DNA of 64,000 nucleotides, taken from contig NZ_CP023344.1 of NCBI RefSeq assembly GCF_002310495.1, forward strand, positions 3,303,501 through 3,367,500. Reading direction: 5' to 3'. Source of the DNA: Nibricoccus aquaticus (lineage in GTDB: Bacteria > Verrucomicrobiota > Verrucomicrobiia > Opitutales > Opitutaceae). Of the stretch, positions 1 to 64,000 are shown in pieces (position 1 is the stretch's first letter; the number at the start of each line of letters is the position of its first letter). The translations under genes and the position numbers were made by a program. The notes beneath the pieces are model-generated. The model was given only the letters and a program-made list of their open reading frames with translations. It was not told the origin of the DNA and ran no database searches.

Positions 1-978
1 CCGAAGCCGGTTCCGGCGGAGAAGGAGGAAACGAAGGCGGCGGCACCGGTGGCGAGAAAAAGTGCGGTCAAATATGTGGAGATCGCCGAGGTGTCGGCGC
101 TGCACGGATTGGAGTTATCGTGGCCGGAGCCTCAGCGGCGGCTGGAACTTACAAACGCGGAGCACAGGATAGAGATCGAGGTGGGGTCGCGGAACATGCG
201 CGTGGATGGGCTGCGGGTTTTCCTAGGTGATCCGGCGCGACTGGTGCAGGGGAAGGCGCAGGTGAGTCAGGTGGATGCGGAGCGGTTGTTCATGGGTTTG
301 CTCGCGCCGGTTGCGATGGGCAAGGGGCGGGAGTTGAAGGTGGTGGCGATTGATCCGGGTCATGGAGGACCGGATACGGGGACGGAGAACAAGGCGCTGG
401 GTTTGAGAGAGAAGATTTTTGCGCTCGATGTGTCGCTCCGGCTGAAGCGGGTGCTGGAGGCGAAAGGTTATCGCGTGGTGATGACGCGCGAGACGGACAT
501 CGATGTGGGCAAGGGAGCGCGGGCGATCATCGCGAATCAGGCGGGCGCGGATGTGTTTGTGAGCGTGCATTTCAACTCGGTGTTGAATGACACGAAGACG
601 CGGGGGGCGGAGGTGTTCACGTTTGCGCCGCAGTTTCAGCGTTCGACGAATGCGTGGGGGCCGGGGCAGCCGGACGACACGGAGGCGTTGCCGGCGCCGG
701 TGAACCGGTTCGACGCGTTGAGCGTGGCGTGCGCGCACGCGATTCACGGGGCGTTGTTGAAGTCGCTCAAGGCCGAGGACCGCGGGCAGAAGGTCGGGCA
801 TTGGGCGGTACTGCGGGCCTTGAATTGTCCCGGCGTGCTGATCGAGGCCGGGTTTTTATCCAACGAGGCGGAGGGAAAACTGATCGCTACGCCTGAGTAC
901 CGGCGGCAGATCGCGGAGGCGATCGCGGAGGGTTTGGTGGCGTATGGGGCGAAGGTGGCGGGAGCGGAGAAAAAGTAG
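1..978 (+). CDS. N-acetylmuramoyl-L-alanine amidase (Amidase_3), 5'-truncated
   Basis: This zinc hydrolase cleaves the amide bond between N-acetylmuramic acid and the stem peptide of peptidoglycan in the periplasm. The reading frame is open to the left edge, so the true start lies outside the window; GTG at 49 is only the first in-window start. A Pro/Ala/Glu-rich linker is followed by a region resembling a copper-amine-oxidase-N or AMIN-type module (about residues 25-110 of the visible part). The Amidase_3 domain then shows DPGHGG (zinc His), GLREK (zinc Glu), VSVHFNS (zinc His) and LIEAGFLSN (catalytic Glu). All metal and catalytic residues are intact. The gene ends 129 bp from the convergent nuclease gene, with a REP-like palindrome between them. 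The amidase assignment is firm; the N-terminal module is tentative. Confidence 0.9.
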   Translation, partial: PKPVPAEKEETKAAAPVARKSAVKYVEIAEVSALHGLELSWPEPQRRLELTNAEHRIEIEVGSRNMRVDGLRVFLGDPARLVQGKAQVSQVDAERLFMGLLAPVAMGKGRELKVVAIDPGHGGPDTGTENKALGLREKIFALDVSLRLKRVLEAKGYRVVMTRETDIDVGKGARAIIANQAGADVFVSVHFNSVLNDTKTRGAEVFTFAPQFQRSTNAWGPGQPDDTEALPAPVNRFDALSVACAHAIHGALLKSLKAEDRGQKVGHWAVLRALNCPGVLIEAGFLSNEAEGKLIATPEYRRQIAEAIAEGLVAYGAKVAGAEKK

Positions 979-1057
979 ACGTGCGGGGGTGTGCATGTCG
1001 GGCGGTTGGGCTCTGCGACGGCAGTGAAAGGCGCGGGTTGTTTATTTCGCGACGTGC

Positions 1058-1081
1058 GGACGACACGGAGGTCGTCCCTCC
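1058..1081 (-). repeat. REP-like palindrome, GGAG foot
   Basis: On the minus strand this reads GGAG, then GGACGAC, a 6-nt loop (CTCCGT) and GTCGTCC, a perfect 7-bp stem. It lies between convergent 3' ends. An almost identical copy is at 35651-35674. The foot-plus-palindrome plan matches REP elements mobilised by RAYT (TnpA_REP) transposases. Confidence 0.7.
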
Positions 1082-1107
1082 ATGGGTGAAGAGCCGAGGG
1101 CGCTTGG

Positions 1108-2142
1108 TTATTTCGCGCTCTTTGACTGGCGGGTGAGGAGTTGGGCGCGGAGGTAGGTGTCGGGCGGGGCTTCCTGCCAGGCGGTGAGCCAGAGGCTGCC
1201 GAGCATGTGGCCGGCGGATACGATCTGCGTTTCGAGGAAGGTTTTGCCTTCTTTGGATTCGGGGTTCTCGGATTTGAGTTTGCCGGCTTTTTCGAGGGCG
1301 TAGAGGGGCTCGACGAAGGCGAACTGGGCGACGAGGTAGTTCATCGCGTGATCGAAGATCGGGTCGCGTGCGGTGGGGCCGACGACGGTGGAGAGGCGGA
1401 GGGCGGGTTTCACCTGCTGTTCGAGTTGAGTGAGGTTGAGTCCGCCGGATTTGCCGAGAAAACCGCCGTCGATCCAGGAGTGGAATTTGCGATCGATGGT
1501 GAAGCCGTGGGGATTTTCGCCGAACCAGCCGTTGTAGTATTTGGTGGTGTGGAGTGGCTGGGCGCCGTCGCCGACGTAGTGGCCCATGACGCCCATGAGG
1601 TAGATGATGTTGGCGTGGGCGTTGGCGATTTCGTCGGGAGTGCCGCCGGCTTCTTCGTAGGCTTTGAGGTAGGAGAAGGCGGACTTCAGGCGGGCGTAGG
1701 ATTCGGCGATGGTCCAGGGGAGGTAGCCGATGAGCTCGCGGGTGCGGTCTTTGTTTTTCTCGGGGTCGATGGAAGGGAAGCGTTCGGGGTGCGCGGCGCG
1801 GGCGAGAAAAATCTGCGAGGTGAAGATGTAGCGGAGGTCGCTGACGGTGTCGGGAGTGAGGCCGAGCGGGGCGAAGTCTTCGAAGTCGATGAAGTGGTCG
1901 CCCGAGCCGGCGTGTTTGAGGGGGAGATCCTGGGGGACATTGCGCCAGCGGTCGGGTTCGCCGGCGAGGAAGGCGATGCGTTCGCGGGCGGCGGGGGCTT
2001 TGACGAAGGCGGGGAAGTTGGTGGGCAGAGAGGCGAGGGCGGTGAGGTTGACGGCGCGGTGGCCTTCGTAGTCCCAGGCGAGGAGGCGGGCGGCGGAGGC
2101 GAGGGCGAGTACGGCGATGGCGAGGAGGGCGGGCGGGCGCAT
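1108..2142 (-). CDS. secreted S1/P1 nuclease-like zinc enzyme
   Basis: This is probably an exported zinc-dependent nuclease or phosphodiesterase of the S1/P1 nuclease and phospholipase C fold. The N-terminus is a signal peptide (about 22 residues) ending LLA, so the mature protein would begin with Trp, the N-terminal zinc ligand of this family (mature WDYEGH). Further ligand-like motifs follow in order: GEPDRW, GDHFID, MGHYVGDGAQPLH (His, Asp and His of the trinuclear site) and FHSWIDG. The length of 344 residues is normal for the family with its signal. It diverges from the TIGR03790 gene with 82 bp between starts. The fold is well supported; the substrate (single-stranded nucleic acid or phospholipid) cannot be decided from sequence. 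Confidence 0.82.
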   Translation of the reverse strand: MRPPALLAIAVLALASAARLLAWDYEGHRAVNLTALASLPTNFPAFVKAPAARERIAFLAGEPDRWRNVPQDLPLKHAGSGDHFIDFEDFAPLGLTPDTVSDLRYIFTSQIFLARAAHPERFPSIDPEKNKDRTRELIGYLPWTIAESYARLKSAFSYLKAYEEAGGTPDEIANAHANIIYLMGVMGHYVGDGAQPLHTTKYYNGWFGENPHGFTIDRKFHSWIDGGFLGKSGGLNLTQLEQQVKPALRLSTVVGPTARDPIFDHAMNYLVAQFAFVEPLYALEKAGKLKSENPESKEGKTFLETQIVSAGHMLGSLWLTAWQEAPPDTYLRAQLLTRQSKSAK

Positions 2143-2224
2143 GGTGGGGAGTGTGCGATGCGAACGGCGCGGGCCGAGAATAATTGCGCACGACAGTCCG
2201 GGGCGGTTTTGTCGCGGGCGTTTT

Positions 2225-3616
2225 ATGGCTCTGCTACCAGGATATTTTTTACGTGTGCTGCTGGCGGGGCTGGCGGTGGTGATGGCAGACAGGACGGTGG
2301 CGCGAGCGGTGGAGGACGATGCGGCGAAACGGGTGATCGTGCTGGCGAATGCGAGTTCGGCGGAGTCGATGAGGCTGGCGCGTTATTACGCGGAGAAACG
2401 GGCAATCCCGGCGGAGAACATTGTGGCGCTGCCAATGACACTGGCGGAGACGATCGGGTGGCGCGAGTTCGTGGACACGGTGTATCAGCCGTTACAGGAC
2501 GAACTCATTAAGCGTGGCTGGGTCGAGGCTACGGGCTCGACGCTCACGGATGAGGTGGGGCGGAAAAAATACGCAGTGCTGGGGCATCGGGTGAGTTATC
2601 TGGTGACGTGCCGCGGGGTGCCGTTGCGGGTGGAGCACGATCAGAGTCTTTATGCGGAGGTGAAGCCGTTGACGGGGACGGCGGCGTTTCGGACGAATCA
2701 CGGGGCGGTGGATGCGGAACTGGCACTGGTGGCGCGGAGCGGTTATCCGATCAATGCGTATGTGCCGAATCCGTTGTTTCAGAAGGAGCGGCCGACGTCG
2801 CTCGATCTGGGGAAGGTGATCAAGGTGTCGCGGCTCGATGGTCCAGGGCTGGAGGCGGCGATGGGATTGGTGGATCACGCGATCGAGGCGGAGAAGCGAG
2901 GGTTGATCGGGCGGGGATATGTCGATGTGGGCGGGCCGCATCCGGAGGGGGATCAGTGGATGGAGGATGTCGTGAAGCAGCTCACTGCGCTCGACTACGA
3001 CATGAGTGTGGATCGTGCGCCGGAGACGATGTCAGCGGAGGCGCGGTTCGATGCGCCGGCGCTTTATTTTGGGTGGTATGCGTGGCAGGTGAACGGGCCA
3101 TTTACGCGGGAGGGTTTTCGTTTCCCGCCGGGAGCGGTGGCGTTGCATATCCATAGTTTCTCGGCGGAGACTTTGAGCGCGGTGGACAGGACTTGGACCG
3201 GGCCGTTGGTGGCGCGCGGGGTGACGGCGACAGTAGGGAATGTTTATGAGCCGTATCTGACGTTCACGCATCATCCGCATCTGTTGCTGCGTGCGCTGGC
3301 GCGCGGGGAGACGTGGGGCGATGCGGTGTTTTATTCGCTGCGGGCGGTGAGCTGGCAGTGCGTGGCGATCGGCGATCCGCTGTACCGGCCGTTCAAGGTG
3401 CGGTTCGCGGAGCAGTGGGTGAAGCGGGCGGAGCTGCCAAATGGACTTTATCCGTATGTGATTTTGCGCGAGGTGCGGCGGTTGGAGCGGGCGGGTCAGC
3501 CGGAGCAAGCGGCGGGGGTATTGCGGGAGGCATTGAAGGAGCGACCGGGGATGGCGGTGCTGGAGGCGCGGTTGACGGAGTTGAGCGAGGGCGGCGGGCG
3601 GGCGGAGGCGAAGTAA
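2225..3616 (+). CDS. TIGR03790 family exported protein
   Basis: This is an exported protein of unknown biochemical role that I recognise as TIGR03790, a family seen in Verrucomicrobia, Acidobacteria and relatives. The start chosen is ATG 2225, because it gives a clean signal peptide (MALLPGYFLRVLLAGLAVV... ending ARA). In-frame starts upstream would overlap the divergent nuclease gene and add a non-signal extension. The family opening is visible just after the signal as RVIVLANASSAESMRLARYY, with the ageing PAENIVALPM motif following. The product has 463 residues. The last 60 or so residues (LERAGQPEQAAGVLREAL) look like a single TPR-type helical pair. A terminator hairpin belonging to the opposite strand lies just downstream. 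Family membership is likely; function is unknown. Confidence 0.8.
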   Translation: MALLPGYFLRVLLAGLAVVMADRTVARAVEDDAAKRVIVLANASSAESMRLARYYAEKRAIPAENIVALPMTLAETIGWREFVDTVYQPLQDELIKRGWVEATGSTLTDEVGRKKYAVLGHRVSYLVTCRGVPLRVEHDQSLYAEVKPLTGTAAFRTNHGAVDAELALVARSGYPINAYVPNPLFQKERPTSLDLGKVIKVSRLDGPGLEAAMGLVDHAIEAEKRGLIGRGYVDVGGPHPEGDQWMEDVVKQLTALDYDMSVDRAPETMSAEARFDAPALYFGWYAWQVNGPFTREGFRFPPGAVALHIHSFSAETLSAVDRTWTGPLVARGVTATVGNVYEPYLTFTHHPHLLLRALARGETWGDAVFYSLRAVSWQCVAIGDPLYRPFKVRFAEQWVKRAELPNGLYPYVILREVRRLERAGQPEQAAGVLREALKERPGMAVLEARLTELSEGGGRAEAK

Positions 3617-3628
3617 GCGGTCACGAAA

Positions 3629-3654
3629 AAGCGCGGCCGGTGAGGGCCGCGCTT
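3629..3654 (-). terminator. rho-independent terminator of clpP
   Basis: A perfect 10-bp stem (AAGCGCGGCC and GGCCGCGCTT) has a 6-nt loop. Read on the minus strand it is followed by a T-run (plus-strand A at 3626-3630). It lies 50 bp beyond the clpP stop. The plus strand lacks a T-run, so it is mainly a minus-strand terminator. Confidence 0.85.
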
Positions 3655-3703
3655 GAGGGAGGGAAAACTGGATACGCCGAAGATGGCGTGGGAGTTTCCC
3701 GAT

Positions 3704-4354
3704 TTAGATCTTATCGACGATCTTGTCGGCGAGGCCGTAGGCGATGGCTTCCTTGGCGTTGAGGTAGAAATCGCGGTCGGTGTCTTGATTGATTTTCTCG
3801 AGGGGCTGGCCGGAGGCGGTGGCGAGGATCTGGTTCAACTCGGCGCGGAGTTTTTCCATTTCGATGGCCTGGATGTTGATGTCGGTCGCGGGGCCGACCA
3901 TGCGGCCGGAGATGAGCGGCTGGTGGATGAGGACGCGCGAGTGTGGGTAAAGAAGACGGCGGCCTTTAGGGGCTCCGCTGAGAAGGATCGAACCCATCGA
4001 GGCGGCCATACCCGTGACGACGACGGTGATCGGCGAAGTGATTAGCTGCATGGTGTCGTAAACGGCCATGCCGGCGGTGATGGAGCCACCGGGGCTGTTG
4101 AGGTAAAAGGTGATTTCCTGACCGGGACCGATGGCTTCGAGATAGAGAAGTTTTTCGGTGAGGTCTTTGGCGGTGGCGTCGGTGACGGCGCCCCAGAGGA
4201 AGATTTTGCGCTGCTCGAGGAATTTTTTGGCGATGACCATCGCGACGGGGCCGGTGTTTTTGCCGGTTTCGGGCGTTTCCTTCTCGTCGTCATCATCGTC
4301 ATCGAAGCGCGGGAGATTGGTGGGAGCGGACGAGAGGAGATTGGTCATAGGCAT
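3704..4354 (-). CDS. clpP: ATP-dependent Clp protease proteolytic subunit, variant N-terminus
   Basis: This is a serine protease subunit that forms the barrel of Clp-type cytoplasmic proteases and works with an AAA+ unfoldase. The catalytic triad is visible: Ser119 in GMAASMGS, His144 in VLIHQP and Asp191 in NQDTDRDFYL. The substrate-binding NSPGGSI motif is also present. The N-terminus is unusual: about 35 residues with a run of six Asp replace the usual axial-loop and RLL segment, and the core resumes at KKFLEQRKIFLWG. The gene is monocistronic here, with no tig, clpX or second clpP next to it, so it may be a second isoform rather than the housekeeping one. A strong terminator follows. The start could be either Met1 or Met3. 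Confidence 0.92.
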   Translation of the reverse strand: MPMTNLLSSAPTNLPRFDDDDDDEKETPETGKNTGPVAMVIAKKFLEQRKIFLWGAVTDATAKDLTEKLLYLEAIGPGQEITFYLNSPGGSITAGMAVYDTMQLITSPITVVVTGMAASMGSILLSGAPKGRRLLYPHSRVLIHQPLISGRMVGPATDINIQAIEMEKLRAELNQILATASGQPLEKINQDTDRDFYLNAKEAIAYGLADKIVDKI

Positions 4355-4466
4355 GGTGGCGTAACGTGTGCGGGAGGTCGGTTTTTGCCAGTCGATTTTT
4401 AATTCTGCCGGGTAAAACGCCCGAGTCGGAGTAAAGGTTTCACCCTAGTGGGCCGATGATAAGGGC

Positions 4467-5345
4467 ATGCTTCCAACTAACATACCCTTCGCAAAATCGC
4501 TGACCGTGGAGGAGGTGGCCGCCGGACTGGAGTCCCTGCCATCCGCTCCGCGCGTGTTACCTCAACTTTATACTCTTCTGCGCTCCGGAGATCCGACGCT
4601 CCAGCAGGTCAGCGCGCTTTTGCGGCTCGATCCGGGGCTGACGGCGCGGGTGCTGAAGATGGGCAATGATTTCAGCGCGGCACGCGGGGAGCATTGTCTC
4701 TCGGTGGAGGACGCGATCAATGGCGTAGGTTTTAACGCGATCCATACGATGGTTTCCGAGGTGGCTGACGCGCAGGTTTTCTCGCGGCCGTTGAGTCTCT
4801 ACGGGCTCGATGCGGATGAGTGCTGGCGCTCGTCTATCGCCTGCGCGCTGGCGGCGGAAGTGCTGGCCGAGCACACGGGCGAAGATGTGAGCAGTGCGTA
4901 CACGATCGGGCTGCTGCATGGCGCCGGGATGGTGGCGATCGATGAGGTCGTGGGGGCGGTTGAGCCGACGTTGATTTTTGCACCGCGCGCATTTCCGCGG
5001 GAGTTCGCGGATGCGGAGCGGGCATTGCTCGGGTTCACACATGCCGATGTGGGCGCGGCGTTGCTGCGTTCGTGGAATTTTCCGGTGACGGTGATTGAGC
5101 CGATTCGCTGGCAGCACACGCCACTGGGTTCGGCGGGTTATGCGCGCATGGCTTGTCTGCTGCATGCGGCGAAATGGTTGCGCGCGGTGGTGTGCGCGGA
5201 TGAAGGCAGCGAGACACCTCAGACGCCTCCAGCCATCCTCTTGCAGTCTTTGCGGATCACTCCGGAAAAGCTCGCCCGACTGGTGGTCGAAGTTCGCCTA
5301 AAGTTGGGTTCTGTTCGCAATTTGTTGGAATTTTTGGCCGCTTAA
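4467..5345 (+). CDS. HDOD domain signalling protein
   Basis: This is a cytoplasmic protein made of a single HDOD domain, an HD-related but usually non-hydrolytic fold found in bacterial signalling proteins. Visible features are LPSAPRVLPQLYTLL (helix one of HDOD), LRLDPGLTARVLKMGN, the VEDAINGVGFNAI turn, and the later GLLHGAGMVAID segment where true HD hydrolases would carry their metal ligands. The gene has 292 residues, and the start is supported by AAGGG a few bases upstream. No output domain (GGDEF, EAL or kinase) is attached, so it probably acts through protein contacts. An imperfect inverted repeat lies just past its stop. Confidence 0.82.
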   Translation: MLPTNIPFAKSLTVEEVAAGLESLPSAPRVLPQLYTLLRSGDPTLQQVSALLRLDPGLTARVLKMGNDFSAARGEHCLSVEDAINGVGFNAIHTMVSEVADAQVFSRPLSLYGLDADECWRSSIACALAAEVLAEHTGEDVSSAYTIGLLHGAGMVAIDEVVGAVEPTLIFAPRAFPREFADAERALLGFTHADVGAALLRSWNFPVTVIEPIRWQHTPLGSAGYARMACLLHAAKWLRAVVCADEGSETPQTPPAILLQSLRITPEKLARLVVEVRLKLGSVRNLLEFLAA

Positions 5346-5356
5346 TAAACTTATTT

Positions 5357-5391
5357 TTAGCATCTTAGGCGATTTCGGTCCTAGATGCTAA
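5357..5391. repeat. imperfect inverted repeat after the HDOD gene
   Basis: TTAGCATCT(T)AGG at 5357-5369 pairs with CCTAGATGCTAA at 5380-5391, with one bulged T. The flanking TTTTTAGCA (from 5354) and TGCTAAAAA (5398-5406) give an alternative pairing. It is AT-rich compared with its surroundings. There is no T-run directly after the stem, so it is a weak terminator candidate at best. Confidence 0.45.
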
Positions 5392-5485
5392 TATGTTGCT
5401 AAAAATTTTCACGACTCGGTCCGATGTTGAAGCATGGTGTCCTGTACCTATTTCATGTGACCCATAGCCCCCAATCATCCCCAGC

Positions 5486-6016
5486 ATGAAAAATAACCTA
5501 TATGCCCGCATCGTCGGGTTGTTTCTGTCAGTCAGCGTGGCCACGGCCATCGCTTCGGACAAGGTGAGTGTGCAAGCCAGCAGTGACCTGCGCGTGACGG
5601 TCATCGACAGCACGAGCGCATCGGATGCGCGGGCGCTGGTCCATACGGCGCTCGGCACGAGTCTCTCGGTAGGCATGACGCGTGAATGCAAAGCGCCGGT
5701 GCAGGTGAAGATCAAAGTCGCCGATGCCGGGCGCGCAGCGAAGGATCTGAAGGCTGGTTCGTGCGACGTGCTCGTCGTGATCGGCAACTCGGTCCCGCCC
5801 GTGCTCATGAAGAATGGTGCGACGGTTTTGAAGGCGACGGATGCGCGTAGCGGTGATTTGAACCGGACGTTCTACCTGCTCGCGAATACGAGCGATGTGG
5901 CGATGAACCAGATGGTCGGTCTGGCATTCGACCACGCGATCAAGTCAGCGACGTTCCAGGATGCTCTGGCCGGCAAGACTACGAGCGCTTCGGGTCTGGC
6001 CGCCACGGCCCGCTGA
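5486..6016 (+). CDS. small exported protein, half of a periplasmic-binding fold
   Basis: The function is unknown. There is a signal peptide of about 22 residues (MKNNLYARIVGLFLSVSVATAIA). The mature part has the alternating strand/helix look of one lobe of a type-2 periplasmic binding protein (VTVIDSTSASDARALVHTAL, KDLKAGSCDVLVVIGNS, YLLANTSDVAMNQMVGLAFD). At 176 residues it is shorter than phosphate- or molybdate-binding proteins, and no transporter genes are nearby. It carries two Cys (TRECKAP and KAGSCDV) that could form a periplasmic disulfide. A strong terminator follows, so it is probably transcribed alone. Confidence 0.65.
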   Translation: MKNNLYARIVGLFLSVSVATAIASDKVSVQASSDLRVTVIDSTSASDARALVHTALGTSLSVGMTRECKAPVQVKIKVADAGRAAKDLKAGSCDVLVVIGNSVPPVLMKNGATVLKATDARSGDLNRTFYLLANTSDVAMNQMVGLAFDHAIKSATFQDALAGKTTSASGLAATAR

Positions 6017-6047
6017 AGAGCGCGTTGTCAGAGCTGGGAAATTTCAA

Positions 6048-6077
6048 AGCCCCTCCTTTGCGGGAGGGGCTTTTTTG
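6048..6077 (+). terminator. rho-independent terminator, possibly bidirectional
   Basis: The arms AAGCCCCTCC and GGAGGGGCTT form a perfect 10-bp stem with a 6-nt loop, followed by TTTT on the plus strand. The minus strand also continues with T (TTTGAAATT), so it may serve both the exported-protein gene and sufT, which converge here. Confidence 0.88.
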
Positions 6078-6128
6078 TGTCTGCAAATATCGCGGTGGAA
6101 TGGCGAGGCCGCGTGAGAAGGGGGCGGA

Positions 6129-6674
6129 TCAGATCAGGCCGAGCTTCATTTTGCCCTCTTCGCTGATCATGGATTGGTTCCAGGCCGGCTCCCAGGTGAT
6201 GCGGACATCGGCCATGCTGACGCCGGGGAGGAGGAGGATTTTGGTTTTGGCGTCTTCTGCGATGGCGGGGCCCATGCCGCAGCCGGGGGCGGTGAGGGTC
6301 ATGGCGACGTCCACTTTGTAGCCTTGGTCGGCGTCGAGTTTGGAGACGTCCATCGAGTAAACGAGGCCGAGGTCGACGATGTTCACGGGGATCTCGGGAT
6401 CATAGACTTTTTTGAGTTGTTCCCAGACTGCGTCGGGATCTGGGGCGCCATTGGCGAGGGTGGCGGCTTCGACTTTTTGATCGACGACTTTTTCTCCGAG
6501 GGAGTCGGCGTCTTTGCCGTCGATGCGGTAGAGGCCGGTGTCGGTCTGGACGGTGTAGCTGCCGCCGAGAACCTGATGGATGAAAACTTTGGAGCCTGCG
6601 GTGAGCGGGTGTTTATCACCGGAGGGAATTTGAGTGGCGATGACGTCGCGGCTGAGAGTGCGGTCGTTTTGCAT
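6129..6674 (-). CDS. sufT: putative Fe-S assembly protein SufT (DUF59/MIP18-type)
   Basis: SufT-type proteins assist iron-sulfur cluster assembly or delivery in the cytoplasm. The start at 6674 gives MQNDRTLSRDVIATQIPSG, matching the family's opening; an upstream in-frame Met would add 12 unrelated residues. The first half contains the IPSG...QVLGGSYTVQ segment. The second half is a DUF59 domain with VYDPEIPVNIVDLGLVY and the conserved Cys in LTAPGCGMGP, ending in the ITWEPAWNQSMISEE signature. It lies 51 bp downstream of the ankyrin gene on the same strand and about 6.5 kb from sufCBD, so it may be co-transcribed with the ankyrin block. A shared terminator lies beyond its stop. Confidence 0.88.
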   Translation of the reverse strand: MQNDRTLSRDVIATQIPSGDKHPLTAGSKVFIHQVLGGSYTVQTDTGLYRIDGKDADSLGEKVVDQKVEAATLANGAPDPDAVWEQLKKVYDPEIPVNIVDLGLVYSMDVSKLDADQGYKVDVAMTLTAPGCGMGPAIAEDAKTKILLLPGVSMADVRITWEPAWNQSMISEEGKMKLGLI

Positions 6675-6725
6675 TCGCGCGAAGTGAAGCCGGGAGTGCG
6701 CGGCGTGCAACGTGGTTTTGCGGAT

Positions 6726-9497
6726 TCAGGGTGTGGCGGCGGGCGTGACGGTTTGCAGAGCGGAGGAGTTGCCGAGGTAGTCGCGTGGGGCGGCGAGGCG
6801 GGCGCGGTGGGCGAGGAGGAGTTTTTCCATGTCGGTGTCGTTCGCGTCGCGAGCGAGGGAGAGGGGGCTGGCGCCGCCGTAGATGTCGAAGGTGGCGAGG
6901 GAGCCGCCTTCGAGGAGAGCGTGGGCGACTTCGAAGTGGCGACCAGCGGCGGCGGCGCAGAGGGCGGATTCGCCGTTGTTGCGGGTGGCGTTGGGATGCG
7001 CGCCGGAGGAGAGTAGGAGGCGAACGGTCTCGACGTGGCCTGAGGCTGAGGCGGCGATGAGCGGGGTGCGACCTTCGATGTCGGTGAGGTTGATGCCTGC
7101 GTGGGCATCGGCGAGGGTGCGGACGACTTCGGTGTGGCCGGCGCGAGCGGCGAGGAAGAGGGGTGTTTGCAGTCGCGGATCGCGGGCGTCTTCGTCGGCG
7201 CCGGAGGTGAGTAGTTTGCGGACGGCGTCTAGGTCGCCGGAATTCGCGGCGAGGTGGAGCGGGGTGGTCGCTGGTGGTTGAACGGAGCGCAGGTGAGGCG
7301 GGATGGATTCGCGCGGGACTGGTTTCACTGTCTTCGGCGCTGGCGCCGGTGGTGATAAGGGGTCGGCGGCGGGGAAGGCACCGCTTTCCTGCGCGGTGGC
7401 GGTGGCGTTTGATGAAGGGACTGAGGGAGAGTCGGTGCGGGCGAGAAGAGACGGTGGGGTGGAGGCGGGAGCGGTGGCACCGCGTCGGCGGAGGAGTGTG
7501 GCGACGGGGCGGTGATTGTATTTTTCGGCGATGGAGAGCGGGCTCTGGCCGTCGGCAGTGAGGGTGTCGAGAGCGGCTCCGGCCTGGATGAGGGCGCGGG
7601 CGGTTTCGAAATGGCCTTCGCGGGCGGCGAGGAAGAGAGGCGTTTCGCCGGTGGCGGTAGCGAGGGCGGGAGAAGCGCCGGCGGTAAGGAGCGCGGAGAC
7701 AATGGTGGCGTGGCCGCGAGCGGAAGCGGCGAGCAAGGGCGTGTGGCCTGTGGAGTCGGCGGTGTCGGCGGGGACTTTCAAGTCGAGGAACGCGCGGACG
7801 AGGTCGAGGCGGTTTTCGGCGGCGGCGAAGTGGAGGGGTGTTTCTCCGGAGGGTGCGCAGGCATCGGGCTTGGCACCGTGTTTGAGGAAGAGGCGGGCGA
7901 TCTCGAGGTAGGCACCGTCGGGTGGTTCAATATAGTGCGGGCCGCGGGCGCCGGAGGCATAGTGGAGCGGGCTGAGACCGGCGGCGTCTGTGGTGGTGAC
8001 GGAGGCGCCTGCGGCGAGGAGGTGTTCGACGCTTTCGATGGAGCCGATTTTGGCGGCGAGGGCGAGCGGGGTGCGGCCTTCGGCGTCGGGCGTATCCGCC
8101 GAGGCATTGCGCGAAAGGAGGTAGCGGACGACGGGCGGGTAGCCGGTCTCGGCGGCGATGCAGAGCGGGGTGCGGCCGGCGGTGTCGCGGGCTTCGAGGT
8201 CGAGGCCGTGGGCGAGCAGGTAATCGCAGGTGGCGATCCAGCCGTTTTGCGCGGCGAGCCAGAGTGCGGTGCGGCCGTCTTTGGTGCGGGCGTCGAGGCG
8301 TGCTCCGTGGGCGACGAGGAGTTTGAGGGCGTCGAGGTGACCGCTTTGGGCGGCGAAGAGAACGGGTGTGAAGCCGTCGTCGAGGCGGGTGACGTTGGCG
8401 TCGGCGCCGCGGACGAGCAGGGCCTTGAGGAGGGTGATGTGGCCGTCGTAAGCGGAGATGCGGAGGGGGTTGAGCGTGCTGCGGTTGTTGACGATGCGGT
8501 CCTGGACGCTGGCGCCCCGGTCAAGGAGGACGAGGGCGGTGTCGATCGAGGCATCCTTGGCGGCCATGAAGAGCGGGGTGCGTTGTTGTTCGTCGGTGGC
8601 GTCCACTTCTGCGCCGTGGTCGCAGAGGATGGCGGCGGCCTCAGCGTATCCATAAAATGCGGCCATGAAGAGCGGGGTGCGGAGGCGGGCGTCGCGGGCG
8701 TTTAGCTCGGCACCGCGTTCGAGGAGGAGGCGGACGGCGGGGGCGCGGCCTTCTTTGGCGGCTTGATGGAGGGCGGTGAGGCCTTCGTTGTCGCGAGCGG
8801 CGATGTCGGCGCCGCTCGCGAGCAGGGTGACGATGGCGTCGAGCTGGCCCTCGCGGGCGGCGAGCATGAGGGGGGTCTGGCCGTCGGTGTTGCGGGAATC
8901 GATGGTTGCGCCCGCGTTTCGAAGCGCGGTGATCGAGCCGGGCTGGCCGGCGAGGGCGGCGCGGGCGAGGGGCGTGGCCCCGTTGGCGTTGGTGATGTCG
9001 GTGCGGGCGCCGCGCTCTTTGAGAAAGGCCATCATGGCGGTCTGGCCGTTGATCGCGGCGAGAACGAAAGGCGTGGCACCGGTGTTGGTGGTGGACTGTT
9101 CGAGGGTGGCGCCTCGATCGAGGAGGAGACGGGCGAGTTCGAGGTGGCCGGAGTGAGCGGCGATGCAGAGCGGGGTGGAGCCGTCGGTGTTTGTAGCGGT
9201 GTTAACGGCGGCGCCGTGGTCGAGGAGGAGGCGGGCGATTTCGAGGTGTCCGGAGTGGGCGGCGACGAAGAGCGGGGTGACGCCGTGGGGATCGGGGGTG
9301 TTGACCGTGGAGGGCGCGGCGCTGAGGAGGGCGCGAAGGGTGGCGAGGTCGTTTTGCTGGGCGGCGCGGTGGAGCGGGAAGCGTGGAGGGGGGGCGGGAG
9401 ACGCAGCAGGTGGGGAAACCGGTAGGGCGGGTGGTTCGGACGCGGTGAGCGGAGCGATGACGCAGAGAAGGATGAACGAGACGGCGAGGAGACGCAT
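6726..9497 (-). CDS. large secreted ankyrin-repeat protein
   Basis: An exported protein of about 923 residues made almost entirely of ankyrin repeats. Start 9497 (ATG) is preferred over GTG 9503, and both give a signal peptide (MRLLAVSFILLCVIAPLTAS). I count about 24 repeat units with the GxTPLxxAAxxGH pattern, starting at RFPLHRAAQQND. About 19 come before a Pro/Ser/Thr-rich linker (roughly residues 665-745) and five after it. No enzymatic domain is visible. Ankyrin arrays bind proteins, so a periplasmic or extracellular binding role is inferred, but the partner is unknown. The two paralogous repeat proteins upstream end 27 bp before its start, suggesting one transcription unit with them and perhaps sufT. 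Confidence 0.88.
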   Translation of the reverse strand: MRLLAVSFILLCVIAPLTASEPPALPVSPPAASPAPPPRFPLHRAAQQNDLATLRALLSAAPSTVNTPDPHGVTPLFVAAHSGHLEIARLLLDHGAAVNTATNTDGSTPLCIAAHSGHLELARLLLDRGATLEQSTTNTGATPFVLAAINGQTAMMAFLKERGARTDITNANGATPLARAALAGQPGSITALRNAGATIDSRNTDGQTPLMLAAREGQLDAIVTLLASGADIAARDNEGLTALHQAAKEGRAPAVRLLLERGAELNARDARLRTPLFMAAFYGYAEAAAILCDHGAEVDATDEQQRTPLFMAAKDASIDTALVLLDRGASVQDRIVNNRSTLNPLRISAYDGHITLLKALLVRGADANVTRLDDGFTPVLFAAQSGHLDALKLLVAHGARLDARTKDGRTALWLAAQNGWIATCDYLLAHGLDLEARDTAGRTPLCIAAETGYPPVVRYLLSRNASADTPDAEGRTPLALAAKIGSIESVEHLLAAGASVTTTDAAGLSPLHYASGARGPHYIEPPDGAYLEIARLFLKHGAKPDACAPSGETPLHFAAAENRLDLVRAFLDLKVPADTADSTGHTPLLAASARGHATIVSALLTAGASPALATATGETPLFLAAREGHFETARALIQAGAALDTLTADGQSPLSIAEKYNHRPVATLLRRRGATAPASTPPSLLARTDSPSVPSSNATATAQESGAFPAADPLSPPAPAPKTVKPVPRESIPPHLRSVQPPATTPLHLAANSGDLDAVRKLLTSGADEDARDPRLQTPLFLAARAGHTEVVRTLADAHAGINLTDIEGRTPLIAASASGHVETVRLLLSSGAHPNATRNNGESALCAAAAGRHFEVAHALLEGGSLATFDIYGGASPLSLARDANDTDMEKLLLAHRARLAAPRDYLGNSSALQTVTPAATP

Positions 9498-9524
9498 GGT
9501 CACGGCGGCGTAGTGGAATCGAAA

Positions 9525-10694
9525 TTACGACTTGGATTTGCCGGCGCCGGTCGGAAGTGACTTGAGATCTTCGAGCAGGGTTTCCCGGGTGGCGGGGTGC
9601 TCGACGGCTTCGGCGTAGCGACGGGCGGCAATGGGGTCGCGCTGAGCCCAGTCTAAGAAAACGCGGCTCTTGGTCAGGATGCGTTTGGTGGTGTCGGAGA
9701 TGTTGTCGGTGAGTTCCATGGCGACCTCGGGCCGGGCGGCGATGAGGGTTTCGGAAACGGCGAGGGCGGCGATGCCGGGGTCGAAGTCGGGATCGGGATC
9801 GCCGCGGTTAATCCATTGGAGCGCGGCGACCGGGTCTTTTCCGGCCCAGCGTTGAAGGGAAATGGAGAGTGCCTGCGTGCGGTCGGCACCGGCGGGAAGT
9901 TTTTGAGCGAAGTCTGCGAAGTGGCGGGGGTCGAAGTCGGAGCGGCCTTCAATGAGACCTTTGAGGGCGGATGTGCGAATGGTAGGGTCGGTGAGGGAGG
10001 CGAGCTGGGCGTAGGCGCGGTCGGGGTCATGCTGGGCCCATTGATAAAAGGCAGAGTCGAGGAGGAAGGACTGGCGGTCGATCATGTTGGCGGAGGTGGC
10101 GAAGCGTGTGGCGGCGTCGAAGTTGCCGGTGCGTTCGACGAGGGCGTTGATGAGCATGTGGCCGTAGAAGCCGGCGGGCTCGGGATCGGCGGTGCACAGG
10201 CGGAGACCGACGCGCAGAGCGGCATCGGGCTGGGCGGTGGCGCCGGCGAGCACGGCGGCGACACATTTCATGCGTTCACCGAGGACGGTCTGTTGCATGG
10301 CCCAATCGGCGGCGGCATCGGGCTCGACGGCAGCCCAGCCGCGGAGGGAGGCGTCGCGGAGCTGGTCACGAGTGAGCCAGTTGCCCTCGGCGTCCGCGAG
10401 GGAGAGGGCGCGTTGCGGATCGGTGCGGGCGAGCGTTTCGAGGAGGGCTTCGCGTTCGCGGGTGAGGGCGGTGGTGTTGGGTTGGGTGGAGAGGGCGTTC
10501 CAGCGTTCATCCCACGTGGAGGCACTGGGAGGAGTTGAGCGAATGGCTGGTTTGGCGGAGGTGGGCGGAAGGGCGGCGGCCTGCCGGGCTGCGAGGGAAC
10601 GGGCGAGTATGAAGCCGATCAGGGCGGCGGAGAGGGCGAAGGTGGTGGCGGCGATTTTCGACCAGCCGGAGCGACGAGAGGAGGAGGCGGGCAT
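9525..10694 (-). CDS. membrane-anchored repeat protein, tandem paralog 2
   Basis: I do not recognise a named family. The start is ATG 10694. The frame is open much further upstream, but that part overlaps the other paralog and has shadow-like composition. The 389-residue product has one N-terminal transmembrane segment (about residues 14-34) and then an alpha-helical repeat region. A motif WAxxDPxxAxxxA recurs (WAAVEPDAAADWA, WAQHDPDRAYAQL, WAGKDPVAALQWI, WAQRDPIAARRYA). It shares with its neighbour the blocks ARTDPQRAL and LRLC(T/S)ADPEPAG, so the pair arose by duplication. It lies 43 bp after paralog 1 and 27 bp before the ankyrin gene. A scaffold role in the periplasm is only an inference. 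Confidence 0.75.
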   Translation of the reverse strand: MPASSSRRSGWSKIAATTFALSAALIGFILARSLAARQAAALPPTSAKPAIRSTPPSASTWDERWNALSTQPNTTALTREREALLETLARTDPQRALSLADAEGNWLTRDQLRDASLRGWAAVEPDAAADWAMQQTVLGERMKCVAAVLAGATAQPDAALRVGLRLCTADPEPAGFYGHMLINALVERTGNFDAATRFATSANMIDRQSFLLDSAFYQWAQHDPDRAYAQLASLTDPTIRTSALKGLIEGRSDFDPRHFADFAQKLPAGADRTQALSISLQRWAGKDPVAALQWINRGDPDPDFDPGIAALAVSETLIAARPEVAMELTDNISDTTKRILTKSRVFLDWAQRDPIAARRYAEAVEHPATRETLLEDLKSLPTGAGKSKS

Positions 10695-10737
10695 GGCGTG
10701 GTCGAAGGGCGGACGTTTGTGCGGATCGGCGACTGTG

Positions 10738-11937
10738 TCAGAGCGCACCGTCTGGATAGGTGTCGGCGAGGATGGCGGAGAGTGTGACGCGGTCGGCGGT
10801 GTTGGCGGAGCGGTCGATGTAGGCGCGGGCGGCGAGGGGATCGCGAGCGGCCCATTGTTGGAAGACGGAGCGCATGGTCTCGGTGCGTCTGGTGGGGTCG
10901 GAGATATCGGCGGCGAGGGCGAGCGCGGAGGCCGGGCTGGATTTGAGGAAGGATTGCTGGTTGGCGAGGGCGGCGAGGCCGGCGTCGAATTCGGGGCCGG
11001 TATCGTTTTTTTGAATCCAGGCGGCGGCTTCTTCGGGGTAGCGTTCGAGCCAGAGGGGCAGGGACTCGGCGAGGGCCTGAGTGCGCTCGGGGCCGGGTGG
11101 GAGCGTGAGTGCGTGATTGGCGAGGCCTGAGGCATCGGCCCAGGACCAGCCGGTGATGGCTTGGGCGCGGGCTTGGGCGGAGAGTTGTGGGTCGGCGATT
11201 TTTCCGGCGGCGGCGATTGCTTCGGCGGGACGTTGGCGGGCCCACTCGAAGTAAGCGGACTTGAAGAGAAAGGCGTATTTTTCGGAGCCCATCGCCGAGC
11301 TGAAATCGGCGGCTTGGGCGAAAGCGCCGACATTGACCAGTGCGGCGATGGCGGCGTGGCCGTAATCGCCAGCGGGTTCGGGATCGGCGGAGCAGAGGCG
11401 AAGAGCGAGGTGAACGGTGGCGTCGGGATCGGTGACAGCGCCTTGGAAAACGGCACCGACGACGGCGCGGCGATCTTCGATGCGGACGTTGAGCGCCCAG
11501 TCGGCGGCGGCGGCGGGGGCGGTGGAGGCCCAGCCGCGCACGGAGGCGTCGCGCAGGAGATCGCGGAGGCGCCAGTCGGGTTGGTTTTGAGCGAGGGCGA
11601 GTGCGCGTTGCGGATCGGTGCGGGCAAGTTCTTCGAGGAGGGAAGCGAGGGCCCGGGTGCGCGCAGGGGTGCTGGCGTAAGCAGTCGTTTCTTGCCAGCG
11701 ATCGGCCCAAGGGGATGCGGGGGCGGCAGGAGTTTTGTTGGAAATAGAGGCGAAGTCGTCGGACAGCGAGCGGGGCGAGGCGACTGCGACAGATGAGGAA
11801 GAGACAGTGGACCGGGAAAGGGGCCACGAACGGGGGCTCAGCCATCCGAGGGCGGCGCCGATAAGCGCGGTACCTAGACAGAGTGCTGTCACGGTGGACG
11901 ATGAGCAGCGGTGTGGCTCGAGGCAGGGAGACGGCAT
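10738..11937 (-). CDS. membrane-anchored repeat protein, tandem paralog 1
   Basis: This is the sister of the gene just downstream. Start ATG 11937 is chosen because MPSPC... aligns with the MPASS... start of the paralog and places the transmembrane segment (TALCLGTALIGAALGWL) at the same position. An alternative GTG at 11988 lies inside a strong hairpin and adds 17 residues. The 399-residue product has a Ser/Ala-rich linker and then helical repeats with ARTDPQRALALA, DLLRDASVRGWA, LRLCSADPEPAG, WLERYPEEAAAWI and WAARDPLAARAYI. No catalytic motif is seen. It appears to head a unit of paralog 1, paralog 2 and the ankyrin gene. Confidence 0.74.
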   Translation of the reverse strand: MPSPCLEPHRCSSSTVTALCLGTALIGAALGWLSPRSWPLSRSTVSSSSVAVASPRSLSDDFASISNKTPAAPASPWADRWQETTAYASTPARTRALASLLEELARTDPQRALALAQNQPDWRLRDLLRDASVRGWASTAPAAAADWALNVRIEDRRAVVGAVFQGAVTDPDATVHLALRLCSADPEPAGDYGHAAIAALVNVGAFAQAADFSSAMGSEKYAFLFKSAYFEWARQRPAEAIAAAGKIADPQLSAQARAQAITGWSWADASGLANHALTLPPGPERTQALAESLPLWLERYPEEAAAWIQKNDTGPEFDAGLAALANQQSFLKSSPASALALAADISDPTRRTETMRSVFQQWAARDPLAARAYIDRSANTADRVTLSAILADTYPDGAL

Positions 11938-11961
11938 CGAAGCGAGCGAGGGGGTAAAAGA

Positions 11962-12039
11962 GGGACGATGCGTCGGGGTATTACGCACCGTCCCTTGGAT
12001 ACGCGCCTGACAATCAGGTGCTCAGGCACCCGTTGTCAG
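11962..12039. repeat. two adjacent hairpins upstream of the paralog genes
   Basis: Hairpin one has arms 11962-11973 (GGGACGATGCGT) and 11983-11994 (ACGCACCGTCCC) with one mismatch and a 9-nt loop. Hairpin two has CTGACAA (12007-12013) with TTGTCAG (12033-12039) outside and GGTGC (12017-12021) with GCACC (12026-12030) inside, with a TCAG loop. They lie between the pectate lyase stop and paralog 1. No T-run follows either one. Confidence 0.6.
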
Positions 12040-12054
12040 ACGAGAGTACTGGGC

Positions 12055-12711
12055 TCAGTAGGTGAACGCCTGCGAGCTGCGGCCATACCACCAACCGTTG
12101 GAGCCGGTGAAGTTCGTGACGGTCATCGCGCGGTAGCCGAAGCGAGTGGAGGAAGCGTCGGTGCGGCCGATGGCTTCCTTGGTCGTGGCGGCGCGATTGT
12201 TGTCGTAGTAGAAGTTGCAGGTGAAGGTGGAGCCGCCGAGCTGGCGGATGTTCTTCAGGCCGTTGGTCTGCGTGTGGTAGTACAGCGTGACCGAGGTGGC
12301 GGCGTTGGCCTGGCCGAACTTGTCGGAGGCATTGACCGCGGAGGCACCGGAGACCCAGCAGTTGCCGCCGGATTTCACGGTGAATTGATCCTCGCCGACA
12401 TCCTGCCAGGTAACTTCGTTCATGGTGCCGTTTCCATAGAAGTGGCAGCCGTCCACGCCGGGGGCGGAGAGCTTCACGTTACGCAGAGTGGAATTTGCGT
12501 TGAGGCGGAAGAAAGGTTTTTGGCCTTCGCCCTGGCCGCCGTCGCCCATGCCCGAGGCTTTGATGGTGTTGCCGTTGCCATTATAGGTGGAGCCGGCCGG
12601 GATGACGTAGGTGCTGGTGAACGTGACCGTGGCGGCGGAGGCAGATGCAGCGAGGAACAGGCCGGCAAGGGCCGCGAGAGCGCGCAGAGCGCGTGTTGGG
12701 GTATCTTTCAT
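12055..12711 (-). CDS. secreted pectate lyase, PL3 family
   Basis: This enzyme probably cleaves polygalacturonate by beta-elimination outside the cell. The start at 12711 (MKDTPTRALRALAALAG) gives a good signal peptide ending ASASA; an earlier in-frame Met at 12936 would bury it. The mature part shows PL3 hallmarks: IPAGSTYNGNG, GCHFYGNGTMNEVTW, DVGEDQFTVK and KTR-like basic residues later, within about 195 residues, the usual length of a single-domain PL3 parallel beta-helix. No carbohydrate-binding module is attached. The leader has no Shine-Dalgarno and is A-rich on the coding strand. The gene stands alone, with a 466-bp non-coding stretch upstream, so it may be individually regulated. Confidence 0.83.
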   Translation of the reverse strand: MKDTPTRALRALAALAGLFLAASASAATVTFTSTYVIPAGSTYNGNGNTIKASGMGDGGQGEGQKPFFRLNANSTLRNVKLSAPGVDGCHFYGNGTMNEVTWQDVGEDQFTVKSGGNCWVSGASAVNASDKFGQANAATSVTLYYHTQTNGLKNIRQLGGSTFTCNFYYDNNRAATTKEAIGRTDASSTRFGYRAMTVTNFTGSNGWWYGRSSQAFTY

Positions 12712-13177
12712 TTGGGGTTTTGTTTTTGGTTTTGTTTTTCTCCCGCGCGAAAAAGCGCGGTGGAAAGAACATCGCCAGCCGGTCCGGATCGAATCGTCTC
12801 GCAGAAGCAGCGGAGCTGAACGTGGCGCACCGGCGGTGTCGGCCAGAGCGATACGTGTCTTCGTGCGGGGTAAGAAAAGAACAGAATCGGCTAACGAGGG
12901 GTAAATGCAGGAGCTCGATGAATCATCGGTGCTCAAGGGGGGTAAGCGAACCGACGAAAACGAGAACGGGTCTAAAGCGGGACAGCTGTCCGGTGGTCAA
13001 ATGATTATTTCCCCGACCGTGGTTGATCGTAACGTGTCGGGAACTGATTTCTTTTTTTATCTGCTTGGCCGCCAAAGGCGGAGTGGCGCGGGCTACGGCA
13101 AATTTTCGATCAAAAGAAAAAATACTGAGGGCCGGTTTTTTAGCGTTGTGAAAGCGCGTTCAAGGACTGTCCGTGAA
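12712..13177. other. non-coding leader region upstream of pectate lyase
   Basis: No credible gene is seen on either strand. It contains a T/G-rich tract next to the lyase start (12713-12740), a short hairpin (CCGCGC 12743-12748 with GCGCGG 12755-12760), a 12-bp palindrome GGACAGCTGTCC at 12980-12991, and a CCGCC/GGCGG hairpin near 13070-13082. It probably holds the pectate lyase promoter and control sites, but none could be identified. Confidence 0.4.
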
Positions 13178-13214
13178 AGAAAAAGCCGTGCGACTCCGGA
13201 GAGTGGCACGGCTT
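13178..13214 (-). terminator. rho-independent terminator of the suf operon
   Basis: AAGCCGTGC (13183-13191) and GCACGGCTT (13206-13214) form a perfect 9-bp stem. The 14-nt loop can itself pair (CTCC/GGAG). On the minus strand the stem is followed by TTTTC and more T. It lies 27 bp past the sufD stop. Confidence 0.85.
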
Positions 13215-13240
13215 GGTTTAAGCGAACGTTGGCAGGTGGA

Positions 13241-14563
13241 TCAGCGAGAGAACTTGGGCTGGATCAGGGCACGGAGTGCGTTTTGGAGCTCTTCGTTTTC
13301 GAGTTTGCCGAGGACTTCTTCGAAGAAGCCGAAGACGAGGAGTTCGTCGGCGGCGGTTTTGGAGATGCCGCGGGACTGGAGGTAGAATTCTTGTTCGGCG
13401 GGGATGCGCGCGGAGGTGGAGCCGTGGGTGCAGCGGACGTCGTTGGCCTGGATTTCCAAGCCGGGGAGGCTGTTCGATTCGGCGTCATCGCTGAGCAGGA
13501 GGTTGCGGTTGCTCTGGTAGGCGTCGGTTTTTTGCGCGTCTGGTTCGACGACGATCAGGCCGGAGAAAATGGTGCGGGCGGTGTCGAGCAGGGCGTTTTT
13601 ATAGAGGAGGTTCGAGCTCGTGTTGGGAGCTTGATGTGTCTGGAGCGTGCGCTGGTCGAACTCCTGGGAGTTTTTCGCGATGGTGAGCGCGAGCATCTCG
13701 GAGTGAGCGCCGGGGCCTTGGAGGCGGCTGTGCGATTCGTGACGCGACTGGCGTCCGCCGAGGTGAAGGTTGAGCGAGAGGACGCGGGCGTCGCGTTGGG
13801 CGACGATGCTGTTGCTCTGGGTGGCGAGGGATTCGGAAGACCAGTTTTGCGCGCCGATGTACGTGAGCTGCGCTCCGGGAGCGGCGTGGAGGTCGTTGAC
13901 GCCGGAGGCGAAGTTGCGGGCGGTGGCGTCGGTGCTGGTGAAGAACTCGACGACGGTGGCTTTGGCCTGGTCTTCGAGGATGACGATGGTGTGCGGGAAG
14001 ATGGCTTTGCCTGCGCCGCTGACGGCGTGTTGGACGACGAAGGGCGCGGCGATCTCGACGCCTTTGGGGACGAAGAGGAACGCGCCGCTGGAGGAGAGCG
14101 CGGTGTTGAGCGCGGCGAACTTTTCGCCACCGAGGGCGGCGGGCTGTTTTTGGAAATAGGCGCGGACGAGATCGCTGTGTTTGTGCAGCGCTTCTTCGAG
14201 CGGGCTGAAGATCACGCCTTTGGCGGCGAGGTCGGCGGGCAGCGAGGTGCGATGCGCCAGGTTGTTATTGACGAAGACGATCTCGGCGGAGCGGGCGAAG
14301 GAGGGCAGTGACGGAGCGGTGGGCGCGCCGTTCGTGGAATCGGCGACTTCTAGGCCGTCGAGGTTGGCGAAGCCCTGGATATTGGAGAAGCGCCAGAGCT
14401 CGTCTTTGCGCGTGGGAAACGGGCGCGCGACGAACTGGTTCCACGCGGCCTGTTTGGCGTCGAGCCACCATTTCGGGAGATTGTGGCGTTGCGCGACGTG
14501 GGCGCCGAAACGAGCGGCGTTGAGGCCGGTGGTGGCGGTCGTGGGAGAAAGGACAGCGGACAT
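13241..14563 (-). CDS. sufD: Fe-S cluster assembly protein SufD
   Basis: SufD joins SufB and SufC in the scaffold complex that builds [Fe-S] clusters in the cytoplasm. The 440-residue product shows the SufD beta-helix core: LPADLAAKGVIFSPLEEAL, GAFLFVPKGVEIAAPFVV, HTIVILEDQAKATVVEFF, and the C-terminal RCTHGSTSARIPAEQEFYL followed by the RGIS helix. These are typical of SufD, where SufB would have CxGGC-like or Cys-rich signatures. It is the last gene of fur-sufC-sufB-sufD, 100 bp after sufB, with that gap occupied by an AT-rich repeat. A terminator follows. No cysteine desulfurase (sufS) or sufU is adjacent. Confidence 0.93.
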   Translation of the reverse strand: MSAVLSPTTATTGLNAARFGAHVAQRHNLPKWWLDAKQAAWNQFVARPFPTRKDELWRFSNIQGFANLDGLEVADSTNGAPTAPSLPSFARSAEIVFVNNNLAHRTSLPADLAAKGVIFSPLEEALHKHSDLVRAYFQKQPAALGGEKFAALNTALSSSGAFLFVPKGVEIAAPFVVQHAVSGAGKAIFPHTIVILEDQAKATVVEFFTSTDATARNFASGVNDLHAAPGAQLTYIGAQNWSSESLATQSNSIVAQRDARVLSLNLHLGGRQSRHESHSRLQGPGAHSEMLALTIAKNSQEFDQRTLQTHQAPNTSSNLLYKNALLDTARTIFSGLIVVEPDAQKTDAYQSNRNLLLSDDAESNSLPGLEIQANDVRCTHGSTSARIPAEQEFYLQSRGISKTAADELLVFGFFEEVLGKLENEELQNALRALIQPKFSR

Positions 14564-14570
14564 TTTTTTT

Positions 14571-14646
14571 AGAATTATGAATGAAGAATTATGAATGAAG
14601 AATGAGCGGCGAGGAGCGGTCTCCGGCGTTTCTTAATTCTTCATTC
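14571..14646. repeat. AT-rich tandem/inverted repeat between sufB and sufD
   Basis: AGAATTATGAATGA is repeated exactly in tandem at 14571-14584 and 14585-14598. The 13-mer GAATGAAGAATTA (14579-14591) is exactly inverted as TAATTCTTCATTC at 14634-14646 across a GC-rich 42-bp spacer. Composition differs sharply from the flanking genes. In RNA it could form a hairpin between sufB and sufD. Confidence 0.75.
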
Positions 14647-14663
14647 TACATTCTTAATTTGGC

Positions 14664-16121
14664 TCAGCCGACGGAGCCTTCCATTTCGAGATCGATGAGG
14701 CGTTTGAGCTCGACCGAGTATTCCATAGGGAACTGGCGGGCGAGGTCGTTGATGAAGCCGTTCACCGCGAGGCTCATGGCCTGGCCTTCGGTGAGGCCGC
14801 GCTGCTGCATGTAGAAGATCATGTCTTCGCTCACCTTCGAGACGCTGGCCTCGTGCTGCGTGGCGTGTTTATCGCCGCGTACAGTGATGGCTGGATACGT
14901 GTCGGTACGGCTGTTCGTGTTGATGAGCAGCGCGTCGCACTCGGTGTTGTTTTTGCAACCCTTCAGATGCTTGGGGATGTGGACGACGCCGCGATAGGTG
15001 GCGCGGCCCTGGCCGACGGAGATGGATTTGGAAACGATGGTGGAGGTCGTTTCGTCGGCGGCGTGGATCATCTTGGCGCCGGTGTCTTGGTGCTGGCCGT
15101 CGTTAGCGAGGGCGATGGAGATGACTTCGCCGCGGGCGCGGCGGCCTTTGAGGACGACGCCGGGGTACTTCATCGTGAGGCGCGAACCGAGGTTGCAGTC
15201 GATCCACTTGATCTCGGCGTCTTCCATCGCGAGGCCGCGTTTGGTGACGAGATTGTACACGTTGGAGGCCCAGTTCTGGACGGTGATGTACTGGATCTTG
15301 GCGCCTTTGAGCGCGACGAGTTCGACGACCGCGCTGTGGAGCGTGGAGGTGGAGAACTTGGGCGCGGTGCAGCCTTCCATGTAGGTGACCTCGGAGCCTT
15401 CGTCGCAGATGATGAGCGTGCGTTCGAATTGGCCGAAGTTTTCCGCGTTGATGCGGAAGTAAGCTTGCAACGGCTGCGCGACTTTGACGCCGGGCGGAAC
15501 GTAGATGAAGGAGCCGCCGGAGAAAACGGCGCTGTTGAGCGCCGAGAACTTGTTGTCGGACGTCGGGATGACTTTGCCGAACCATTTCTTGAAGATCTCG
15601 GGGTGTTCGCGGAGGGCTTCGGTAGAGTTGCAGAAGATGACGCCTTGTTTGGCGACGATGTCCTTGATGTTCGAGTACGCGGCTTCGGAGTCGAACTGGG
15701 CTTCGACGCCGGCGAGGAATTTGCGCTCCTGCTCGGGGATGCCGAGGCGCTCGAAGGTCTTCTTGATGTCGTCGGGGACTTCATCCCAGGTGCGCTTGGG
15801 CTTCTGGCCTTGCGAGAGGTAGTAGCGGATTTTGTCGAAGTTGATGTTTTCGAGATCCTTCGTCGCCCAGTGCGTGGGCAGCGGCATGGACTCGAAGGTC
15901 TTCAGCGCCTTCTTGCGGAATTCAAGAATCCACGGGGCTTCCTTTTTAACCGAGGAGATGTACTCGACGGTTTTTTCGTTCAAGCCGGTGCCGGCGTCGA
16001 ATTCGTAGTCGACGTTGTAGCTGAAATTACCGGCGGACTGGTCGATGCCGACGGCGGGATTTTCCACGGCGGAATCGGCGGCCGCGGGAGGCAGAGTGTC
16101 GGTGTCGGTGGGCGGTTTCAT
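14664..16121 (-). CDS. sufB: Fe-S cluster assembly scaffold SufB
   Basis: SufB is the main scaffold of the SufBCD complex and carries the nascent cluster. The 485-residue product has the expected length. Diagnostic stretches are [24 protein letters not shown]-like (starting [10 protein letters not shown]), [56 protein letters not shown], the [11 protein letters not shown] motif and the C-terminal [20 protein letters not shown]. Conserved Cys and Glu residues of the cluster site are intact. An N-terminal extension of about 30 Ala/Asp-rich residues precedes the core. It lies 36 bp after sufC on the same strand and is surely co-transcribed with it. Confidence 0.96.
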
Positions 16122-16157
16122 AGCGGTGTGCTCCGGCTGAAGTTGTTTCTAAAGGGA

Positions 16158-16928
16158 TCAGGCTTTCGCGGTGGCGAGTTCCTGTTTCACCCACTCGTAG
16201 CCTTTGGCTTCGAGTTCGAGGGCGAGGGATTTGTCGCCGCTCTTCACGATGCGGCCGTCGTACATGACGTGGACGAAATCGGGGACGATGTAGTTCAGCA
16301 GGCGCTGGTAGTGCGTGATGAGGAGGACGCCGAGATTCGGGCCGCGGAGTTGATTGACGCCGGCGGAGACGACCTGGAGAGCGTCGATGTCGAGGCCGGA
16401 GTCGGTTTCGTCCATGAGGGCGATGGTCGGCTCGAGCATGGCCATCTGGAGGATTTCGCAGCGTTTCTTTTCGCCGCCGGAGAAGCCTTCGTTGACCGAG
16501 CGGGAGGTGAACTTCCGGTCGATTTTCAGCATGTCCATTTTGCTGTAGAGCTTTTTGTAGTAGGCGGTGGCATCGAGCTCTTCGCCCTCGGCGAGGCGGG
16601 CCTGTTGCGCGGCGCGGAGGAAGTTGGCGATGGAGACGCCGGGGACTTCGCTGGGGTATTGGAAGGCGAGGAAGATGCCGGCGCGGGCGCGTTCGTCGGG
16701 CTCCATTTCGAGGATGGATTTGCCGTCGAGGAGGACGTCACCGCTCGTGATGACGTAGTCGGGATGACCGGCGATCGCCTTCGAGAAGGTCGATTTGCCG
16801 GTGCCGTTCGGTCCCATGACGGCGTGAACTTCGCCGGCTTTGATCGTCAGGTTGAGGCCTTTGACGATGGACTTTTCGGGGCTCTCGGTGAGCGAGACGT
16901 AGAGGTCTTTGATTTCGAGCGTGTGCAT
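16158..16928 (-). CDS. sufC: Fe-S assembly ATPase SufC
   Basis: SufC is the ABC-type ATPase that drives conformational change in the SufBCD scaffold; it is cytoplasmic and not a transporter. Walker A is GPNGTGKST (residues 39-47). The Q-loop region is [12 protein letters not shown]. The ABC signature is FSGGEKKR, with the SufC-specific [10 protein letters not shown], and Walker B/D-loop is [11 protein letters not shown]. The switch His is in [10 protein letters not shown]. The length of 256 residues is standard. It lies 69 bp downstream of the fur-family gene and 36 bp upstream of sufB. Confidence 0.97.
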
Positions 16929-16997
16929 TTTGGAAACGTGAAGAGTGAAGATGGAAGAGTGAAATGCCGGAGCCTGCGCAGGCGGCGTGGCGGGGAG

Positions 16998-17435
16998 TTA
17001 GCGCGCGTTTTTGGCTTTGCCGCGGAAGGTGATCTCGATGGCGGAGGCGTCGTAGCCGGAGGGGAGGACTTTTTTCAGCTGATCGAGGAGGCCGCTTGGG
17101 AGGTCGATGTCGTGGGTTGAGCCGGTTTGTTCGTCGTGAAAGTGGGCGTGCGGCTGGAGATTCGGGCAGTAGCGGGTGGGGCCGCGCTCGAAGTTCACCG
17201 CGCGCACGAGGTCACATTGGACGAGGGTTTCGAGGCAGTTGTAGACGGTGGCCAGAGAGATGCCGGGTAGCTCGGGTTTGACGCGGGCGAAGACTTCGTC
17301 AGCGGTGGGATGGTCGCGTTTTTTGAGGAGAACGCTGTAAACGAGTTCGCGCTGGGGCGTGGAGCGCAGGCCGCTGTCGGCGAGTCGCTGCGCGAGCGAG
17401 TCGGTCGGGGGAGAGTGATGAACGGCGGTGGACAT
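16998..17435 (-). CDS. Fur/PerR-family regulator heading the suf operon
   Basis: This is a metal- or peroxide-responsive DNA-binding repressor of the Fur superfamily. Start 17435 (MSTAVHHS) is preferred, since an upstream in-frame start would run through an operator-like box. The winged helix is visible in LRSTPQRELVYSVLLKKRDHP, TADEVFARVK and ISLATVYNCLETL (recognition helix). The metal region reads PHAHFHDE, keeping the His-x-His pair, but the two CxxC zinc motifs common in Fur and PerR are absent. It is the first gene before sufC, sufB and sufD. Two 15-bp boxes close to the PerR/Fur consensus precede it, so autoregulation and control of suf are inferred. Whether it senses iron, peroxide or haem (Irr-like) cannot be told. 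Confidence 0.85.
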   Translation of the reverse strand: MSTAVHHSPPTDSLAQRLADSGLRSTPQRELVYSVLLKKRDHPTADEVFARVKPELPGISLATVYNCLETLVQCDLVRAVNFERGPTRYCPNLQPHAHFHDEQTGSTHDIDLPSGLLDQLKKVLPSGYDASAIEITFRGKAKNAR

Positions 17436-17452
17436 GAGCGGACCGCAACCAA

Positions 17453-17496
17453 TTGGAATGATTCTAAGCTGCAAGCCGGAATTAGAATAATTCCAA
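17453..17496. promoter_or_regulatory. pair of Fur/PerR-like operator boxes
   Basis: TTGGAATGATTCTAA at 17453-17467 and TTAGAATAATTCCAA at 17482-17496 each fit a 7-1-7 inverted repeat close to TTAGAATnATTCTAA. The two boxes are reverse complements of one another except for the central base. Their centres are 29 bp apart, near three helical turns, placing them on one face of the DNA. They lie 18-61 bp upstream of the fur-family start codon. Confidence 0.85.
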
Positions 17497-17786
17497 AGAT
17501 GGGCGGAGCTCTGCCGGAGTTGGTGCGGGGTTTGTGAGGGTTTGCGTGCCGGGGCTCGGTATACCCGGGTCGGGCAGGGAGTCTCGCGAGGGCGTGACTG
17601 TGCGGTGGCGAGGAGAGGCCTGCGGACGGCCTCAGGGGGCGATGTGCCGAGGAGCTATTGAGTCCATGCCGGTCAGTTCATGGCGGGCGAACTCAGACCC
17701 GACCAAGCTGTAGCGGATCAACTGGAAGGGATCAGTCCGATGAGAAGCGGCGGGATGATATGCGAGAGGAGACTCGCGTTGGCGAA

Positions 17787-19286
17787 TCAGGCAGCGGACG
17801 AGGCGAGAGACGAGGGATGAGCCTGGGGTGGCGTGGGCTGCTTTTTGGCTGCGGCGCTTTTACGGGAGCCGCCGACAACGCGGGCGAGTTCGGTGACCGA
17901 ATCCTGCAAGAGGATGGATTGCGCGGAGAGTTCCTGGGCGACGCCGGCGCCTTCCTCGGCGCGGGCGGCGCCGAGCTGGACGGCTTCGTCCATGCGGCTG
18001 ACGGCGGTGTTTACTTGCTGGATACCGGTGGTCTGTTCCGAGGAGGCGTTGGCGATTTCGGCGACGAGGTCATCGACTTCGCGGACCTTGGTGGCGATCT
18101 GGGAGAGGCTGGTGGAAATTTGTTCGCTGACCTCGGCGCCGCGACGGCTCTTGCGGGTGGAGTCTTCGATCTTGTCGGCGGTCTCGCGGGCGGCCTGGGC
18201 GGAGCGTTGGGCGAGGGCGCGGACTTCGTCGGCGACGACGGCGAAACCGGCTCCGGCCTCGCCGGCGCGGGCGGCTTCGACGGCGGCGTTGAGGGCGAGG
18301 ATGTTGGTTTGAAAGGCGATCTCGTCGATGGTCTTGAGAATCTTGGCGATGCCGTCGCTGGAGGTTTTGATGTCGAGCATGGCGGCGTTCATCGCAGTGA
18401 TGCCTTTTGTGCCTTGGTCGGCGGCTTCGCGGGCCTGGCGGGCGAGGTCTTTGGCGCGCTGGGCGGCCTCGGCGTTGCGGGTGGCGACGCTGGAGATTTC
18501 TTCGAGGGAGGCGCTGGTTTCTTCGAGCGTGGCGGCTTGTTCGGAGGAGGCGGTGGCGAGGGCGGAGCTGTTTTGGGAAACTTGATCGGCGGAGGAGACG
18601 TTGGCGTGGGAGGCGTCGTTGAGTTTGCCGATGATGGCCATGAAGGGGCGTGGAATGCTGCGGCTGATGATCAGCGTCAGGATGGCGAGCAGGCCGAGGG
18701 CGCTGGTGGCGGAGATCCAGAGGATGCGGCTGAAGTGGTTCGCCACGGTGGTGGAGTGTTCGTGGACGATGAGGGCTTCGGCTTCGATGGTTTCGCTGAT
18801 GGCAGCCATGCGTTTTTCGAGCATGGAGAAGGCCTCCATAAATTGGGGCATGGCGGCGTTGGCAGCGGCGGCGTCAGTGCGGGCGGTTTCGACAAGGTGG
18901 CGCGAGGCGGCGAGATAGTCGTTGAGGGGTTTTTCGACGGCGGTGAGTTCGGCGCGGATGGTGTCGTTGAGCGGGAGGGCTTTGCTGGCGGCGAGGCTGT
19001 CGCGGAAAATTTTTTCGTGTTCGAAGAGGTCGGCGACGACTTCATCGGCGGCGGCGGTGTCTTTGTTGATCGCGGCAAGCTGGGCGGCGAGGACGTCGGA
19101 GCGGAGGGCGTCGTGCATCATGTCGGCCTGCTGGTGGTTTTGCAGGGCGGAGGCGATGGTGACGACCTCGGTATTGCTTGCGATCATGAGTCCGAATTCG
19201 TGGCGGACGGAGGCGACGAGGGCGGCGATGATGAGTCCGGCGGTGAGGGCGAGACTGGAGACTTTCTGACCTACGGAGAATTTCAT
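17787..19286 (-). CDS. methyl-accepting chemotaxis protein
   Basis: This is an inner-membrane chemoreceptor that signals to CheA/CheW. The order is a short N-terminal transmembrane helix (about residues 10-28), a periplasmic helical sensor of about 150 residues with no recognised Cache or PAS fold (four-helix-bundle type), a second transmembrane helix (about 187-209), only a short linker in place of a full HAMP, then the cytoplasmic coiled coil. The signalling tip is [19 protein letters not shown] followed by [16 protein letters not shown]. Putative methylation sites lie in [16 protein letters not shown] and [10 protein letters not shown]. The C-terminus is a Pro/Ser tail without a clear CheR-binding pentapeptide. 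It has 499 residues. No other che genes are in the window. Confidence 0.92.
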
Positions 19287-19315
19287 GTTGGGCGGTGAAG
19301 CGAGTGAGGTGGCGT

Positions 19316-20170
19316 TCAGTAGCGGACGCTGAGGCCGAGGAAGAGGACGAGGTCTTCGGTGGCGTCGGTGAGGCCGATGTTGGTGCCGAGATCGAGCTGG
19401 GTGTGGTTGTTGAGGCCGTAGGTGAGGCCGCAGTTGAAGGTGGCGAGGTCGCGGCCTTTGGTGAGCGTCGAGGTGAGTTCGAGGTAGCCGCCGAGTGCGC
19501 CGGCGATGTCGTGGCTGACGGTGGCGGTATTGACCCAGTCGGTGGTGTAGCCGTCGTCGGCGGCGTTACGCACGAAGTCGATCTCGGTCATGACGCCGAG
19601 GCTCCAGCCGGAGGAGAGGGTGAAGGCGACTGGGAAGATGAGGCCGCCTTCGATCTTGTCGTTGCCTAGGCCGTTGCTGGCGGTGGGCCATTTGACGAAT
19701 GGCATGAGGGCGGCGGCGGTGTCGCCTGCGTCATTGCCCCAGAGGTTGATTTTGAGGCGCGAGGTGATGTCGCCGAAGCCGCTGATTTTGTCTTTGGAGG
19801 GAGCGGTGCGGTCGTCGGTCTCGATCTTGGTGTAGGGCTCGACGACGGTCTGGAGATCGATGCGGTTGGTGAGACCGAATTTGAAATTGAGCGTGGAGAA
19901 GAGCCACGCGGTGGTTACGGTGTCGGCGCCGTCGGCTTTGTCGTGATCGCGTGAGCGGGCGAGGAGATCGCTCTCCACCTGATAGTGACCGGCATCGACG
20001 GTGTAGGGGCTTTCGGTGGCGTCGGGGCGGTCGGTGCTCATCTCGCGCATGAGCGACTCGGGCGTTGGGTTGAACAGCGTGTGATTGCTTTTGTCGGCGA
20101 CGGGCGGAGTGGCGGAGGCGAACGCGGTGGTCGCGAGGAGGAGACAGGAGTGGGCAATGCACAGGCGCAT
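19316..20170 (-). CDS. outer-membrane beta-barrel, MetA-pathway-like transporter family
   Basis: This is a likely outer-membrane channel of the 'MetA pathway of phenol degradation' family (PF13557 type). Start 20170 ([20 protein letters not shown]) gives a signal peptide; an in-frame Met lies 4 residues earlier. The early block [23 protein letters not shown] is characteristic of the family, and is followed by alternating amphipathic strands ([43 protein letters not shown]). The last residue pattern LGLSVRY (aromatic C-terminus) fits Bam-assembled barrels. The solute is unknown and no degradation genes are adjacent. It lies 29 bp upstream of the chemoreceptor gene on the same strand. Confidence 0.78.
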
Positions 20171-20321
20171 AATCCGCTCCATCGGGTGCGCCGTGGTTAA
20201 TCTTAACTTATAGTGTCCCCGAAGAGGGCAATTATCAGGGGTGTTGTGTAAAAATTAACCGTCAGCGGGGGGCGCTGAATGAAATTTTCACGAATTCGCG
20301 AACGCGAGGCGGGAGGCCCGC

Positions 20322-20864
20322 TCAGCGCGCGCGCCAGCACCAGTGCCAGGGCTCGTAGATGAAGCCGTGGGGATTTTCCTTCGGGAAGCTCATCGCGAAA
20401 CCGAAGCTGCCCGCGTGGCGTTCGAGCCAGGAAAAGGCTTTGGTTTGAGAGAAGGATTCTTCGAGCGGCAGGTCGCCGGGTGTGCCGATGTCGATGGCGC
20501 GGCCGGTGTGGTGCTCGCTGTAGCCGGGAGCGGCCATGGTGTTGAGGATGACCTCGATCTTTTCGCCGAGCGCGAGTTTGCCGCGGATGATTTCGACCTG
20601 GCGCTCGACGCTGCGAAAACCGGAGAGGGGCATGAGCTCGATGTCGTACTCGCGGGCGCGGGCTCTCATACCGCGAAACGCGTGGGCGGCGGACTCGATG
20701 AGCTGGCAGTCGCGATCGGCGTCGGTCTGGCCGATAGAAACGAGCGCGGCGGGGTCCGCTTCTGGCTGCACGTCGAGCAGGCGGCGCAGCGAGTAATCGT
20801 GAGGGATGCCCAGCGCTTCGTGGAGCGCGGCGATGCGGCGGGCGTAGGCGACGGCGGCGGACAT
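20322..20864 (-). CDS. VanY-type D-alanyl-D-alanine carboxypeptidase-like protein
   Basis: This is a peptidase of the LAS superfamily (VanY/DacC type) that would trim the terminal D-Ala of peptidoglycan stem peptides. Start 20864 (MSAAVAYARRIAAL) is taken just 10 bp after the trxB stop; earlier starts lie inside trxB. Zinc-site motifs are present: PLSGFRSVERQ, the SEHHTGRAIDIG motif (His and Asp ligands), SFGFAMSFP and the C-terminal EPWHWCW (His ligand). At 180 residues it has no signal peptide or membrane anchor, which is unusual for a periplasmic enzyme; export may be missing, or the true start may differ. It is probably co-transcribed with trxB. Confidence 0.86.
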   Translation of the reverse strand: MSAAVAYARRIAALHEALGIPHDYSLRRLLDVQPEADPAALVSIGQTDADRDCQLIESAAHAFRGMRARAREYDIELMPLSGFRSVERQVEIIRGKLALGEKIEVILNTMAAPGYSEHHTGRAIDIGTPGDLPLEESFSQTKAFSWLERHAGSFGFAMSFPKENPHGFIYEPWHWCWRAR

Positions 20865-20874
20865 CCCGGTCGCG

Positions 20875-21819
20875 TTAACCACCGTGCTCGGCGAGCCAGC
20901 GTTCGGCCTCGATGGCGGCCTGGCAGCCCATGCCGGCGGCGGTGATCGCCTGGCGGTAAACGTGGTCGGCGCAATCGCCGGCGACGTACACGCCGGGAAC
21001 CTTGGTTTGTACTTGAGAACCGGTGACGGGTTTGAAGTAGCCGCCTTCATCGACATCAAGTGCGGAGGCGAAGGGGCCGGTGTTGGGCACGTGGCCGATG
21101 GCGACGAAGATGCCTTTCACGGGGAGGACGGAGTCGGCGCCGGTCTTGAGGTTTTTGATCTTGAGGCCGCTGACAGAGCCTTCGGCCACGCCGACGACTT
21201 CGGTCGGGGCGCTGTCCCAGACCATCTGGATCTTGGGGTGTGAGGTGGCGCGGTCGGCCATGATCTTGGAGGCGCGGAGCGAGTCGCGGCGGTGGACGAG
21301 ATACACTTTGCTGGCGAAGCGCGTGAGGAAAAGCGCCTCTTCAGCTGCGCTGTCGCCGCCGCCGATGACGGCGACTTCCATCTTGCGGTAGAACGCGCCG
21401 TCGCAGGTGGCGCAGGTGGTGACGCCCTTGCCGCCGTAGAGTTCTTTTTCGCCGGGGATGCCGGTCATGCGCGGCGAAGCGCCGGTGGCGATGATGACGG
21501 ACTTCGCGAGAATTTCGCGGTCGGCGGTACGAAGCTTGAGCGGTTGAGAGGAGAAATCGACGGACGTGATCTGGGCCTGCTCGAAGCGCGTACCGAACTT
21601 GGTGGCCTGCTTGCGGAGGCTGTCCATCAGGTGGAAACCGTCCACACCTTCGGGAAAGCCGGGGAAGTTTTCCACTTCCGAAGTCGTCGTGAGCTGACCG
21701 CCGGGGAGGCTGCCCTCGATGATGAGGGGAGAAAGGTTGGCGCGGCCGGTGTAGATCGCGGCGGTAAGTCCGGCGCAGCCGGTGCCGACGATGACGACGT
21801 TTTCAACAGGTGTGGACAT
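20875..21819 (-). CDS. trxB: thioredoxin-disulfide reductase
   Basis: This is an FAD-dependent enzyme that reduces thioredoxin with NADPH in the cytoplasm. The N-terminal FAD motif is [13 protein letters not shown]. The redox-active pair is Cys136 and Cys139 in [10 protein letters not shown]. The NADPH-binding motif is [13 protein letters not shown], and the C-terminal FAD motif is [14 protein letters not shown]. The length of 314 residues is typical of low-molecular-weight TrxB. The start is clear ([12 protein letters not shown]). It precedes the VanY-like gene by 10 bp and diverges from the metal-resistance cluster. It could serve the several thioredoxin-fold proteins found elsewhere in the window. 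Confidence 0.96.
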
Positions 21820-21928
21820 GGAAGGGAAATTTCAGGCGCAACATAGCACACATGGGAAGGGGAAACTGCGTGGACGCCGCGGGCGCAGAGACGGGTGATC
21901 GGGGAAAGGCGAGGGTTTGACAGTTTGG

Positions 21929-22354
21929 ATGCGTAGAACATTCATCTCATTCATGCGCCGCGCTGCCTCATTCTTCGCCCTGTTGCTAGCCCTCGTGTGG
22001 CTGCCAGCGACGTTGCATTGCGGGTTGGAGATGGCCGGCGTCATCGGGCAGGCCGATGGTTGCTGCCATCATGAGGAAGCGGCTCCTGTCAGTGGAGAGC
22101 CCGCTCATTGCGGCCAGGGCTTTTGCGGAATTGTGGAGAGTGGTGATTACCAGCCGACGCAAAATTTCCTCAAAGTTCCGGCGCCCCCGTCTGTGTTGTT
22201 TGTTTTCTGCCTGATCGAACTCGCGCCGGAATTAACGCCGGTGCCGGAGATCGTCGCTTCGGTGGATGTCGAGATCCCGCTGGAAATCCGGCGGACCTGG
22301 CACTTCACCGCCCGTGCCGCGCTTTCGCCGCGCGCGCCATCGTTTGTCTGCTGA
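21929..22354 (+). CDS. small exported Cys/His-rich protein at head of metal cluster
   Basis: The function is not established. Starts at 21929 (MRRTFISFMRR) or 21953 (MRRAASFFALLLALVWLPA) both give a signal or anchor segment; TTG 21917 is less likely because it is part of a TTGACA hexamer that could be a -35 element. Just after the hydrophobic segment is a possible metal-binding cluster: GCCHHEEA, then PAHCGQGFCG. The tail ends RAPSFVC, reminiscent of small DUF2946-like proteins that accompany metal efflux genes. It precedes the pump operon by 100 bp on the same strand. A periplasmic metal-binding or sensing role is inferred from position and residues only. Confidence 0.62.
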   Translation: MRRTFISFMRRAASFFALLLALVWLPATLHCGLEMAGVIGQADGCCHHEEAAPVSGEPAHCGQGFCGIVESGDYQPTQNFLKVPAPPSVLFVFCLIELAPELTPVPEIVASVDVEIPLEIRRTWHFTARAALSPRAPSFVC

Positions 22355-22454
22355 TCGGCCCCTGCGCGGGTTGATCGGCGTTTTTGTTGTCCCGGGTCTG
22401 ACGCGTGTGCGCGTCGGTCGGCCCGTTTGGTTTCGCAAACTTACTTCCTGAACT

Positions 22455-23762
22455 ATGTCCGCGACTCTCTTTTTTCGCAGTATTCCCCGCTCTGTTGCGC
22501 TCGCTGTCTTGCTGATGGCGAACGCCGTGCGTGCCCAAGAAACAACCACGCCGCCCGGTGTCGGTGCTCCGCTCACGCTGGCGGGAGTGCTGACGCGTGT
22601 GGCTGAGAATAATCCCTCGCTCATCGCGCAGCGTTACGGCGAGCGCGCGGCTGAGGCGCTGATCGAGCAGGCGGGGCTGCGGCCGAATCCGACGCTCGAT
22701 GTCAGCGCCGAGAATTTTCTCGGCACGGGCAATGTTCAGGGGGGGCGCAGTCTCGAAACGACGGTGCAGGCGAGCCAGACGTTTGAGCGTGGCGGCAAAC
22801 GCGACCGGCGAGTCGCGCTGGCCAGTCGTGAGCGGGAAATGGCGGCCAAGGAGTTTGTCGTCCGCCGTGCTGAGGTACTCGCGGCTGCCGCAGTCGCTTA
22901 TGTGGAGACACTCGCCGCGCAGGAGCGCCTCGCGCTCGTCGAGGAGCCGCTGGCGCTTGCGCGCGAAACGCTCGCGGTAGTCGAAGCGCGTGTGAAAGAG
23001 GGCGCGGCATCTCCCGCTGAATCGGCGCGTGCGCGTGCGGCGCTGGCATCGGCACAGGGCGAATCGGCCCGCGCTCAGGCTGCGCTTTTCGCCGCGCGTG
23101 CGGCACTGGCGGCGACGTGGGGCGGACGCGCCGGAGAGATTGGTGCGTTGCCGGGAAAGATTTCCGTGCCCAAGACGTTGCCGGGCGAAGAGGTTTTTCT
23201 CGCGCAGATCGGGCGCCATCCTCGTTTCGAACTTCAACGTGCCGTCATTGAAGGCCGGCGGGCGTCGCTCGAACTGGAGAAGGCGCAGGCGGCGCAAGAC
23301 GTCACGGTGGGCGGCGGTGTGCGTTTTCTTCGCGAGGGGACGGACGCGGCGTTTGTCGCGGGCGTTTCGGTGCCGCTGCCGGTCCGGAATAAAAATCAGG
23401 GTAACATCCGCGCCGCGCGTGAAACTCTCGCCGGTGCGGAGCAGTCGCTGCGCGCGGTCGAAGCCGAGCTGCGCGCGAGTGTCACGGCTGCGTGGCAGGA
23501 ACTCGCCGGCGCGCATACGACAGCGCAAACGCTCCGGCGCGACGCGTTGCCCGCGACCGAGGAGGCGCACGCCGTCGTGCGCCGTGCGTATGAAGAAGGT
23601 CAGTTACCGCTGATCGACGTGCTCGATGCGCAGCGCGCACTCGTCTCCGTGCGGCGCGAGATCCTCGACGCCGAATCTGCTTACGCCTCCGCGCTCGCCC
23701 GCGTTGAAGGACTTACGAACCCCGCTTTCTCACTCACGACCGCTCTTATTTCAGCCCGATGA
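22455..23762 (+). CDS. TolC-family outer-membrane efflux channel (CzcC/CusC-like)
   Basis: This is the outer-membrane component of a tripartite RND metal pump; it forms a trimeric channel across the outer membrane and periplasm. A signal peptide (MSATLFFRSIPRS...VRA) is followed by two repeated helical halves typical of OEP proteins: LTRVAENNPSLIAQRY...ANPTL-like block, GRSLETTVQASQTFERGGKR, and the second half with VSVPLPVRNKNQGNI and EGQLPLIDVLDAQRAL. It has 435 residues. Its TGA overlaps the ATG of the adaptor gene (ATGA), so the two are translationally coupled. The metal cannot be read from this subunit, but the neighbours suggest copper or a similar thiophilic ion. Confidence 0.92.
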   Translation: MSATLFFRSIPRSVALAVLLMANAVRAQETTTPPGVGAPLTLAGVLTRVAENNPSLIAQRYGERAAEALIEQAGLRPNPTLDVSAENFLGTGNVQGGRSLETTVQASQTFERGGKRDRRVALASREREMAAKEFVVRRAEVLAAAAVAYVETLAAQERLALVEEPLALARETLAVVEARVKEGAASPAESARARAALASAQGESARAQAALFAARAALAATWGGRAGEIGALPGKISVPKTLPGEEVFLAQIGRHPRFELQRAVIEGRRASLELEKAQAAQDVTVGGGVRFLREGTDAAFVAGVSVPLPVRNKNQGNIRAARETLAGAEQSLRAVEAELRASVTAAWQELAGAHTTAQTLRRDALPATEEAHAVVRRAYEEGQLPLIDVLDAQRALVSVRREILDAESAYASALARVEGLTNPAFSLTTALISAR

Positions 23763-24955
23763 AAACACTCTCTGCTTCTCTCGTATTTATATTCTCCAGC
23801 GCGCTCGGCGTTTCGCTTTTCTCGGCTGATTCTGCGCGCATCGCGAACACGATCGTGCTCGATGCCGCTGGCGTTCAAAACCTTCGTATCCAGACGGTGG
23901 CCGTCGAAGAAGGCGATTTTGAGGAGAGCGTTTTCTCACTCGGTCGCATTGAAGCGAAGCCGGGCAATATCGCCGCCGTCAGCAGTCGCATCCAAGGTCG
24001 GGTCGTGGCGCTGAGCGCACTGCCCGGCGATGTCATCGCGGCTGGAGCGGAAGTCGCGAAAGTGGAGAGCCGTCAGCCGGGAAATCCGCCGCCGGTTATC
24101 TCGCTCACGGCTCCGCTCGGCGGGGTTGTGACGCAGCTCGATGTGCGTCTCGGCGATCCGGTGGAGCCGGAGAAGGCGCTGCTGGAGATCACGGATTTCA
24201 GCGAAGTCCTCGCGGTTGCCCGTGTGCCGGAACATGTCGCGGGTCGGCTCAAACCCGGCGCGAAAGCGAGTATCACGGTGTCGGCGTTACATGATGGAAA
24301 ACTCGAAGGTGAGTTGCTGCGCTTCGGGACAGTGGCGGATGCGGCGAGTGGGACGATCGACGCGATTTTCAAACTCGCGAATCTTGGGAACCGGCTTCGT
24401 CCCGGGATGCGCGCGGAGTTTTCCATCGTCGTCGCGCGTCGCGCAAATGTGATGAGCGTGCCGCGCAGTGCGTTGCAGGGAGAGCCGTCGGGGCGCTTCG
24501 TGTACGTGAAGGATTTTGATCTGCCCAACGCGTTCATCAAAACGCCGGTCGTGGTGGGGCAGATCAATGAGCGTGCGGCGGAAATCATCAGCGGGCTGCT
24601 GCCTGCCGATGAAGTCGTCACGCAGGGCGCGTACTCACTCGCGTTCGCGGGGGGCGGTAGTGTGTCGCTCAAGGAAGCGCTGGATGCGGCTCATGGGCAC
24701 GAGCACGCGGCGGACGGATCGGAACTGAAGGCGGATGCGAAAACGAAAGCGGCGTCTGCTTCAGGAAAAACCGAGGCGGGTGGAGATCACGGCCATGATC
24801 ATGGCGATCACGACCACGCGCATGGAGATGAGCACGATCACGACGATGAACATGGGCATGAGAATCCGTTCTGGATGATCGTGAGCGGCGTGCTGTTTGC
24901 CGCGCTGCTGGTCGTCGCGTTCTGGAAGAAACGCGGCGCGGCCAAATCGAACTGA
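23759..24955 (+). CDS. RND periplasmic adaptor with His-rich tail and C-terminal membrane helix
   Basis: This is the membrane-fusion subunit linking the RND pump to the TolC channel (CzcB/CusB-like). It has a signal peptide (MKTLSASLVFIFSSALGVSLFS), then the barrel and lipoyl halves (GRIEAKPGNIAAVSSRIQG, VISLTAPLGGVVTQLDVRLGD) and the beta-barrel region (VPRSALQGEPSGRFVYVKD). Unusually, after residue 320 there is a linker dense in His, Asp and Glu (GDHGHDHGDHDHAHGDEH-type), then a hydrophobic helix NPFWMIVSGVLFAALLVVAF and a basic end. It may bind metal at the membrane surface and be anchored from its C-terminus. It is coupled to the channel gene by a 4-bp overlap and lies 10 bp before the pump gene. 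Confidence 0.9.
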   Translation: MKTLSASLVFIFSSALGVSLFSADSARIANTIVLDAAGVQNLRIQTVAVEEGDFEESVFSLGRIEAKPGNIAAVSSRIQGRVVALSALPGDVIAAGAEVAKVESRQPGNPPPVISLTAPLGGVVTQLDVRLGDPVEPEKALLEITDFSEVLAVARVPEHVAGRLKPGAKASITVSALHDGKLEGELLRFGTVADAASGTIDAIFKLANLGNRLRPGMRAEFSIVVARRANVMSVPRSALQGEPSGRFVYVKDFDLPNAFIKTPVVVGQINERAAEIISGLLPADEVVTQGAYSLAFAGGGSVSLKEALDAAHGHEHAADGSELKADAKTKAASASGKTEAGGDHGHDHGDHDHAHGDEHDHDDEHGHENPFWMIVSGVLFAALLVVAFWKKRGAAKSN

Positions 24956-24965
24956 GGACTCTGCG

Positions 24966-27900
24966 ATGTTGAACAAACTTATCCAGTGGTCGCTCGCGAA
25001 CCGGGCCATCGTGCTCGGGCTCTCGCTCATCATTCTCGTGCTCGGCCTTCGCACGGGGACGCAGCTTCCCGTCGAAGTGTTGCCCGATCTCACGAAGCCG
25101 ACGGTCATCATTCTCACGGAAGCGCCCGGCCTCGCGCCGGAAGAAGTGGAGACGCGCGTCACGCAGCCGCTCGAAAGCGCGCTCATGGGAGTCGCCGGGT
25201 TGACGCGTTTGAGGTCGAACTCGGATGTCGCTCTCTCGCTCGTGTACGCGGAGTTCGGCTGGGAGACGGACATCTATCAGGCGCGCGTGCTGGTGCAGGA
25301 GCGCTTACAGTCCGCTCGTGAGCAACTCCCCGACAAGGTGCAGCCATTCATGACACCGGTCGCGTCGCTGATGGGGGAAATCCTTCTGGTCGGCGTGCGT
25401 TCGACGACGAAGGAAGGGGAGCCTGGATACATCGCGCCGAGTGATGTCAGGACGCTCGCTGATTGGACGATCAAGCGGCGGCTCCAGAGTATTCCAGGCA
25501 TCGCGGAAATCCTCAATATGGGCGGCGGCGTGAAGCAGATTGAGGTGCAGCCCGATCCTTACCGGATGCAGGCGCACGACGTGAGTTTCGCGGAGCTGGA
25601 GGAGGCGGTCGCTGAAACAGCGAGCACGACGACGGGTGGGTTTCTCAGTACGGGGCCGACGGAGATCATGGTGCGCAATCTCGCGATGACGACCGACCTC
25701 GGGGACATCGCGCGCACGGTCATCAAGAAGACGGGCGACCGTGCGGTGACGATTGGCGATGTGGCGGCGGTGGAGTGGGGGATCGAGCCGATGCGCGGAG
25801 ATGCGACCGTGAGCGTCGCTCCAGAAAAAGCGCCGACGTACGGCGTGATCATGTCGATCACCAAGGCGCCGGGCTTCGATACGCGCGCGCTCACGGAGCA
25901 GATCCAGGCGGCGTTGGAGGAATTGAAGACGAGTTTCCCGCCCGGCGTGGAGACAACGCTGTTGTTTCAGCAGAAGGATTTTATCGATCACGCTATCGGC
26001 AATCTGAAGGAGGCGATCCGCGATGGCGCGATCATGGTGACGGTGGTGTTGTTTCTCTTCCTCCTGAATTTCCGCACGACGTTCATCACGCTCATGGCGA
26101 TGCCGATGAGCTTCGCGATCACGCTGCTCGTGTTTCACCAGTTCGGGATTTCTGTGAACTCGATGACGCTAGGCGGACTTGCGGTGGCGATCGGCATGGT
26201 CGTCGATGATGCCATCGTGGACGTGGAAAATGTGTTCCGCCGGCTGCGCGAGAACGCGGCGCTGCCGCATCCGCGGCCGAAGCTGCAGGTGATCGGGCGC
26301 GCATCGGGCGAGGTGAGAAACTCGATCCTCTATGCGACGGTTTTGATCATCCTCGTTTTTCTCCCGCTGCTGGGGCTGAGCGGCGTGGAAGGGAAGCTCT
26401 TCGCGCCCATCGCGATTGCGACGATCATCAGCATGGTCGCGTCGTTCATCGTCTCGCTGACGTTGATCCCGGTGCTTTGTTCGTTGCTGCTCAGCCCCAA
26501 AGCGGGGCGTGAACACAAAGACGGGCGCTTCGTCGGCTTTCTGAAAAATCTCCTGCGCGCGACGTTGCTGCGGGCCGGGCTGAATTTCCCGATTCCTGTG
26601 CTGGGTGTCGTGATGATCGGGATGATTGGCGCGTTTTTGCTCTATCCGAAAATGAGCAAAGATTTTCTTCCGAGCTTTCGAGAAGAGACTGCGCTGATCG
26701 CCGTGACCTCGGCGCCCGGCACTTCGCTGGAGGAGATGAATAAAATTTCGGATGTGATCGAAGCGCAGATTCTCGCGGTCCCGGAGGTGCGCAAAGTCGG
26801 CCGGCGGCTCGGGCGTGCGGAGCGGGGCGATCATGTGGTTCCCGTTTCCACGGCGGAGTTCGACGTGGATTTTCGCGAGTTGGTCGGGCACGAGGGGAAG
26901 GCGGGCCGCAGTCGCAAAGAGATCCTCGCCGACCTCAACCGTCGTCTGAAAACGGTGCCGGGCGTCTTTGCTGTCGTTGGCGGACCACTGGCGGATCGCA
27001 TCGGCCATATGCTCAGCGGTGTGTCCGCGCCGGTGGCGATTAAAGTCTTCGGTCCGGACCTCGACACGCTCCGCCGCATCGGCACCGAGGTTCAGGCCGT
27101 TGCGAAAACGATTCCTGGTTTTGAAGACGCGAAGCTCGATCAGCAGTCGTCGATCCCACAGCTGCGCATCGAGGCGAATCGCGACCGGTCGGCTGCGTAC
27201 GGCGTCACTCCTGGGGCAATCAACGACCAGCTCAGCGCGCTCCTTGGCGGCAAGGAAATCGCCGAACTCCGCGACGGGCAGCGCGCGGTGAATCTGGTCA
27301 TCCGGCTGCCGCTGGCGTGGCGCGATTCGGCGGAGAAGATCGCGCAGATTCCTATCGAGATAGAGAGCGGGCAGCGCGTGCCGTTGTCGCTGGTTGCCGA
27401 CGTGCGCGAGGCGAAGGGGCCGAACGTCATCTTCCGGGAAAACAGCCAGCGACGGTTCACGATCGCGATCAAGCCGACGGTGCGCGATGTCGGCGCGCTC
27501 GTGGCGAAACTCCAGGAGGACGTGAAAGCGAAGGTGAAACTGCCTGAGGGCTACTTCATCACGTATGAGGGCGAGTTCCAGGCGCAGAAAGACGCGACGC
27601 AGCGGATCGTGCTCTTCAGCGCGGTGGTTTTTGTGATCATCGTTTTCCTGCTCTACGGTTATTTCCAGAGCATGGCGCTGGCGTTGCAGGTGATGTTGAG
27701 CATCCCGCTCTCGCTGGTCGGCGGCCTTGTGTACACGTGGCTCAAGGTAGACAACATCAGCATCGCCACGCTGGTCGGTTTCATCGCGGTCGGCGGGGTG
27801 GCGGCGCGCAACGGCATCATGATGCTCTCGCACTACCTGCATCTCATGAAACATGAGGGCGAGGGCTTCACACGTGCGATGGTCGAGCGCGGTACGCTGG

Positions 27901-28136
27901 AGCGCATGGTCCCGGTACTGATGACCGCGCTTGCCGCGGGCATCGCGCTGATTCCGCTCGTGCTCGCGGGCGATCAACCGGGCAAAGAAATCCTTCACCC
28001 GGTCGCCGTCGTGATCGTGGGCGGACTCATCTCGTCCACGCTCCTCGAGTTCCTCGTGAGGCCGTTAATCTTTTTTCATCTCGGCCGTAAAGCCGCTGCG
28101 CAGGCTATCGAGCGCGACGCGGCTGCTGCCCAGTGA
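24966..28136 (+). CDS. heavy-metal RND efflux pump (CzcA/CusA family)
   Basis: This is a proton-driven inner-membrane pump of the HME-RND class. Start ATG 24966 (MLNKLIQWSLANRAIV) is the standard beginning; an upstream in-frame Met falls inside the adaptor gene. The 1056-residue protein shows TM1, the VLPDLTKPTVIILTEAPG block, the large periplasmic loops, TM2-6 with AIGMVVDDAIVDVENVFRR (the Asp-containing proton-relay helix), the second half with GPDLDTLRRIGTEV, and the closing TM bundle with FIAVGGVAARNGIMML. The C-terminus HLGRKAAAQAIERD is cytoplasmic. The substrate is probably Cu+/Ag+ or Zn/Co/Cd; the adjacent multicopper oxidase favours copper. It is in an operon with the two genes upstream. 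Confidence 0.93.
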   Translation: MLNKLIQWSLANRAIVLGLSLIILVLGLRTGTQLPVEVLPDLTKPTVIILTEAPGLAPEEVETRVTQPLESALMGVAGLTRLRSNSDVALSLVYAEFGWETDIYQARVLVQERLQSAREQLPDKVQPFMTPVASLMGEILLVGVRSTTKEGEPGYIAPSDVRTLADWTIKRRLQSIPGIAEILNMGGGVKQIEVQPDPYRMQAHDVSFAELEEAVAETASTTTGGFLSTGPTEIMVRNLAMTTDLGDIARTVIKKTGDRAVTIGDVAAVEWGIEPMRGDATVSVAPEKAPTYGVIMSITKAPGFDTRALTEQIQAALEELKTSFPPGVETTLLFQQKDFIDHAIGNLKEAIRDGAIMVTVVLFLFLLNFRTTFITLMAMPMSFAITLLVFHQFGISVNSMTLGGLAVAIGMVVDDAIVDVENVFRRLRENAALPHPRPKLQVIGRASGEVRNSILYATVLIILVFLPLLGLSGVEGKLFAPIAIATIISMVASFIVSLTLIPVLCSLLLSPKAGREHKDGRFVGFLKNLLRATLLRAGLNFPIPVLGVVMIGMIGAFLLYPKMSKDFLPSFREETALIAVTSAPGTSLEEMNKISDVIEAQILAVPEVRKVGRRLGRAERGDHVVPVSTAEFDVDFRELVGHEGKAGRSRKEILADLNRRLKTVPGVFAVVGGPLADRIGHMLSGVSAPVAIKVFGPDLDTLRRIGTEVQAVAKTIPGFEDAKLDQQSSIPQLRIEANRDRSAAYGVTPGAINDQLSALLGGKEIAELRDGQRAVNLVIRLPLAWRDSAEKIAQIPIEIESGQRVPLSLVADVREAKGPNVIFRENSQRRFTIAIKPTVRDVGALVAKLQEDVKAKVKLPEGYFITYEGEFQAQKDATQRIVLFSAVVFVIIVFLLYGYFQSMALALQVMLSIPLSLVGGLVYTWLKVDNISIATLVGFIAVGGVAARNGIMMLSHYLHLMKHEGEGFTRAMVERGTLERMVPVLMTALAAGIALIPLVLAGDQPGKEILHPVAVVIVGGLISSTLLEFLVRPLIFFHLGRKAAAQAIERDAAAAQ

Positions 28137-28175
28137 ATTTCTCCTCAACGTAATTAACCAAACTCAACTCGTCTC

Positions 28176-28631
28176 ATGAAAATCAAAACCATCGTCTCTT
28201 CGTTTCTCGCGCTCTTGGTCCTTGGTCTCACGACCTCCATCGCGGAGGCGCATTCCAACGAAAAGAAAATCGCGGGCCCTAATGGCGGTCGCGTGCTCAC
28301 TAAGGTTGAACCGCACGCGGAATTTTTCGTCACGGCTGAGCGCAAAGTGCAGATCACGTTTCTCGGTGAGGACGGCAAAGCCATCGCTCCGGCCGCGCAA
28401 GTCGTGGCGGTTACAGCGGGTGATCGCGCGGCACCGACGAAACTGAGCTTTGCGAAATCGGGCGATGTCCTGATCTCCGATGTGGCGCTGCCTGCGGGAA
28501 ATAACTTTCCGGCGGTCGTGCAGATCAAGGCGACGCCTGACGCGAAAGCGGTGGCGGAGAAGTTCAATGTGAACCTTTCGCAGTGCGGCGAATGCGACAA
28601 AGCGGAGTACGCTTGCACCTGCGCGCACTGA
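28176..28631 (+). CDS. exported protein with Cys-rich C-terminus
   Basis: This small periplasmic protein of 151 residues has unknown biochemical role. The signal peptide is MKIKTIVSSFLALLVLGLTTSIAEA, and the mature part begins HSNEKKIAGPNGGRVL. The middle looks like a beta-sandwich (PHAEFFVTAERKVQITFLGEDGKAI), similar to small domains that accompany RND adaptors. The C-terminus SQCGECDKAEYACTCAH has four Cys and a His in a CxxC...CxC pattern, suggesting a metal-binding tail. It lies 39 bp after the pump gene and 27 bp before the multicopper oxidase gene on the same strand, so it is very likely co-expressed with them and probably binds the exported metal. Confidence 0.72.
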   Translation: MKIKTIVSSFLALLVLGLTTSIAEAHSNEKKIAGPNGGRVLTKVEPHAEFFVTAERKVQITFLGEDGKAIAPAAQVVAVTAGDRAAPTKLSFAKSGDVLISDVALPAGNNFPAVVQIKATPDAKAVAEKFNVNLSQCGECDKAEYACTCAH

Positions 28632-28658
28632 TCGGCGGGCTAACACTGGAGATGACTC

Positions 28659-30950
28659 ATGCAAGGGATCGCGCTGTCTGATTCGTATAACAGACGTGAC
28701 CACCTTCCGATTCCCGCAAACAGCCCTTCAGTCGTGAGACGCCTGTTCGCATTTTTCCTGCTCGATATGCTGCTCGGCGCCGTTGCGGCGCACGCCTGCG
28801 CGGAGTGCGGTGGGAAGAATAAAGCCGCGTGGCTGGCGCTCGAAGCGGGGCCGAAGGCATCGCAGCTTTTTCCTGATGCGCGGATCGTCGAGTACACGCT
28901 CGATATTGCCGAGACCATGCTTTCTCCGGCGGGGAAACCGGTGCGGGCGTTGACGATCAATGGCGCGGTGCCGGGGCCGGTGCTGCGGTTTCGCGAGGGG
29001 GATGTGGCGCGCATCCATGTGCGTAACCGGCTCGCGAAGGGGGAGACGTCGCTTCACTGGCATGGGCTGCTGCTGCCGAATCTGGAGGACGGCGTGCCTT
29101 ATCTGACCACGCCGCCGATTGGCGCGGGAGAAACGCGGACGTTCGAGTTTCTGCTCAAGCACGCCGGAACTTATTGGTACCATAGTCACACTGGGTTGCA
29201 GGAGCAGCGGGGCGTTTATGGGAGTATTGTGATCGAGCCTGCGACGGGTGCGTCTGCGCGGGCCGATCTGCCGCGCATCGATCGCGAAGAGGTGGTGGTG
29301 CTCTCCGACTGGACCAACGAAAACCCCGATGAGGTGATGCGCACGCTGCTGCGTGGGAGCGATTGGTACGCGATACGGAAGGGCACGGCGCAGTCGCTCA
29401 CCGGCGCGATGCGGGCGGGGCATTTGGGGGATTTTATTAAGCGCGAGAAATCCCGCGTGCCGCCGATGGATGTGTCCGATGTCGCTTACGACGCGTTTCT
29501 CGTCAATGGCCAGCGACGGCAGCGCATGGAAGGACGAGCGGGAGAGACGATCCGGCTGCGGGTGATCAACGCGGCGGCATCGACTTACTTTTATCTGAAC
29601 TCGGCTACCGGACCGCTGACGCTCGTCGCTGCGGACGGGATGGACGTGGCTCCGATTCAGCAGAACCGGTTGCTTATCGGTATGGCGGAGACGTACGACG
29701 TGCTCGTGACGGTTCCGGCGGATGGTGCGTGGGAAGTGCGGGCGACTTCGCAGGATGGGTCGGGATATGCGTCGCTGTTTCTCGGCGATGGTGCGGAGAA
29801 ACCGGCGGCCTCACTGGCGCCGCTTGAGATCTATAACATGAACGCTGCGATGGACGCGGTGCTCGATGAACTGGATGAGTCGGGCGAGATTACCGATGGG
29901 GAGGCACTCGCGAGCGAGAAGGCGCGGCCGTTGCCGCCGTACAAGCGGTTAAAGTCGACCCGGGCGACGACGTTGCCCGAGGGAGCGCCGGTGCGGGAGG
30001 TCACGCTCAAGCTTAGCGGCGACATGACGCGCTATAGCTGGTCGATCGACGACAAGCGTATCGACGAACAGGGCACGCTGGCCGTGAAGCGCGGGGAGGT
30101 CCTGCGGCTGGTGCTCGTGAACAACACGATGATGCACCACCCGATGCACCTGCATGGACATTTCTTCCGGCTGCTCCTGCCGGGCGCGGGCGATCCGGCG
30201 TTCGCGCCGCTCAAGCACACGGTGGACGTGCCGCCGATGAGTCGTCGCGTGATCGAGTTCTACGCCAACGAGGACCGCGACTGGTTGTTTCACTGTCACC
30301 TGCTTTATCACATGATGGCGGGCATGGCGCGGGTGGTGAGTTATCCGGCGGGCGAAGAAATGGCGGCGGCGGCGGAGAGTGGCGCTGCGCGTCCACTTGA
30401 AGAGAGCAAACTTGCCGAGCGCGGCAGTTACCGGCCGGCGCTCGGGGAGCACGGGCATCCGCACACGTACGCGTGGATTGAGGGCAGCGTACAATCGCAC
30501 TTGAGCACGGGCGTGGGCACGATCCAGCGTGGACGCGACAATGTGAATTTTCTCTGGGAAACGGGTTGGGAGCGCGTCGAGAAAACCGAATACGAGGTTG
30601 AGGCGGTGTACGCGCGTTACTTCAACGTGAGGTGGCGTGCCTTTGCGGGCTACCGGTTAACGAACATGCACGAGGCGCGCGATGGCGTCATCGCCGGGGC
30701 GACTTATCGATTGCCGTATCTGGTAGATTTGACGGGGACGCTTCAGAGCAGCGGGGAGACGCGCGTGGTTCTGGAGAAGACGATTCCGCTGACGGCGCGC
30801 ATCGGGGTGATGGCACGCATGGAGTACGACAGCGTGCAGACATTTTCCTGGATGAGCGGGCTGAGCTATACGGTGAGCAAACGGTTTTCCCTCATCGGCA
30901 GCTACGACTCCGAATATGGAGCGGGCGCGGGCGTCGGCTTTCGTTTCTGA
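28659..30950 (+). CDS. multicopper oxidase (CopA-like) fused to a beta-barrel-like C-terminal domain
   Basis: This is a periplasmic or outer-membrane-attached multicopper oxidase, probably oxidising Cu(I) to Cu(II). The start may be ATG 28659 (GGAG 8 nt upstream) or GTG 28734, which puts the signal segment VRRLFAFFLLDMLLGAVAAHA first. CopA-type motifs are LHWHG (133-135), WYHSHTGLQEQ (175-177), MHHPMHLHGHFF (about 492-501) and FHCHLLYHMMAGM (about 544-556), giving all type 1, 2 and 3 copper ligands. Residues from about 590 to 763 form alternating amphipathic strands, with repeated GYRLTNMH, GATYRLPYLVDL and the aromatic end GVGFRF, resembling a CopB outer-membrane barrel. An ACAECGGK motif follows the signal. 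It sits inside the metal cluster. Confidence 0.88.
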   Translation: MQGIALSDSYNRRDHLPIPANSPSVVRRLFAFFLLDMLLGAVAAHACAECGGKNKAAWLALEAGPKASQLFPDARIVEYTLDIAETMLSPAGKPVRALTINGAVPGPVLRFREGDVARIHVRNRLAKGETSLHWHGLLLPNLEDGVPYLTTPPIGAGETRTFEFLLKHAGTYWYHSHTGLQEQRGVYGSIVIEPATGASARADLPRIDREEVVVLSDWTNENPDEVMRTLLRGSDWYAIRKGTAQSLTGAMRAGHLGDFIKREKSRVPPMDVSDVAYDAFLVNGQRRQRMEGRAGETIRLRVINAAASTYFYLNSATGPLTLVAADGMDVAPIQQNRLLIGMAETYDVLVTVPADGAWEVRATSQDGSGYASLFLGDGAEKPAASLAPLEIYNMNAAMDAVLDELDESGEITDGEALASEKARPLPPYKRLKSTRATTLPEGAPVREVTLKLSGDMTRYSWSIDDKRIDEQGTLAVKRGEVLRLVLVNNTMMHHPMHLHGHFFRLLLPGAGDPAFAPLKHTVDVPPMSRRVIEFYANEDRDWLFHCHLLYHMMAGMARVVSYPAGEEMAAAAESGAARPLEESKLAERGSYRPALGEHGHPHTYAWIEGSVQSHLSTGVGTIQRGRDNVNFLWETGWERVEKTEYEVEAVYARYFNVRWRAFAGYRLTNMHEARDGVIAGATYRLPYLVDLTGTLQSSGETRVVLEKTIPLTARIGVMARMEYDSVQTFSWMSGLSYTVSKRFSLIGSYDSEYGAGAGVGFRF

Positions 30951-30972
30951 AGAACCTGGTTACTTTTCTACT

Positions 30973-31296
30973 ATGAAGATCAAAAAAGCATTCCTCCTCA
31001 CTGCGTTGTTATTCGCAGTCGTATCGAGCGGCGGCGGCACGACCAGCTTCGCGGCTGACAGTGCTGCGGGCAGCGCGGCAGCACCTGAAGAAAAGAAGCC
31101 AGCGAAAGAAGCGCCGAAGCCTTATCCGCTGGATGTGTGCATCGTGACGGATAACGACCTTGGCTCGATGGGCGAGGAGACCTCGATGGTTTACGAGGGG
31201 CAGACGATCAAGTTCTGCTGCGCTCCCTGTGAGCGGAAGTTTTTGAAGAACCCGGCGAAGTATCTGGAGAAGCTCGCGCCGGAGAAGCGGAAGTAG
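30973..31296 (+). CDS. small exported TRASH/YHS-like metal-binding protein
   Basis: This 107-residue exported protein closes the metal cluster. Start ATG 30973 gives the signal peptide MKIKKAFLLTALLFAVVSSG; a longer frame start overlaps the oxidase gene. After a Glu/Lys/Pro linker there is a compact domain from about residue 52 with Cys56 (LDVCIVTDNDLG) and a Cys triad at 82, 83 and 86 (IKFCCAPCERKFLKNP), as in TRASH/YHS domains that bind copper or other soft metals. It lies 22 bp after the oxidase. A role in periplasmic copper binding is inferred from motif and context. It converges on the hydrolase gene with only 17 bp between stops and no evident terminator. Confidence 0.78.
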   Translation: MKIKKAFLLTALLFAVVSSGGGTTSFAADSAAGSAAAPEEKKPAKEAPKPYPLDVCIVTDNDLGSMGEETSMVYEGQTIKFCCAPCERKFLKNPAKYLEKLAPEKRK

Positions 31297-31313
31297 GCGA
31301 GGCGCGAGGGAGA

Positions 31314-32213
31314 TTATTTCGTCGCCGGGGTTTCGGGAGTTCGAGCCGAAGCGATGAAGGCAAGCAGACGTTCTTCGTAGCGCTCTTTCGCGAACCCATA
31401 GAGGTCCACGTGACCGGCACCCTCCACGAGCCAAAGTGTTTTGGGAGAATGCACGGCACCGAAAAGGGACTGGGTGTCTTCTGTCAGCGTATGGCGATCA
31501 CGGTTGCCACTGAGTACGAACACTGGCGCTGAGATTTTTTCGACCATTGCACGCGGGGATATTTGATTGATCGACGCGCCTACTTTGCTTTCGGCGAACG
31601 GAATCATGAGACACCCTAAAAGCCAGCCAGGAAGGTGTGCATGGTAGCGACAGCGCCGATCCACTGCAGTGCGAAGATCGGAGTAGACACTTTCAAGGAC
31701 CACCCAGTTGACGTCCTTCAGCCGGTCGCCGGTGAGTGCGATGGTTGCGCCTCCTTGCGAAGCGCCGATGAGGCCGAATTTGTTCGATCCTTTGGAGCGA
31801 GCGAAATCCATTGCGCCGAGAAGATCGTTCGACTCGTGAAAACCGAAACTCACGAGGTCGCCGGCACTTTCGCCGTGGCCGCGCGCGTCATAGAGGAGGA
31901 CTGAGTAGCCGTGGCGGTGTAGCAGCTTTGCGCGGGCAATCATCTGGCGGCGATTCGATCCGTGGCCGTGAAGCAAAATGACTGTCGTTTTGCTGTCAGG
32001 CGATGGCAGCCACCAACCGGAAAGCGAAAGACCGTCGAGGGAGGGAAACGTGACGGATTCAGCCTGTGTCAGGGTGCTGTCTGCAAGTGAAGGGACTGGA
32101 CGGCGAAACGCGCTCGTGAGCTGTTTTGCCTGGTGAGCTGAGCCCCAGACGAAAGCGGACAGGCCCAAGGCTCCCGCTGTAGCGGCAATCACCAGATAGC
32201 GTTTTCGTTTCAC
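31314..32213 (-). CDS. membrane-anchored alpha/beta hydrolase
   Basis: This serine hydrolase has unknown substrate. A GTG start overlaps the helicase stop (GTGA), so translation is coupled. The N-terminus has one hydrophobic segment (YLVIAATAGALGLSAFVWG), likely an anchor facing the periplasm. The oxyanion motif is LLHGHGSNRRQM, the nucleophile elbow is GASQGG, the acid is in VLSGNRDRHT, and the catalytic His is in EGAGHVDLYG. A DARGHGESAGD motif typical of BEM46/YqkD-type hydrolases is present. It has 299 residues. Base composition is less GC-rich than its neighbours. The link with the helicase gene is positional and its meaning is unclear. Confidence 0.86.
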   Translation of the reverse strand: MKRKRYLVIAATAGALGLSAFVWGSAHQAKQLTSAFRRPVPSLADSTLTQAESVTFPSLDGLSLSGWWLPSPDSKTTVILLHGHGSNRRQMIARAKLLHRHGYSVLLYDARGHGESAGDLVSFGFHESNDLLGAMDFARSKGSNKFGLIGASQGGATIALTGDRLKDVNWVVLESVYSDLRTAVDRRCRYHAHLPGWLLGCLMIPFAESKVGASINQISPRAMVEKISAPVFVLSGNRDRHTLTEDTQSLFGAVHSPKTLWLVEGAGHVDLYGFAKERYEERLLAFIASARTPETPATK

Positions 32214-34225
32214 CAGCCGAAGGAGCGTTTGAGGCGGAGGGGGTCGTAGAGTTTTTCGTCGAGCTCGGTGATGAAGCGACTCGGTTGGAGCAGCATTCCA
32301 CCGGGGCCGGCTCTCGTGGCGACTTTGGGGTAGCAGAGATAGAGTTCGTTTTTCGCGCGGGTGACGGCGACGTAGAAGAGGCGGCGCTCTTCTTCGACGT
32401 CGCCCGCTTCGATGGCGCGGCGGCCGGGGAACATGCCGTCGGCGAGGCCGATCACGAAGACGACGTCGTACTCCAGGCCCTTCGCTTGATGGACGGTGGT
32501 GAGCTTGATGGCCTCGGCGTCGGGATCGACTTTGCGGTCACTGGTCTCGCCGTTCATGAGGACGATCTGGGCGAGGAGATCCTGCATCTCGTCGAAGCGC
32601 TGGGCGAAGCCGACCATGGCTTTGAGTTCTTCGAGTCGGTCAATGTAGTCGGCGAACGCGCCGCGGAGGTAGTCGCCGTACCAGCCGTCGATGGCCATTT
32701 CGACGACCTTGAAAGGCTTGTCGTTCTTCATGGTCTCGGCGACTTCGGCGAGCGAGGAGCAGAAGGAGTCCCATTCGTCTTTCGCGTCTTTTGGGACTTT
32801 GGATTTCACGTCGTCGGTCGCGAGCGCGTCGATGAAGTCGCGCTGCATGAGCTTCGCGTGGTCGAGCGCGGCGGAGTAGATTTTTTGCGCGCCTTTTTCG
32901 CCGATCTTCGGGAGGAGGACGGCGATGCGGTTCCAGCCGGTTTGGTTGGAAGGATTGTAGACGAAGCTGATGAGGCCGACGAGGTCGCGGACGTGCTGGC
33001 GCTCGAAGAACTTCACGCCGCTGGTGATCTGGTACGGCACGCCGGCTTTGGAGAGGGCGAGCTGGGTTTCGAGGGCGACGAAGTGCGAGCGGTAGAGGAT
33101 GGCGATCTCGTTGGCGGAGACGCCGTCGTCTTCCATGAGCGAGCGGATGCGCTTGATGATGAAGTCGCCTTGCTCGCGGTCGTCGATGCATTGGACGACG
33201 AGTGGCTTTTGCGCGTTGGCGCGGGAGGCGCGGAGCTCTTTGTCGAAGTGGCGGCCTTTGGGCTGGGCGTTGAGGACGCCGTTGGCGAGCGCGAGGATTT
33301 GCGGCGTGGAGCGGTAGTTCGTTTCGATGCGGTGGATGACGGTGCCAGGATGACGTTCGGGAAACGTCATGATGTTTTCGAAGTCGGCGCCGCGCCAGGA
33401 GTAGATGCATTGCGCGTCGTCGCCGACAGCCATCACGCGGTGGTGCGTGGCGATTTTGTCGATGATCTGGGCCTGGAGGGTGTTGGTGTCCTGGTACTCG
33501 TCGACGAGGACGTGGCGGAAGCGGTGGGCGAAGTAGGCGGCGACCTCGGGGGCTTTGATGAGGAGCGTGAGCCAGTGTTCGAGAAGGTCGTCGTAGTCGC
33601 AGACGTTTTGTTCGCGCTTCTTCGCGGCGTAGGCGGACGCGAAGGCGGGGAGCGCCATCTTGATTTCGCTGTATTGGGGAAAGTACTGCACGACGGTGTC
33701 GTCGATGGAGAGCTGCGTGTTGCGAGAGAGAGAGAGGACGCTGAAGAGCGGACCGGGACGGGGGTTCGTTTTGTCTTTGAAGAAGAGTTTGTCCTGTTCT
33801 TCGACGGCCTGCTTGAGGAGCGATTCGGATTCGTCGGCGTCGAGGATGGTGAAGTTGCGAGGGAGGTTGATGGCTTCGCCGTGGATGCGGAGGACGCGGT
33901 GGCCGATGGAGTGGAAGGTGCCGCCCCAGAAGCGGGCGGGCTCGACGCCGGTGAGATCGTGGACGCGGTGGAGCATCTCCTTCGCGGCCTTGTTGGTGAA
34001 GGTGAGGAGGAGGATTTCGGAGGGTTTGACGCCCTTAGAAAGCAGATACGCGACGCGGTAGGTGAGGGTGCGGGTCTTGCCGGAGCCGGCGCCGGCGAGG
34101 ACGAGGAGAGGGCCGGGCTCGGCGGTGACGGCGTTGAACTGCTCGTCGTTGAGGAGCGCGCGAAAGTCGATGGGCGGGATGGCGCCGGGTGTCGGAGCGC
34201 GGTCGTTATCGAGGAGAAAATCCAT
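32210..34225 (-). CDS. superfamily I ATP-dependent DNA helicase (UvrD/Rep/PcrA type)
   Basis: This 3'-5' DNA helicase probably acts in repair or replication restart. Start 34225 (MDFLLDNDRAP) is chosen over a Met 13 codons earlier because the earlier residues are a Pro-rich shadow-like extension. Motifs are in order: LNDEQFNAV (Q motif), AGAGSGKTRTLTYRV (I), LLLTFTNKAAKEM (Ia), VDEYQDTN (II), AVGDDAQCIYSWRGAD (III), ETNYRSTPQIL (IV), VHQAKGLEYDVVFVIGL (V) and EERRLFYVAVTRAK (VI). At 671 residues it is slightly shorter than UvrD and lacks the C-terminal Tudor-like tail. It overlaps the hydrolase start by 4 bp. Confidence 0.94.
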   Translation of the reverse strand: MDFLLDNDRAPTPGAIPPIDFRALLNDEQFNAVTAEPGPLLVLAGAGSGKTRTLTYRVAYLLSKGVKPSEILLLTFTNKAAKEMLHRVHDLTGVEPARFWGGTFHSIGHRVLRIHGEAINLPRNFTILDADESESLLKQAVEEQDKLFFKDKTNPRPGPLFSVLSLSRNTQLSIDDTVVQYFPQYSEIKMALPAFASAYAAKKREQNVCDYDDLLEHWLTLLIKAPEVAAYFAHRFRHVLVDEYQDTNTLQAQIIDKIATHHRVMAVGDDAQCIYSWRGADFENIMTFPERHPGTVIHRIETNYRSTPQILALANGVLNAQPKGRHFDKELRASRANAQKPLVVQCIDDREQGDFIIKRIRSLMEDDGVSANEIAILYRSHFVALETQLALSKAGVPYQITSGVKFFERQHVRDLVGLISFVYNPSNQTGWNRIAVLLPKIGEKGAQKIYSAALDHAKLMQRDFIDALATDDVKSKVPKDAKDEWDSFCSSLAEVAETMKNDKPFKVVEMAIDGWYGDYLRGAFADYIDRLEELKAMVGFAQRFDEMQDLLAQIVLMNGETSDRKVDPDAEAIKLTTVHQAKGLEYDVVFVIGLADGMFPGRRAIEAGDVEEERRLFYVAVTRAKNELYLCYPKVATRAGPGGMLLQPSRFITELDEKLYDPLRLKRSFGW

Positions 34226-34384
34226 GAGCGGCGGAAAGGGTCGGGGAAAGGTCGGCGAGGGCAAAGCAGAAGTACGCGAAGCAGATCCCTGCTGCCATCC
34301 GGTGGCGGCTTCAGTTGTAAAATGCAGCAGGAGAGATGGTCGGGGATTTTAGAAACTCCGATTCGTGTCGTTTGGCACAAGTCT

Positions 34385-35644
34385 ATGAAAACAGTTAGAC
34401 CCCTGATTGCTGTCATTTCACTGGCTCTGGCGGGCTGCTCATCTTCCCTCAAAGAGACCACGGCTTCGAAAACACCGGTTTGGTCGGCGTTCCCGAGCAC
34501 GCCAAACGCTTATTACATCAACTCTGTCGCGGTGTCCGGCGATGGGAGCCGGGTGGTGGGCGGGACGTTTTTTCACTCGTACGGCGGATCGAGCCGCAGC
34601 GCGCAGTTCACAGCGAAGTCCACGGCGAGCAGCTCGAACGGGACGTTTGGGACGTACTGTTACGACCAGACGGGAAAGCAGCTGTGGAAGGATGAGTTCA
34701 CGGGATTCGAGGGAGTGTACTGGGTCGATATTTCTAAGGACGGCGCGTACGCGGCATCGGGCGGGTGGATGACGGGGAGTCCGAACTACGCGGGTTTCGT
34801 GCGGGCGTTCGACGTGAGCACGGGGACGAAGGTTCTCGATTATGCGACGACGTCGCGGGTGAGCCAGGTGGCGCTCACGGCGGATGGCGGGTGGCTGATC
34901 TCGGCGGCGGAGTCGCTGGTGTTGTTCAAGCGCGTGAACGGCGTTTATCAGAAGACGGGTGAATTCACGCCGCCCGGGACAAATCCGACGGTGGTGACGG
35001 CGGCGATTTCGGCGGATGGGAACATGATCGTGTACGCGGATTATTCCGGAAACGTGGTGTTGCTGGCGAACGAGGGCGGGCTGCTGGCGCTGTGGAAGCA
35101 GTGGAAGCTGCCGGCGTCATCGAGCCACTGCGTACGGATCACGCCGGACGGAAAAGCATTCGCGGCGGGTGGATCGGAAGGGTATTTCTATTTCTTCGAC
35201 ACGCAGACGTTCCTGCAGACGGGGCAGCCGACGATCACGTCGCAGATCTCCAGCAAGTCGGCGGTGTACGGGGTGGCGATCGCGGACGATGCGAGCGCGT
35301 TCGTGGGAATTTCCAATTTGAACAGCACGGCGGTGGGCGGGCTGGTGTACTTCGTGCCGACGGCCAGCAACCCGACCGGGGCGCCGAGCTGGACGTATCA
35401 GACGGCGCGCAATCCGAACTGCGCCTCGATCAATCTTGCGAATGGATTGCTGGCGGTGGCCGATGGACATCCGGACGGGGCGCCGGGGAATTTTTATCTG
35501 CTGAACACGAGCACGGGCGCGCAAATCTGGCAGTACGGCACGACCAATATGAGCTGGCCGATCATGATCTCGGCGAGCGGCAACGCGGTGGTCGCGGGCA
35601 GCGATGACTCGAATATGTATTATTTCACGCCTGCTGCGCCGTGA
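34385..35644 (+). CDS. beta-propeller lipoprotein
   Basis: This is a lipoprotein of 419 residues with unknown role. Start ATG 34385 gives MKTVRPLIAVISLALAGCSSS, a type II signal with lipobox LALAGC. The rest is a repeated propeller pattern of about 45 residues per blade, each with a 'V(A/T)(V/I)S.DG..V..G' element (SVAVSGDGSRVVGG, WVDISKDGAYAASGG, QVALTADGGWLISA, TAAISADGNMIVYA, VRITPDGKAFAAGG, MISASGNAVVAGS). This is WD40/PQQ-like, with seven or eight blades. Similar proteins can act as envelope binding proteins or, as BamB does, in outer-membrane assembly. No operon partner is evident, and a REP-like palindrome begins 6 bp after its stop. Confidence 0.8.
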   Translation: MKTVRPLIAVISLALAGCSSSLKETTASKTPVWSAFPSTPNAYYINSVAVSGDGSRVVGGTFFHSYGGSSRSAQFTAKSTASSSNGTFGTYCYDQTGKQLWKDEFTGFEGVYWVDISKDGAYAASGGWMTGSPNYAGFVRAFDVSTGTKVLDYATTSRVSQVALTADGGWLISAAESLVLFKRVNGVYQKTGEFTPPGTNPTVVTAAISADGNMIVYADYSGNVVLLANEGGLLALWKQWKLPASSSHCVRITPDGKAFAAGGSEGYFYFFDTQTFLQTGQPTITSQISSKSAVYGVAIADDASAFVGISNLNSTAVGGLVYFVPTASNPTGAPSWTYQTARNPNCASINLANGLLAVADGHPDGAPGNFYLLNTSTGAQIWQYGTTNMSWPIMISASGNAVVAGSDDSNMYYFTPAAP

Positions 35645-35650
35645 GTGGGC

Positions 35651-35674
35651 GGACGACACAGAGGTCGTCCCTCC
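35651..35674 (-). repeat. REP-like palindrome, GGAG foot
   Basis: Minus strand: GGAG, then GGACGAC, loop CTCTGT and GTCGTCC. This is a near-exact copy of 1058-1081 (28-bp block 35649-35676 differs by one base). It is 6 bp after the lipoprotein stop. A degenerate second unit with GGACGTCC lies near 35700-35725. Confidence 0.7.
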
Positions 35675-35858
35675 ATTCGGAGGAGAGTCGGAATGCACGG
35701 CGCGGAGGACGTCCGTCCACCGAGTGGCGTTGGGCGCGGGTAGATGCCCGGGCAGTTTATGCGCATGAATTTACCGTGCTGGAGGATTGCGTGAGCGGGC
35801 GCGGGTTGCAGCATCTGGCGCTGTCAGGCCTCCACGCTTCCGACACCTACACTCAGAA

Positions 35859-38678
35859 ATGAAATTTCGTTTCTCCCGGCCGGTCATCGTCTGTGCCGTT
35901 TATTTTGTCCTCCATTTTGCCGCGCAGTTTTCCGCGTCGCTGTTCGAAGTGGGGCCGGGGTTGTCCATCTGGTATCCGCCGTGTGGACTTGCGCTGGCGT
36001 TGCTGGTGCTGCTGGGGCCGAGGTACGCGCCGGTGGTGCTTGGGACCAATGTGCTCGCGGCTTTTCTCACATCGAGTCTCACGGTGTGGTGGTCGCCGGT
36101 GGTGTTTCCGGCGTTGATCACGGCGAATTATACGCTGGCGGCGTGGCTGGTGCGGCGGGCGGTCGGGCCGTCGTTGTTGCCGGGGAACACGCGGGAGACG
36201 GTGGCGTTTGCGCTGGCGATCATGGGCGCGCCGGCGGGGGTTTCGGTGGCGGGCACGTTGTTGCTACAGGTCATGGGGCTGTCGGCTCCGGCGGACTTCG
36301 CGAAGTCCTCGATCCAGTGGTGGGTGGGGGATGTGAGCGGGTTGCTCACGGTGGTGCCGGTGGCGATGGTTTTTGTGGGGCCGTGGCTGCGCGGAGAGAC
36401 GGCTGGCGTGGGTCGCGTGCCGACGCTGGCGACGGGCTGGAGCGGAATCGCGATCAAGGCGGTGGCGTTGATCGGGTGCTTGTGGGTGATTTTCTTTCTG
36501 GAGCCGTTCGCGCGGTACACGCCGTTCTATCTTTGTTTTCTGCCGCTGATCTGGATCTGTCTGCGGCATGGATTGCCGGGGGCGACGCTGGCGACGCTGG
36601 CCATCACGATGGGGAGTTTGATCGGCCTGCATTTCACGGGGAGCACGGACGATCTGGTGATCCGGTTTTTGTTATTTGAACTGACGGTGGCGGTGATGGG
36701 GCTGGGGCTGGGCTCGGCGGTGTCGCGTCGCAATGAAGCGGAGCGGCGGCTGGCGGAGAGCGAGGCGAAGCTGGATCGCGTGATCGCGGGGGCGCAGCTG
36801 GGTTTGTGGGACTGGGATCTGGCGGATCAGCGGATCTCCTACAACCAGCTATATGCGGACTTGATTGGGCAAGCGAAGGAGTCGCGCGAGCCGGTGCAGA
36901 TCACGCCGGATCTGCGGGTGCATCCGGCGGATCGTGAACGGGCGATGGGATCGCTGCGGGATCATCTGGAGGGGCGTTCGCCGTTGCACGAGGCGGACTA
37001 TCGCATCCAGGGGAAGGATAACGAGTGGCGGTGGATTCATTCGCGCGGCTCGATCGTGGCGCGCGACAAGGCGGGCAGGCCGTTGAGGGTCGCGGGGACT
37101 CATCTCGATGTGACGGACCGCAAGCGAGCGGAGCAGGAGGCGGGGCGGTTGCTCAAGATCATCGACGCGACGACGGATTTCATCCTCACGGTGAGCATCG
37201 ATGGGCGGGTGATTTATGCGAACGCGGCGCTGCTGAAACTGCTTGGCATCGAGAAACTGGAGACGCTGCGCGGACGGCGTTGGGATGCGATTTTCCCGGA
37301 GGAGACCTGCCGGCGTCTGGAGACGGAAACGCTGCCGATGGTCGCGCGCACGGGACTTTGCCAGGGCGAGCTGATGTTGAAGGACGCGCAAGGGAAGATG
37401 CTTACGGCCTCGAAAGTGGCGGTGATGCACCGTGACGAGGAAAGCGATGTGGCGACGGTTTCTTTTGTGATGCGCGATGTGACGCGGCAGAAGCAGGCGG
37501 AGGTGGAGAACATCGAGAACGAGCGGAAGATGCTGCTCATCCAGAAGTCGGAAAGCCTCGGTGTGCTGGCGGGCGGGATCGCTCATGATTTCAACAACCT
37601 GCTCACAGCGATGCTGGGCAATGCCAGTCTGGCGCGGCTGGATCTGGCGGATGACTCGGCGCTGCACGGGCCGCTCTCGCAGATCGAGACGGCGGCGACG
37701 CGGGCGGCGGAGCTTTGCCAGCAGATGCTGGCGTACGCGGGACGCAGCCCGCTGACGATTTCGGAGGTGGATGTGACCGGATTGATCGAGGAGACGAAGC
37801 AGCTGCTCCAGGTTTCGATCGGCAAAAAAACGGAGATCGAGCTCCAGCTCGCGCAGCCGTTGCCGGTGATCCGAGCCGCTCCTGCTCAAATGCAGCAGAT
37901 CGTGATGAACCTCGTGCTCAACGCGGCAGAGGCCATCGGCGAAAAGGAGGGGAGGATCACGCTGCGCACGCGTCCGCAGCGTTTCGAAGCGGACGAGCTC
38001 AACCGGCGGTTTTTATCCGCGCCGCTGGCGGCCGGGCCTTATGTGCTCATCGAGGTGACGGACACGGGGTGCGGCATGACGCGGGAGACGATGGCGCGGA
38101 TTTTCGAGCCGTTTTTCACGACAAAGTTCACCGGGCACGGACTCGGGCTGGCGGCGGTGATGGGCATTGTGCGCTCGCATGGCGGCGGGATCAGCGTGGC
38201 GAGCGAGGTGGGCAAGGGCAGTACGTTCAGTGTGGTTTTCCCGTCGGCGGTGGGCAGCACGCCGTCGATTCCTGTTTCAAAAACGCTGTCGCCGTTTGGA
38301 CGGGCGGCGGGGCTTGCGCTGGTGGTCGATGACGAGGCGCATGTGCGCAATCTGGTCGCGAAGATCCTGACGATGCTGGGTTTCTCGGTGATCACGGCGG
38401 TCGATGGGCTGGATGCGCTGGAGCAGTTTCGCCGCGAGGCGGACAAGCTGCAGGTGGTGCTGCTCGACCTGACGATGCCACGGATGGACGGGGAGCAGGC
38501 GTTTTTAGAGATGCATCGGACGAAGCCTCATGTGCCGGTGATTTTGATGAGCGGATTTTCGGAGAAGCTGACGCTGGATCGTTTCGTGACGACGAAGCCG
38601 GCGGGGTTTCTGGCGAAGCCGTTCGATTTGAAAACGGTGCAGTCGCGGGTGATGGCGGTGGTGACGCCGGTGGGGTGA
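35859..38678 (+). CDS. MASE1-PAS-PAS hybrid histidine kinase
   Basis: This is a membrane-bound hybrid sensor kinase. Start ATG 35859 (MKFRFSRPVIVCAVYF) begins directly at the MASE1 domain. The MASE1 region has about eight transmembrane helices over residues 1-300 (ASLFEVGPGLSIWYPPCGLALALL is typical). Two PAS domains follow (about 315-440 and 440-565), the first ending in RPLRVAGTHLDVTDRKRAE. The HisKA phospho-acceptor is in GGIAHDFNNLLTAML (about residue 575). ATPase boxes are MNLVLNAAEAIGE (N), VTDTGCGM (G1) and FTTKFTGHGLGLAAV (F/G2). A receiver domain ends the protein with VVDDEAH and the acceptor Asp in VLLDLTMPRMDG. No response regulator is adjacent, so the phosphoryl target is unknown. 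Confidence 0.93.
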   Translation: MKFRFSRPVIVCAVYFVLHFAAQFSASLFEVGPGLSIWYPPCGLALALLVLLGPRYAPVVLGTNVLAAFLTSSLTVWWSPVVFPALITANYTLAAWLVRRAVGPSLLPGNTRETVAFALAIMGAPAGVSVAGTLLLQVMGLSAPADFAKSSIQWWVGDVSGLLTVVPVAMVFVGPWLRGETAGVGRVPTLATGWSGIAIKAVALIGCLWVIFFLEPFARYTPFYLCFLPLIWICLRHGLPGATLATLAITMGSLIGLHFTGSTDDLVIRFLLFELTVAVMGLGLGSAVSRRNEAERRLAESEAKLDRVIAGAQLGLWDWDLADQRISYNQLYADLIGQAKESREPVQITPDLRVHPADRERAMGSLRDHLEGRSPLHEADYRIQGKDNEWRWIHSRGSIVARDKAGRPLRVAGTHLDVTDRKRAEQEAGRLLKIIDATTDFILTVSIDGRVIYANAALLKLLGIEKLETLRGRRWDAIFPEETCRRLETETLPMVARTGLCQGELMLKDAQGKMLTASKVAVMHRDEESDVATVSFVMRDVTRQKQAEVENIENERKMLLIQKSESLGVLAGGIAHDFNNLLTAMLGNASLARLDLADDSALHGPLSQIETAATRAAELCQQMLAYAGRSPLTISEVDVTGLIEETKQLLQVSIGKKTEIELQLAQPLPVIRAAPAQMQQIVMNLVLNAAEAIGEKEGRITLRTRPQRFEADELNRRFLSAPLAAGPYVLIEVTDTGCGMTRETMARIFEPFFTTKFTGHGLGLAAVMGIVRSHGGGISVASEVGKGSTFSVVFPSAVGSTPSIPVSKTLSPFGRAAGLALVVDDEAHVRNLVAKILTMLGFSVITAVDGLDALEQFRREADKLQVVLLDLTMPRMDGEQAFLEMHRTKPHVPVILMSGFSEKLTLDRFVTTKPAGFLAKPFDLKTVQSRVMAVVTPVG

Positions 38679-38758
38679 GGGAGGTGAGCGGGCGGGTGAG
38701 TGAAGGCGAGGGGGCGGAAGTTCCGGCGCGTGGCGTCAAAAGCGGGAACGACGTTCAC

Positions 38759-38782
38759 GCGGGGTGAGGGCACCCCGCCTAC
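38759..38782 (-). repeat. REP-like palindrome, GTAG foot
   Basis: Minus strand: GTAG, then GCGGGGTG, a 4-nt loop and CACCCCGC, an 8-bp perfect stem. It sits between the convergent 3' ends of the hybrid kinase and the DTW gene, with the foot beginning 3 bp after the DTW stop. Confidence 0.72.
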
Positions 38783-38785
38783 ATT

Positions 38786-39493
38786 TCAGGAGGGCGGGAG
38801 GCGGAAGAGGGTGCGTTTGCGTTCGGAGAGCGGGCGGCGCTCGGAGGGAACGCTGTAGGCGCGGCGCCGATACCCCTGGCGGTTGGGATCGGCGGCGCAC
38901 TTGAGCTGGAAATCCTGCATGCGCTGGAAGAGGCCGAGCAGTTGCTCGGGGAGCGGGTAGGCGTCGAGGCCGCTGGTGGCGAGAGCGGTGAGGAGTTCGT
39001 GAGTTGCTTCGAGCGTCGAGAGGCAGCCTTCCTGCGGCTGTTGTTTGATTACGTAGCGGCTCGGCGCGGCGGCGGTGAACATGATGCGCGGGAGGCGTTT
39101 CAGGCTCGGGCTGGCGTTGAGCATTTTTCGGGCGCCGTTCCAGGTGGAATCGAGGAGGAAGACGACGAGGCGGCGGTCGCCGAGTTCGCCGGCGGTGAGC
39201 GCGCCGTTGGAGAGGTTGCGGGCGTCGGGGCCGGGGTAGAGCAGTACGGCGAAATTTTTCGGATCGGCGATGAGGCTTTGCACGGCTTCGTGTTCGTCGA
39301 AGCCGATGCCCATGTAGATGACGCTTTCCGAGAGGCAGAGATGGGTGAGGCGGCCGGTGGCGGCTTTCTCCTGTTTGAATTCCTTTGGGTGCATCAGGAA
39401 CACGAACTTGGTGCGCGTGGCCATCGGCTGGATCGACGGGCACCAGCAAAGCGTCTTTGGCCAGAAGCAACGGTAGCAGGTTTCGCGGCTCAT
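38786..39493 (-). CDS. DTW domain tRNA-uridine aminocarboxypropyltransferase-like protein
   Basis: This is a probable cytoplasmic tRNA-modifying enzyme of the DTW (TapT/DTWD) family, which transfers the 3-amino-3-carboxypropyl group of S-adenosylmethionine to a tRNA uridine (acp3U). The signature is LLDSTWNGARKML, containing the D-x-T-W element. The N-terminus has the Cys-rich RETCYRCFWPKTLCWCP expected for DTW proteins, and YPGPDARNLS is the SAM-region block. It has 235 residues. It stands alone on the minus strand, convergent with the hybrid kinase. Family membership is well supported; the target tRNA position is inferred from the family only. Confidence 0.87.
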   Translation of the reverse strand: MSRETCYRCFWPKTLCWCPSIQPMATRTKFVFLMHPKEFKQEKAATGRLTHLCLSESVIYMGIGFDEHEAVQSLIADPKNFAVLLYPGPDARNLSNGALTAGELGDRRLVVFLLDSTWNGARKMLNASPSLKRLPRIMFTAAAPSRYVIKQQPQEGCLSTLEATHELLTALATSGLDAYPLPEQLLGLFQRMQDFQLKCAADPNRQGYRRRAYSVPSERRPLSERKRTLFRLPPS

Positions 39494-39553
39494 GGAGTGT
39501 GAACGTGTGGCAATGGCGATGAGAGGTTCATGCGAGTCAGGTCAGCTCCGATA

Positions 39554-40057
39554 TTATTTCGCAACGAAGAGTTTCAAAGCCTTCGCAAGCACGCCGAGCG
39601 CACCGAGTGTAAGGCTAAGCCACAAAGAAAAACTGGTGGTTCTCGATGGCCAGCGCAGCGCACATTGGACGATCACGCTGTAGGCAATCGTGTAGAATCC
39701 GATGACCACCAGTCCTGTAGTCGCTAAGTCAGACTGAAATAAATCGGAGATTAGAGCGGTAGTAATCATGATAAGGACCGTCGCGGTGCCGAAACCAAAG
39801 ACACGGCGGGGAACAATGACTTCGGCGCGAAGCAGCTTTTCGTTTCGCATGAACAGCCAGAGGCCGAGTCCGCCCAACACGCCGAAGACGGAGAATACTG
39901 CGAAGTAGCCTAGATAGTTGAATCCACGTGCCTCAAAAAATTCCAGAGCGCAATTCAGCGACAGCACGAAGGCCCCAACGCCAAGCGACAATCCTGCGGC
40001 GACGAGGATGTTGTCGGCGAGACTGGGAATGCCGTTCTGAATTTTCCAGAGATGCAT
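39554..40057 (-). CDS. hypothetical four-helix membrane protein
   Basis: I do not recognise this protein. It has 167 residues with four clear hydrophobic helices (ILVAAGLSLGVGAFVLSL, YFAVFSVFGVLGGLGLWLF, TATVLIMITTALISDLF and TTGLVVIGFYTIAYSVIV), and a fifth weaker one at the C-terminus. There are no catalytic motifs. Its base composition is lower in GC than the surrounding genes and its codon use looks different, suggesting acquisition by transfer. It is flanked by the DTW gene and, upstream, by a stretch of palindromic repeats before the M3 peptidase gene. Coding status rests on length, membrane profile and position. Confidence 0.6.
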   Translation of the reverse strand: MHLWKIQNGIPSLADNILVAAGLSLGVGAFVLSLNCALEFFEARGFNYLGYFAVFSVFGVLGGLGLWLFMRNEKLLRAEVIVPRRVFGFGTATVLIMITTALISDLFQSDLATTGLVVIGFYTIAYSVIVQCALRWPSRTTSFSLWLSLTLGALGVLAKALKLFVAK

Positions 40058-40090
40058 GTTGGGGGAGTTGGTGAACGGTACATTGGGGAC

Positions 40091-40166
40091 AGCGCGCCCT
40101 GACGCGGCTACTTCATTGCGGAGTGTGGCTTGAGGTGGAACGTGCGCGGAGCGCCCGCTCCACCTT
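40091..40166. repeat. intergenic palindromic repeats
   Basis: A degenerate REP-like unit ends in GACGCGGCTAC at 40101-40111, matching the right half of the copies at 61089 and 63196. A second hairpin has AGGTGGA (40133-40139) pairing with TCCACCT (40159-40165) around a GCG-rich interior. They fill the gap between the M3 peptidase stop and the membrane-protein start. Confidence 0.5.
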
Positions 40167-40187
40167 CGATCGGTCTGCGATCTCCGC

Positions 40188-42293
40188 TCACTCCACGCCG
40201 AGGAATTTCAGGAAGGGCTGGGTGGATTGTTTGCGGCCGAGAAATTTTTCGACGGATTCGCTTACGTCGCGTGAGGCGGCGGCGCCGTAAACTTCGTCGC
40301 GGAGGCGGCGGCCGATTTTTTCGTCGAGGAATTTATCGGGCGAGGATTCGAAGACGCTGGCCATGTCTTGCGCGATGGAGAGTGACCAGAGGTAGCCGTA
40401 ATACGCGGCATCGTAGCCCATGAGGTGGCCGAAGTAGGCGGCGAAGGCGGTGTCGGGCGGCGGGGCGACGGAGACGCGGGCGAGGACGGAATTGGCGAGC
40501 GCGATGGCGTCGAGTTTTTCGTCGGGCTTGGTCTGGGTGTGGAGCGTGAGGTCGAGGAGGCCGAAGGAGAGCTGGCGGCGGTAGAACATGCCGGAAGTCG
40601 CGGTGCGGGCGCGCTTGAGGGAGTCGATCACCTCGGCGGGGACTTTTTTCGATGGGTCGCGGTAGTCGGCGGCGAAAGTGTCGAGGACGGTTTTATCCCA
40701 GACCCAGTTCTCCAGCATCTGTGAGGGGGCTTCGACGAAATCCTGCGGGACGCCGAAGGAGTAGTGGCGGCCGTGTTTCGAGCGCCCGAGCATGAGGTGC
40801 ATGACGTGGCCGAATTCATGGAATAGAGTTTCGACGTCGTCATGCTGGAGGAGCGAAGGCTTATCGGCGGAGGGCGGGGGAAAGTTGCAGACGAGCGAGG
40901 CGATGGGGACGGAGAAGCGGCCGTCGGGTTGGCGGGTTCCTTCGGCGATGGTGAAGCAGGCGAAGTGGTTGTACTTCCCGTCGCGCGGAAACATATCGAG
41001 GTAGAAAAGGCCAAGGGGCTCGCCGGTGGTTTTGTCGGCGACGGCGAAGAGGGTGACGCCTTCGGACCAGATTTGCGGGGGGGCGACTTCGGTGAAGGTG
41101 AGGCTGAAGATTTTTTCGTAGATGCGGAACATGCCGTCGAGCGTGGCCTGATAGGGGAAGAAGACGCGGAGCTGCTCGGTATCCACGGAGTAACGCTCCT
41201 TCTTGAGCTTCTCGGTGTAGAAGTTGATGTCCCACGGATTGAGCACGGCGTCAGCCTGGCCGGTGGTGGCGGCTTTGAGTTCGCGGAGGGTGGCGACCTC
41301 GGCGGTGAATTTTTTCTGAAGGCCGGCGACGAGTTCGTTTTCGAACTGGAGCGCGGTGGCGGCGTTTTTCGTCATGCGCAGCTCAGTCTGGTAATCGGCC
41401 CAGGTGGGGTAACCGAGTTTGAGGGCGAGCTCGGTGCGGCGGGCGATGATGGTGGCGAGAAGGGCGGAGTTGGTATCCTTGGCGAGCGTCTGGCGGATGA
41501 AGTAGGCGCGGCGGCGGACGTCTTCGCTGGTGGCGTTTTCCATGATGGCCTGGGTGTGCCAGGTGACGTTCATCATGACGCGGAAACGGCCGTCGGGCTG
41601 TTTGACGCCGGGGCTTTCGAGGAAGCTTTCGGGGACGCCGGCGAGTTCCTCGACGGTGAGATCGAGGGGACCGCGGGCCTGGTTGACGTTGTTGGAGTAG
41701 TCGGTGGTGAGCTGGGTGAGTTCTTTGCGGAGGCGCTCGACGTCGGCGCGCTGGGCGGCGGGGAGTTCGAGGCCGGCGCGGCGGTAGTCGCGGAGGATTT
41801 CGTCGAAGAGGAGTTTGTCCTCGCCGGTGAGCGCGGGCTGGGTGTCGGCGAAAGATTTGAGCGCGCGGTAGAGATCTTCGCGGTAATCGAGGGTAATGGC
41901 CCAGGAGGAAATTTTCACGGACATCTCGCTGGCGGTGTCGCGGACGGCTTTGTCGGGGTGCGTTTCCTGGACGAGGCCGATGCGGTTGGAGGTGTCGCGG
42001 ACGCGGGCGACGATGCGGTCGATCTGGGCGAAGGTGGAATCGAAGGTGGCTTTGGCGGGGTCTTGTTTCGCGAGCTGATCGAGGGCGGCCTCGGCGTCGC
42101 GAATGGCGGAGTCGGTGGTGGCGCGGAGTTCGTCGGAAGTGCGCTCGTAGGCCGGAGGCGTGAGGATGACTTTGAATTTATCGGCCTGGGGCTGGAGCGA
42201 GCCGAGCGGGACGGGAGCGGCGGAGGCGGCGAACGGCAGCGCGAGAACGAGGGCGGCTGCGGTGAGGGCGAGACGATGCAGGCGAGACGTCAT
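40188..42293 (-). CDS. exported M3-family oligopeptidase (thimet oligopeptidase-like)
   Basis: This zinc metallopeptidase of clan MA, family M3, cleaves short peptides. The zinc motif is HEFGHVMHLML with His492, and the third ligand Glu is about 28 residues on in FVEAPSQMLENW. It has a signal peptide (MTSRLHRLALTAAALVLALPFAASA), so the enzyme acts in the periplasm, whereas the best-known M3 enzymes are cytoplasmic. The helical N-terminal half (residues 40-330) and the substrate-binding YYGYLWSLSIAQDM region near the C-terminus fit the two-lobe M3 fold. It has 701 residues. It is transcribed alone; the next gene on this strand is the small membrane protein beyond the repeats. Confidence 0.93.
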   Translation of the reverse strand: MTSRLHRLALTAAALVLALPFAASAAPVPLGSLQPQADKFKVILTPPAYERTSDELRATTDSAIRDAEAALDQLAKQDPAKATFDSTFAQIDRIVARVRDTSNRIGLVQETHPDKAVRDTASEMSVKISSWAITLDYREDLYRALKSFADTQPALTGEDKLLFDEILRDYRRAGLELPAAQRADVERLRKELTQLTTDYSNNVNQARGPLDLTVEELAGVPESFLESPGVKQPDGRFRVMMNVTWHTQAIMENATSEDVRRRAYFIRQTLAKDTNSALLATIIARRTELALKLGYPTWADYQTELRMTKNAATALQFENELVAGLQKKFTAEVATLRELKAATTGQADAVLNPWDINFYTEKLKKERYSVDTEQLRVFFPYQATLDGMFRIYEKIFSLTFTEVAPPQIWSEGVTLFAVADKTTGEPLGLFYLDMFPRDGKYNHFACFTIAEGTRQPDGRFSVPIASLVCNFPPPSADKPSLLQHDDVETLFHEFGHVMHLMLGRSKHGRHYSFGVPQDFVEAPSQMLENWVWDKTVLDTFAADYRDPSKKVPAEVIDSLKRARTATSGMFYRRQLSFGLLDLTLHTQTKPDEKLDAIALANSVLARVSVAPPPDTAFAAYFGHLMGYDAAYYGYLWSLSIAQDMASVFESSPDKFLDEKIGRRLRDEVYGAAASRDVSESVEKFLGRKQSTQPFLKFLGVE

Positions 42294-42464
42294 GGAGAGA
42301 AGAGAGGTGAGTGAGAGGAGGTGGACAAGGCTGATAAGCGGAACGTTCCGGGGAAGTGGAGGGGGAAAGCGGCGTGGGGCGTGGGTGAGCGACGGGGGGA
42401 GGTGAGTGCGCGGTTGCAGGCGGTGCGGTGTCGTGACTGTGTGGGGACGTCTTCTTAAAACGAC

Positions 42465-44093
42465 ATGGTTCTCCTCAACATCGCCGGTGGCATCGCGTTG
42501 ATTTTATTCGGCATCCGTTTTTTGCGGAAGGGGCTCGAACGGCTGCTGGGTTTTGGGCTGCACGCGTGGTTGAAGCGGATGTCGCAGAAACCGTGGCGGG
42601 CGAGTCTGGCGGGGGCGGGCTTCGGAACGGTGGCACCGTCGTCAACGGCGCAGACGCTGCTGACGCTCCAACTGGTGAAGGCGGGGGAGCTGTCGCGCGA
42701 AGGGGCACTGGCGTTTTTGCTGGGGGCGAACGCGGGGATCACGGTGACGGTGCAGCTGATCGCGTTGCGGGTGTTCGATTTTTATTCGGTGGTGCTGGTG
42801 GCGGGATTTGTGGGGTTTCAGTTTTTCAAGTCGGAGAAAATTCGCGGTGCGGGGCAGTCGCTCTTGGGGCTCGGTCTGATCTTTCTGGCGATGACGATCA
42901 TCAGCGAGGCGGCGAAGGTGCTGGCGGCTGATCCGGAGTTCGTGACGGTGCTGGAGTTGTTGCAGAATCACCGGGTGTTGCTGGTGATCTTTGCGGGGCT
43001 TTTCACGCTGAGCGCGCAGAGTTCGACGGCGGTGATCGGGCTGGGGCTGGCGTTTGCGGCGACGGGGAAAGCGTCGCTGGGGTTGCTGGTGCCGATCGTG
43101 CTCGGAGCGAATCTGGGGATCGGGCTGACGAGCTTGCTGGCTGGATACAGCACGGCGGCGGGGCGGGCGCTGGCGGTGGCGAATCTGGCGGTGAAGGGCG
43201 TGTTGATCGCGACGGCGCTGGTGTTTTTCCCGCAGCTGGTGGCGTTCGTGGAATCAACGCCGGGGGATGTGGCGCGGCAGGCGGCGAATTTGCACACGGC
43301 GTTCAGTGTGGTGGCGGTGCTGATCGGCGTGGGTTGCGGCGGGTTGCTCGGGCGGTGGCTGGAAAAAATCATGAAGCCGACGCTGGCGGAGGAGAATAGG
43401 GTGCGGCCGGTGGCGACGCATCTCGATCCGTCGGCGTTGTCGGTGCCGGTGTTCGCGCTGGCGAATGCGACGCGGGAGACGCTGCTGCTCGCGGATGAAG
43501 TGCGGTCGATGCTCGATGGAGCGTGGCGGGCGTTTAACAAACCGAGCCTCGAACTCGCTCGCAGTGTGCAGAAGCACGACGACCGGGTGGATGAGTTGCA
43601 GACGGCAATTAAACAGTACCTGAGCCAGTTGCCGACCGACCCACTGACTCCGCAGGAAAGCCGGCTGCAATTCGGGTTATTGAATTTCGCGAGTCAGCTG
43701 GAGGGGATCGGCGACATCGTGGACAAGACGCTGTGCGGTGCGGCGGTGAAGCAAGTGCAGCAGCCACTGGCTTTGAGCGAGGCGGACAAGGCGGATCTGA
43801 CGGAATTTTATGAGCGAATGATGAGGCGCTTTGACGCGGCCACGAGCGTGCTGGCGTCACGGGATCGCGAGATGGCGCGGCAATTTTTAAACGATGCGGA
43901 TAAGTTGAAAGACTGGTGCATCGACGCGCAGAAACGGCATTACCAACGGCTCAAAAACGTGAAAGATCCGGCGCAGCTCGAGGAGAGCGCGCGGTTTATC
44001 GACATGATCAACGCGTTTCGCCGGATTAGTGGATTACTGAATACGATCGGGCACACGTTCCTGCTGGAAGACGGGGAGCGGGTGCAGAGTTGA
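42465..44093 (+). CDS. Na/Pi cotransporter family protein with PhoU-like domain
   Basis: This is a membrane transporter of the sodium-phosphate type II family. The N-terminal half (residues 1-310) has eight to nine hydrophobic helices with two copies of the inverted-repeat QSST-like motif: GTVAPSSTAQTLLTLQLV and TLSAQSSTAVIGLGLAF, the expected transport signature. The C-terminal half (about 340-535) is helical and resembles PhoU, a cytoplasmic regulator domain. It has 542 residues. It ends 7 bp from the convergent peroxiredoxin-like gene. The substrate may be phosphate or another anion, as some members work in c-di-AMP or stress responses. Confidence 0.9.
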   Translation: MVLLNIAGGIALILFGIRFLRKGLERLLGFGLHAWLKRMSQKPWRASLAGAGFGTVAPSSTAQTLLTLQLVKAGELSREGALAFLLGANAGITVTVQLIALRVFDFYSVVLVAGFVGFQFFKSEKIRGAGQSLLGLGLIFLAMTIISEAAKVLAADPEFVTVLELLQNHRVLLVIFAGLFTLSAQSSTAVIGLGLAFAATGKASLGLLVPIVLGANLGIGLTSLLAGYSTAAGRALAVANLAVKGVLIATALVFFPQLVAFVESTPGDVARQAANLHTAFSVVAVLIGVGCGGLLGRWLEKIMKPTLAEENRVRPVATHLDPSALSVPVFALANATRETLLLADEVRSMLDGAWRAFNKPSLELARSVQKHDDRVDELQTAIKQYLSQLPTDPLTPQESRLQFGLLNFASQLEGIGDIVDKTLCGAAVKQVQQPLALSEADKADLTEFYERMMRRFDAATSVLASRDREMARQFLNDADKLKDWCIDAQKRHYQRLKNVKDPAQLEESARFIDMINAFRRISGLLNTIGHTFLLEDGERVQS

Positions 44094-44100
44094 GCGCGGG

Positions 44101-44718
44101 TTATTTCGCGGCAGAGACTTCTTTGATGGCGGCGAGGATTTTTTCGGGTTCGAGGCGGACCTTGTAGTCGGTGTTCACGTGGGCGAAGCGGATGACGCCG
44201 GTGGCATCGACGATGAAGACGGCGGGGTGGGGCAGGAGGTGGTGGGTGCTGCCGGAGGCGGCTTCGAGGTCGATCTTGTAGCTGTTTTTATATTTCGCGA
44301 CGAGTTCGTCCTCGACCTTGAAGGCGATGCCGAAGCCTTGCGCGGCCTCCATGGCGCTGTCGGAGAGGAGGGTGTAGTTGGTTTTCTCCATCGCGGGTTT
44401 CTCGCGGAGTTTGGCGGGCACGTCGGGGCTGAGGGCGATGAGTTGGAAACCGGCGGCGAGGATGTCGGCTTCGATCGTGGCGAGCGCGGATAGCTGGCGG
44501 TTGCAGTAGGGGCACCAGCCGCCGCGGTAGAAGATGAGGACGGTGGGTTTGACGATGGCGGATTTGAGGGTGATGGCGTCGCCTTTGTCGGTGCGGAGAT
44601 TGGCGGCGGGGATGGACTGGCCGACGGCGAGCGGGGCGGTGGGATAGGCGGCGGAGAGAGTGGAGAACGTCACGGCAGTGAACGTGGCGAGGATGAGCAG
44701 ACGGTTGAGAAGGCGCAT
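44101..44718 (-). CDS. exported peroxiredoxin-like (AhpC/TSA) protein
   Basis: This is a thioredoxin-fold protein of the peroxiredoxin-like group, exported to the periplasm (signal peptide MRLLNRLLILATFTAVTFSTLSA). The active-site motif is FYRGGWCPYCNRQL with Cys69 and Cys72. The CxxC arrangement differs from the PxxxTxxC of classical AhpC and fits the Prx-like2/AhpC-TSA_2 type. A late LPHPAVFIVDATGVIRF strand supplies the cis-Pro region. It has 205 residues. It may reduce peroxides or act as a disulfide reductase; no electron donor partner is adjacent. Confidence 0.84.
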   Translation of the reverse strand: MRLLNRLLILATFTAVTFSTLSAAYPTAPLAVGQSIPAANLRTDKGDAITLKSAIVKPTVLIFYRGGWCPYCNRQLSALATIEADILAAGFQLIALSPDVPAKLREKPAMEKTNYTLLSDSAMEAAQGFGIAFKVEDELVAKYKNSYKIDLEAASGSTHHLLPHPAVFIVDATGVIRFAHVNTDYKVRLEPEKILAAIKEVSAAK

Positions 44719-44872
44719 GAGAGACGTGGTGTTGGCGGAGGTGATGAAGGAGCGGCGAGGGCGTGGTGAAGATGACCGCTGTGTGAGACGCGGGGCGAAA
44801 GGATATTCCCGCAGATTAAATTTTCATGCGGGCGGGAGCGCGTGTGAACGCGGGGGGCCGGGGAAGCAGGCG

Positions 44873-45631
44873 CTATTTTTCGTCGAGGGCGGCGCGGGCG
44901 CGAGCTTTGGCGGACTCGTCGTGTTTTTCGCGGGAGGGCAGGGCGAGGCCTTTTTCGAAGGCGGCGCGGGCCTCGGGTTTTTGTCCGGCGGCGAGGTAGG
45001 CGAAGCCGAGTTCGAGGGGGTGGGCGACGGTTTGCGGGGAAAGTTCAACGGCCTGGCGGAGGTGGCTGATGGCTTCAGCGTAGGAAGCGTCGGGCAGGGC
45101 GCCGTAGATGAGTTTCACGAGCCAGCGTTTGGTGGCGCCGAGGGAGGCGACTTCGTAATGCCAGCGGCCGAGGATGTGGTGGGCCCAGTCGTAGCGAGGA
45201 TCGAGGGCGAGGGCGCGTTCGGCGTTTTCTTTGATGAGGCGGGAGTAGGCGATTTTCTGGCGGGCGTCGCTGTAGGTCGCCAGTTTTCCATGACAGACAG
45301 CGAGGGAGAGGATGTTGACGGCGTTATCGGGAGCGAGCGTGGCGGCGCGTTCGGCGTAGGCGAGGGCTTCGGTGGCGAGGGCGCGCTGCTTTTCCCGGTC
45401 GGTGGTGTCGGTGGTGGAGTCGGAGAGCTGCTGGGAGATTTTCTGGAGGATGAAAGGATCGTCGGGGCGGAGGGCGTCGAGTTCGCGAAAGAGACGGAGG
45501 GCAGTTCGGGAGTCGAAGCGGGACTCGGCGGCGAGGGCGGAGGCGAGGAGATCGTCGCGCGTGGGGGCGGCGGAAAGGTGAGTGGCTACGGCGAAGATGA
45601 CGGGGAGCATCCAGGCCAGGAAGGGGCGCAT
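44873..45631 (-). CDS. exported TPR-containing protein
   Basis: This periplasmic helical-repeat protein of 252 residues has a signal peptide (MRPFLAWMLPVIFAVATHLSAA). The mature part holds four to five tetratricopeptide units: RDDLLASALAAESRFDSRTALRLF, ALAYAERAATLAPDNAVNIL, ENAERALALDPRYDWAHHILG, SHLRQAVELSPQTVAHPLELG and AAFEKGLALP. TPR arrays bind proteins, and no partner is evident. The GRWHYEV insert resembles regulator-of-microtubule-dynamics-like TPR proteins found in many Gram-negative bacteria. It diverges from the PagL-like gene. Confidence 0.8.
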   Translation of the reverse strand: MRPFLAWMLPVIFAVATHLSAAPTRDDLLASALAAESRFDSRTALRLFRELDALRPDDPFILQKISQQLSDSTTDTTDREKQRALATEALAYAERAATLAPDNAVNILSLAVCHGKLATYSDARQKIAYSRLIKENAERALALDPRYDWAHHILGRWHYEVASLGATKRWLVKLIYGALPDASYAEAISHLRQAVELSPQTVAHPLELGFAYLAAGQKPEARAAFEKGLALPSREKHDESAKARARAALDEK

Positions 45632-45781
45632 GTTTGAGGTACGTGCGGAGGTGGGCGGTGGATGCCGGAGGGGAGTGCGGGTGTGGGAGTGATAGGGATC
45701 AACGTGTGTGGGGCGGGGCGTTTCAGGGCGGAGTTTATCGCGGCTGGCTTCGGGGGGAGAAGGGTGCTCGTGTCAGCGGCG

Positions 45782-46402
45782 ATGTTGAAACGTGTGCTTG
45801 TTACCGGGGTGATGATGGCGGGGGCTTTATTCGCGCGGGCGGAGGGGCGTGCCCTGAAGGCGGATACGGAGGCTGCGGTTTTTGAGCCGGTGACGCGGTG
45901 GGAGTTTGCGTATGAGTCGGGGGCGTTGTGGCGGGTGGGGGGCGGTGGGTCGCAGCTGGATTATGTGATTTTGCCGCAGATGCTGACGTGGAAGACGCCA
46001 GAGGTGACGCGGTGGACGGTGGGCGGGCGCGATCTGGTGCTGCGATCGCGGTTCAGCGTGTTGTTAGAGCCGTTTGCGAAGGGGCCGGAGAGTCACTTCG
46101 TGGGTGGGGCGGCGGGGGGATTGCTGGAGTGGTGGGATGCGCGGAGGACGCAGGCGTTGTTCTTTTCGGCGGGCGGTGGTGTGGGGCTGATGGACAGCAA
46201 GGGCTACGATGTGGCGGGGGCGCAGGGGCAGGATTTTAATTTCAACTGGTTCACGTACGCAGGGAGCCGGTGGCAGTGGAGCGAGGGGATGAGCGTGGTC
46301 GTCGGAGTCTATTTCCAACACATTTCCAATCGCGGTCAGGATAAGGTGAATCCGGGGATCAACTCGGTGGGGCCGATCGTGAATGTAGGGTGGGGGTTTT
46401 GA
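45782..46402 (+). CDS. lipid A 3-O-deacylase, PagL-like
   Basis: This is an outer-membrane beta-barrel enzyme that removes the 3-O-acyl chain of lipid A. Start ATG 45782 (MLKRVLVTGVMMAGALFARA) gives the signal peptide; an earlier in-frame ATG at 45662 would add 40 residues before it. The body is about 185 residues of amphipathic strands, and the active-site stretch is FQHISNRGQDKVNPGINS, with the His-x-Ser pair and the NPG motif of PagL. The C-terminus ends VGWGF, an aromatic barrel-assembly signal. It is the strongest sign in this window that the cell makes lipopolysaccharide. It is transcribed alone. Confidence 0.83.
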   Translation: MLKRVLVTGVMMAGALFARAEGRALKADTEAAVFEPVTRWEFAYESGALWRVGGGGSQLDYVILPQMLTWKTPEVTRWTVGGRDLVLRSRFSVLLEPFAKGPESHFVGGAAGGLLEWWDARRTQALFFSAGGGVGLMDSKGYDVAGAQGQDFNFNWFTYAGSRWQWSEGMSVVVGVYFQHISNRGQDKVNPGINSVGPIVNVGWGF

Positions 46403-46612
46403 AGAGTGAGTGGACGGTGGATGGGGAGGAGGCGTGGGCGCGCTGCTGAGAGCACAGGGTGGGGCCAAAGCCAGAGCTATGATGATGAGCGGTTTAGGGT
46501 GTTTCCATGAAATCGTTTAATGACGGATCAGCTTTAGGCGTTGGGCTGAACAGCCGATGTGTAGGCAGCCGTGTTCGGACGGGTATGCTGTTCGCGCGGT
46601 CATTCTTCCCAC

Positions 46613-47698
46613 ATGCTTTCGCCCGCAGCTTCCATCGGATCATCGTCTGAAATCGTCGCGACGCCTGAACGCATCAGCGCGTTAACGGCGACGTTGCAGG
46701 AGCGGATTCGTGGCTCAATCCAAGATATCGGGACGATCACGCTGCAATCGCGCGTGCTCTCGATCAATGCTCAGATAGAGGCGGCGCGTGCGGGCGAGAG
46801 TGGAAAGTCGTTCGCGATCGTGGGGCAGGAGATGGTGACATTTTCCAATCGGATACAGTCGGCGGCGAAGTCGCTGGAGCAGGATTCGCAGACGCTGGTG
46901 ATGGAACTGGCGGAGATCAGCCGGGTACTGGCGACGCGGGTACGCGGGACGCGGCTGAGCGATCTGGCGCTGACGAATATCGATCTTATCGATCGCAATC
47001 TTTATGAGCGTTCGTGCGATTGCCGCTGGTGGGCGACGGATGCTGCGATGGTGAATGCGTTGGAAAATCCCGGCGACGACCAGATCGTGAACCATGCGTC
47101 GGAGCGGCTGGGGGTGATCTTGAAAGCGTACACGGTTTACTTCGATATCGTGCTGGCGGATCTGGACGGGCGCATCATTGCGAACGGGCGGCCGGCGGAT
47201 TATGCATCGGTCGGCGTGGAGCAGGGCGAGGCCGCGTGGTTCAAGACCGCGATGGCGACGGCGAGCGGGGACGAGTTTGGTTTTCAGAGTGTGACTGAGT
47301 CGACGCTCGTGGGGGGGGAGCGCGTACTGGTTTACTCGTGCAAGGTGTGCCGGGGCGGGAGCGCAAGCGCGGAGCCGGTGGGCGTGCTCGGCGTGATTTT
47401 TAATTGGGACGGGCTCGCGCAAAAAATCATGCATGAGACGCCGATCGAGTCGGAGAAGAAGGCGCTGACGCGGGTATGCATCGTCGATGATGCGGGCACG
47501 GTGCTGGCGGATTCAGAGGATAAAATTTTGAAGGAGAAGATGGATCTACCGGATTGCGCGGGAATTTTTGCAAAGGAGAAAACGTGCGCGACGCTGACGA
47601 TCAGCGGGCGGGATTGTCTTGTGGCTCATGCGAAGTCTCCGGGGTTTGAGACTTATAAGACCGGCTGGCATTCGCTGATTATTGAGCGGATGAAGTGA
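46613..47698 (+). CDS. soluble MCP-like signalling domain followed by a Cache-type sensor
   Basis: The architecture is unusual. Residues 25-90 carry a short piece of a chemoreceptor signalling domain with the hairpin-like motif LQSRVLSINAQIEAARAGE and FAIVGQEM. From about 130 on there is a Cache/PAS-like sensor module (VYFDIVLADLDGRIIANG, EAAWFKTAMATASGDEFG, VGVLGVIFNWDGLAQKI). There is no transmembrane segment, so it is cytoplasmic, in contrast to ordinary receptors where Cache is periplasmic and N-terminal. Eight or more Cys occur (CDCRW, SCKVCRGG, EKTCATL, RDCLV), which might bind a metal or respond to redox. Start ATG 46613 is the first after the non-coding leader. Its 3' end overlaps a 13-bp tandem repeat. 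Confidence 0.72.
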   Translation: MLSPAASIGSSSEIVATPERISALTATLQERIRGSIQDIGTITLQSRVLSINAQIEAARAGESGKSFAIVGQEMVTFSNRIQSAAKSLEQDSQTLVMELAEISRVLATRVRGTRLSDLALTNIDLIDRNLYERSCDCRWWATDAAMVNALENPGDDQIVNHASERLGVILKAYTVYFDIVLADLDGRIIANGRPADYASVGVEQGEAAWFKTAMATASGDEFGFQSVTESTLVGGERVLVYSCKVCRGGSASAEPVGVLGVIFNWDGLAQKIMHETPIESEKKALTRVCIVDDAGTVLADSEDKILKEKMDLPDCAGIFAKEKTCATLTISGRDCLVAHAKSPGFETYKTGWHSLIIERMK

Positions 47699-47715
47699 GC
47701 GGATGAAGTGAGCGG
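47684..47715 (+). repeat. 13-bp tandem duplication across a stop codon
   Basis: GAGCGGATGAAGT occurs at 47684-47696 and 47697-47709, followed by a partial third unit GAGCGG. The first copy encodes the last residues of the MCP/Cache protein, so the duplication repeats its 3' end and stop region. Confidence 0.7.
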
Positions 47716-47799
47716 TTAGCGCTTTGTCTCCGAGGGTGGAGGCGGTCTTGAATGGTGGGTTGTCAGCGGTCTGTTCTGTGCTGACGCTGATGTCAGAGA

Positions 47800-49524
47800 A
47801 TGGACTTTGTTTCCCGCAATTTTCAGCGATTGCCACCGCAAGCCCGTGCGATCACGGCGACGGTGATTTTCGGTCTGGCGGCCGGATTGATCGCGGTGGC
47901 GTTTCATCTGGCGATCCACGTAATCTACGCGCACGGGATTGAGGCGCTGAGCCATCAATCGACCACGTGGTTTCTGGTGGGGAGCTTTTTGTTGGTGGGG
48001 GTGACCTCGGGTATTTCCGGCTGGTTGCTGACGGCGTTCTGCATCGAGGCGGCGGGCAGTGGGATTCCCCAAGTGAAACTGGCGTTCTGGCGAGATTTTG
48101 GACTGATCCCGTGGCGGGTGGTGTGGGTGAAATTTATCGGAGGCGCGCTCAGCGTTGGCGGTGGCAGCAGTTTGGGGCGTGAAGGTCCATCGGTGCAGCT
48201 GGCGAGTGCGCTGGCGTCGAATGTGGCGGGTGCGTTGGGAACGCCGAAACATATGCGACGGACGGCAACGGCGGCGGGCGCGGCGGCAGGGCTGGCGGCG
48301 GCGTTTAACACGCCGATCGCAGCGGTGACGTTTGTACTGGAGGAGATCATTGGCGATCTGAACAGCCGGATGCTCGGCAGTGTATTGCTGGCATCGGTGC
48401 TGGGCGCGCTGGTGGCGCATGGGTTGTTGGGCGCGCAACCGGCGTTTACGCTGCACAGCGTCGGCAATGCGCATTGGGCGGGCTATGTGCTGACGCCGCT
48501 CGTGGCGGCGGTGGCGACTTTGGCAGGCTGCTGGTTTCAGAAAATGGCGCTAGGGCTACGGCTGATCAACAAGCGCCCGCAGCGTTTGCCGGCGTGGTCG
48601 CGGGTGATGCTGGGTGGGATTTTTGTGTGGGCGGTGGGCGCGGCGGTGTTTCTGGGGACGGGGCATCTCGGCGTATTCAGTCTGGGCTATGACGATCTCT
48701 CGACGGCGTTGAACGGTGGGATGCTCTGGCAGATCGCAGCGTTGTTGCTAGCCGCGAAACTGGTGGCGACGGCGGTGTGCTATGGGCTGGGCGGATGCGG
48801 CGGCGTGTTTGCACCGACGTTATTTTTTGGTGGCATGGCGGGAGCGGCAATTTCAGCGCTGGCGGCGTTGGTGCTACCGCTGACGGCGGGGGATCACGTG
48901 ATGCTCGCGGTGGTCGGCATGTGCGCGTGTCTGGGCGGAGTGGTGCGTGCGCCGGTGACGGGCATCTTAATCGTGTTCGAGATGACGCATGAATTCGCGC
49001 TGGTGCCGGCGCTGATCATTGGCGCGTTGATCTCGCAGGCGATCAGCCGGCGGGTGACGCCGCATAATTTCTACGAGGAAGTACTCGCCCAGGACGGGCA
49101 GCACGTGGAGCGGATCGTGCCGCCACGGAGTCTGCGGACATGGATGGAACTGCCGGTGGCGCGGATCGCGAATTTCTCGCCGGTGACGATCACCGAGCTG
49201 GTGCCAGAGAAGTTGAGAACGTTTCTGGCGACGCACAGGCACGATCAGTTTCCGGTGGTGATCGAAGGGAAACTCGTAGGTGTGTTGAGTCGCCGCGCCT
49301 GCGAAGAGGCGCTGGCTGGCGGGCGGGCGCCGACGCCGCAAAACGCGACGATCTGCACAGCGGAGACGACATTGAGGCAGGTGCAGACACTGATGATCGA
49401 GTCGGCGGGGCAGCTAGTGGTGGTGGTCGATCAGTCCGGCGTGGAGGCGCGGGTGATCGGGTTGCTGACGCTGCACGACATCCTGCGGGCGGAGATGGTG
49501 TTTGCGCGGGAGCAGGAGGATTGA
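47800..49524 (+). CDS. CLC-type chloride channel/antiporter with CBS pair
   Basis: This inner-membrane protein moves chloride, probably in exchange for protons. The CLC selectivity motifs are present: GSGIPQVK (residues 87-94), GREGPSVQL with the gating Glu128, and GCGGVFAPTLFFGG (GxFxP). The FVLEEIIGD stretch retains the inner glutamate that marks H+/Cl- antiporters. About ten helices are visible before residue 430, followed by a cytoplasmic CBS pair (about 445-565: FSPVTITELVPEKLRTFL and ATICTAETTLRQVQTLM) that may bind adenine nucleotides. It has 574 residues. It ends at a degenerate 9-bp repeat array and converges on the GST gene. Confidence 0.93.
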   Translation: MDFVSRNFQRLPPQARAITATVIFGLAAGLIAVAFHLAIHVIYAHGIEALSHQSTTWFLVGSFLLVGVTSGISGWLLTAFCIEAAGSGIPQVKLAFWRDFGLIPWRVVWVKFIGGALSVGGGSSLGREGPSVQLASALASNVAGALGTPKHMRRTATAAGAAAGLAAAFNTPIAAVTFVLEEIIGDLNSRMLGSVLLASVLGALVAHGLLGAQPAFTLHSVGNAHWAGYVLTPLVAAVATLAGCWFQKMALGLRLINKRPQRLPAWSRVMLGGIFVWAVGAAVFLGTGHLGVFSLGYDDLSTALNGGMLWQIAALLLAAKLVATAVCYGLGGCGGVFAPTLFFGGMAGAAISALAALVLPLTAGDHVMLAVVGMCACLGGVVRAPVTGILIVFEMTHEFALVPALIIGALISQAISRRVTPHNFYEEVLAQDGQHVERIVPPRSLRTWMELPVARIANFSPVTITELVPEKLRTFLATHRHDQFPVVIEGKLVGVLSRRACEEALAGGRAPTPQNATICTAETTLRQVQTLMIESAGQLVVVVDQSGVEARVIGLLTLHDILRAEMVFAREQED

Positions 49525-49555
49525 CGGCGGAGGGTGGCGTTCGGAGAACGGAATA

Positions 49556-49594
49556 GGACTTATAGGTCTTATGGGACCTATAGTACGTATGGTC
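49556..49594. repeat. degenerate 9-bp tandem repeat array
   Basis: Four consecutive 9-mers (GGACTTATA, GGTCTTATG, GGACCTATA, GTACGTATG) are followed by GTC. TATAGGTC (49561-49568) and GACCTATA (49575-49582) also form a perfect 8-bp inverted repeat with a 6-nt loop. It lies between the convergent CLC and GST genes and is AT-rich against its surroundings. Confidence 0.75.
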
Positions 49595-49616
49595 GGAGAG
49601 CGGAGCGGTTGTGGGC

Positions 49617-50567
49617 TCAGGCGAGTTTTTCGCGGCCGTGAGGGGCGTTGAGATCGAGTAGCGGGCCTAGGGGGACGATGCCTGTCGGGTTGATCTCGGT
49701 GTGCGTCGCGTAGTAGTGCCGCTTGATGTGATCGAGGTTCACGGTGCCGGCGATGCCGGGCTGCTGGTAGAGGTCGCGGAGGTAGCCGTGGAGGTGGTGG
49801 TAATCCACGATGCGGCGGAGGTTGCACTTGAAGTGGCCGTGGTAGACGGCGTCGAAACGGATGAGTGTGCAGAAGAGGCGCCAGTCGGCTTCGACGATGC
49901 GCGGGCCGAAGAGGTAGCGCTGGGTGGCGAGGCGAATTTCGAGATCGTCGAGCGCAGTGAAGAGCGCACGGGCGGCGCGTTCGTATTCGGTTTGTGAGGT
50001 CGCGAAACCGGCTTCGTAGACGCCGTTGTTGATGCGTTCGTAGATGAAGGCGGCGAGTTTCGCGTGCTCGGTTTCGATCTCGATGGGGAAGAGGTTCACG
50101 TCGCAGCGGCTGATGGCGGCGAAGACGTCGTTGAACATGCGGCAGAGGTCGTCTTCGGAGTTGTTGACGATCTGCCTGGTCTTTTTGTCCCAGAGCACGG
50201 GGACGGTGAAGCGGCCTTGGAATGTGGCGTCGGTCGCGCGGTAGGCTTCGCTGAGGAATTTGAAACCGTTGACCGGATCGATGGTGTGACCCGGGCCGTC
50301 GGTGAAGCGCCAGCCGCGGTCGTCGCGTTCGGGGTCGACGACGGTGAGGCCGATGACGTCTTCGAGGCATTTGACGTGGCGGGCGATGAGCGTGCGGTGT
50401 GCCCAGGGGCAGGCGAGGGAGACGTAGAGGTGGTAGCGGTCGCGTTCGGCGCTGAAGCGGGCGGTGGGGTCGGCGACGATCCAGTGGCGGAAGGCGTCTT
50501 GCTGGCGTTGGAAGGCGCCGTTGGATTGTTGTTCGGCGGCGAATTGGGGTTTGGCATGGACCGACAT
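49617..50567 (-). CDS. glutathionyl-hydroquinone reductase-like GST (Xi class)
   Basis: This cytoplasmic glutathione S-transferase of the ECM4/YqjG (Xi) class reduces glutathionyl-hydroquinones. Start 50567 (MSVHAKPQF) is preferred; a Met 40 codons earlier adds unconserved sequence. The catalytic Cys53 sits in SLACPWAHR, the class signature. RFTVPVLWDKKTRQIVNNSE is the thioredoxin-fold cis-Pro region, and the helical C-terminal domain contains VYEAGFATSQ and LIRFDAVYHGHFKCN, also typical. It has 316 residues. It diverges from the low-GC orphan gene with 131 bp between starts. Confidence 0.9.
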   Translation of the reverse strand: MSVHAKPQFAAEQQSNGAFQRQQDAFRHWIVADPTARFSAERDRYHLYVSLACPWAHRTLIARHVKCLEDVIGLTVVDPERDDRGWRFTDGPGHTIDPVNGFKFLSEAYRATDATFQGRFTVPVLWDKKTRQIVNNSEDDLCRMFNDVFAAISRCDVNLFPIEIETEHAKLAAFIYERINNGVYEAGFATSQTEYERAARALFTALDDLEIRLATQRYLFGPRIVEADWRLFCTLIRFDAVYHGHFKCNLRRIVDYHHLHGYLRDLYQQPGIAGTVNLDHIKRHYYATHTEINPTGIVPLGPLLDLNAPHGREKLA

Positions 50568-50698
50568 TCGGCGAACTGAGTGCCGATTTTTCGTGAACGC
50601 AATTGGTGCAGAGACGTTGAATCTCACGTGGTCATCCTCAAATCGGCTCCCAAATGAATGTGTCGCATCAAGTAATTCTCCCTGCAAAGAAGGGAGCT

Positions 50699-51454
50699 AT
50701 GCCAAGTTTCATTTGGGATCGAGACCCGAGCGAAGCGTACTCTGAGCCCTACGAGTATCCCGCCCAAGAGCAGTTTGTCCGCGAAGCCATTGCGTTGTTA
50801 GATGCATTGAAGTCCCAATTCTCTTTGAGGGACGGCCTTTTCAGGAGGGACGAACTTTCGCGGGAAAAGTCAGTTTGGATGCTAGAAGTAGATGCTTTGG
50901 AAGCGTTGGCTGACGCGATAGTTCTTATCGGGGAAAAAAAGCATCGTATGGCTTCAAGGCTATTTCGAGATGCGTTGGAGACTCAGGACTTGGCGTTCTA
51001 TTTCGCTAAAGCAGGACCAGTAGCAGATGGAGACTTAAAGCGGTGGTATGGTGATGACGTCATTCCTCACCGGGTCGCTCGCGAGTTTGTGAAATCAGTG
51101 CACGGCAATGCTAGATGGGAAGCATTGAGGGAGCTGTACGGGGCGCTAAGTAAATACACCCACCGAACATATAGTGCTGTTGGGAAAAGTTATGTTTTGG
51201 GAAGGAACGAAGTCATCTTCTATGACGGATTTCGTGGTGGAGGCACTTCGTTGGTACTTCCTCATGTGATTTCTTTTTCTTACGCGGTTTTGGCCATGCT
51301 GATACGGCGATTCATGGAAGTCGCGGTAATCACTGGGCAGATCTCCCAAGAGACAGCGGATCAAATCTGGAGTCAGTCTATGGAGCCAGAACCTGTTCCC
51401 CGGCGTTTCGTTCGGGTTATTCGACCTGAAGATGTTCCGGAAGATCTGAACTGA
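50699..51454 (+). CDS. orphan protein of atypical base composition
   Basis: I cannot assign this protein. Start ATG 50699 is supported by AGGGAG just upstream; another in-frame ATG at 50654 lacks this. The 251-residue product is soluble and mostly helical. Notable stretches are ASRLFRDALETQDLAFYFA and LYGALSKYTHRTYSAVG, the latter with the 'LSxxxH' look of DUF5677-like or HEPN-type proteins. That resemblance is weak and unverified. The C-terminal 40 residues are charged (PEPVPRRFVRVIRPEDVPEDLN). The gene is visibly less GC-rich than its neighbours and uses codons such as TTG, AAA and AGA freely, suggesting recent acquisition. No mobile element is seen beside it. Confidence 0.7.
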   Translation: MPSFIWDRDPSEAYSEPYEYPAQEQFVREAIALLDALKSQFSLRDGLFRRDELSREKSVWMLEVDALEALADAIVLIGEKKHRMASRLFRDALETQDLAFYFAKAGPVADGDLKRWYGDDVIPHRVAREFVKSVHGNARWEALRELYGALSKYTHRTYSAVGKSYVLGRNEVIFYDGFRGGGTSLVLPHVISFSYAVLAMLIRRFMEVAVITGQISQETADQIWSQSMEPEPVPRRFVRVIRPEDVPEDLN

Positions 51455-51472
51455 TCGATAGTGTGAGCAACA

Positions 51473-52585
51473 TTACCGGATCAGAAGGCCTTCGAGGATG
51501 GGGGTGGGTTTGCCTTCGGGCGAGCGGATGGCGAAGCCGCCTTGGTAATCCCAGACGGCCCAGCTCCAGGCGTGGCGTTCGGCGGCGGTGGTGACGGCTT
51601 TGACGTAGTTGCGGCGTGAATCCGCGTCGGCGACGTCGTAGGCGCCGAATTCGCCGATGTAGAGTTCGCGGCCTTTGAGGTGCGTGGCAGCCCAGGCGGC
51701 GACGGTGGCGAAGGCGGTGTCGATCTCGGCGGCGGTGAGTTCGGTGTTGGAACTTTTTTGGACGAAGTGATCGGCGGGGATGGTTGTCTTGGAGAGGTCG
51801 GGGACGCGGCCGGGGAATTTGATCAGAGGCATGTCGGCGGGGAGTTGGACCCAGCTGGCGCGTTGGTGGGTGAAGATGAAGGGTTCGTAGAAGTGGAGCG
51901 TGAGGGCGATGTGCGGATCGTCGGGGAGGATGACGTCGGTGACGGTGTGGAAGGCGCTCCAGCGGTTGGAGGTGAGGTAGACGATGCGGGTGGGGTTGCT
52001 CGCGCGGATGGCGGCGAGCATGCGGGCGTTGAAGGAATTGAGCTGGGCGTTTTCCTTGGCGACGGGTTCGTTGAGGATTTCGAAGCGGAGGTAGTCGCCC
52101 TCGTCTTTGAAGCGGGCGGCGAGTTTTTCCCAGAAGGCGGCGACGGAGAGCTGGAGTTTTTCGTCGGTGAAGACGGCGTTTTCCTGGACGGCGGCGTTGA
52201 AGTCGGCGCCGGGGAGGAAGTGCATGTCGAGGATGGCGCCGAGGTCGTGTTCGCAGGACCAGCGGAGGGCGCGGACGAAGGGGGCGATTTTAGATTCGTC
52301 GAGCGCTCCGTCGGCGGTCTGCCAGAGGCGTCCATCGACGGGGAAGCGGATGTGGTCGAAGCCTTGGCGGGCGATCCAAGCGACGTCTTCCTCGGTGAAC
52401 CAGTTGGCGGCGTAGGGGCGTTCGTCGTAGTTTTGGGAGAGCCAGTGGCTGACGTTGACGCCGCGTTTGAAGGTGACGGGGCCGGCGGCGGCGATGGGTT
52501 TGGGGGCGGCGGCGTGGGTGGTGGAGAGTAGCAACGGAGAGAGCAGGGTGAGTAATACGGCGAGGAGGCTTCGGGGGAGGGGCAT
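51473..52585 (-). CDS. secreted glycoside hydrolase family 5
   Basis: This exported retaining glycosidase of GH5 (cellulase/mannanase clan GH-A) has a signal peptide of about 25 residues (MPLPRSLLAVLLTLLSPLLLSTTHA). The (beta/alpha)8 barrel begins FKRGVNVSHW, with GFDHIRFPVDGRLW next. The acid/base is Glu173 in EILNEPVAK and the nucleophile is Glu312 in YIGEFGAYD. HFYEPFIFTHQ supplies the conserved His/Tyr strand and WAVWDYQGGF the conserved Trp. It has 370 residues and no carbohydrate-binding module. The substrate is a beta-linked polysaccharide of unknown type. It diverges from the GH97 gene with a repeat-filled gap between. Confidence 0.92.
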   Translation of the reverse strand: MPLPRSLLAVLLTLLSPLLLSTTHAAAPKPIAAAGPVTFKRGVNVSHWLSQNYDERPYAANWFTEEDVAWIARQGFDHIRFPVDGRLWQTADGALDESKIAPFVRALRWSCEHDLGAILDMHFLPGADFNAAVQENAVFTDEKLQLSVAAFWEKLAARFKDEGDYLRFEILNEPVAKENAQLNSFNARMLAAIRASNPTRIVYLTSNRWSAFHTVTDVILPDDPHIALTLHFYEPFIFTHQRASWVQLPADMPLIKFPGRVPDLSKTTIPADHFVQKSSNTELTAAEIDTAFATVAAWAATHLKGRELYIGEFGAYDVADADSRRNYVKAVTTAAERHAWSWAVWDYQGGFAIRSPEGKPTPILEGLLIR

Positions 52586-52677
52586 GAGACAGACGAAGGC
52601 GTGGAGCGTGGGGCGGGCAAGCGGGGTGGTTGGAGATCCTTGCCCTAACAGTTGAGAGCCAGCTGTGCGCTACGTCG

Positions 52678-52706
52678 GATTTTTTAACCACAGATGGCAC
52701 AGATGG
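52678..52706. repeat. AACCACAGATGG dispersed-type motif
   Basis: A T-run and AACC lead into CACAGATGG at 52689-52697, repeated exactly at 52698-52706. From memory, TTTTTAACCAC(A/G)GATGG-type strings recur in intergenic DNA of Verrucomicrobia and Planctomycetes. It is a short dispersed repeat of unknown role. Confidence 0.5.
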
Positions 52707-52758
52707 GGAGGGATGACGGAGGGGATTGTGGGTGGTTGGGTGGGAGAGCGGGCAGAAC

Positions 52759-52784
52759 GGACGATGCGGAGCATCCGTCCCTAC
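52759..52784 (-). repeat. REP-like palindrome, GTAG foot
   Basis: Minus strand: GTAG, then GGACG, one bulged base, GATGC-type inner pairing (GCAT with ATGC), loop and CGTCC. A looser CTAC-ended unit follows at about 52794-52817. It lies upstream of the GH97 start, between divergent genes, unlike most other copies. Confidence 0.6.
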
Positions 52785-52876
52785 CTCGGAGGAAGAGCGC
52801 CGTTGAGAGGCTCCTACAGTACGATCCAGCGGTTTCGGACTGGCGCGGGGGCGGGCGGGGGCGCGGAATCGGCGGG

Positions 52877-54886
52877 ATGAATTACCCCATGATCGGTCGA
52901 GGTGTGTTGCGGTGCATGCTGGTGTGGCTGGCGGTGTTGAGTGGTGCGGGGTCGGGCCGGGCGCAGGAGATGACGGCGGGCGTGGTGCAGAGTCCGAGTG
53001 GGGAACTGGTGGTGCGGGTGTCGCTGACTGCGCGGGGGGAACTGCGCTACGCGGTGGCGCGGGCGGGGCAGGCGGTGCTCGGGGAGTCGAGGCTCGGAGT
53101 GGTGCGTGACGATGCGGATTTTTCGAGCGGGCTGCGGATGCTGGAGCAGACGAAGACGCGGAAGGTGTCGGACAACTATGAGCTGCTCACGGCGAAGCGG
53201 CGGGTGAATGAGTATCGGGCTAACCAGACAATTTTCCGGGTGGCGGCGAAGAGCGGGGAGCGGATGGACGTGATTTTCCAGGTGTCGAATGACGGGGTGG
53301 CGTTCCGGTATTTTTTCCCTGCGGCGAATGGCAAGAAAGCGGGAGAGGGGGAGAAGCGGACGATCACGGAGGAAGTGACGACGTTTAAGTTTTCGACGGA
53401 GGCGCGGGCGTGGTTGCAGGCGATGTCGGTCGCGAAGACGGGGTGGAAGGAGACGAATCCTTCTTATGAGGAGTATTATCAGAAGGAGATTCCGGTGGGG
53501 ACGGCGTCGCCGCTGGGGGCGGGGTGGGTTTATCCGGCGTTGTTTCGCACGGGAGAGACGTGGGTCTTGCTGAGCGAGACGGGACTGGGACGTGGTTACG
53601 CGGGAACGCGGCTGCGGTCGGAGTCGCGGGATGGCGAATACGCGGTGGGGTTTCCGGATGGACGGGAGCGGTTTCAGGGCGGGGCGGTGAAACCGGAGTC
53701 GGTGCTGCCGTGGACCACGCCGTGGCGTGTGATCGTGATCGGGGATCTGGCGACGGTGACGGAGTCGATGCTGGGGGTGGATCTGGCGGATAAGCCGAAG
53801 GTGATGACGGCGGAGGTGAAGGCGGAGATCGTGCCGGGGAAGGCGGCGTGGAGCTGGCCGCTGCTGGGCGACAAGGAGACGAACTTTGAGGTGCAGAAGC
53901 GGTTCATCGATTATGCGGCGGAGATGACGTGGCGGTACTGCCTGATCGACGCGTTGTGGGATACGCAGATCGGCTATGAGCGGGTGAAGGAACTCGTCGA
54001 TTACGCGGCGACGAAGGGGGTGAAGGTGCTGCTGTGGTACAACTCGGGTGGCGACTGGAACGGTGCGCCGCAGACGCCGCGCGACCGGATGCTGACGCGG
54101 GAGAGCCGGGCGGAGGAGTTCGCGCGGTTGAAAGCGATGGGTGTGGCGGGGATGAAGATCGATTTCTTCGGCGGGGACGGGCAGTCGCAGATCGAGTATT
54201 ACCTGGATATTTTGGAGGAGGCGGCGCCGTTTGGGTTTTTGATTAATTTTCACGGCTGCACGCTTCCGCGGGGGTGGCAGCGGACTTATCCGCACTTGAT
54301 GACGATGGAGTCGATTCGCGGATTGGAGTTCATCACGTTCGAGCAGGCGAATGCGGATCAGGGGCCGACGCACGCGGCGATGCTGCCGTTTACGCGGAAT
54401 GTTTTCGATCCGATGGATTTCACGCCTGTGGTGCTGGATCGCATCAACAAGATCGAGCGGCGGACGAGCAGTGCGTTCGAGCTGGCGCTGTCGGTGCTGT
54501 TCACGTCGGGAATCCAGCACTACGCGGAGATTCCCGAGGGGATGGCGAAGGCGCCGGAGTACGTGCGGGCGTTTTTGCGGAAGGTGCCGAGTGTGTGGGA
54601 CGAGGTGAAGTTTGTGGACGGTTATCCGGGGAAGTTCGTGGTGATGGCGCGTCAGGGTGAGGGGCGCTGGTACGTGGCGGGGATCAATGCGGAGGCGACG
54701 GAGAAGCGCGTGGAGTTGGATTTGAGCCGGTTGAAACTGGGGCGCAGCGCGAAGGGCGTGTTGATCGAGGATGGCGCGGAGGGAGGGAATCTGTCGTTCG
54801 CGCGGCGCGAAGTGAGTGTGAAGCGCGGGGAGAAGGTGGAGGTGACGATCAAGCCGAACGGTGGATTCGTGATCGTGTTGGAGTGA
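52877..54886 (+). CDS. glycoside hydrolase family 97 (alpha-glucosidase/alpha-galactosidase)
   Basis: This exported GH97 enzyme acts on alpha-linked glucosides or galactosides. Start ATG 52877 (MNYPMIGRG...) leads into a signal peptide ending SGRAQ; a longer frame start lies in repeat DNA. The N-terminal beta-super-sandwich shows VVQSPSGELVVRVSL, FQVSNDGVAFRYFF and the TSE-like region. The catalytic barrel includes WSWPL, LLWYNSGGDWN, MKIDFFGGDGQ and LINFHGCTLPRGWQRTYP, and ends with the beta-sandwich domain having the KGVLIEDG strand. MKIDFFGGD places an Asp where retaining GH97 members (alpha-galactosidase type) have their nucleophile, which tentatively argues against an inverting SusB-type enzyme. 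It has 669 residues and is followed 22 bp later by a GNAT gene. Confidence 0.92.
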   Translation: MNYPMIGRGVLRCMLVWLAVLSGAGSGRAQEMTAGVVQSPSGELVVRVSLTARGELRYAVARAGQAVLGESRLGVVRDDADFSSGLRMLEQTKTRKVSDNYELLTAKRRVNEYRANQTIFRVAAKSGERMDVIFQVSNDGVAFRYFFPAANGKKAGEGEKRTITEEVTTFKFSTEARAWLQAMSVAKTGWKETNPSYEEYYQKEIPVGTASPLGAGWVYPALFRTGETWVLLSETGLGRGYAGTRLRSESRDGEYAVGFPDGRERFQGGAVKPESVLPWTTPWRVIVIGDLATVTESMLGVDLADKPKVMTAEVKAEIVPGKAAWSWPLLGDKETNFEVQKRFIDYAAEMTWRYCLIDALWDTQIGYERVKELVDYAATKGVKVLLWYNSGGDWNGAPQTPRDRMLTRESRAEEFARLKAMGVAGMKIDFFGGDGQSQIEYYLDILEEAAPFGFLINFHGCTLPRGWQRTYPHLMTMESIRGLEFITFEQANADQGPTHAAMLPFTRNVFDPMDFTPVVLDRINKIERRTSSAFELALSVLFTSGIQHYAEIPEGMAKAPEYVRAFLRKVPSVWDEVKFVDGYPGKFVVMARQGEGRWYVAGINAEATEKRVELDLSRLKLGRSAKGVLIEDGAEGGNLSFARREVSVKRGEKVEVTIKPNGGFVIVLE

Positions 54887-54908
54887 GGCCAGCGCGAGGG
54901 TCGGTGCG

Positions 54909-55403
54909 ATGAGTGATGATGCGCCGAATGTGTTTACGTGGATCGAGGCCGGGGCGGCGGATGAAGACACCGTCCTGTCGTTGATGCGGGCGTTTTATGC
55001 GGAAGAGCGGCTGGTGTTTTCGGAGGTGGAGGCTCGTGTGGCAGTGAGGGAGTTGCTGGCGCGGCCGGAGTTGGGGCGGGTGTTCTTATTGAGTGAGTCG
55101 CAGGGCGGCGAGGGTTCGAGGGCCGCGTATGGGCATTTGGTGCTGACGTTTGGGTTCAGCCTGGAGTTTCGCGGTCGGTTTGTGCTGCTCGATGAAGTGT
55201 TTGTCGGAGCGGAGCTACGCGGGAAGGGATTTGGAAAGGAGGCGGTCGAGTTCGCGGCGACGTGGGCGAGGACGCAGGGAGTGGCGGCGTTGCGGCTGGA
55301 GGTTAATCGTGCGAACGGACACGCGCGGGAGGTCTACTTGCGGCGTGGGTTTGGGGACGACCGGCGCGATTTGATGACGCGGTGGGTGGGGCGGGGAAAG
55401 TAG
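54909..55403 (+). CDS. GNAT family N-acetyltransferase
   Basis: This is an acetyl-CoA-dependent acetyltransferase of unknown substrate, cytoplasmic, with 164 residues. The GNAT core is visible: LLDEVFVGAELRGKGFGKEAV, with the acetyl-CoA loop motif LRGKGFG, followed by GVAALRLEVNRANGHAREVYLRRGF (motif B). The C-terminus RDLMTRWVG is the usual beta-bulge end. The start is 22 bp after the GH97 stop with no clear Shine-Dalgarno. The gene could be co-transcribed with GH97, and similar unrelated pairs are common. It is followed by a run of hairpins. Confidence 0.88.
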   Translation: MSDDAPNVFTWIEAGAADEDTVLSLMRAFYAEERLVFSEVEARVAVRELLARPELGRVFLLSESQGGEGSRAAYGHLVLTFGFSLEFRGRFVLLDEVFVGAELRGKGFGKEAVEFAATWARTQGVAALRLEVNRANGHAREVYLRRGFGDDRRDLMTRWVGRGK

Positions 55404-55442
55404 CGAGTAGGCGGAGTAAAACGACGGGGATCTGGCTCATGC

Positions 55443-55520
55443 AAAGCCGCCAAGGCGCAAAGGCGGAAGGTGGGCAGGCCGGAACGGCGACGGACGAAGG
55501 TGTCTCGCGAAGGGCGCGAG
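55443..55520. repeat. two short hairpins of dispersed type
   Basis: CCGCC (55447-55451) pairs with GGCGG (55462-55466) inside GCCGCCAAGGCGCAAAGGC-type text. CTCGCG (55504-55509) pairs with CGCGAG (55515-55520) around AAGGG. They sit between the GNAT stop and a REP-like unit that ends at proB, giving a 120-bp repeat-dense gap. Confidence 0.5.
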
Positions 55521-55538
55521 GGTGGGGCGGAGGTTTCT

Positions 55539-55562
55539 CCGCGTCTTAGATGACGCGCTTAC
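55539..55562 (-). repeat. REP-like palindrome, GTAA foot, overlapping the proB stop
   Basis: Minus strand: GTAA, then GCGCGTC, loop ATCTAA and GACGCGG. The foot supplies the TAA stop of proB (55559-55561). It is similar to the GTAG-footed copies at 61089 and 63196, differing in one foot base and one stem base. Confidence 0.7.
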
Positions 55563-56698
55563 AAGAGGGCGAGGTCGTCGCGGTGGATGACGTCGAGGCG
55601 CTTGCGGGAGGGGAAGCGGGCGCGGACTTCGTCGCCGTGCTGGCCGGCAATGGCGGTGACTTCGGCGCTTGAATAAGCGACTTTGCCGCGGGCGAAGGTG
55701 GTGTGTTTCGCGAGGGTGCTTTCGCCGGTGCCGTCGAAGGCGATGTTGACGATGTCGCCGGGGGCGAAGGTGCCTTTGACGCCGGTGATGCCGACGGCGA
55801 GGAGGCTGCGGCCTTGTTCGCGGAGGACGGGGACGGCGCAGGCGTTGACGAAGATGGTGGCGGATGGGCGCTGGTAGTAAGCGAGCCAGCGTTTTTTCGA
55901 TTCCATCGGAATGCCGGAGGGAACGAAGAACGTGCCGGGGCCGGTGCCGGAGAAGAGACGGGGAAGGATTTCGGGCTCGGCGCCGCTGGCGATGAAGACA
56001 CCGCAGCCGGAGCGGACGGCGAGTTTGGCGGCGGAGATTTTTGAGATCATGCCGCCGGTGGCGGTTTCGCTCGTGGTGCCACCGGCCATGGCCTCGATCT
56101 CGGGCGTGATTTTTTCGACGACGGGGACGATTTCCTTCGTGCCCTTCATGTCGATGAGGCCGGGAGCGGTGGAGAGGATGACGAGGTGCTGCGCCTCGAT
56201 CAGGCCGGCGACCATGGCGCCGAGGGTGTCGTTGTCGCCGAACTTGAGGAGAGCATTGATCTCGGCGGCGCTGACGGTGTCGTTTTCGTTGATGATCGGG
56301 ATCGTGCCGTAAGAAACGAGCTGGTTGAGGACGGACTTGATGCTGAGGTGGCGGTCGCGTTCGCGGAGGTCTTCGTGGGTGAGGAGAACCTGGGCGACGT
56401 TGATGCCGTGGGGATCGAAGCCGCGCTGCCAGGTTTGCATGAGCAGGCTCTGGCCGACGGCGGCGCAGGCTTGTTTCTTGGTGACCTCTTTGGGCTTTTT
56501 CGTGAGGCCGAGTCGGCCCATGCCGAGACCGACGGCGCCGGAGGAAACGACGATGACCTCAGTACCGGCTTTGTGCAGCGCGGCGAGCTGGGCGCAGAGA
56601 CTCTCGATGCGCGCGGTATCCAATTGGCCGATGCCGTGGGTGAGGACGCCGGTGCCTAGTTTGACGACGATACGCTTGGGCTGGGTGCGAGTAATCAA
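55559..56698 (-). CDS. proB: glutamate 5-kinase with PUA domain
   Basis: ProB phosphorylates glutamate to glutamyl 5-phosphate, the first step of proline synthesis. No ATG lies near the domain start. TTG at 56698 (LITRTQPKRIVVKLGTG) fits both family length (379 residues) and context, because it overlaps the stop codon of the upstream membrane gene as TTGA. Kinase motifs: VVKLGTGVL, VVSSGAVGLGMGRLG, INENDTVSAAEI, FGDNDTLGAMVAGL and TATGGMISKISAAKLA. The PUA domain (about 290-375) includes GRSLLAVGITGVKGTFAPGD. proA is not adjacent. A long upstream ATG would add Pro/Cys-rich sequence and is not believed. Confidence 0.9.
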   Translation of the reverse strand: MITRTQPKRIVVKLGTGVLTHGIGQLDTARIESLCAQLAALHKAGTEVIVVSSGAVGLGMGRLGLTKKPKEVTKKQACAAVGQSLLMQTWQRGFDPHGINVAQVLLTHEDLRERDRHLSIKSVLNQLVSYGTIPIINENDTVSAAEINALLKFGDNDTLGAMVAGLIEAQHLVILSTAPGLIDMKGTKEIVPVVEKITPEIEAMAGGTTSETATGGMISKISAAKLAVRSGCGVFIASGAEPEILPRLFSGTGPGTFFVPSGIPMESKKRWLAYYQRPSATIFVNACAVPVLREQGRSLLAVGITGVKGTFAPGDIVNIAFDGTGESTLAKHTTFARGKVAYSSAEVTAIAGQHGDEVRARFPSRKRLDVIHRDDLALL

Positions 56699-57132
56699 GG
56701 TGAATGAGGGGCCAGTTTTGGGACCACACGTGGCGTTGGGATGAATAGAGCAGCAAAAAGAATAATGCCTGGGAGGACGCTGGTAAGGGGCATGCCCCCA
56801 AAGCAAAAAGCCAAAATACGACGCAGGGTTACGGCTCCAATGGTCAGATTAGTGAGCAACGTTCTTCTATCGACCGCAGCTCTTCCGATTCGATCAGCGT
56901 TCCAGTCATCATTCAGTAGCCGACAAATCCATGGAGTGATCCGGTACATCGCTGTGGCCATGACGCACACGATCTCGAACAGAACTAGAAGGGCAAAGAC
57001 AGCGAGTCCGCCGTCGCTATCCGTCATTTTTGTATCTTCCAGACCAAAAAACCTGACCTGAAGTGCGAAGGCCGCGATGATCTGCAACAGCCCGAAAGCG
57101 GCTCCAGCTAAACTGGCGATGAACAGTCTCAT
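56695..57132 (-). CDS. hypothetical membrane protein coupled to proB
   Basis: I do not recognise this protein. It has 145 residues, with helices near 5-27 (ASLAGAAFGLLQIIAAFAL), 42-62 (GLAVFALLVLFEIVCVMATAM) and about 108-130 (GMPLTSVLPGIILFAALFI). The middle (CRLLNDDWNADRIGRAAVDRRTLLTN) is charged and probably cytoplasmic. No motif suggests an enzymatic role. The base composition is noticeably lower in GC than its neighbours. Its stop codon overlaps the TTG start of proB by three bases, so it may be translationally coupled to proline synthesis or be a recent insertion that displaced the original proB start. Confidence in coding is moderate. Confidence 0.6.
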   Translation of the reverse strand: MRLFIASLAGAAFGLLQIIAAFALQVRFFGLEDTKMTDSDGGLAVFALLVLFEIVCVMATAMYRITPWICRLLNDDWNADRIGRAAVDRRTLLTNLTIGAVTLRRILAFCFGGMPLTSVLPGIILFAALFIPTPRVVPKLAPHSP

Positions 57133-57156
57133 GCCGGGACGGCCACTTATTCGAAC

Positions 57157-57714
57157 TCAGACGTTGAGGAGTTCTTTTTCTTTTTTGGCGAGGTGGTCGC
57201 CGATGTCCTTGATGGTTTTGTCGGTCGCGGTCTGGGCTTCTTTTTCGTAGCGCTTGAGTTCGTCTTCGGAGATTTTGCCGTCCTTCTGGGCTTTCTTGAG
57301 GGCGTCCATGGTATCGCGGCGGACGTTGCGGATGTGGACGCGGCCTTCTTCGGCCATGCGGTTGGCGACCTTCACGAAGTCCTGCCGACGTTCGCGGGAG
57401 AGCTCGGGGAGTGGGATGCGGACGTTGGCGCCGTCGACGGTGGGATTGAGGCCGAGGTTGGCCATCTGGATGGCTTTCACGATGGCCTGGGTGATGCCTT
57501 TATCCCAGGGCTGGATCTGGATGAGGCGGGCGTCGGGCGTGGTGATGGCGGCGCAGGCTTTGAGCTGCTGCATGGAGCCGTAGGCTTCGACCATGACGCT
57601 CTCGACCATGACGGGGGAGGCTTTGCCGGTGTGGATGCTGCTGAATTCGTGCAGGGTGTAGTCGAGGGCCTTTTTCATCTTGGCCTGCATTTCGGTGAGG
57701 GCGGGATGGGACAT
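57157..57714 (-). CDS. frr: ribosome recycling factor
   Basis: Frr splits post-termination ribosomes together with EF-G. The 185-residue product matches the family: LHEFSSIHTGKASPVMVESV, LKACAAITTPDARLIQIQPWDKG, IQMANLGLNPTVDGANVRIPLPELSRERRQD (the domain I/II hallmark, shown in part) and the C-terminal helix RYEKEAQTATDKTI. The start is clear (MSHPALTEMQ). It follows pyrH on the same strand with a 191-bp gap containing a 21-bp-period repeat, so it may have its own promoter; pyrH-frr neighbourhood is widely conserved. Confidence 0.96.
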   Translation of the reverse strand: MSHPALTEMQAKMKKALDYTLHEFSSIHTGKASPVMVESVMVEAYGSMQQLKACAAITTPDARLIQIQPWDKGITQAIVKAIQMANLGLNPTVDGANVRIPLPELSRERRQDFVKVANRMAEEGRVHIRNVRRDTMDALKKAQKDGKISEDELKRYEKEAQTATDKTIKDIGDHLAKKEKELLNV

Positions 57715-57749
57715 GGGATTTTCGATTTTTGAATTGGGATTTTCGATTT
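57715..57749. repeat. two-copy repeat just upstream of frr
   Basis: GGGATTTTCGATTT occurs at 57715-57728 and 57736-57749, a 21-bp period, ending directly at the frr start codon. Minus-strand transcripts would carry AAATCGAAAATCCC twice in the leader. I see no Shine-Dalgarno there. Confidence 0.7.
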
Positions 57750-57905
57750 CGGGCGAAGGCCGGAGAAGCGGAGGTTTTAATCTGGAACTCAGGAAAGCTG
57801 GAAACGGCAGAGGACGGGGGATTCGTCCCGCCGCTGGGATTCGGAAAGACTTGGCGAGTCAGGGCTCGTTCCAGCGTTCCGGAGTTCCCGATTTGTTTTT
57901 CTGGA

Positions 57906-58646
<741 letters not shown>

Positions 58647-58728
58647 ATGGGCCGGAGGAAACGGCCCGGGAAAAGGAGGGTCAATGCCCGAGATAACGAA
58701 TGCAGCTCGGAGGCGCTAGGCGTTGGAA

Positions 58729-59049
58729 TTATTTGCGAGCGAGCAAAATGCCGAGAACGACGCCGACGCCTACCGCGATGCCTGTGGATTTGTAGGGGTT
58801 GGCCCGGATGGCGGCGTCGGTTTTTTTGGCGACGGCGATGCTGTGGGCTTCGAATTCGGCGTAGGTGGTTTTGGCCTTTTCGAGCGCGGCGGCGAGATGC
58901 GTGCGGGCGACGCGGGCCTCGGCGGTGACGTTGTCGGCGGTGGCCTGGAGCAGGGCTTCGGCGTCCATCGCGACGACGCCTAGATCGGCCATGAGGCGCT
59001 TGCGGACGCTGTGGTAGTTTTCGTCGAGGTTAGGGAAGTGTGTTTCCAT
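58729..59049 (-). CDS. DUF883/ElaB-YqjD-like membrane-anchored protein
   Basis: This small protein of 106 residues resembles ElaB/YqjD, which attach to the inner membrane by a C-terminal helix and in E. coli associate with ribosomes in stationary phase. Start 59049 (METHFPNLDENYHSV) is chosen; a longer upstream frame runs through a region without conservation. The helical body (LLQATADNVTAEARVARTHLAAALEKAKTTYAEFE) is typical of DUF883, and the C-terminus has NPYKSTGIAVGVGVVLGILLARK, a glycine-rich transmembrane helix closing in basic residues. It lies just upstream of pyrH on the same strand but is probably independent. Confidence 0.82.
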   Translation of the reverse strand: METHFPNLDENYHSVRKRLMADLGVVAMDAEALLQATADNVTAEARVARTHLAAALEKAKTTYAEFEAHSIAVAKKTDAAIRANPYKSTGIAVGVGVVLGILLARK

Positions 59050-59113
59050 GGTTGGGTTCTCGCGTGAAGTTTGAGCCGCGCAGTCGGGCTGATTATCGCA
59101 CAGACGCCCGAAA

Positions 59114-60391
59114 ATGGCTTTGGTGCCAGCGGATTTGGAGAATGGTCCGCGCCGTCTAGGCTCGATGGCGTGGGCGGACGGGATTGAGGGTGAACGAAGG
59201 CTAGCTTCGGTGATCCTACGCTTAAAAGTGTCGTTTGAGGGCAAAGCTCAGGAGCGAGTCTCGGAGGTAGCCATTGAGAGGGAAGGCGTCTTTGGGATGT
59301 TAGAAAACGTGCGCGCGATGAGGCGGGCGATCCAGGTCCTGCTGAAGCGGCGCGATGCCTCCAGTTTGCCCACGGTGTCGCCACGGGCGATATCCACGCG
59401 GGTCCATCTAATCGTCTCCGGTGCGCGCGTCCTGCCTGAACTCGATGCGCATCAACCGCGGCTGGTCGATGTCGCTGAGCGGCGGCTCACCAAGGGCCCG
59501 CTTCGGATCGAGCGGAACTCACGGCTCGCCGCCGCCACCGCTGAAGAGGCGATCCTGGACAGCGGAAAGCGACTCTCGACCCGGACGATTATCAGCTGCA
59601 CCGGCAACGCGCGCTCGCCGTTGCTGGCGGGATTTCCCACCGAGGGTCCAGGTGGCAGAATCGTGACGGAGCCCACGATGCAAGTTATCGGGACAACGGA
59701 TACGTGGGCCGCGGGCGATTGCGCAGCGGTGCCGTTCCCCGGCGGAGGCACCACACGACCGCTCGCCATCTATGCGATGATGGCAGGTCGTCAGTTGGGT
59801 AAGAATCTGCGGGCCGTGCTGCGCGGGAAGCAGCCACGGCCGTATCGCTTCACCGGCTTGGGCGATGCTTGCACGCTCGGAGGAGGCCACGCCGTGGCGC
59901 ACTTCAAGGGATTTCCTCTGACCGGTCGGTTTGCGTGGGTCATCTGGCGGTGCTTCATGATCATCTATCTACCGGCACGAGAGCGGAAACTCCGGGTGAT
60001 CTTCGACTGGCTGCTGCAGCCTTGGTTTGGCCGTGATGTCCTCGATCTGAAAGTCACGCCTCCCGTCGGCCTCGGAAGCGCCCGCTATGAGAAAGGGCAG
60101 ACGATCGTGCGCGAGGGGGATGTGGGTCGCAGCCTTTTTGTGATCCGCAGCGGTGAAGTGGAGGTGGTCAAGGCCACGTCTGACGGGCCGGTCGTCATCG
60201 CCACGCTTCGTGAAGGCGATCACTTCGGCGAGGCCGCTGTCTTTCGTAACGCCCGGCGCAACGCTTCGGTCGTCGCCCGCACGGCCGTCGAGTTGCTGGT
60301 TCTTCGCAGTGAAGCGGTGCAGGCTCTCGATCGAGGTCTCCCGGGCTTTCGCGAACGGCTTCCCGTCCGGGAACCGGGAGTAGAGGTTTAG
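59114..60391 (+). pseudogene. decayed type II NADH dehydrogenase fused to cyclic-nucleotide-binding domain
   Basis: The reading frame holds the C-terminal part of an NDH-2 (single-subunit, non-proton-pumping NADH:quinone oxidoreductase): VHLIVSGARVLPEL, TIISCTGNARSPLLAGFP, DTWAAGDCAAVPFPGGG (FAD-binding), IYAMMAGRQLGKNLRAV and the amphipathic region FKGFPLTGRFAWVIWRCFMIIYLPARERKLRVIFDWLLQP (shown for location only), followed from about residue 315 by a cyclic-nucleotide-binding domain (EGDVGRSLFVIRSGEVEVV, GDHFGEAAVFRNARRNASV). The N-terminal FAD motif GxGxxG is missing, and so is the central NADH motif expected just before VHLIVSG. The first 60 residues are unrelated. It is therefore a truncated, internally deleted remnant. 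A functional short form cannot be excluded. Confidence 0.78.
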
Positions 60392-60501
60392 ACTGAGCCG
60401 TGCTGAGACCGGAGTTGATCGGTTTTGACCAATCAATCGCTGTCGCTGCGTAAGCGTCGAAAACCAACCGGCTCCTTTCGCTGCAGCGTGCCACTTTTTA
60501 G

Positions 60502-60575
60502 TGGCTGCCCGACATGGATTCGAACCATGACTAGGTGAGTCAAAGTCACCTGTGCTGCCATTACACCATCAGGCA
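60502..60575 (-). tRNA. tRNA-Gln (UUG), with encoded CCA
   Basis: The minus strand folds as a cloverleaf. The acceptor TGCCTGA pairs with TCGGGCA. The D arm contains TAATGGCAGC. The anticodon arm is GGTGA, loop CTTTGAC and TCACC, giving anticodon TTG (Gln, CAA). The T arm contains GGTTCGAATCC. The discriminator is G at 60505 and CCA is encoded at 60502-60504. A short hairpin (GCCAC with GTGGC) overlaps the 3' end. Confidence 0.95.
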
Positions 60576-60739
60576 AAAGGAGTGGTGGAACTTGGCTCTA
60601 TTCAAAAGGGCGTCAAGGCCCGAGATGGGCGCGGCCCTGGGTGAATTTATGGAATGGTTTGCAGGGACGGAGCTGCGTAAGAGAAGCGCGTGTTTCGCGG
60701 CTTGCCAGACGAGCGGTGGCGAGGCGAAAACCCACGGTC

Positions 60740-61042
60740 ATGATCATCCATTCCGTGTTCTTCTGGCTGAAACCTGAACTGACCGACGCGCAACGCGCGG
60801 GGTTTGTCGCCGCGGCTGAGTCGCTGCGTACGATCAAAGCGGTCGATTCGTTGTTCATCGGTCGTCCGGCGGCGATCGTGCCGCGTCCGGTGGTGGATGG
60901 GAGCTATACGTTCGCACTTTCGATCACGTTTAAGGATCTCGCGGCGCATGACGCGTATCAGATCGATCCGATCCACCGGAGCTTTGTGGACGGCAATAAA
61001 CCGCTTTGGGACAAGGTGCAGATTTACGACGCGGCGAACTGA
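60740..61042 (+). CDS. Dabb (stress-responsive A/B barrel) protein
   Basis: This small cytoplasmic protein of 100 residues has the ferredoxin-like Dabb fold and usually dimerises. Start ATG 60740 (MIIHSVFFWLKPEL) begins at the first strand; upstream in-frame codons belong to an untranslated region. The core pattern is visible: HSVFFWLKPELTDAQRAGF, LRTIKAVDSLFIGRPA, YTFALSITFKDLAAHDAYQIDPIH and the end LWDKVQIYDAAN. Family members range from stress proteins to enzymes such as polyketide cyclase-like proteins, and no specific role can be assigned. A REP-like unit lies between it and the convergent TlpA-like gene. Confidence 0.85.
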   Translation: MIIHSVFFWLKPELTDAQRAGFVAAAESLRTIKAVDSLFIGRPAAIVPRPVVDGSYTFALSITFKDLAAHDAYQIDPIHRSFVDGNKPLWDKVQIYDAAN

Positions 61043-61088
61043 GCGGAGCTGCGCTGCGATACGGCGGGAGGGATGCGCGTGAGTGGCT

Positions 61089-61112
61089 CCGCGTCTTAAG
61101 TGACGCGGCTAC
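61089..61112 (-). repeat. REP-like palindrome, GTAG foot overlapping a stop codon
   Basis: Minus strand: GTAG, then CCGCGTC, loop ACTTAA and GACGCGG, a perfect 7-bp stem. The foot contains the TAG stop of the TlpA-like gene (61109-61111). It lies between convergent genes. Confidence 0.78.
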
Positions 61113-61636
61113 GCCAGCGGTGAGTGCGGTGAAGCGAGGAGGTCGCCGATGGTGGCGCCGACGATGAGGTCGGAGACGTGGCCGAAGTGTCTGGCGCGGA
61201 GGCGGCCTTGCTGGTCGATGATCAGGAGACTCGGCGTCCCTTCGAGTCCGTAGGCGCGCATGGTCTTAGGGAGCGGCCAGGATTTTTCGTCGTGGCGGTC
61301 GACGGCGATGGGAAAGGTGAGGCGGTTTTCGTGGGCGAAGGCACGGAGGGAAACCGGTTTCATCGCGTCGTGATGTTCAAAGACCGAGTGGAGGCCGAGG
61401 ACGGCGACCTGGGCAGAATCGAAGTGGCGCTGAATTTCTTTGGCTTGCGGGAGCCCGTGGGCGACGCAGCCGGGGCAGAGCATCTGGAACGCTTCGATGA
61501 CGATGACGCGGTCGCGCAGGCTTTCGAGGGTGATGGGCTGAAGTGTGTTGAGCCAGAGCTCGGCGTCGATGGGCGGGGCGAGCGGGTACTTGTGGCTGGC
61601 GGGACCAGTGGTGGGAGCGGCGAGTGCAGTGTTCAT
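61109..61636 (-). CDS. TlpA-like redoxin family protein
   Basis: This thioredoxin-fold protein of 175 residues has the redox motif MLCPGCVAHGLP (Cys54 and Cys57), followed by AVLGLHSVFEHHD and the cis-Pro region LEGTPSLLIIDQQGRL. No signal peptide or anchor is seen, so it is probably cytoplasmic, in contrast to classical TlpA. It is 67 bp downstream of the small CPVC protein gene on the same strand, so the two form a redox pair that could be reduced by thioredoxin reductase. The HxlR-family gene diverges from this pair and may regulate it. The substrate is unknown. Its stop codon lies inside the REP-like unit. Confidence 0.86.
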   Translation of the reverse strand: MNTALAAPTTGPASHKYPLAPPIDAELWLNTLQPITLESLRDRVIVIEAFQMLCPGCVAHGLPQAKEIQRHFDSAQVAVLGLHSVFEHHDAMKPVSLRAFAHENRLTFPIAVDRHDEKSWPLPKTMRAYGLEGTPSLLIIDQQGRLRARHFGHVSDLIVGATIGDLLASPHSPLA

Positions 61637-61703
61637 GGTGATGAAAAATTTCCGGACGCGGGCGGCATCGGGATGCGGCCCGCGTCGCGTGGTTGAGTTT
61701 CGA

Positions 61704-61940
61704 TTACTTGAGGTCGGCGAGTGCGGCGCCGAAGTTCAGGTGGATCGGCTGGCCGTCGATCACCAGGGCGGGGACGGATTTCACGCCGGCGGCTTCGGCT
61801 TCAGCGACGCGGTTTTTGGCGGAACCGAGGTGGACGACTTCGACGTTTACTTTCGTTGGGTCGAGATAACGAGTGACGACGCTTTCGGCTTCGAGACAGA
61901 CAGGGCAGCCGGCGTGGTAGAATTTAGCGGAGGTTTTCAT
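61704..61940 (-). CDS. small thioredoxin/glutaredoxin-like protein (CPVC)
   Basis: This is a minimal thioredoxin-fold protein of 78 residues. The redox pair is Cys12 and Cys15 in FYHAGCPVCLEAE, the cis-Pro is in AGVKSVPALVIDG, and the fold ends QPIHLNFGAALADLK. The size and motif are close to small glutaredoxin-like or TM0979/archaeal-type thioredoxins. It starts 181 bp from the divergent HxlR-family gene and is followed by the TlpA-like gene. It probably passes electrons to its partner or to peroxides, which is inferred. Confidence 0.85.
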   Translation of the reverse strand: MKTSAKFYHAGCPVCLEAESVVTRYLDPTKVNVEVVHLGSAKNRVAEAEAAGVKSVPALVIDGQPIHLNFGAALADLK

Positions 61941-62121
61941 AGGAGGATTTTTTGAGTTTTGATTTTATGTTGGATGCAGCGGCGCAACCGGAGCGGTCGT
62001 GCCTGCTGACGTTGGCTAGATTATCAGCTTCTGGCGCGGCTCACAGAGGGCACTATTCGGGGAGCGGGCACCGTTTTGTGCCTGCTGGACGTGCGGGCTA
62101 GGGCCGGTACATTTTGGCGCG

Positions 62122-62481
62122 ATGGCTTCCAAGCACCTTTCCGTTTCCGAGCGTTCGGCGTATCAGCGTCTTGAGGACGTGGTGGGCTGCAAGTGGTCAG
62201 CGGCCGTGGTCGGTGCGTTGCAGCGTGGCGTGAATCGGCCGGGGAAACTGGAGCGTTACATTCCAGGCATCTCGACGAAGGTGCTGACGGAGCGGTTGAG
62301 GAAGTTGCTCGATTACGGGCTCATCACGCGCGAGGAGCACGCCGGTGCTGTGCAGCATGTGGAGTATGCTTTAACGCCGACGGGAAAAAAGCTGGCGAGG
62401 ATCATCGAGCAGTTGCACGAACTCCAGGGTGAACATGGCAAAGGCGCGGGCGGTGCGAAAAAGAAGGAGAGCGCGTCGTGA
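62122..62481 (+). CDS. HxlR-family transcriptional regulator
   Basis: This is a winged-helix regulator of the HxlR/YodB family of 119 residues. The core is SAYQRLEDVVGCKWSAAVVGAL, then RPGKLERYIPGISTKVLTERLRKLLDYGLITRE (helix-turn-helix and wing). The family includes thiol sensors of electrophiles and oxidants; here Cys23 lies in the VVGCKW position at the end of helix one, consistent with redox sensing but not proof of it. The gene diverges from the CPVC/TlpA-like pair and is coupled to the MOSC gene (GTGA overlap), so it likely controls one or both. Confidence 0.9.
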   Translation: MASKHLSVSERSAYQRLEDVVGCKWSAAVVGALQRGVNRPGKLERYIPGISTKVLTERLRKLLDYGLITREEHAGAVQHVEYALTPTGKKLARIIEQLHELQGEHGKGAGGAKKKESAS

Positions 62482-63173
62482 AGCTGCTGAGCATCCAAGT
62501 CGGAATGCCGAAGACGATCGGCGTGGCGAATGCGCAGGAGTTAATGGATCGCGAGTGGACCTCCGGCTTTTTCAAAGACCCGGTTGTCGGTTCGGTGGAG
62601 GTGACGCCGACGGGTTTGATCGGAGACGGGCAGGCGGATCTGAAGAACCACGGTGGACCGGATAAGGCGATCAATGCGTACCCGGCGGATTATTTTCCGG
62701 TGTGGCGCGAGGAGCTGGGCGTGGAGTTTTCGGCGGGGGCGTTTGGGGAGAATTTTACGACGGAGGGCGCGCTCGAAAAGGATGTGTGCATCGGGGATGT
62801 CTTTCGCGCGGGGGGAATCGTGGTGCAGATCACGCAGCCGCGGCAGCCGTGTTGGAAACTGGCGCGGCGCTGGCGGATCAAGGAGCTCGCGGCGCGCGTC
62901 GAACAGACGGGGCGGACGGGGTGGTATTTTCGCGTGTTGCAGACGGGAACGGTGCAGGCGCCGGCGGAGTTAACGCTGGTCGAGCGTCCGTATCCGCAGT
63001 GGACGGTCGCGGAGGCGAATGCCGTCATGCATCACCGGAAAACTGATTGGGCGGCAGCTGCGGCGCTGGCGGAGTGCGCGGCGCTTTCGGCGAGTTGGAA
63101 AGCGAGTCTGATGAATCGCGTGGAGACGAAAGCGGTGGCTTCGTCGGCGGGGCGACTTGGCGGGAACGAATGA
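62478..63173 (+). CDS. MOSC domain protein (YiiM-like)
   Basis: This is a MOSC-domain protein of the YiiM type; MOSC domains are linked to molybdenum-cofactor sulfuration and, in YiiM, to reduction of N-hydroxylated base analogues. The GTG start overlaps the HxlR stop by 4 bp. Features include SIQVGMPKTIG, VTPTGLIGDGQADLKNHGGPDKAI (MOSC core with the conserved HGG), FGENFTTEGALE, the conserved Cys in QPRQPCWKLARR and the C-terminal helical (3-alpha) domain from about residue 160. It has 231 residues. Coupling to the regulator suggests expression in response to redox or electrophile stress. Confidence 0.9.
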   Translation: MKLLSIQVGMPKTIGVANAQELMDREWTSGFFKDPVVGSVEVTPTGLIGDGQADLKNHGGPDKAINAYPADYFPVWREELGVEFSAGAFGENFTTEGALEKDVCIGDVFRAGGIVVQITQPRQPCWKLARRWRIKELAARVEQTGRTGWYFRVLQTGTVQAPAELTLVERPYPQWTVAEANAVMHHRKTDWAAAAALAECAALSASWKASLMNRVETKAVASSAGRLGGNE

Positions 63174-63195
63174 GAGCCGGCTTAGGGCGCGAGAG

Positions 63196-63219
63196 CCGTG
63201 TCTTAAGTGACGCGGCTAC
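63196..63219 (-). repeat. REP-like palindrome, GTAG foot
   Basis: Minus strand: GTAG, then CCGCGTC, loop ACTTAA and GACACGG, with one G-T wobble in the stem. It is nearly identical to the copy at 61089-61112. It lies between the convergent MOSC and hflX genes. Confidence 0.78.
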
Positions 63220-63243
63220 CTCGGAGACGCGGAAAGTGTGCGA

Positions 63244-64000
63244 TTACTTCGCGACTTCGAAGGGGGCGAAGAGGGCTTTTTGAGTGGCGGGGAAACGGCC
63301 GTGGATGCGGACGCCTTCGTCTTCCTGCTCTTCGCTTTGGACGTGGCCGAAGGCGTGAAGCTTGGCGATGACGTCGTAGCGGGAATGCGGGATGAAGAGT
63401 TCGGTGGCGCCGAATTGGTGGGCGATCTGTTCGATGCAGCGGTCTTGGAGTCCGTCGAGATTTTCGCCGGTGAAGGCGCTGACAAAGAGGGCGTCGGGAA
63501 CGAGTTGACGGGCGCGCTGGCGAAGAGCGTCGGTCGTGGTGTCGTTTTTGTTGAAGACGGTGATGATCGTCTGGTCGGCGGCACCGAGTTCGCCGAGGAC
63601 GCTGAGCGTGGTGGCGTGGTGTTTCTCGAAGTCGGGATTGGAGACGTCGATGACGTGGATCAGGAAATCGGCGATGATGACTTCTTCGAGCGTGGCCTTG
63701 AATGCATCGACGAGACGGTGCGGAAGGCGGCGGATGAAGCCGACGGTGTCGGTGACGAGGAGTTTTTGATTTCCGCGCAGGAGCAGCTGACGCGTGGTGG
63801 GATCGAGCGTGGCGAAGAGTTTGTCTTCGGCGAGGACGTTGGAGCCGGTGAGCTTGTTGAGGAGCGTGGACTTGCCGGCGTTGGTGTAGCCGACGACGGC
63901 GGCGGTGGGGACGGGGACGCGCTGGCGTTTGTGGCGCTGGACGCCGCGTTGTTTTTGGACGGCGACTAGCTCCTGTTTGAGACGCGTGATGCGATCGCGG
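63244..64000 (-). CDS. hflX: GTPase HflX, 5' part outside the window
   Basis: HflX is a ribosome-associated GTPase that rescues or splits stalled ribosomes under stress. The gene runs off the right edge and has no start codon in the window. Reading the minus strand from 64000 gives, in order, a coiled region (RITRLKQELVAVQKQRGVQR), G1 as VGYTNAGKSTLLNKL, the TLDPTTR switch region, G3 as TDTVGFIRRLPH, VIDVSNPDFE, G4 as VFNKND and the G5-like SAFTGENLDGL. It closes with the C-terminal RIHGRFPATQKALF domain. About 251 codons are visible. It is convergent with the MOSC gene, with a REP-like unit between. Confidence 0.93.
   Translation of the reverse strand, partial: RDRITRLKQELVAVQKQRGVQRHKRQRVPVPTAAVVGYTNAGKSTLLNKLTGSNVLAEDKLFATLDPTTRQLLLRGNQKLLVTDTVGFIRRLPHRLVDAFKATLEEVIIADFLIHVIDVSNPDFEKHHATTLSVLGELGAADQTIITVFNKNDTTTDALRQRARQLVPDALFVSAFTGENLDGLQDRCIEQIAHQFGATELFIPHSRYDVIAKLHAFGHVQSEEQEDEGVRIHGRFPATQKALFAPFEVAK

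Follow-up and report, generated by a model that had tools for sequence, protein, structure and literature searches.

A CopA-type multicopper oxidase and a divergent CopB-like barrel in one reading frame of Nibricoccus aquaticus and its relatives

Copper defence by the PcoA-PcoB (CopA-CopB) pair involves an oxidase and an outer-membrane barrel, usually two distinct proteins, whose interplay is documented (PMC9210255, PMC12509749), PcoB being a 12-strand barrel with both ends in the periplasm (PMC9210255). A gene in the 64,000-nucleotide stretch of the Nibricoccus aquaticus genome analyzed here (the window) appears to encode both parts at once, which raises the question of whether these are truly one protein and, if so, how such a protein would be exported and what it would do with copper.

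The fused gene and its oxidase part

The gene is a single intact frame of 763 codons without a frameshift (28659-30950, plus strand), and a GGAG at 28648-28651 lies 7 bases upstream of its ATG. Its parts are as follows:

28659..30950, +, CDS of 763 aa, fusion of a multicopper oxidase and a 12-strand outer-membrane barrel (frame, Pfam, AlphaFold2 models)
28659..28796, +, N-terminal extension and signal peptide, residues 1-46, ending in AHA before Cys47 and containing RRLF (sequence reading)
28797..28808, +, CAEC (CxxC, residues 47-50), predicted mature N-terminus (sequence; kept in close relatives)
28881..30344, +, three-cupredoxin multicopper oxidase part, CopA/PcoA-like, residues ~75-562 (Pfam, NCBIfam, full-length model)
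29055..29066, +, copper motif HWHG, residues 133-136 (sequence; invariant across 43 relatives)
29178..29189, +, copper motif YHSH, residues 174-177, within YWYHSH at 172 (sequence; nearly invariant in 43 relatives)
30138..30161, +, copper motif HPMHLHGH, residues 494-501 (sequence)
30291..30326, +, copper motif HCHLLYHMMAGM, residues 545-556 (sequence)
30345..30464, +, linker, residues 563-602 (low model confidence)
30465..30947, +, CopB-related 12-strand beta-barrel, residues 603-763, with an aromatic F as last residue (AlphaFold2, structure match, profile match)

The predicted mature protein starts with CAECGGK, and the CxxC, kept in close Opitutales relatives, is possibly a copper-binding or redox site.

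All four copper-ligand motifs listed above are present and, together with the three cupredoxin domains, assign the oxidase to the CopA/PcoA type. The first-pass annotation had read a complete set of CopA-type ligands from the sequence, and the alignment of 43 relatives, in which these ligands are invariant or nearly so, bears this out. The protein matches Pfam Cu-oxidase_3, Cu-oxidase and Cu-oxidase_2 far above their cut-offs, and its best NCBIfam family by far is TIGR01480 copper_res_A (CopA), at 392.6 bits under a cut-off of 478.95. The Met-rich insert found in many relatives is missing, residues 385-430 containing two Met and no His, and cuprous oxidase activity of the window protein is therefore uncertain. 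An oxidase that acts mainly on another substrate, such as phenolics, Fe(II) or Mn(II), with the barrel providing placement in the envelope, would be in keeping with the absent insert, with the copper_res_A score below cut-off and with the general laccases among the structural matches of the whole model. We nevertheless regard this explanation as improbable, given that CopA still outscores every other family by a wide margin and that relatives of the fused gene are neighbors of copper ATPases, HMA and DUF305 proteins.

A twelve-stranded tail related to CopB

The region after the oxidase had been described from the sequence as about 170 residues of strands, correctly, and its structure prediction had been proposed in the expectation of an eight-strand barrel; the models return a barrel fold but one of twelve strands. 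AlphaFold2, given 43 sequences from the fetched loci, modeled the tail as twelve antiparallel strands at a pLDDT of 90.7, and the full-length model (pLDDT 85.8, pTM 0.86) places the same twelve strands at residues 603-762. The closest solved structure is PcoB/CopB, 7PGE (Foldseek E 4.4e-5), which VIA-align superimposes on the tail over 161 residues at 3.4 A with a Z score of 16.8, compared with 14.7 for the next structure. OmpLA, the next structural match of the tail after PcoB, is also the protein that the PcoB authors name as a fold neighbor (PMC9210255).

By sequence the kinship is more distant. The tail scores 15.8 bits (E 0.011) against Pfam CopB PF05275, whose gathering cut-off of 27 bits is not reached, a direct search of the organism's own genome with PF05275 gave no match, and phmmer with the tail alone found no match in the PDB. 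The HMMER search for PF05275 at the C-terminus that had been suggested earlier would thus miss this tail, because the barrel is divergent. Several relatives of the window protein do match PF05275, the best at 5.8e-6, and a profile built from the tail recovers PcoB 7PGE from the PDB by sequence (E 8e-4). Aligned by hhalign with a CopB profile of eight stand-alone CopBs, the tail profile gives 96.8%, E 2.5e-10, over 132 columns, whereas reversed, column-shuffled and even/odd-preserving shuffled controls reach 0.023 or worse, and an unrelated outer-membrane protein of the window gives 0.081 over 9 columns. With the structural match and these clean controls, the earlier proposal that a CopB-like outer-membrane barrel is fused to the oxidase is upheld.

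HMMs built separately from each barrel set separate three classes. Short fused barrels score 98-251 bits on their own HMM and at most 27 on the CopB HMM, and stand-alone CopBs score 258-333 bits on the CopB HMM and 20-40 on the short-barrel HMM; the barrels of a gammaproteobacterial fused class reach 82-97 bits on the CopB HMM, compared with 12.6 bits for the window tail. On these comparisons the window tail is best described as a divergent sister of CopB, since its score lies under the Pfam CopB cut-off.

Spread of the fusion, its neighborhood and its lineages

The window protein runs ~200 residues beyond its last copper motif, and a tail of 179-229 residues follows that motif in 79/79 parsed relatives, these loci having been chosen as the best full-length matches in genome contigs and one of them (L129) having an internal stop. 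Stand-alone CopAs end 7-22 residues past the motif in 12 of the 13 parsed and 47 residues past it in the remaining one. Databases had been suspected of holding similar fusions, and hundreds of relatives do share the oxidase-barrel build. The fused frame occurs in Verrucomicrobiota, Bacteroidota, Nitrospirota, Thermodesulfobacteriota, Acidobacteriota, Myxococcota, Bdellovibrionota and Pseudomonadota. That the frame reflects an error of assembly or annotation, or a chance joining of two genes, could be argued from the few relatives that are split or frameshifted, such as that of a Hymenobacter; we give this virtually no credence, because fused frames turn up in eight or more phyla and in isolates, plasmids and closed genomes. 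The conservation of the fused frame, which agrees with the first-pass reading of one open frame, led us to reject the frameshift or two-gene interpretation.

In a census with the tail profile, about 9% of the Verrucomicrobiota species sampled carried the tail (26/288, a hand count from which a stand-alone CopB and a fragment at a contig end were excluded), as did 17% of the Bacteroidota species sampled (51/296, leaving out 11 weak stand-alone CopB-like matches). Census matches nearly always lie within the oxidase's own frame of 700-980 residues. Among the 288 Verrucomicrobiota genomes the strong matches are almost all in frames of 700-830 aa, the sole CopB-like outsider being a true stand-alone CopB. 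The same profile finds the tail only rarely in Gammaproteobacteria, and a search of viral contigs found no relatives. Plasmid copies of the fused gene belong to copper islands, and their annotation reads only 'multicopper oxidase', with the barrel unmentioned.

Two records have unusual frames. On a plasmid of Hymenobacter sp. DG25B (L032) the annotation divides the fused gene into two (5851-7197 and 7218-8300), probably because of a frameshift, and records split in this way could mislead on architecture. At L195 (3419-8491, minus strand; G747) an open frame of 1691 residues has the fused oxidase-barrel at its end and ~870 residues ahead of it.

Around the fused gene the window contains:

22455..23762, +, TolC-type outer membrane efflux protein (PF02321)
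23759..24955, +, RND periplasmic adaptor (PF16576, TIGR01730)
24966..28136, +, CusA/CzcA-family RND pump (TIGR00914, over cut-off)
28176..28631, +, 151-aa secreted-looking protein with a Cys/His end, QCGECDKAEYACTCAH (no Pfam or NCBIfam family)
30973..31296, +, YHS/TRASH-like metal-binding protein directly downstream of the fused gene (Pfam)

A YHS/TRASH-like gene also adjoins the fused gene in 12 related loci of Verrucomicrobiota; no relative of the protein at 28176-28631 turned up around the other fused genes in the related loci searched. The first-pass annotation placed the oxidase next to the exit of the RND pump, and RND genes do adjoin the fused gene here; as a general feature we rejected this co-location because RND genes are within reach in 20/88 related loci only. 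The fused oxidase has a DUF3347 gene nearby in 47 of the 88 loci searched, these 47 being nearly all from Bacteroidota (loci L087-L150), and the DUF3347 product is possibly a functional partner of the fused oxidase.

The fused protein has the same two domains as PcoA and PcoB, in the order in which these are encoded by adjacent genes of pco/cop operons, with CopA-type copper motifs and a 12-strand barrel matching 7PGE; it differs in being one polypeptide whose barrel is divergent and shorter, and its fused relatives lack the Tat signal of stand-alone CopA. A 2012 paper (PMC3548706) had already reported fused PcoA-PcoB from five Legionella species, likewise an oxidase and a CopB-type barrel in one frame. 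The six gammaproteobacterial fusions in our set resemble the Legionella type, to which they may be linked; like the short-barrel fusions they are without a Tat motif, although their barrels are nearer to canonical CopB, as the scores above indicate, and their oxidases form a separate clade. Bacteroidota proteins named 'Multicopper oxidase domain-containing protein' (Hymenobacter, Spirosoma, Flavobacterium, Pontibacter and others) have the same fused architecture, belong to the same short-barrel family and share one clade with the window protein on the oxidase tree, but they often carry Met/His-rich inserts that the window member lacks. Fusions were not reported in the other CopB papers that we searched, and among open-licence PMC papers we found none describing the Verrucomicrobiota/Bacteroidota fusion. 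The CopA of one further paper (PMC11082258) is the P-type ATPase of that name and has no bearing on the oxidase. Fusion as such has a published precedent in Legionella, while the switch of export route and the divergent barrel family look new.

On the oxidase tree the short-barrel fusions, the second fused class and the stand-alone CopAs form three clades. Its root is not fixed, the outgroup being one very long parsed row only, and the tree would be compatible both with one fusion followed by a later split and with two fusions.

Separate adjacent copA and copB genes occur in a member (G003) of the family to which the window belongs, and also in its order. A close relative (L162, G006) encodes the fused CDS (9858-12134, minus strand) along with a stand-alone CopA (6351-8294, minus strand) and CopB (5528-6361, minus strand), in an island that also holds RND, P-type ATPase and YHS/TRASH genes; having both forms, it implies that fused and separate forms are not simply exchangeable. 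At another locus (L163) a stand-alone oxidase without a Tat motif (1731-3587, plus strand) has a His-rich C-terminal extension and overlaps a separate canonical CopB gene (3526-4284, plus strand); its branch is basal in the stand-alone clade, and it has the appearance of an intermediate.

Export route and a proposed mechanism

The two architectures differ in their N-termini, which we classed by regular expression rather than by a trained predictor. A Tat motif followed by a hydrophobic stretch is present in 34/35 stand-alone CopA-type oxidases, L163 being the sole exception, and in 0/114 fused proteins (108 short-barrel and six of the second class); the Fisher value of 5e-30 overstates this difference, since the rows are related, the fused proteins fall into two clades and some stand-alone sequences are near-copies. 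With a relaxed motif the counts are 34/35 and 2/114, and the window protein is one of the two. Its RRLF is without the S/T/N/D-RRxF[LV] context, which makes its own signal ambiguous between Sec and Tat; its nearest relatives (L002, L003 and L044) have no twin-arginine motif and are of plain Sec type. Tat carries folded proteins, and a barrel inserted by BAM must cross the inner membrane unfolded, so that loss of the Tat motif in the fusions fits membrane biology. The N-termini suggest that fused oxidases are exported by Sec, in which case their copper would be acquired in the periplasm.

We propose that the window protein is a one-polypeptide version of the PcoA-PcoB copper-defence pair tethered beneath the outer membrane, and we consider this reading likely. 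The fused protein would cross the inner membrane unfolded, most likely via Sec, and its C-terminal barrel would insert in the outer membrane. Twelve strands should leave both barrel ends in the periplasm, as in PcoB, and the oxidase should therefore face the periplasm, hanging on the periplasmic face of the barrel by its ~40-residue linker; there it would take up its coppers and then oxidize Cu(I) to Cu(II). The disordered N-terminal region of stand-alone PcoB stabilizes PcoA and may dock it (PMC12509749), and covalent joining by a short linker would act as if in place of that docking.

Whether copper also passes through the barrel is less clear. The copper-site pairs of PcoB, D97-E207 and E130-E223, are without clear counterparts in the tail by an approximate, low-identity alignment, and because these residues are not clearly kept, passage of copper through the barrel is unproven and outward movement of the Cu(II) product is speculative. 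It is quite possible, if short of an even prospect, that the barrel is just an outer-membrane anchor for the oxidase and does not conduct copper: beyond the pairs that are not clearly kept, the fused barrel is shorter than that of PcoB (161/198 residues aligned), and in place of PcoB's longer, His-rich disordered region the fusions have linkers with a median of 42 residues and mostly 0-2 His. The barrel does, however, descend from a copper-channel family and not from an unrelated anchor, and the acidic E646, which lies near PcoB E142 in an approximate alignment, is kept in 42/43 relatives. A bolder version of our proposal, which we hold only tentatively and think rather unlikely, is that these proteins are widespread and apparently undescribed one-piece copper oxidase-exporters, in which an oxidase formerly folded in the cytoplasm and exported by Tat has moved to Sec-BAM, gains its copper in the periplasm and hands Cu(II) to its own barrel.

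The role of PcoB and its physical partnership with PcoA are debated, uptake and efflux both having been argued in published work, and a 2025 study proposed that PcoB docks and stabilizes PcoA (PMC12509749). The occurrence of fusions in many phyla suggests joint action of the two halves at the outer membrane, and a natural fusion provides a protein of fixed stoichiometry for testing joint action of PcoA and PcoB. This large protein group is under-annotated, its barrel lying under the Pfam CopB cut-off and going unnamed in the plasmid records checked. The lost Tat motif offers a clean case of an altered architecture that apparently forces a different export route.
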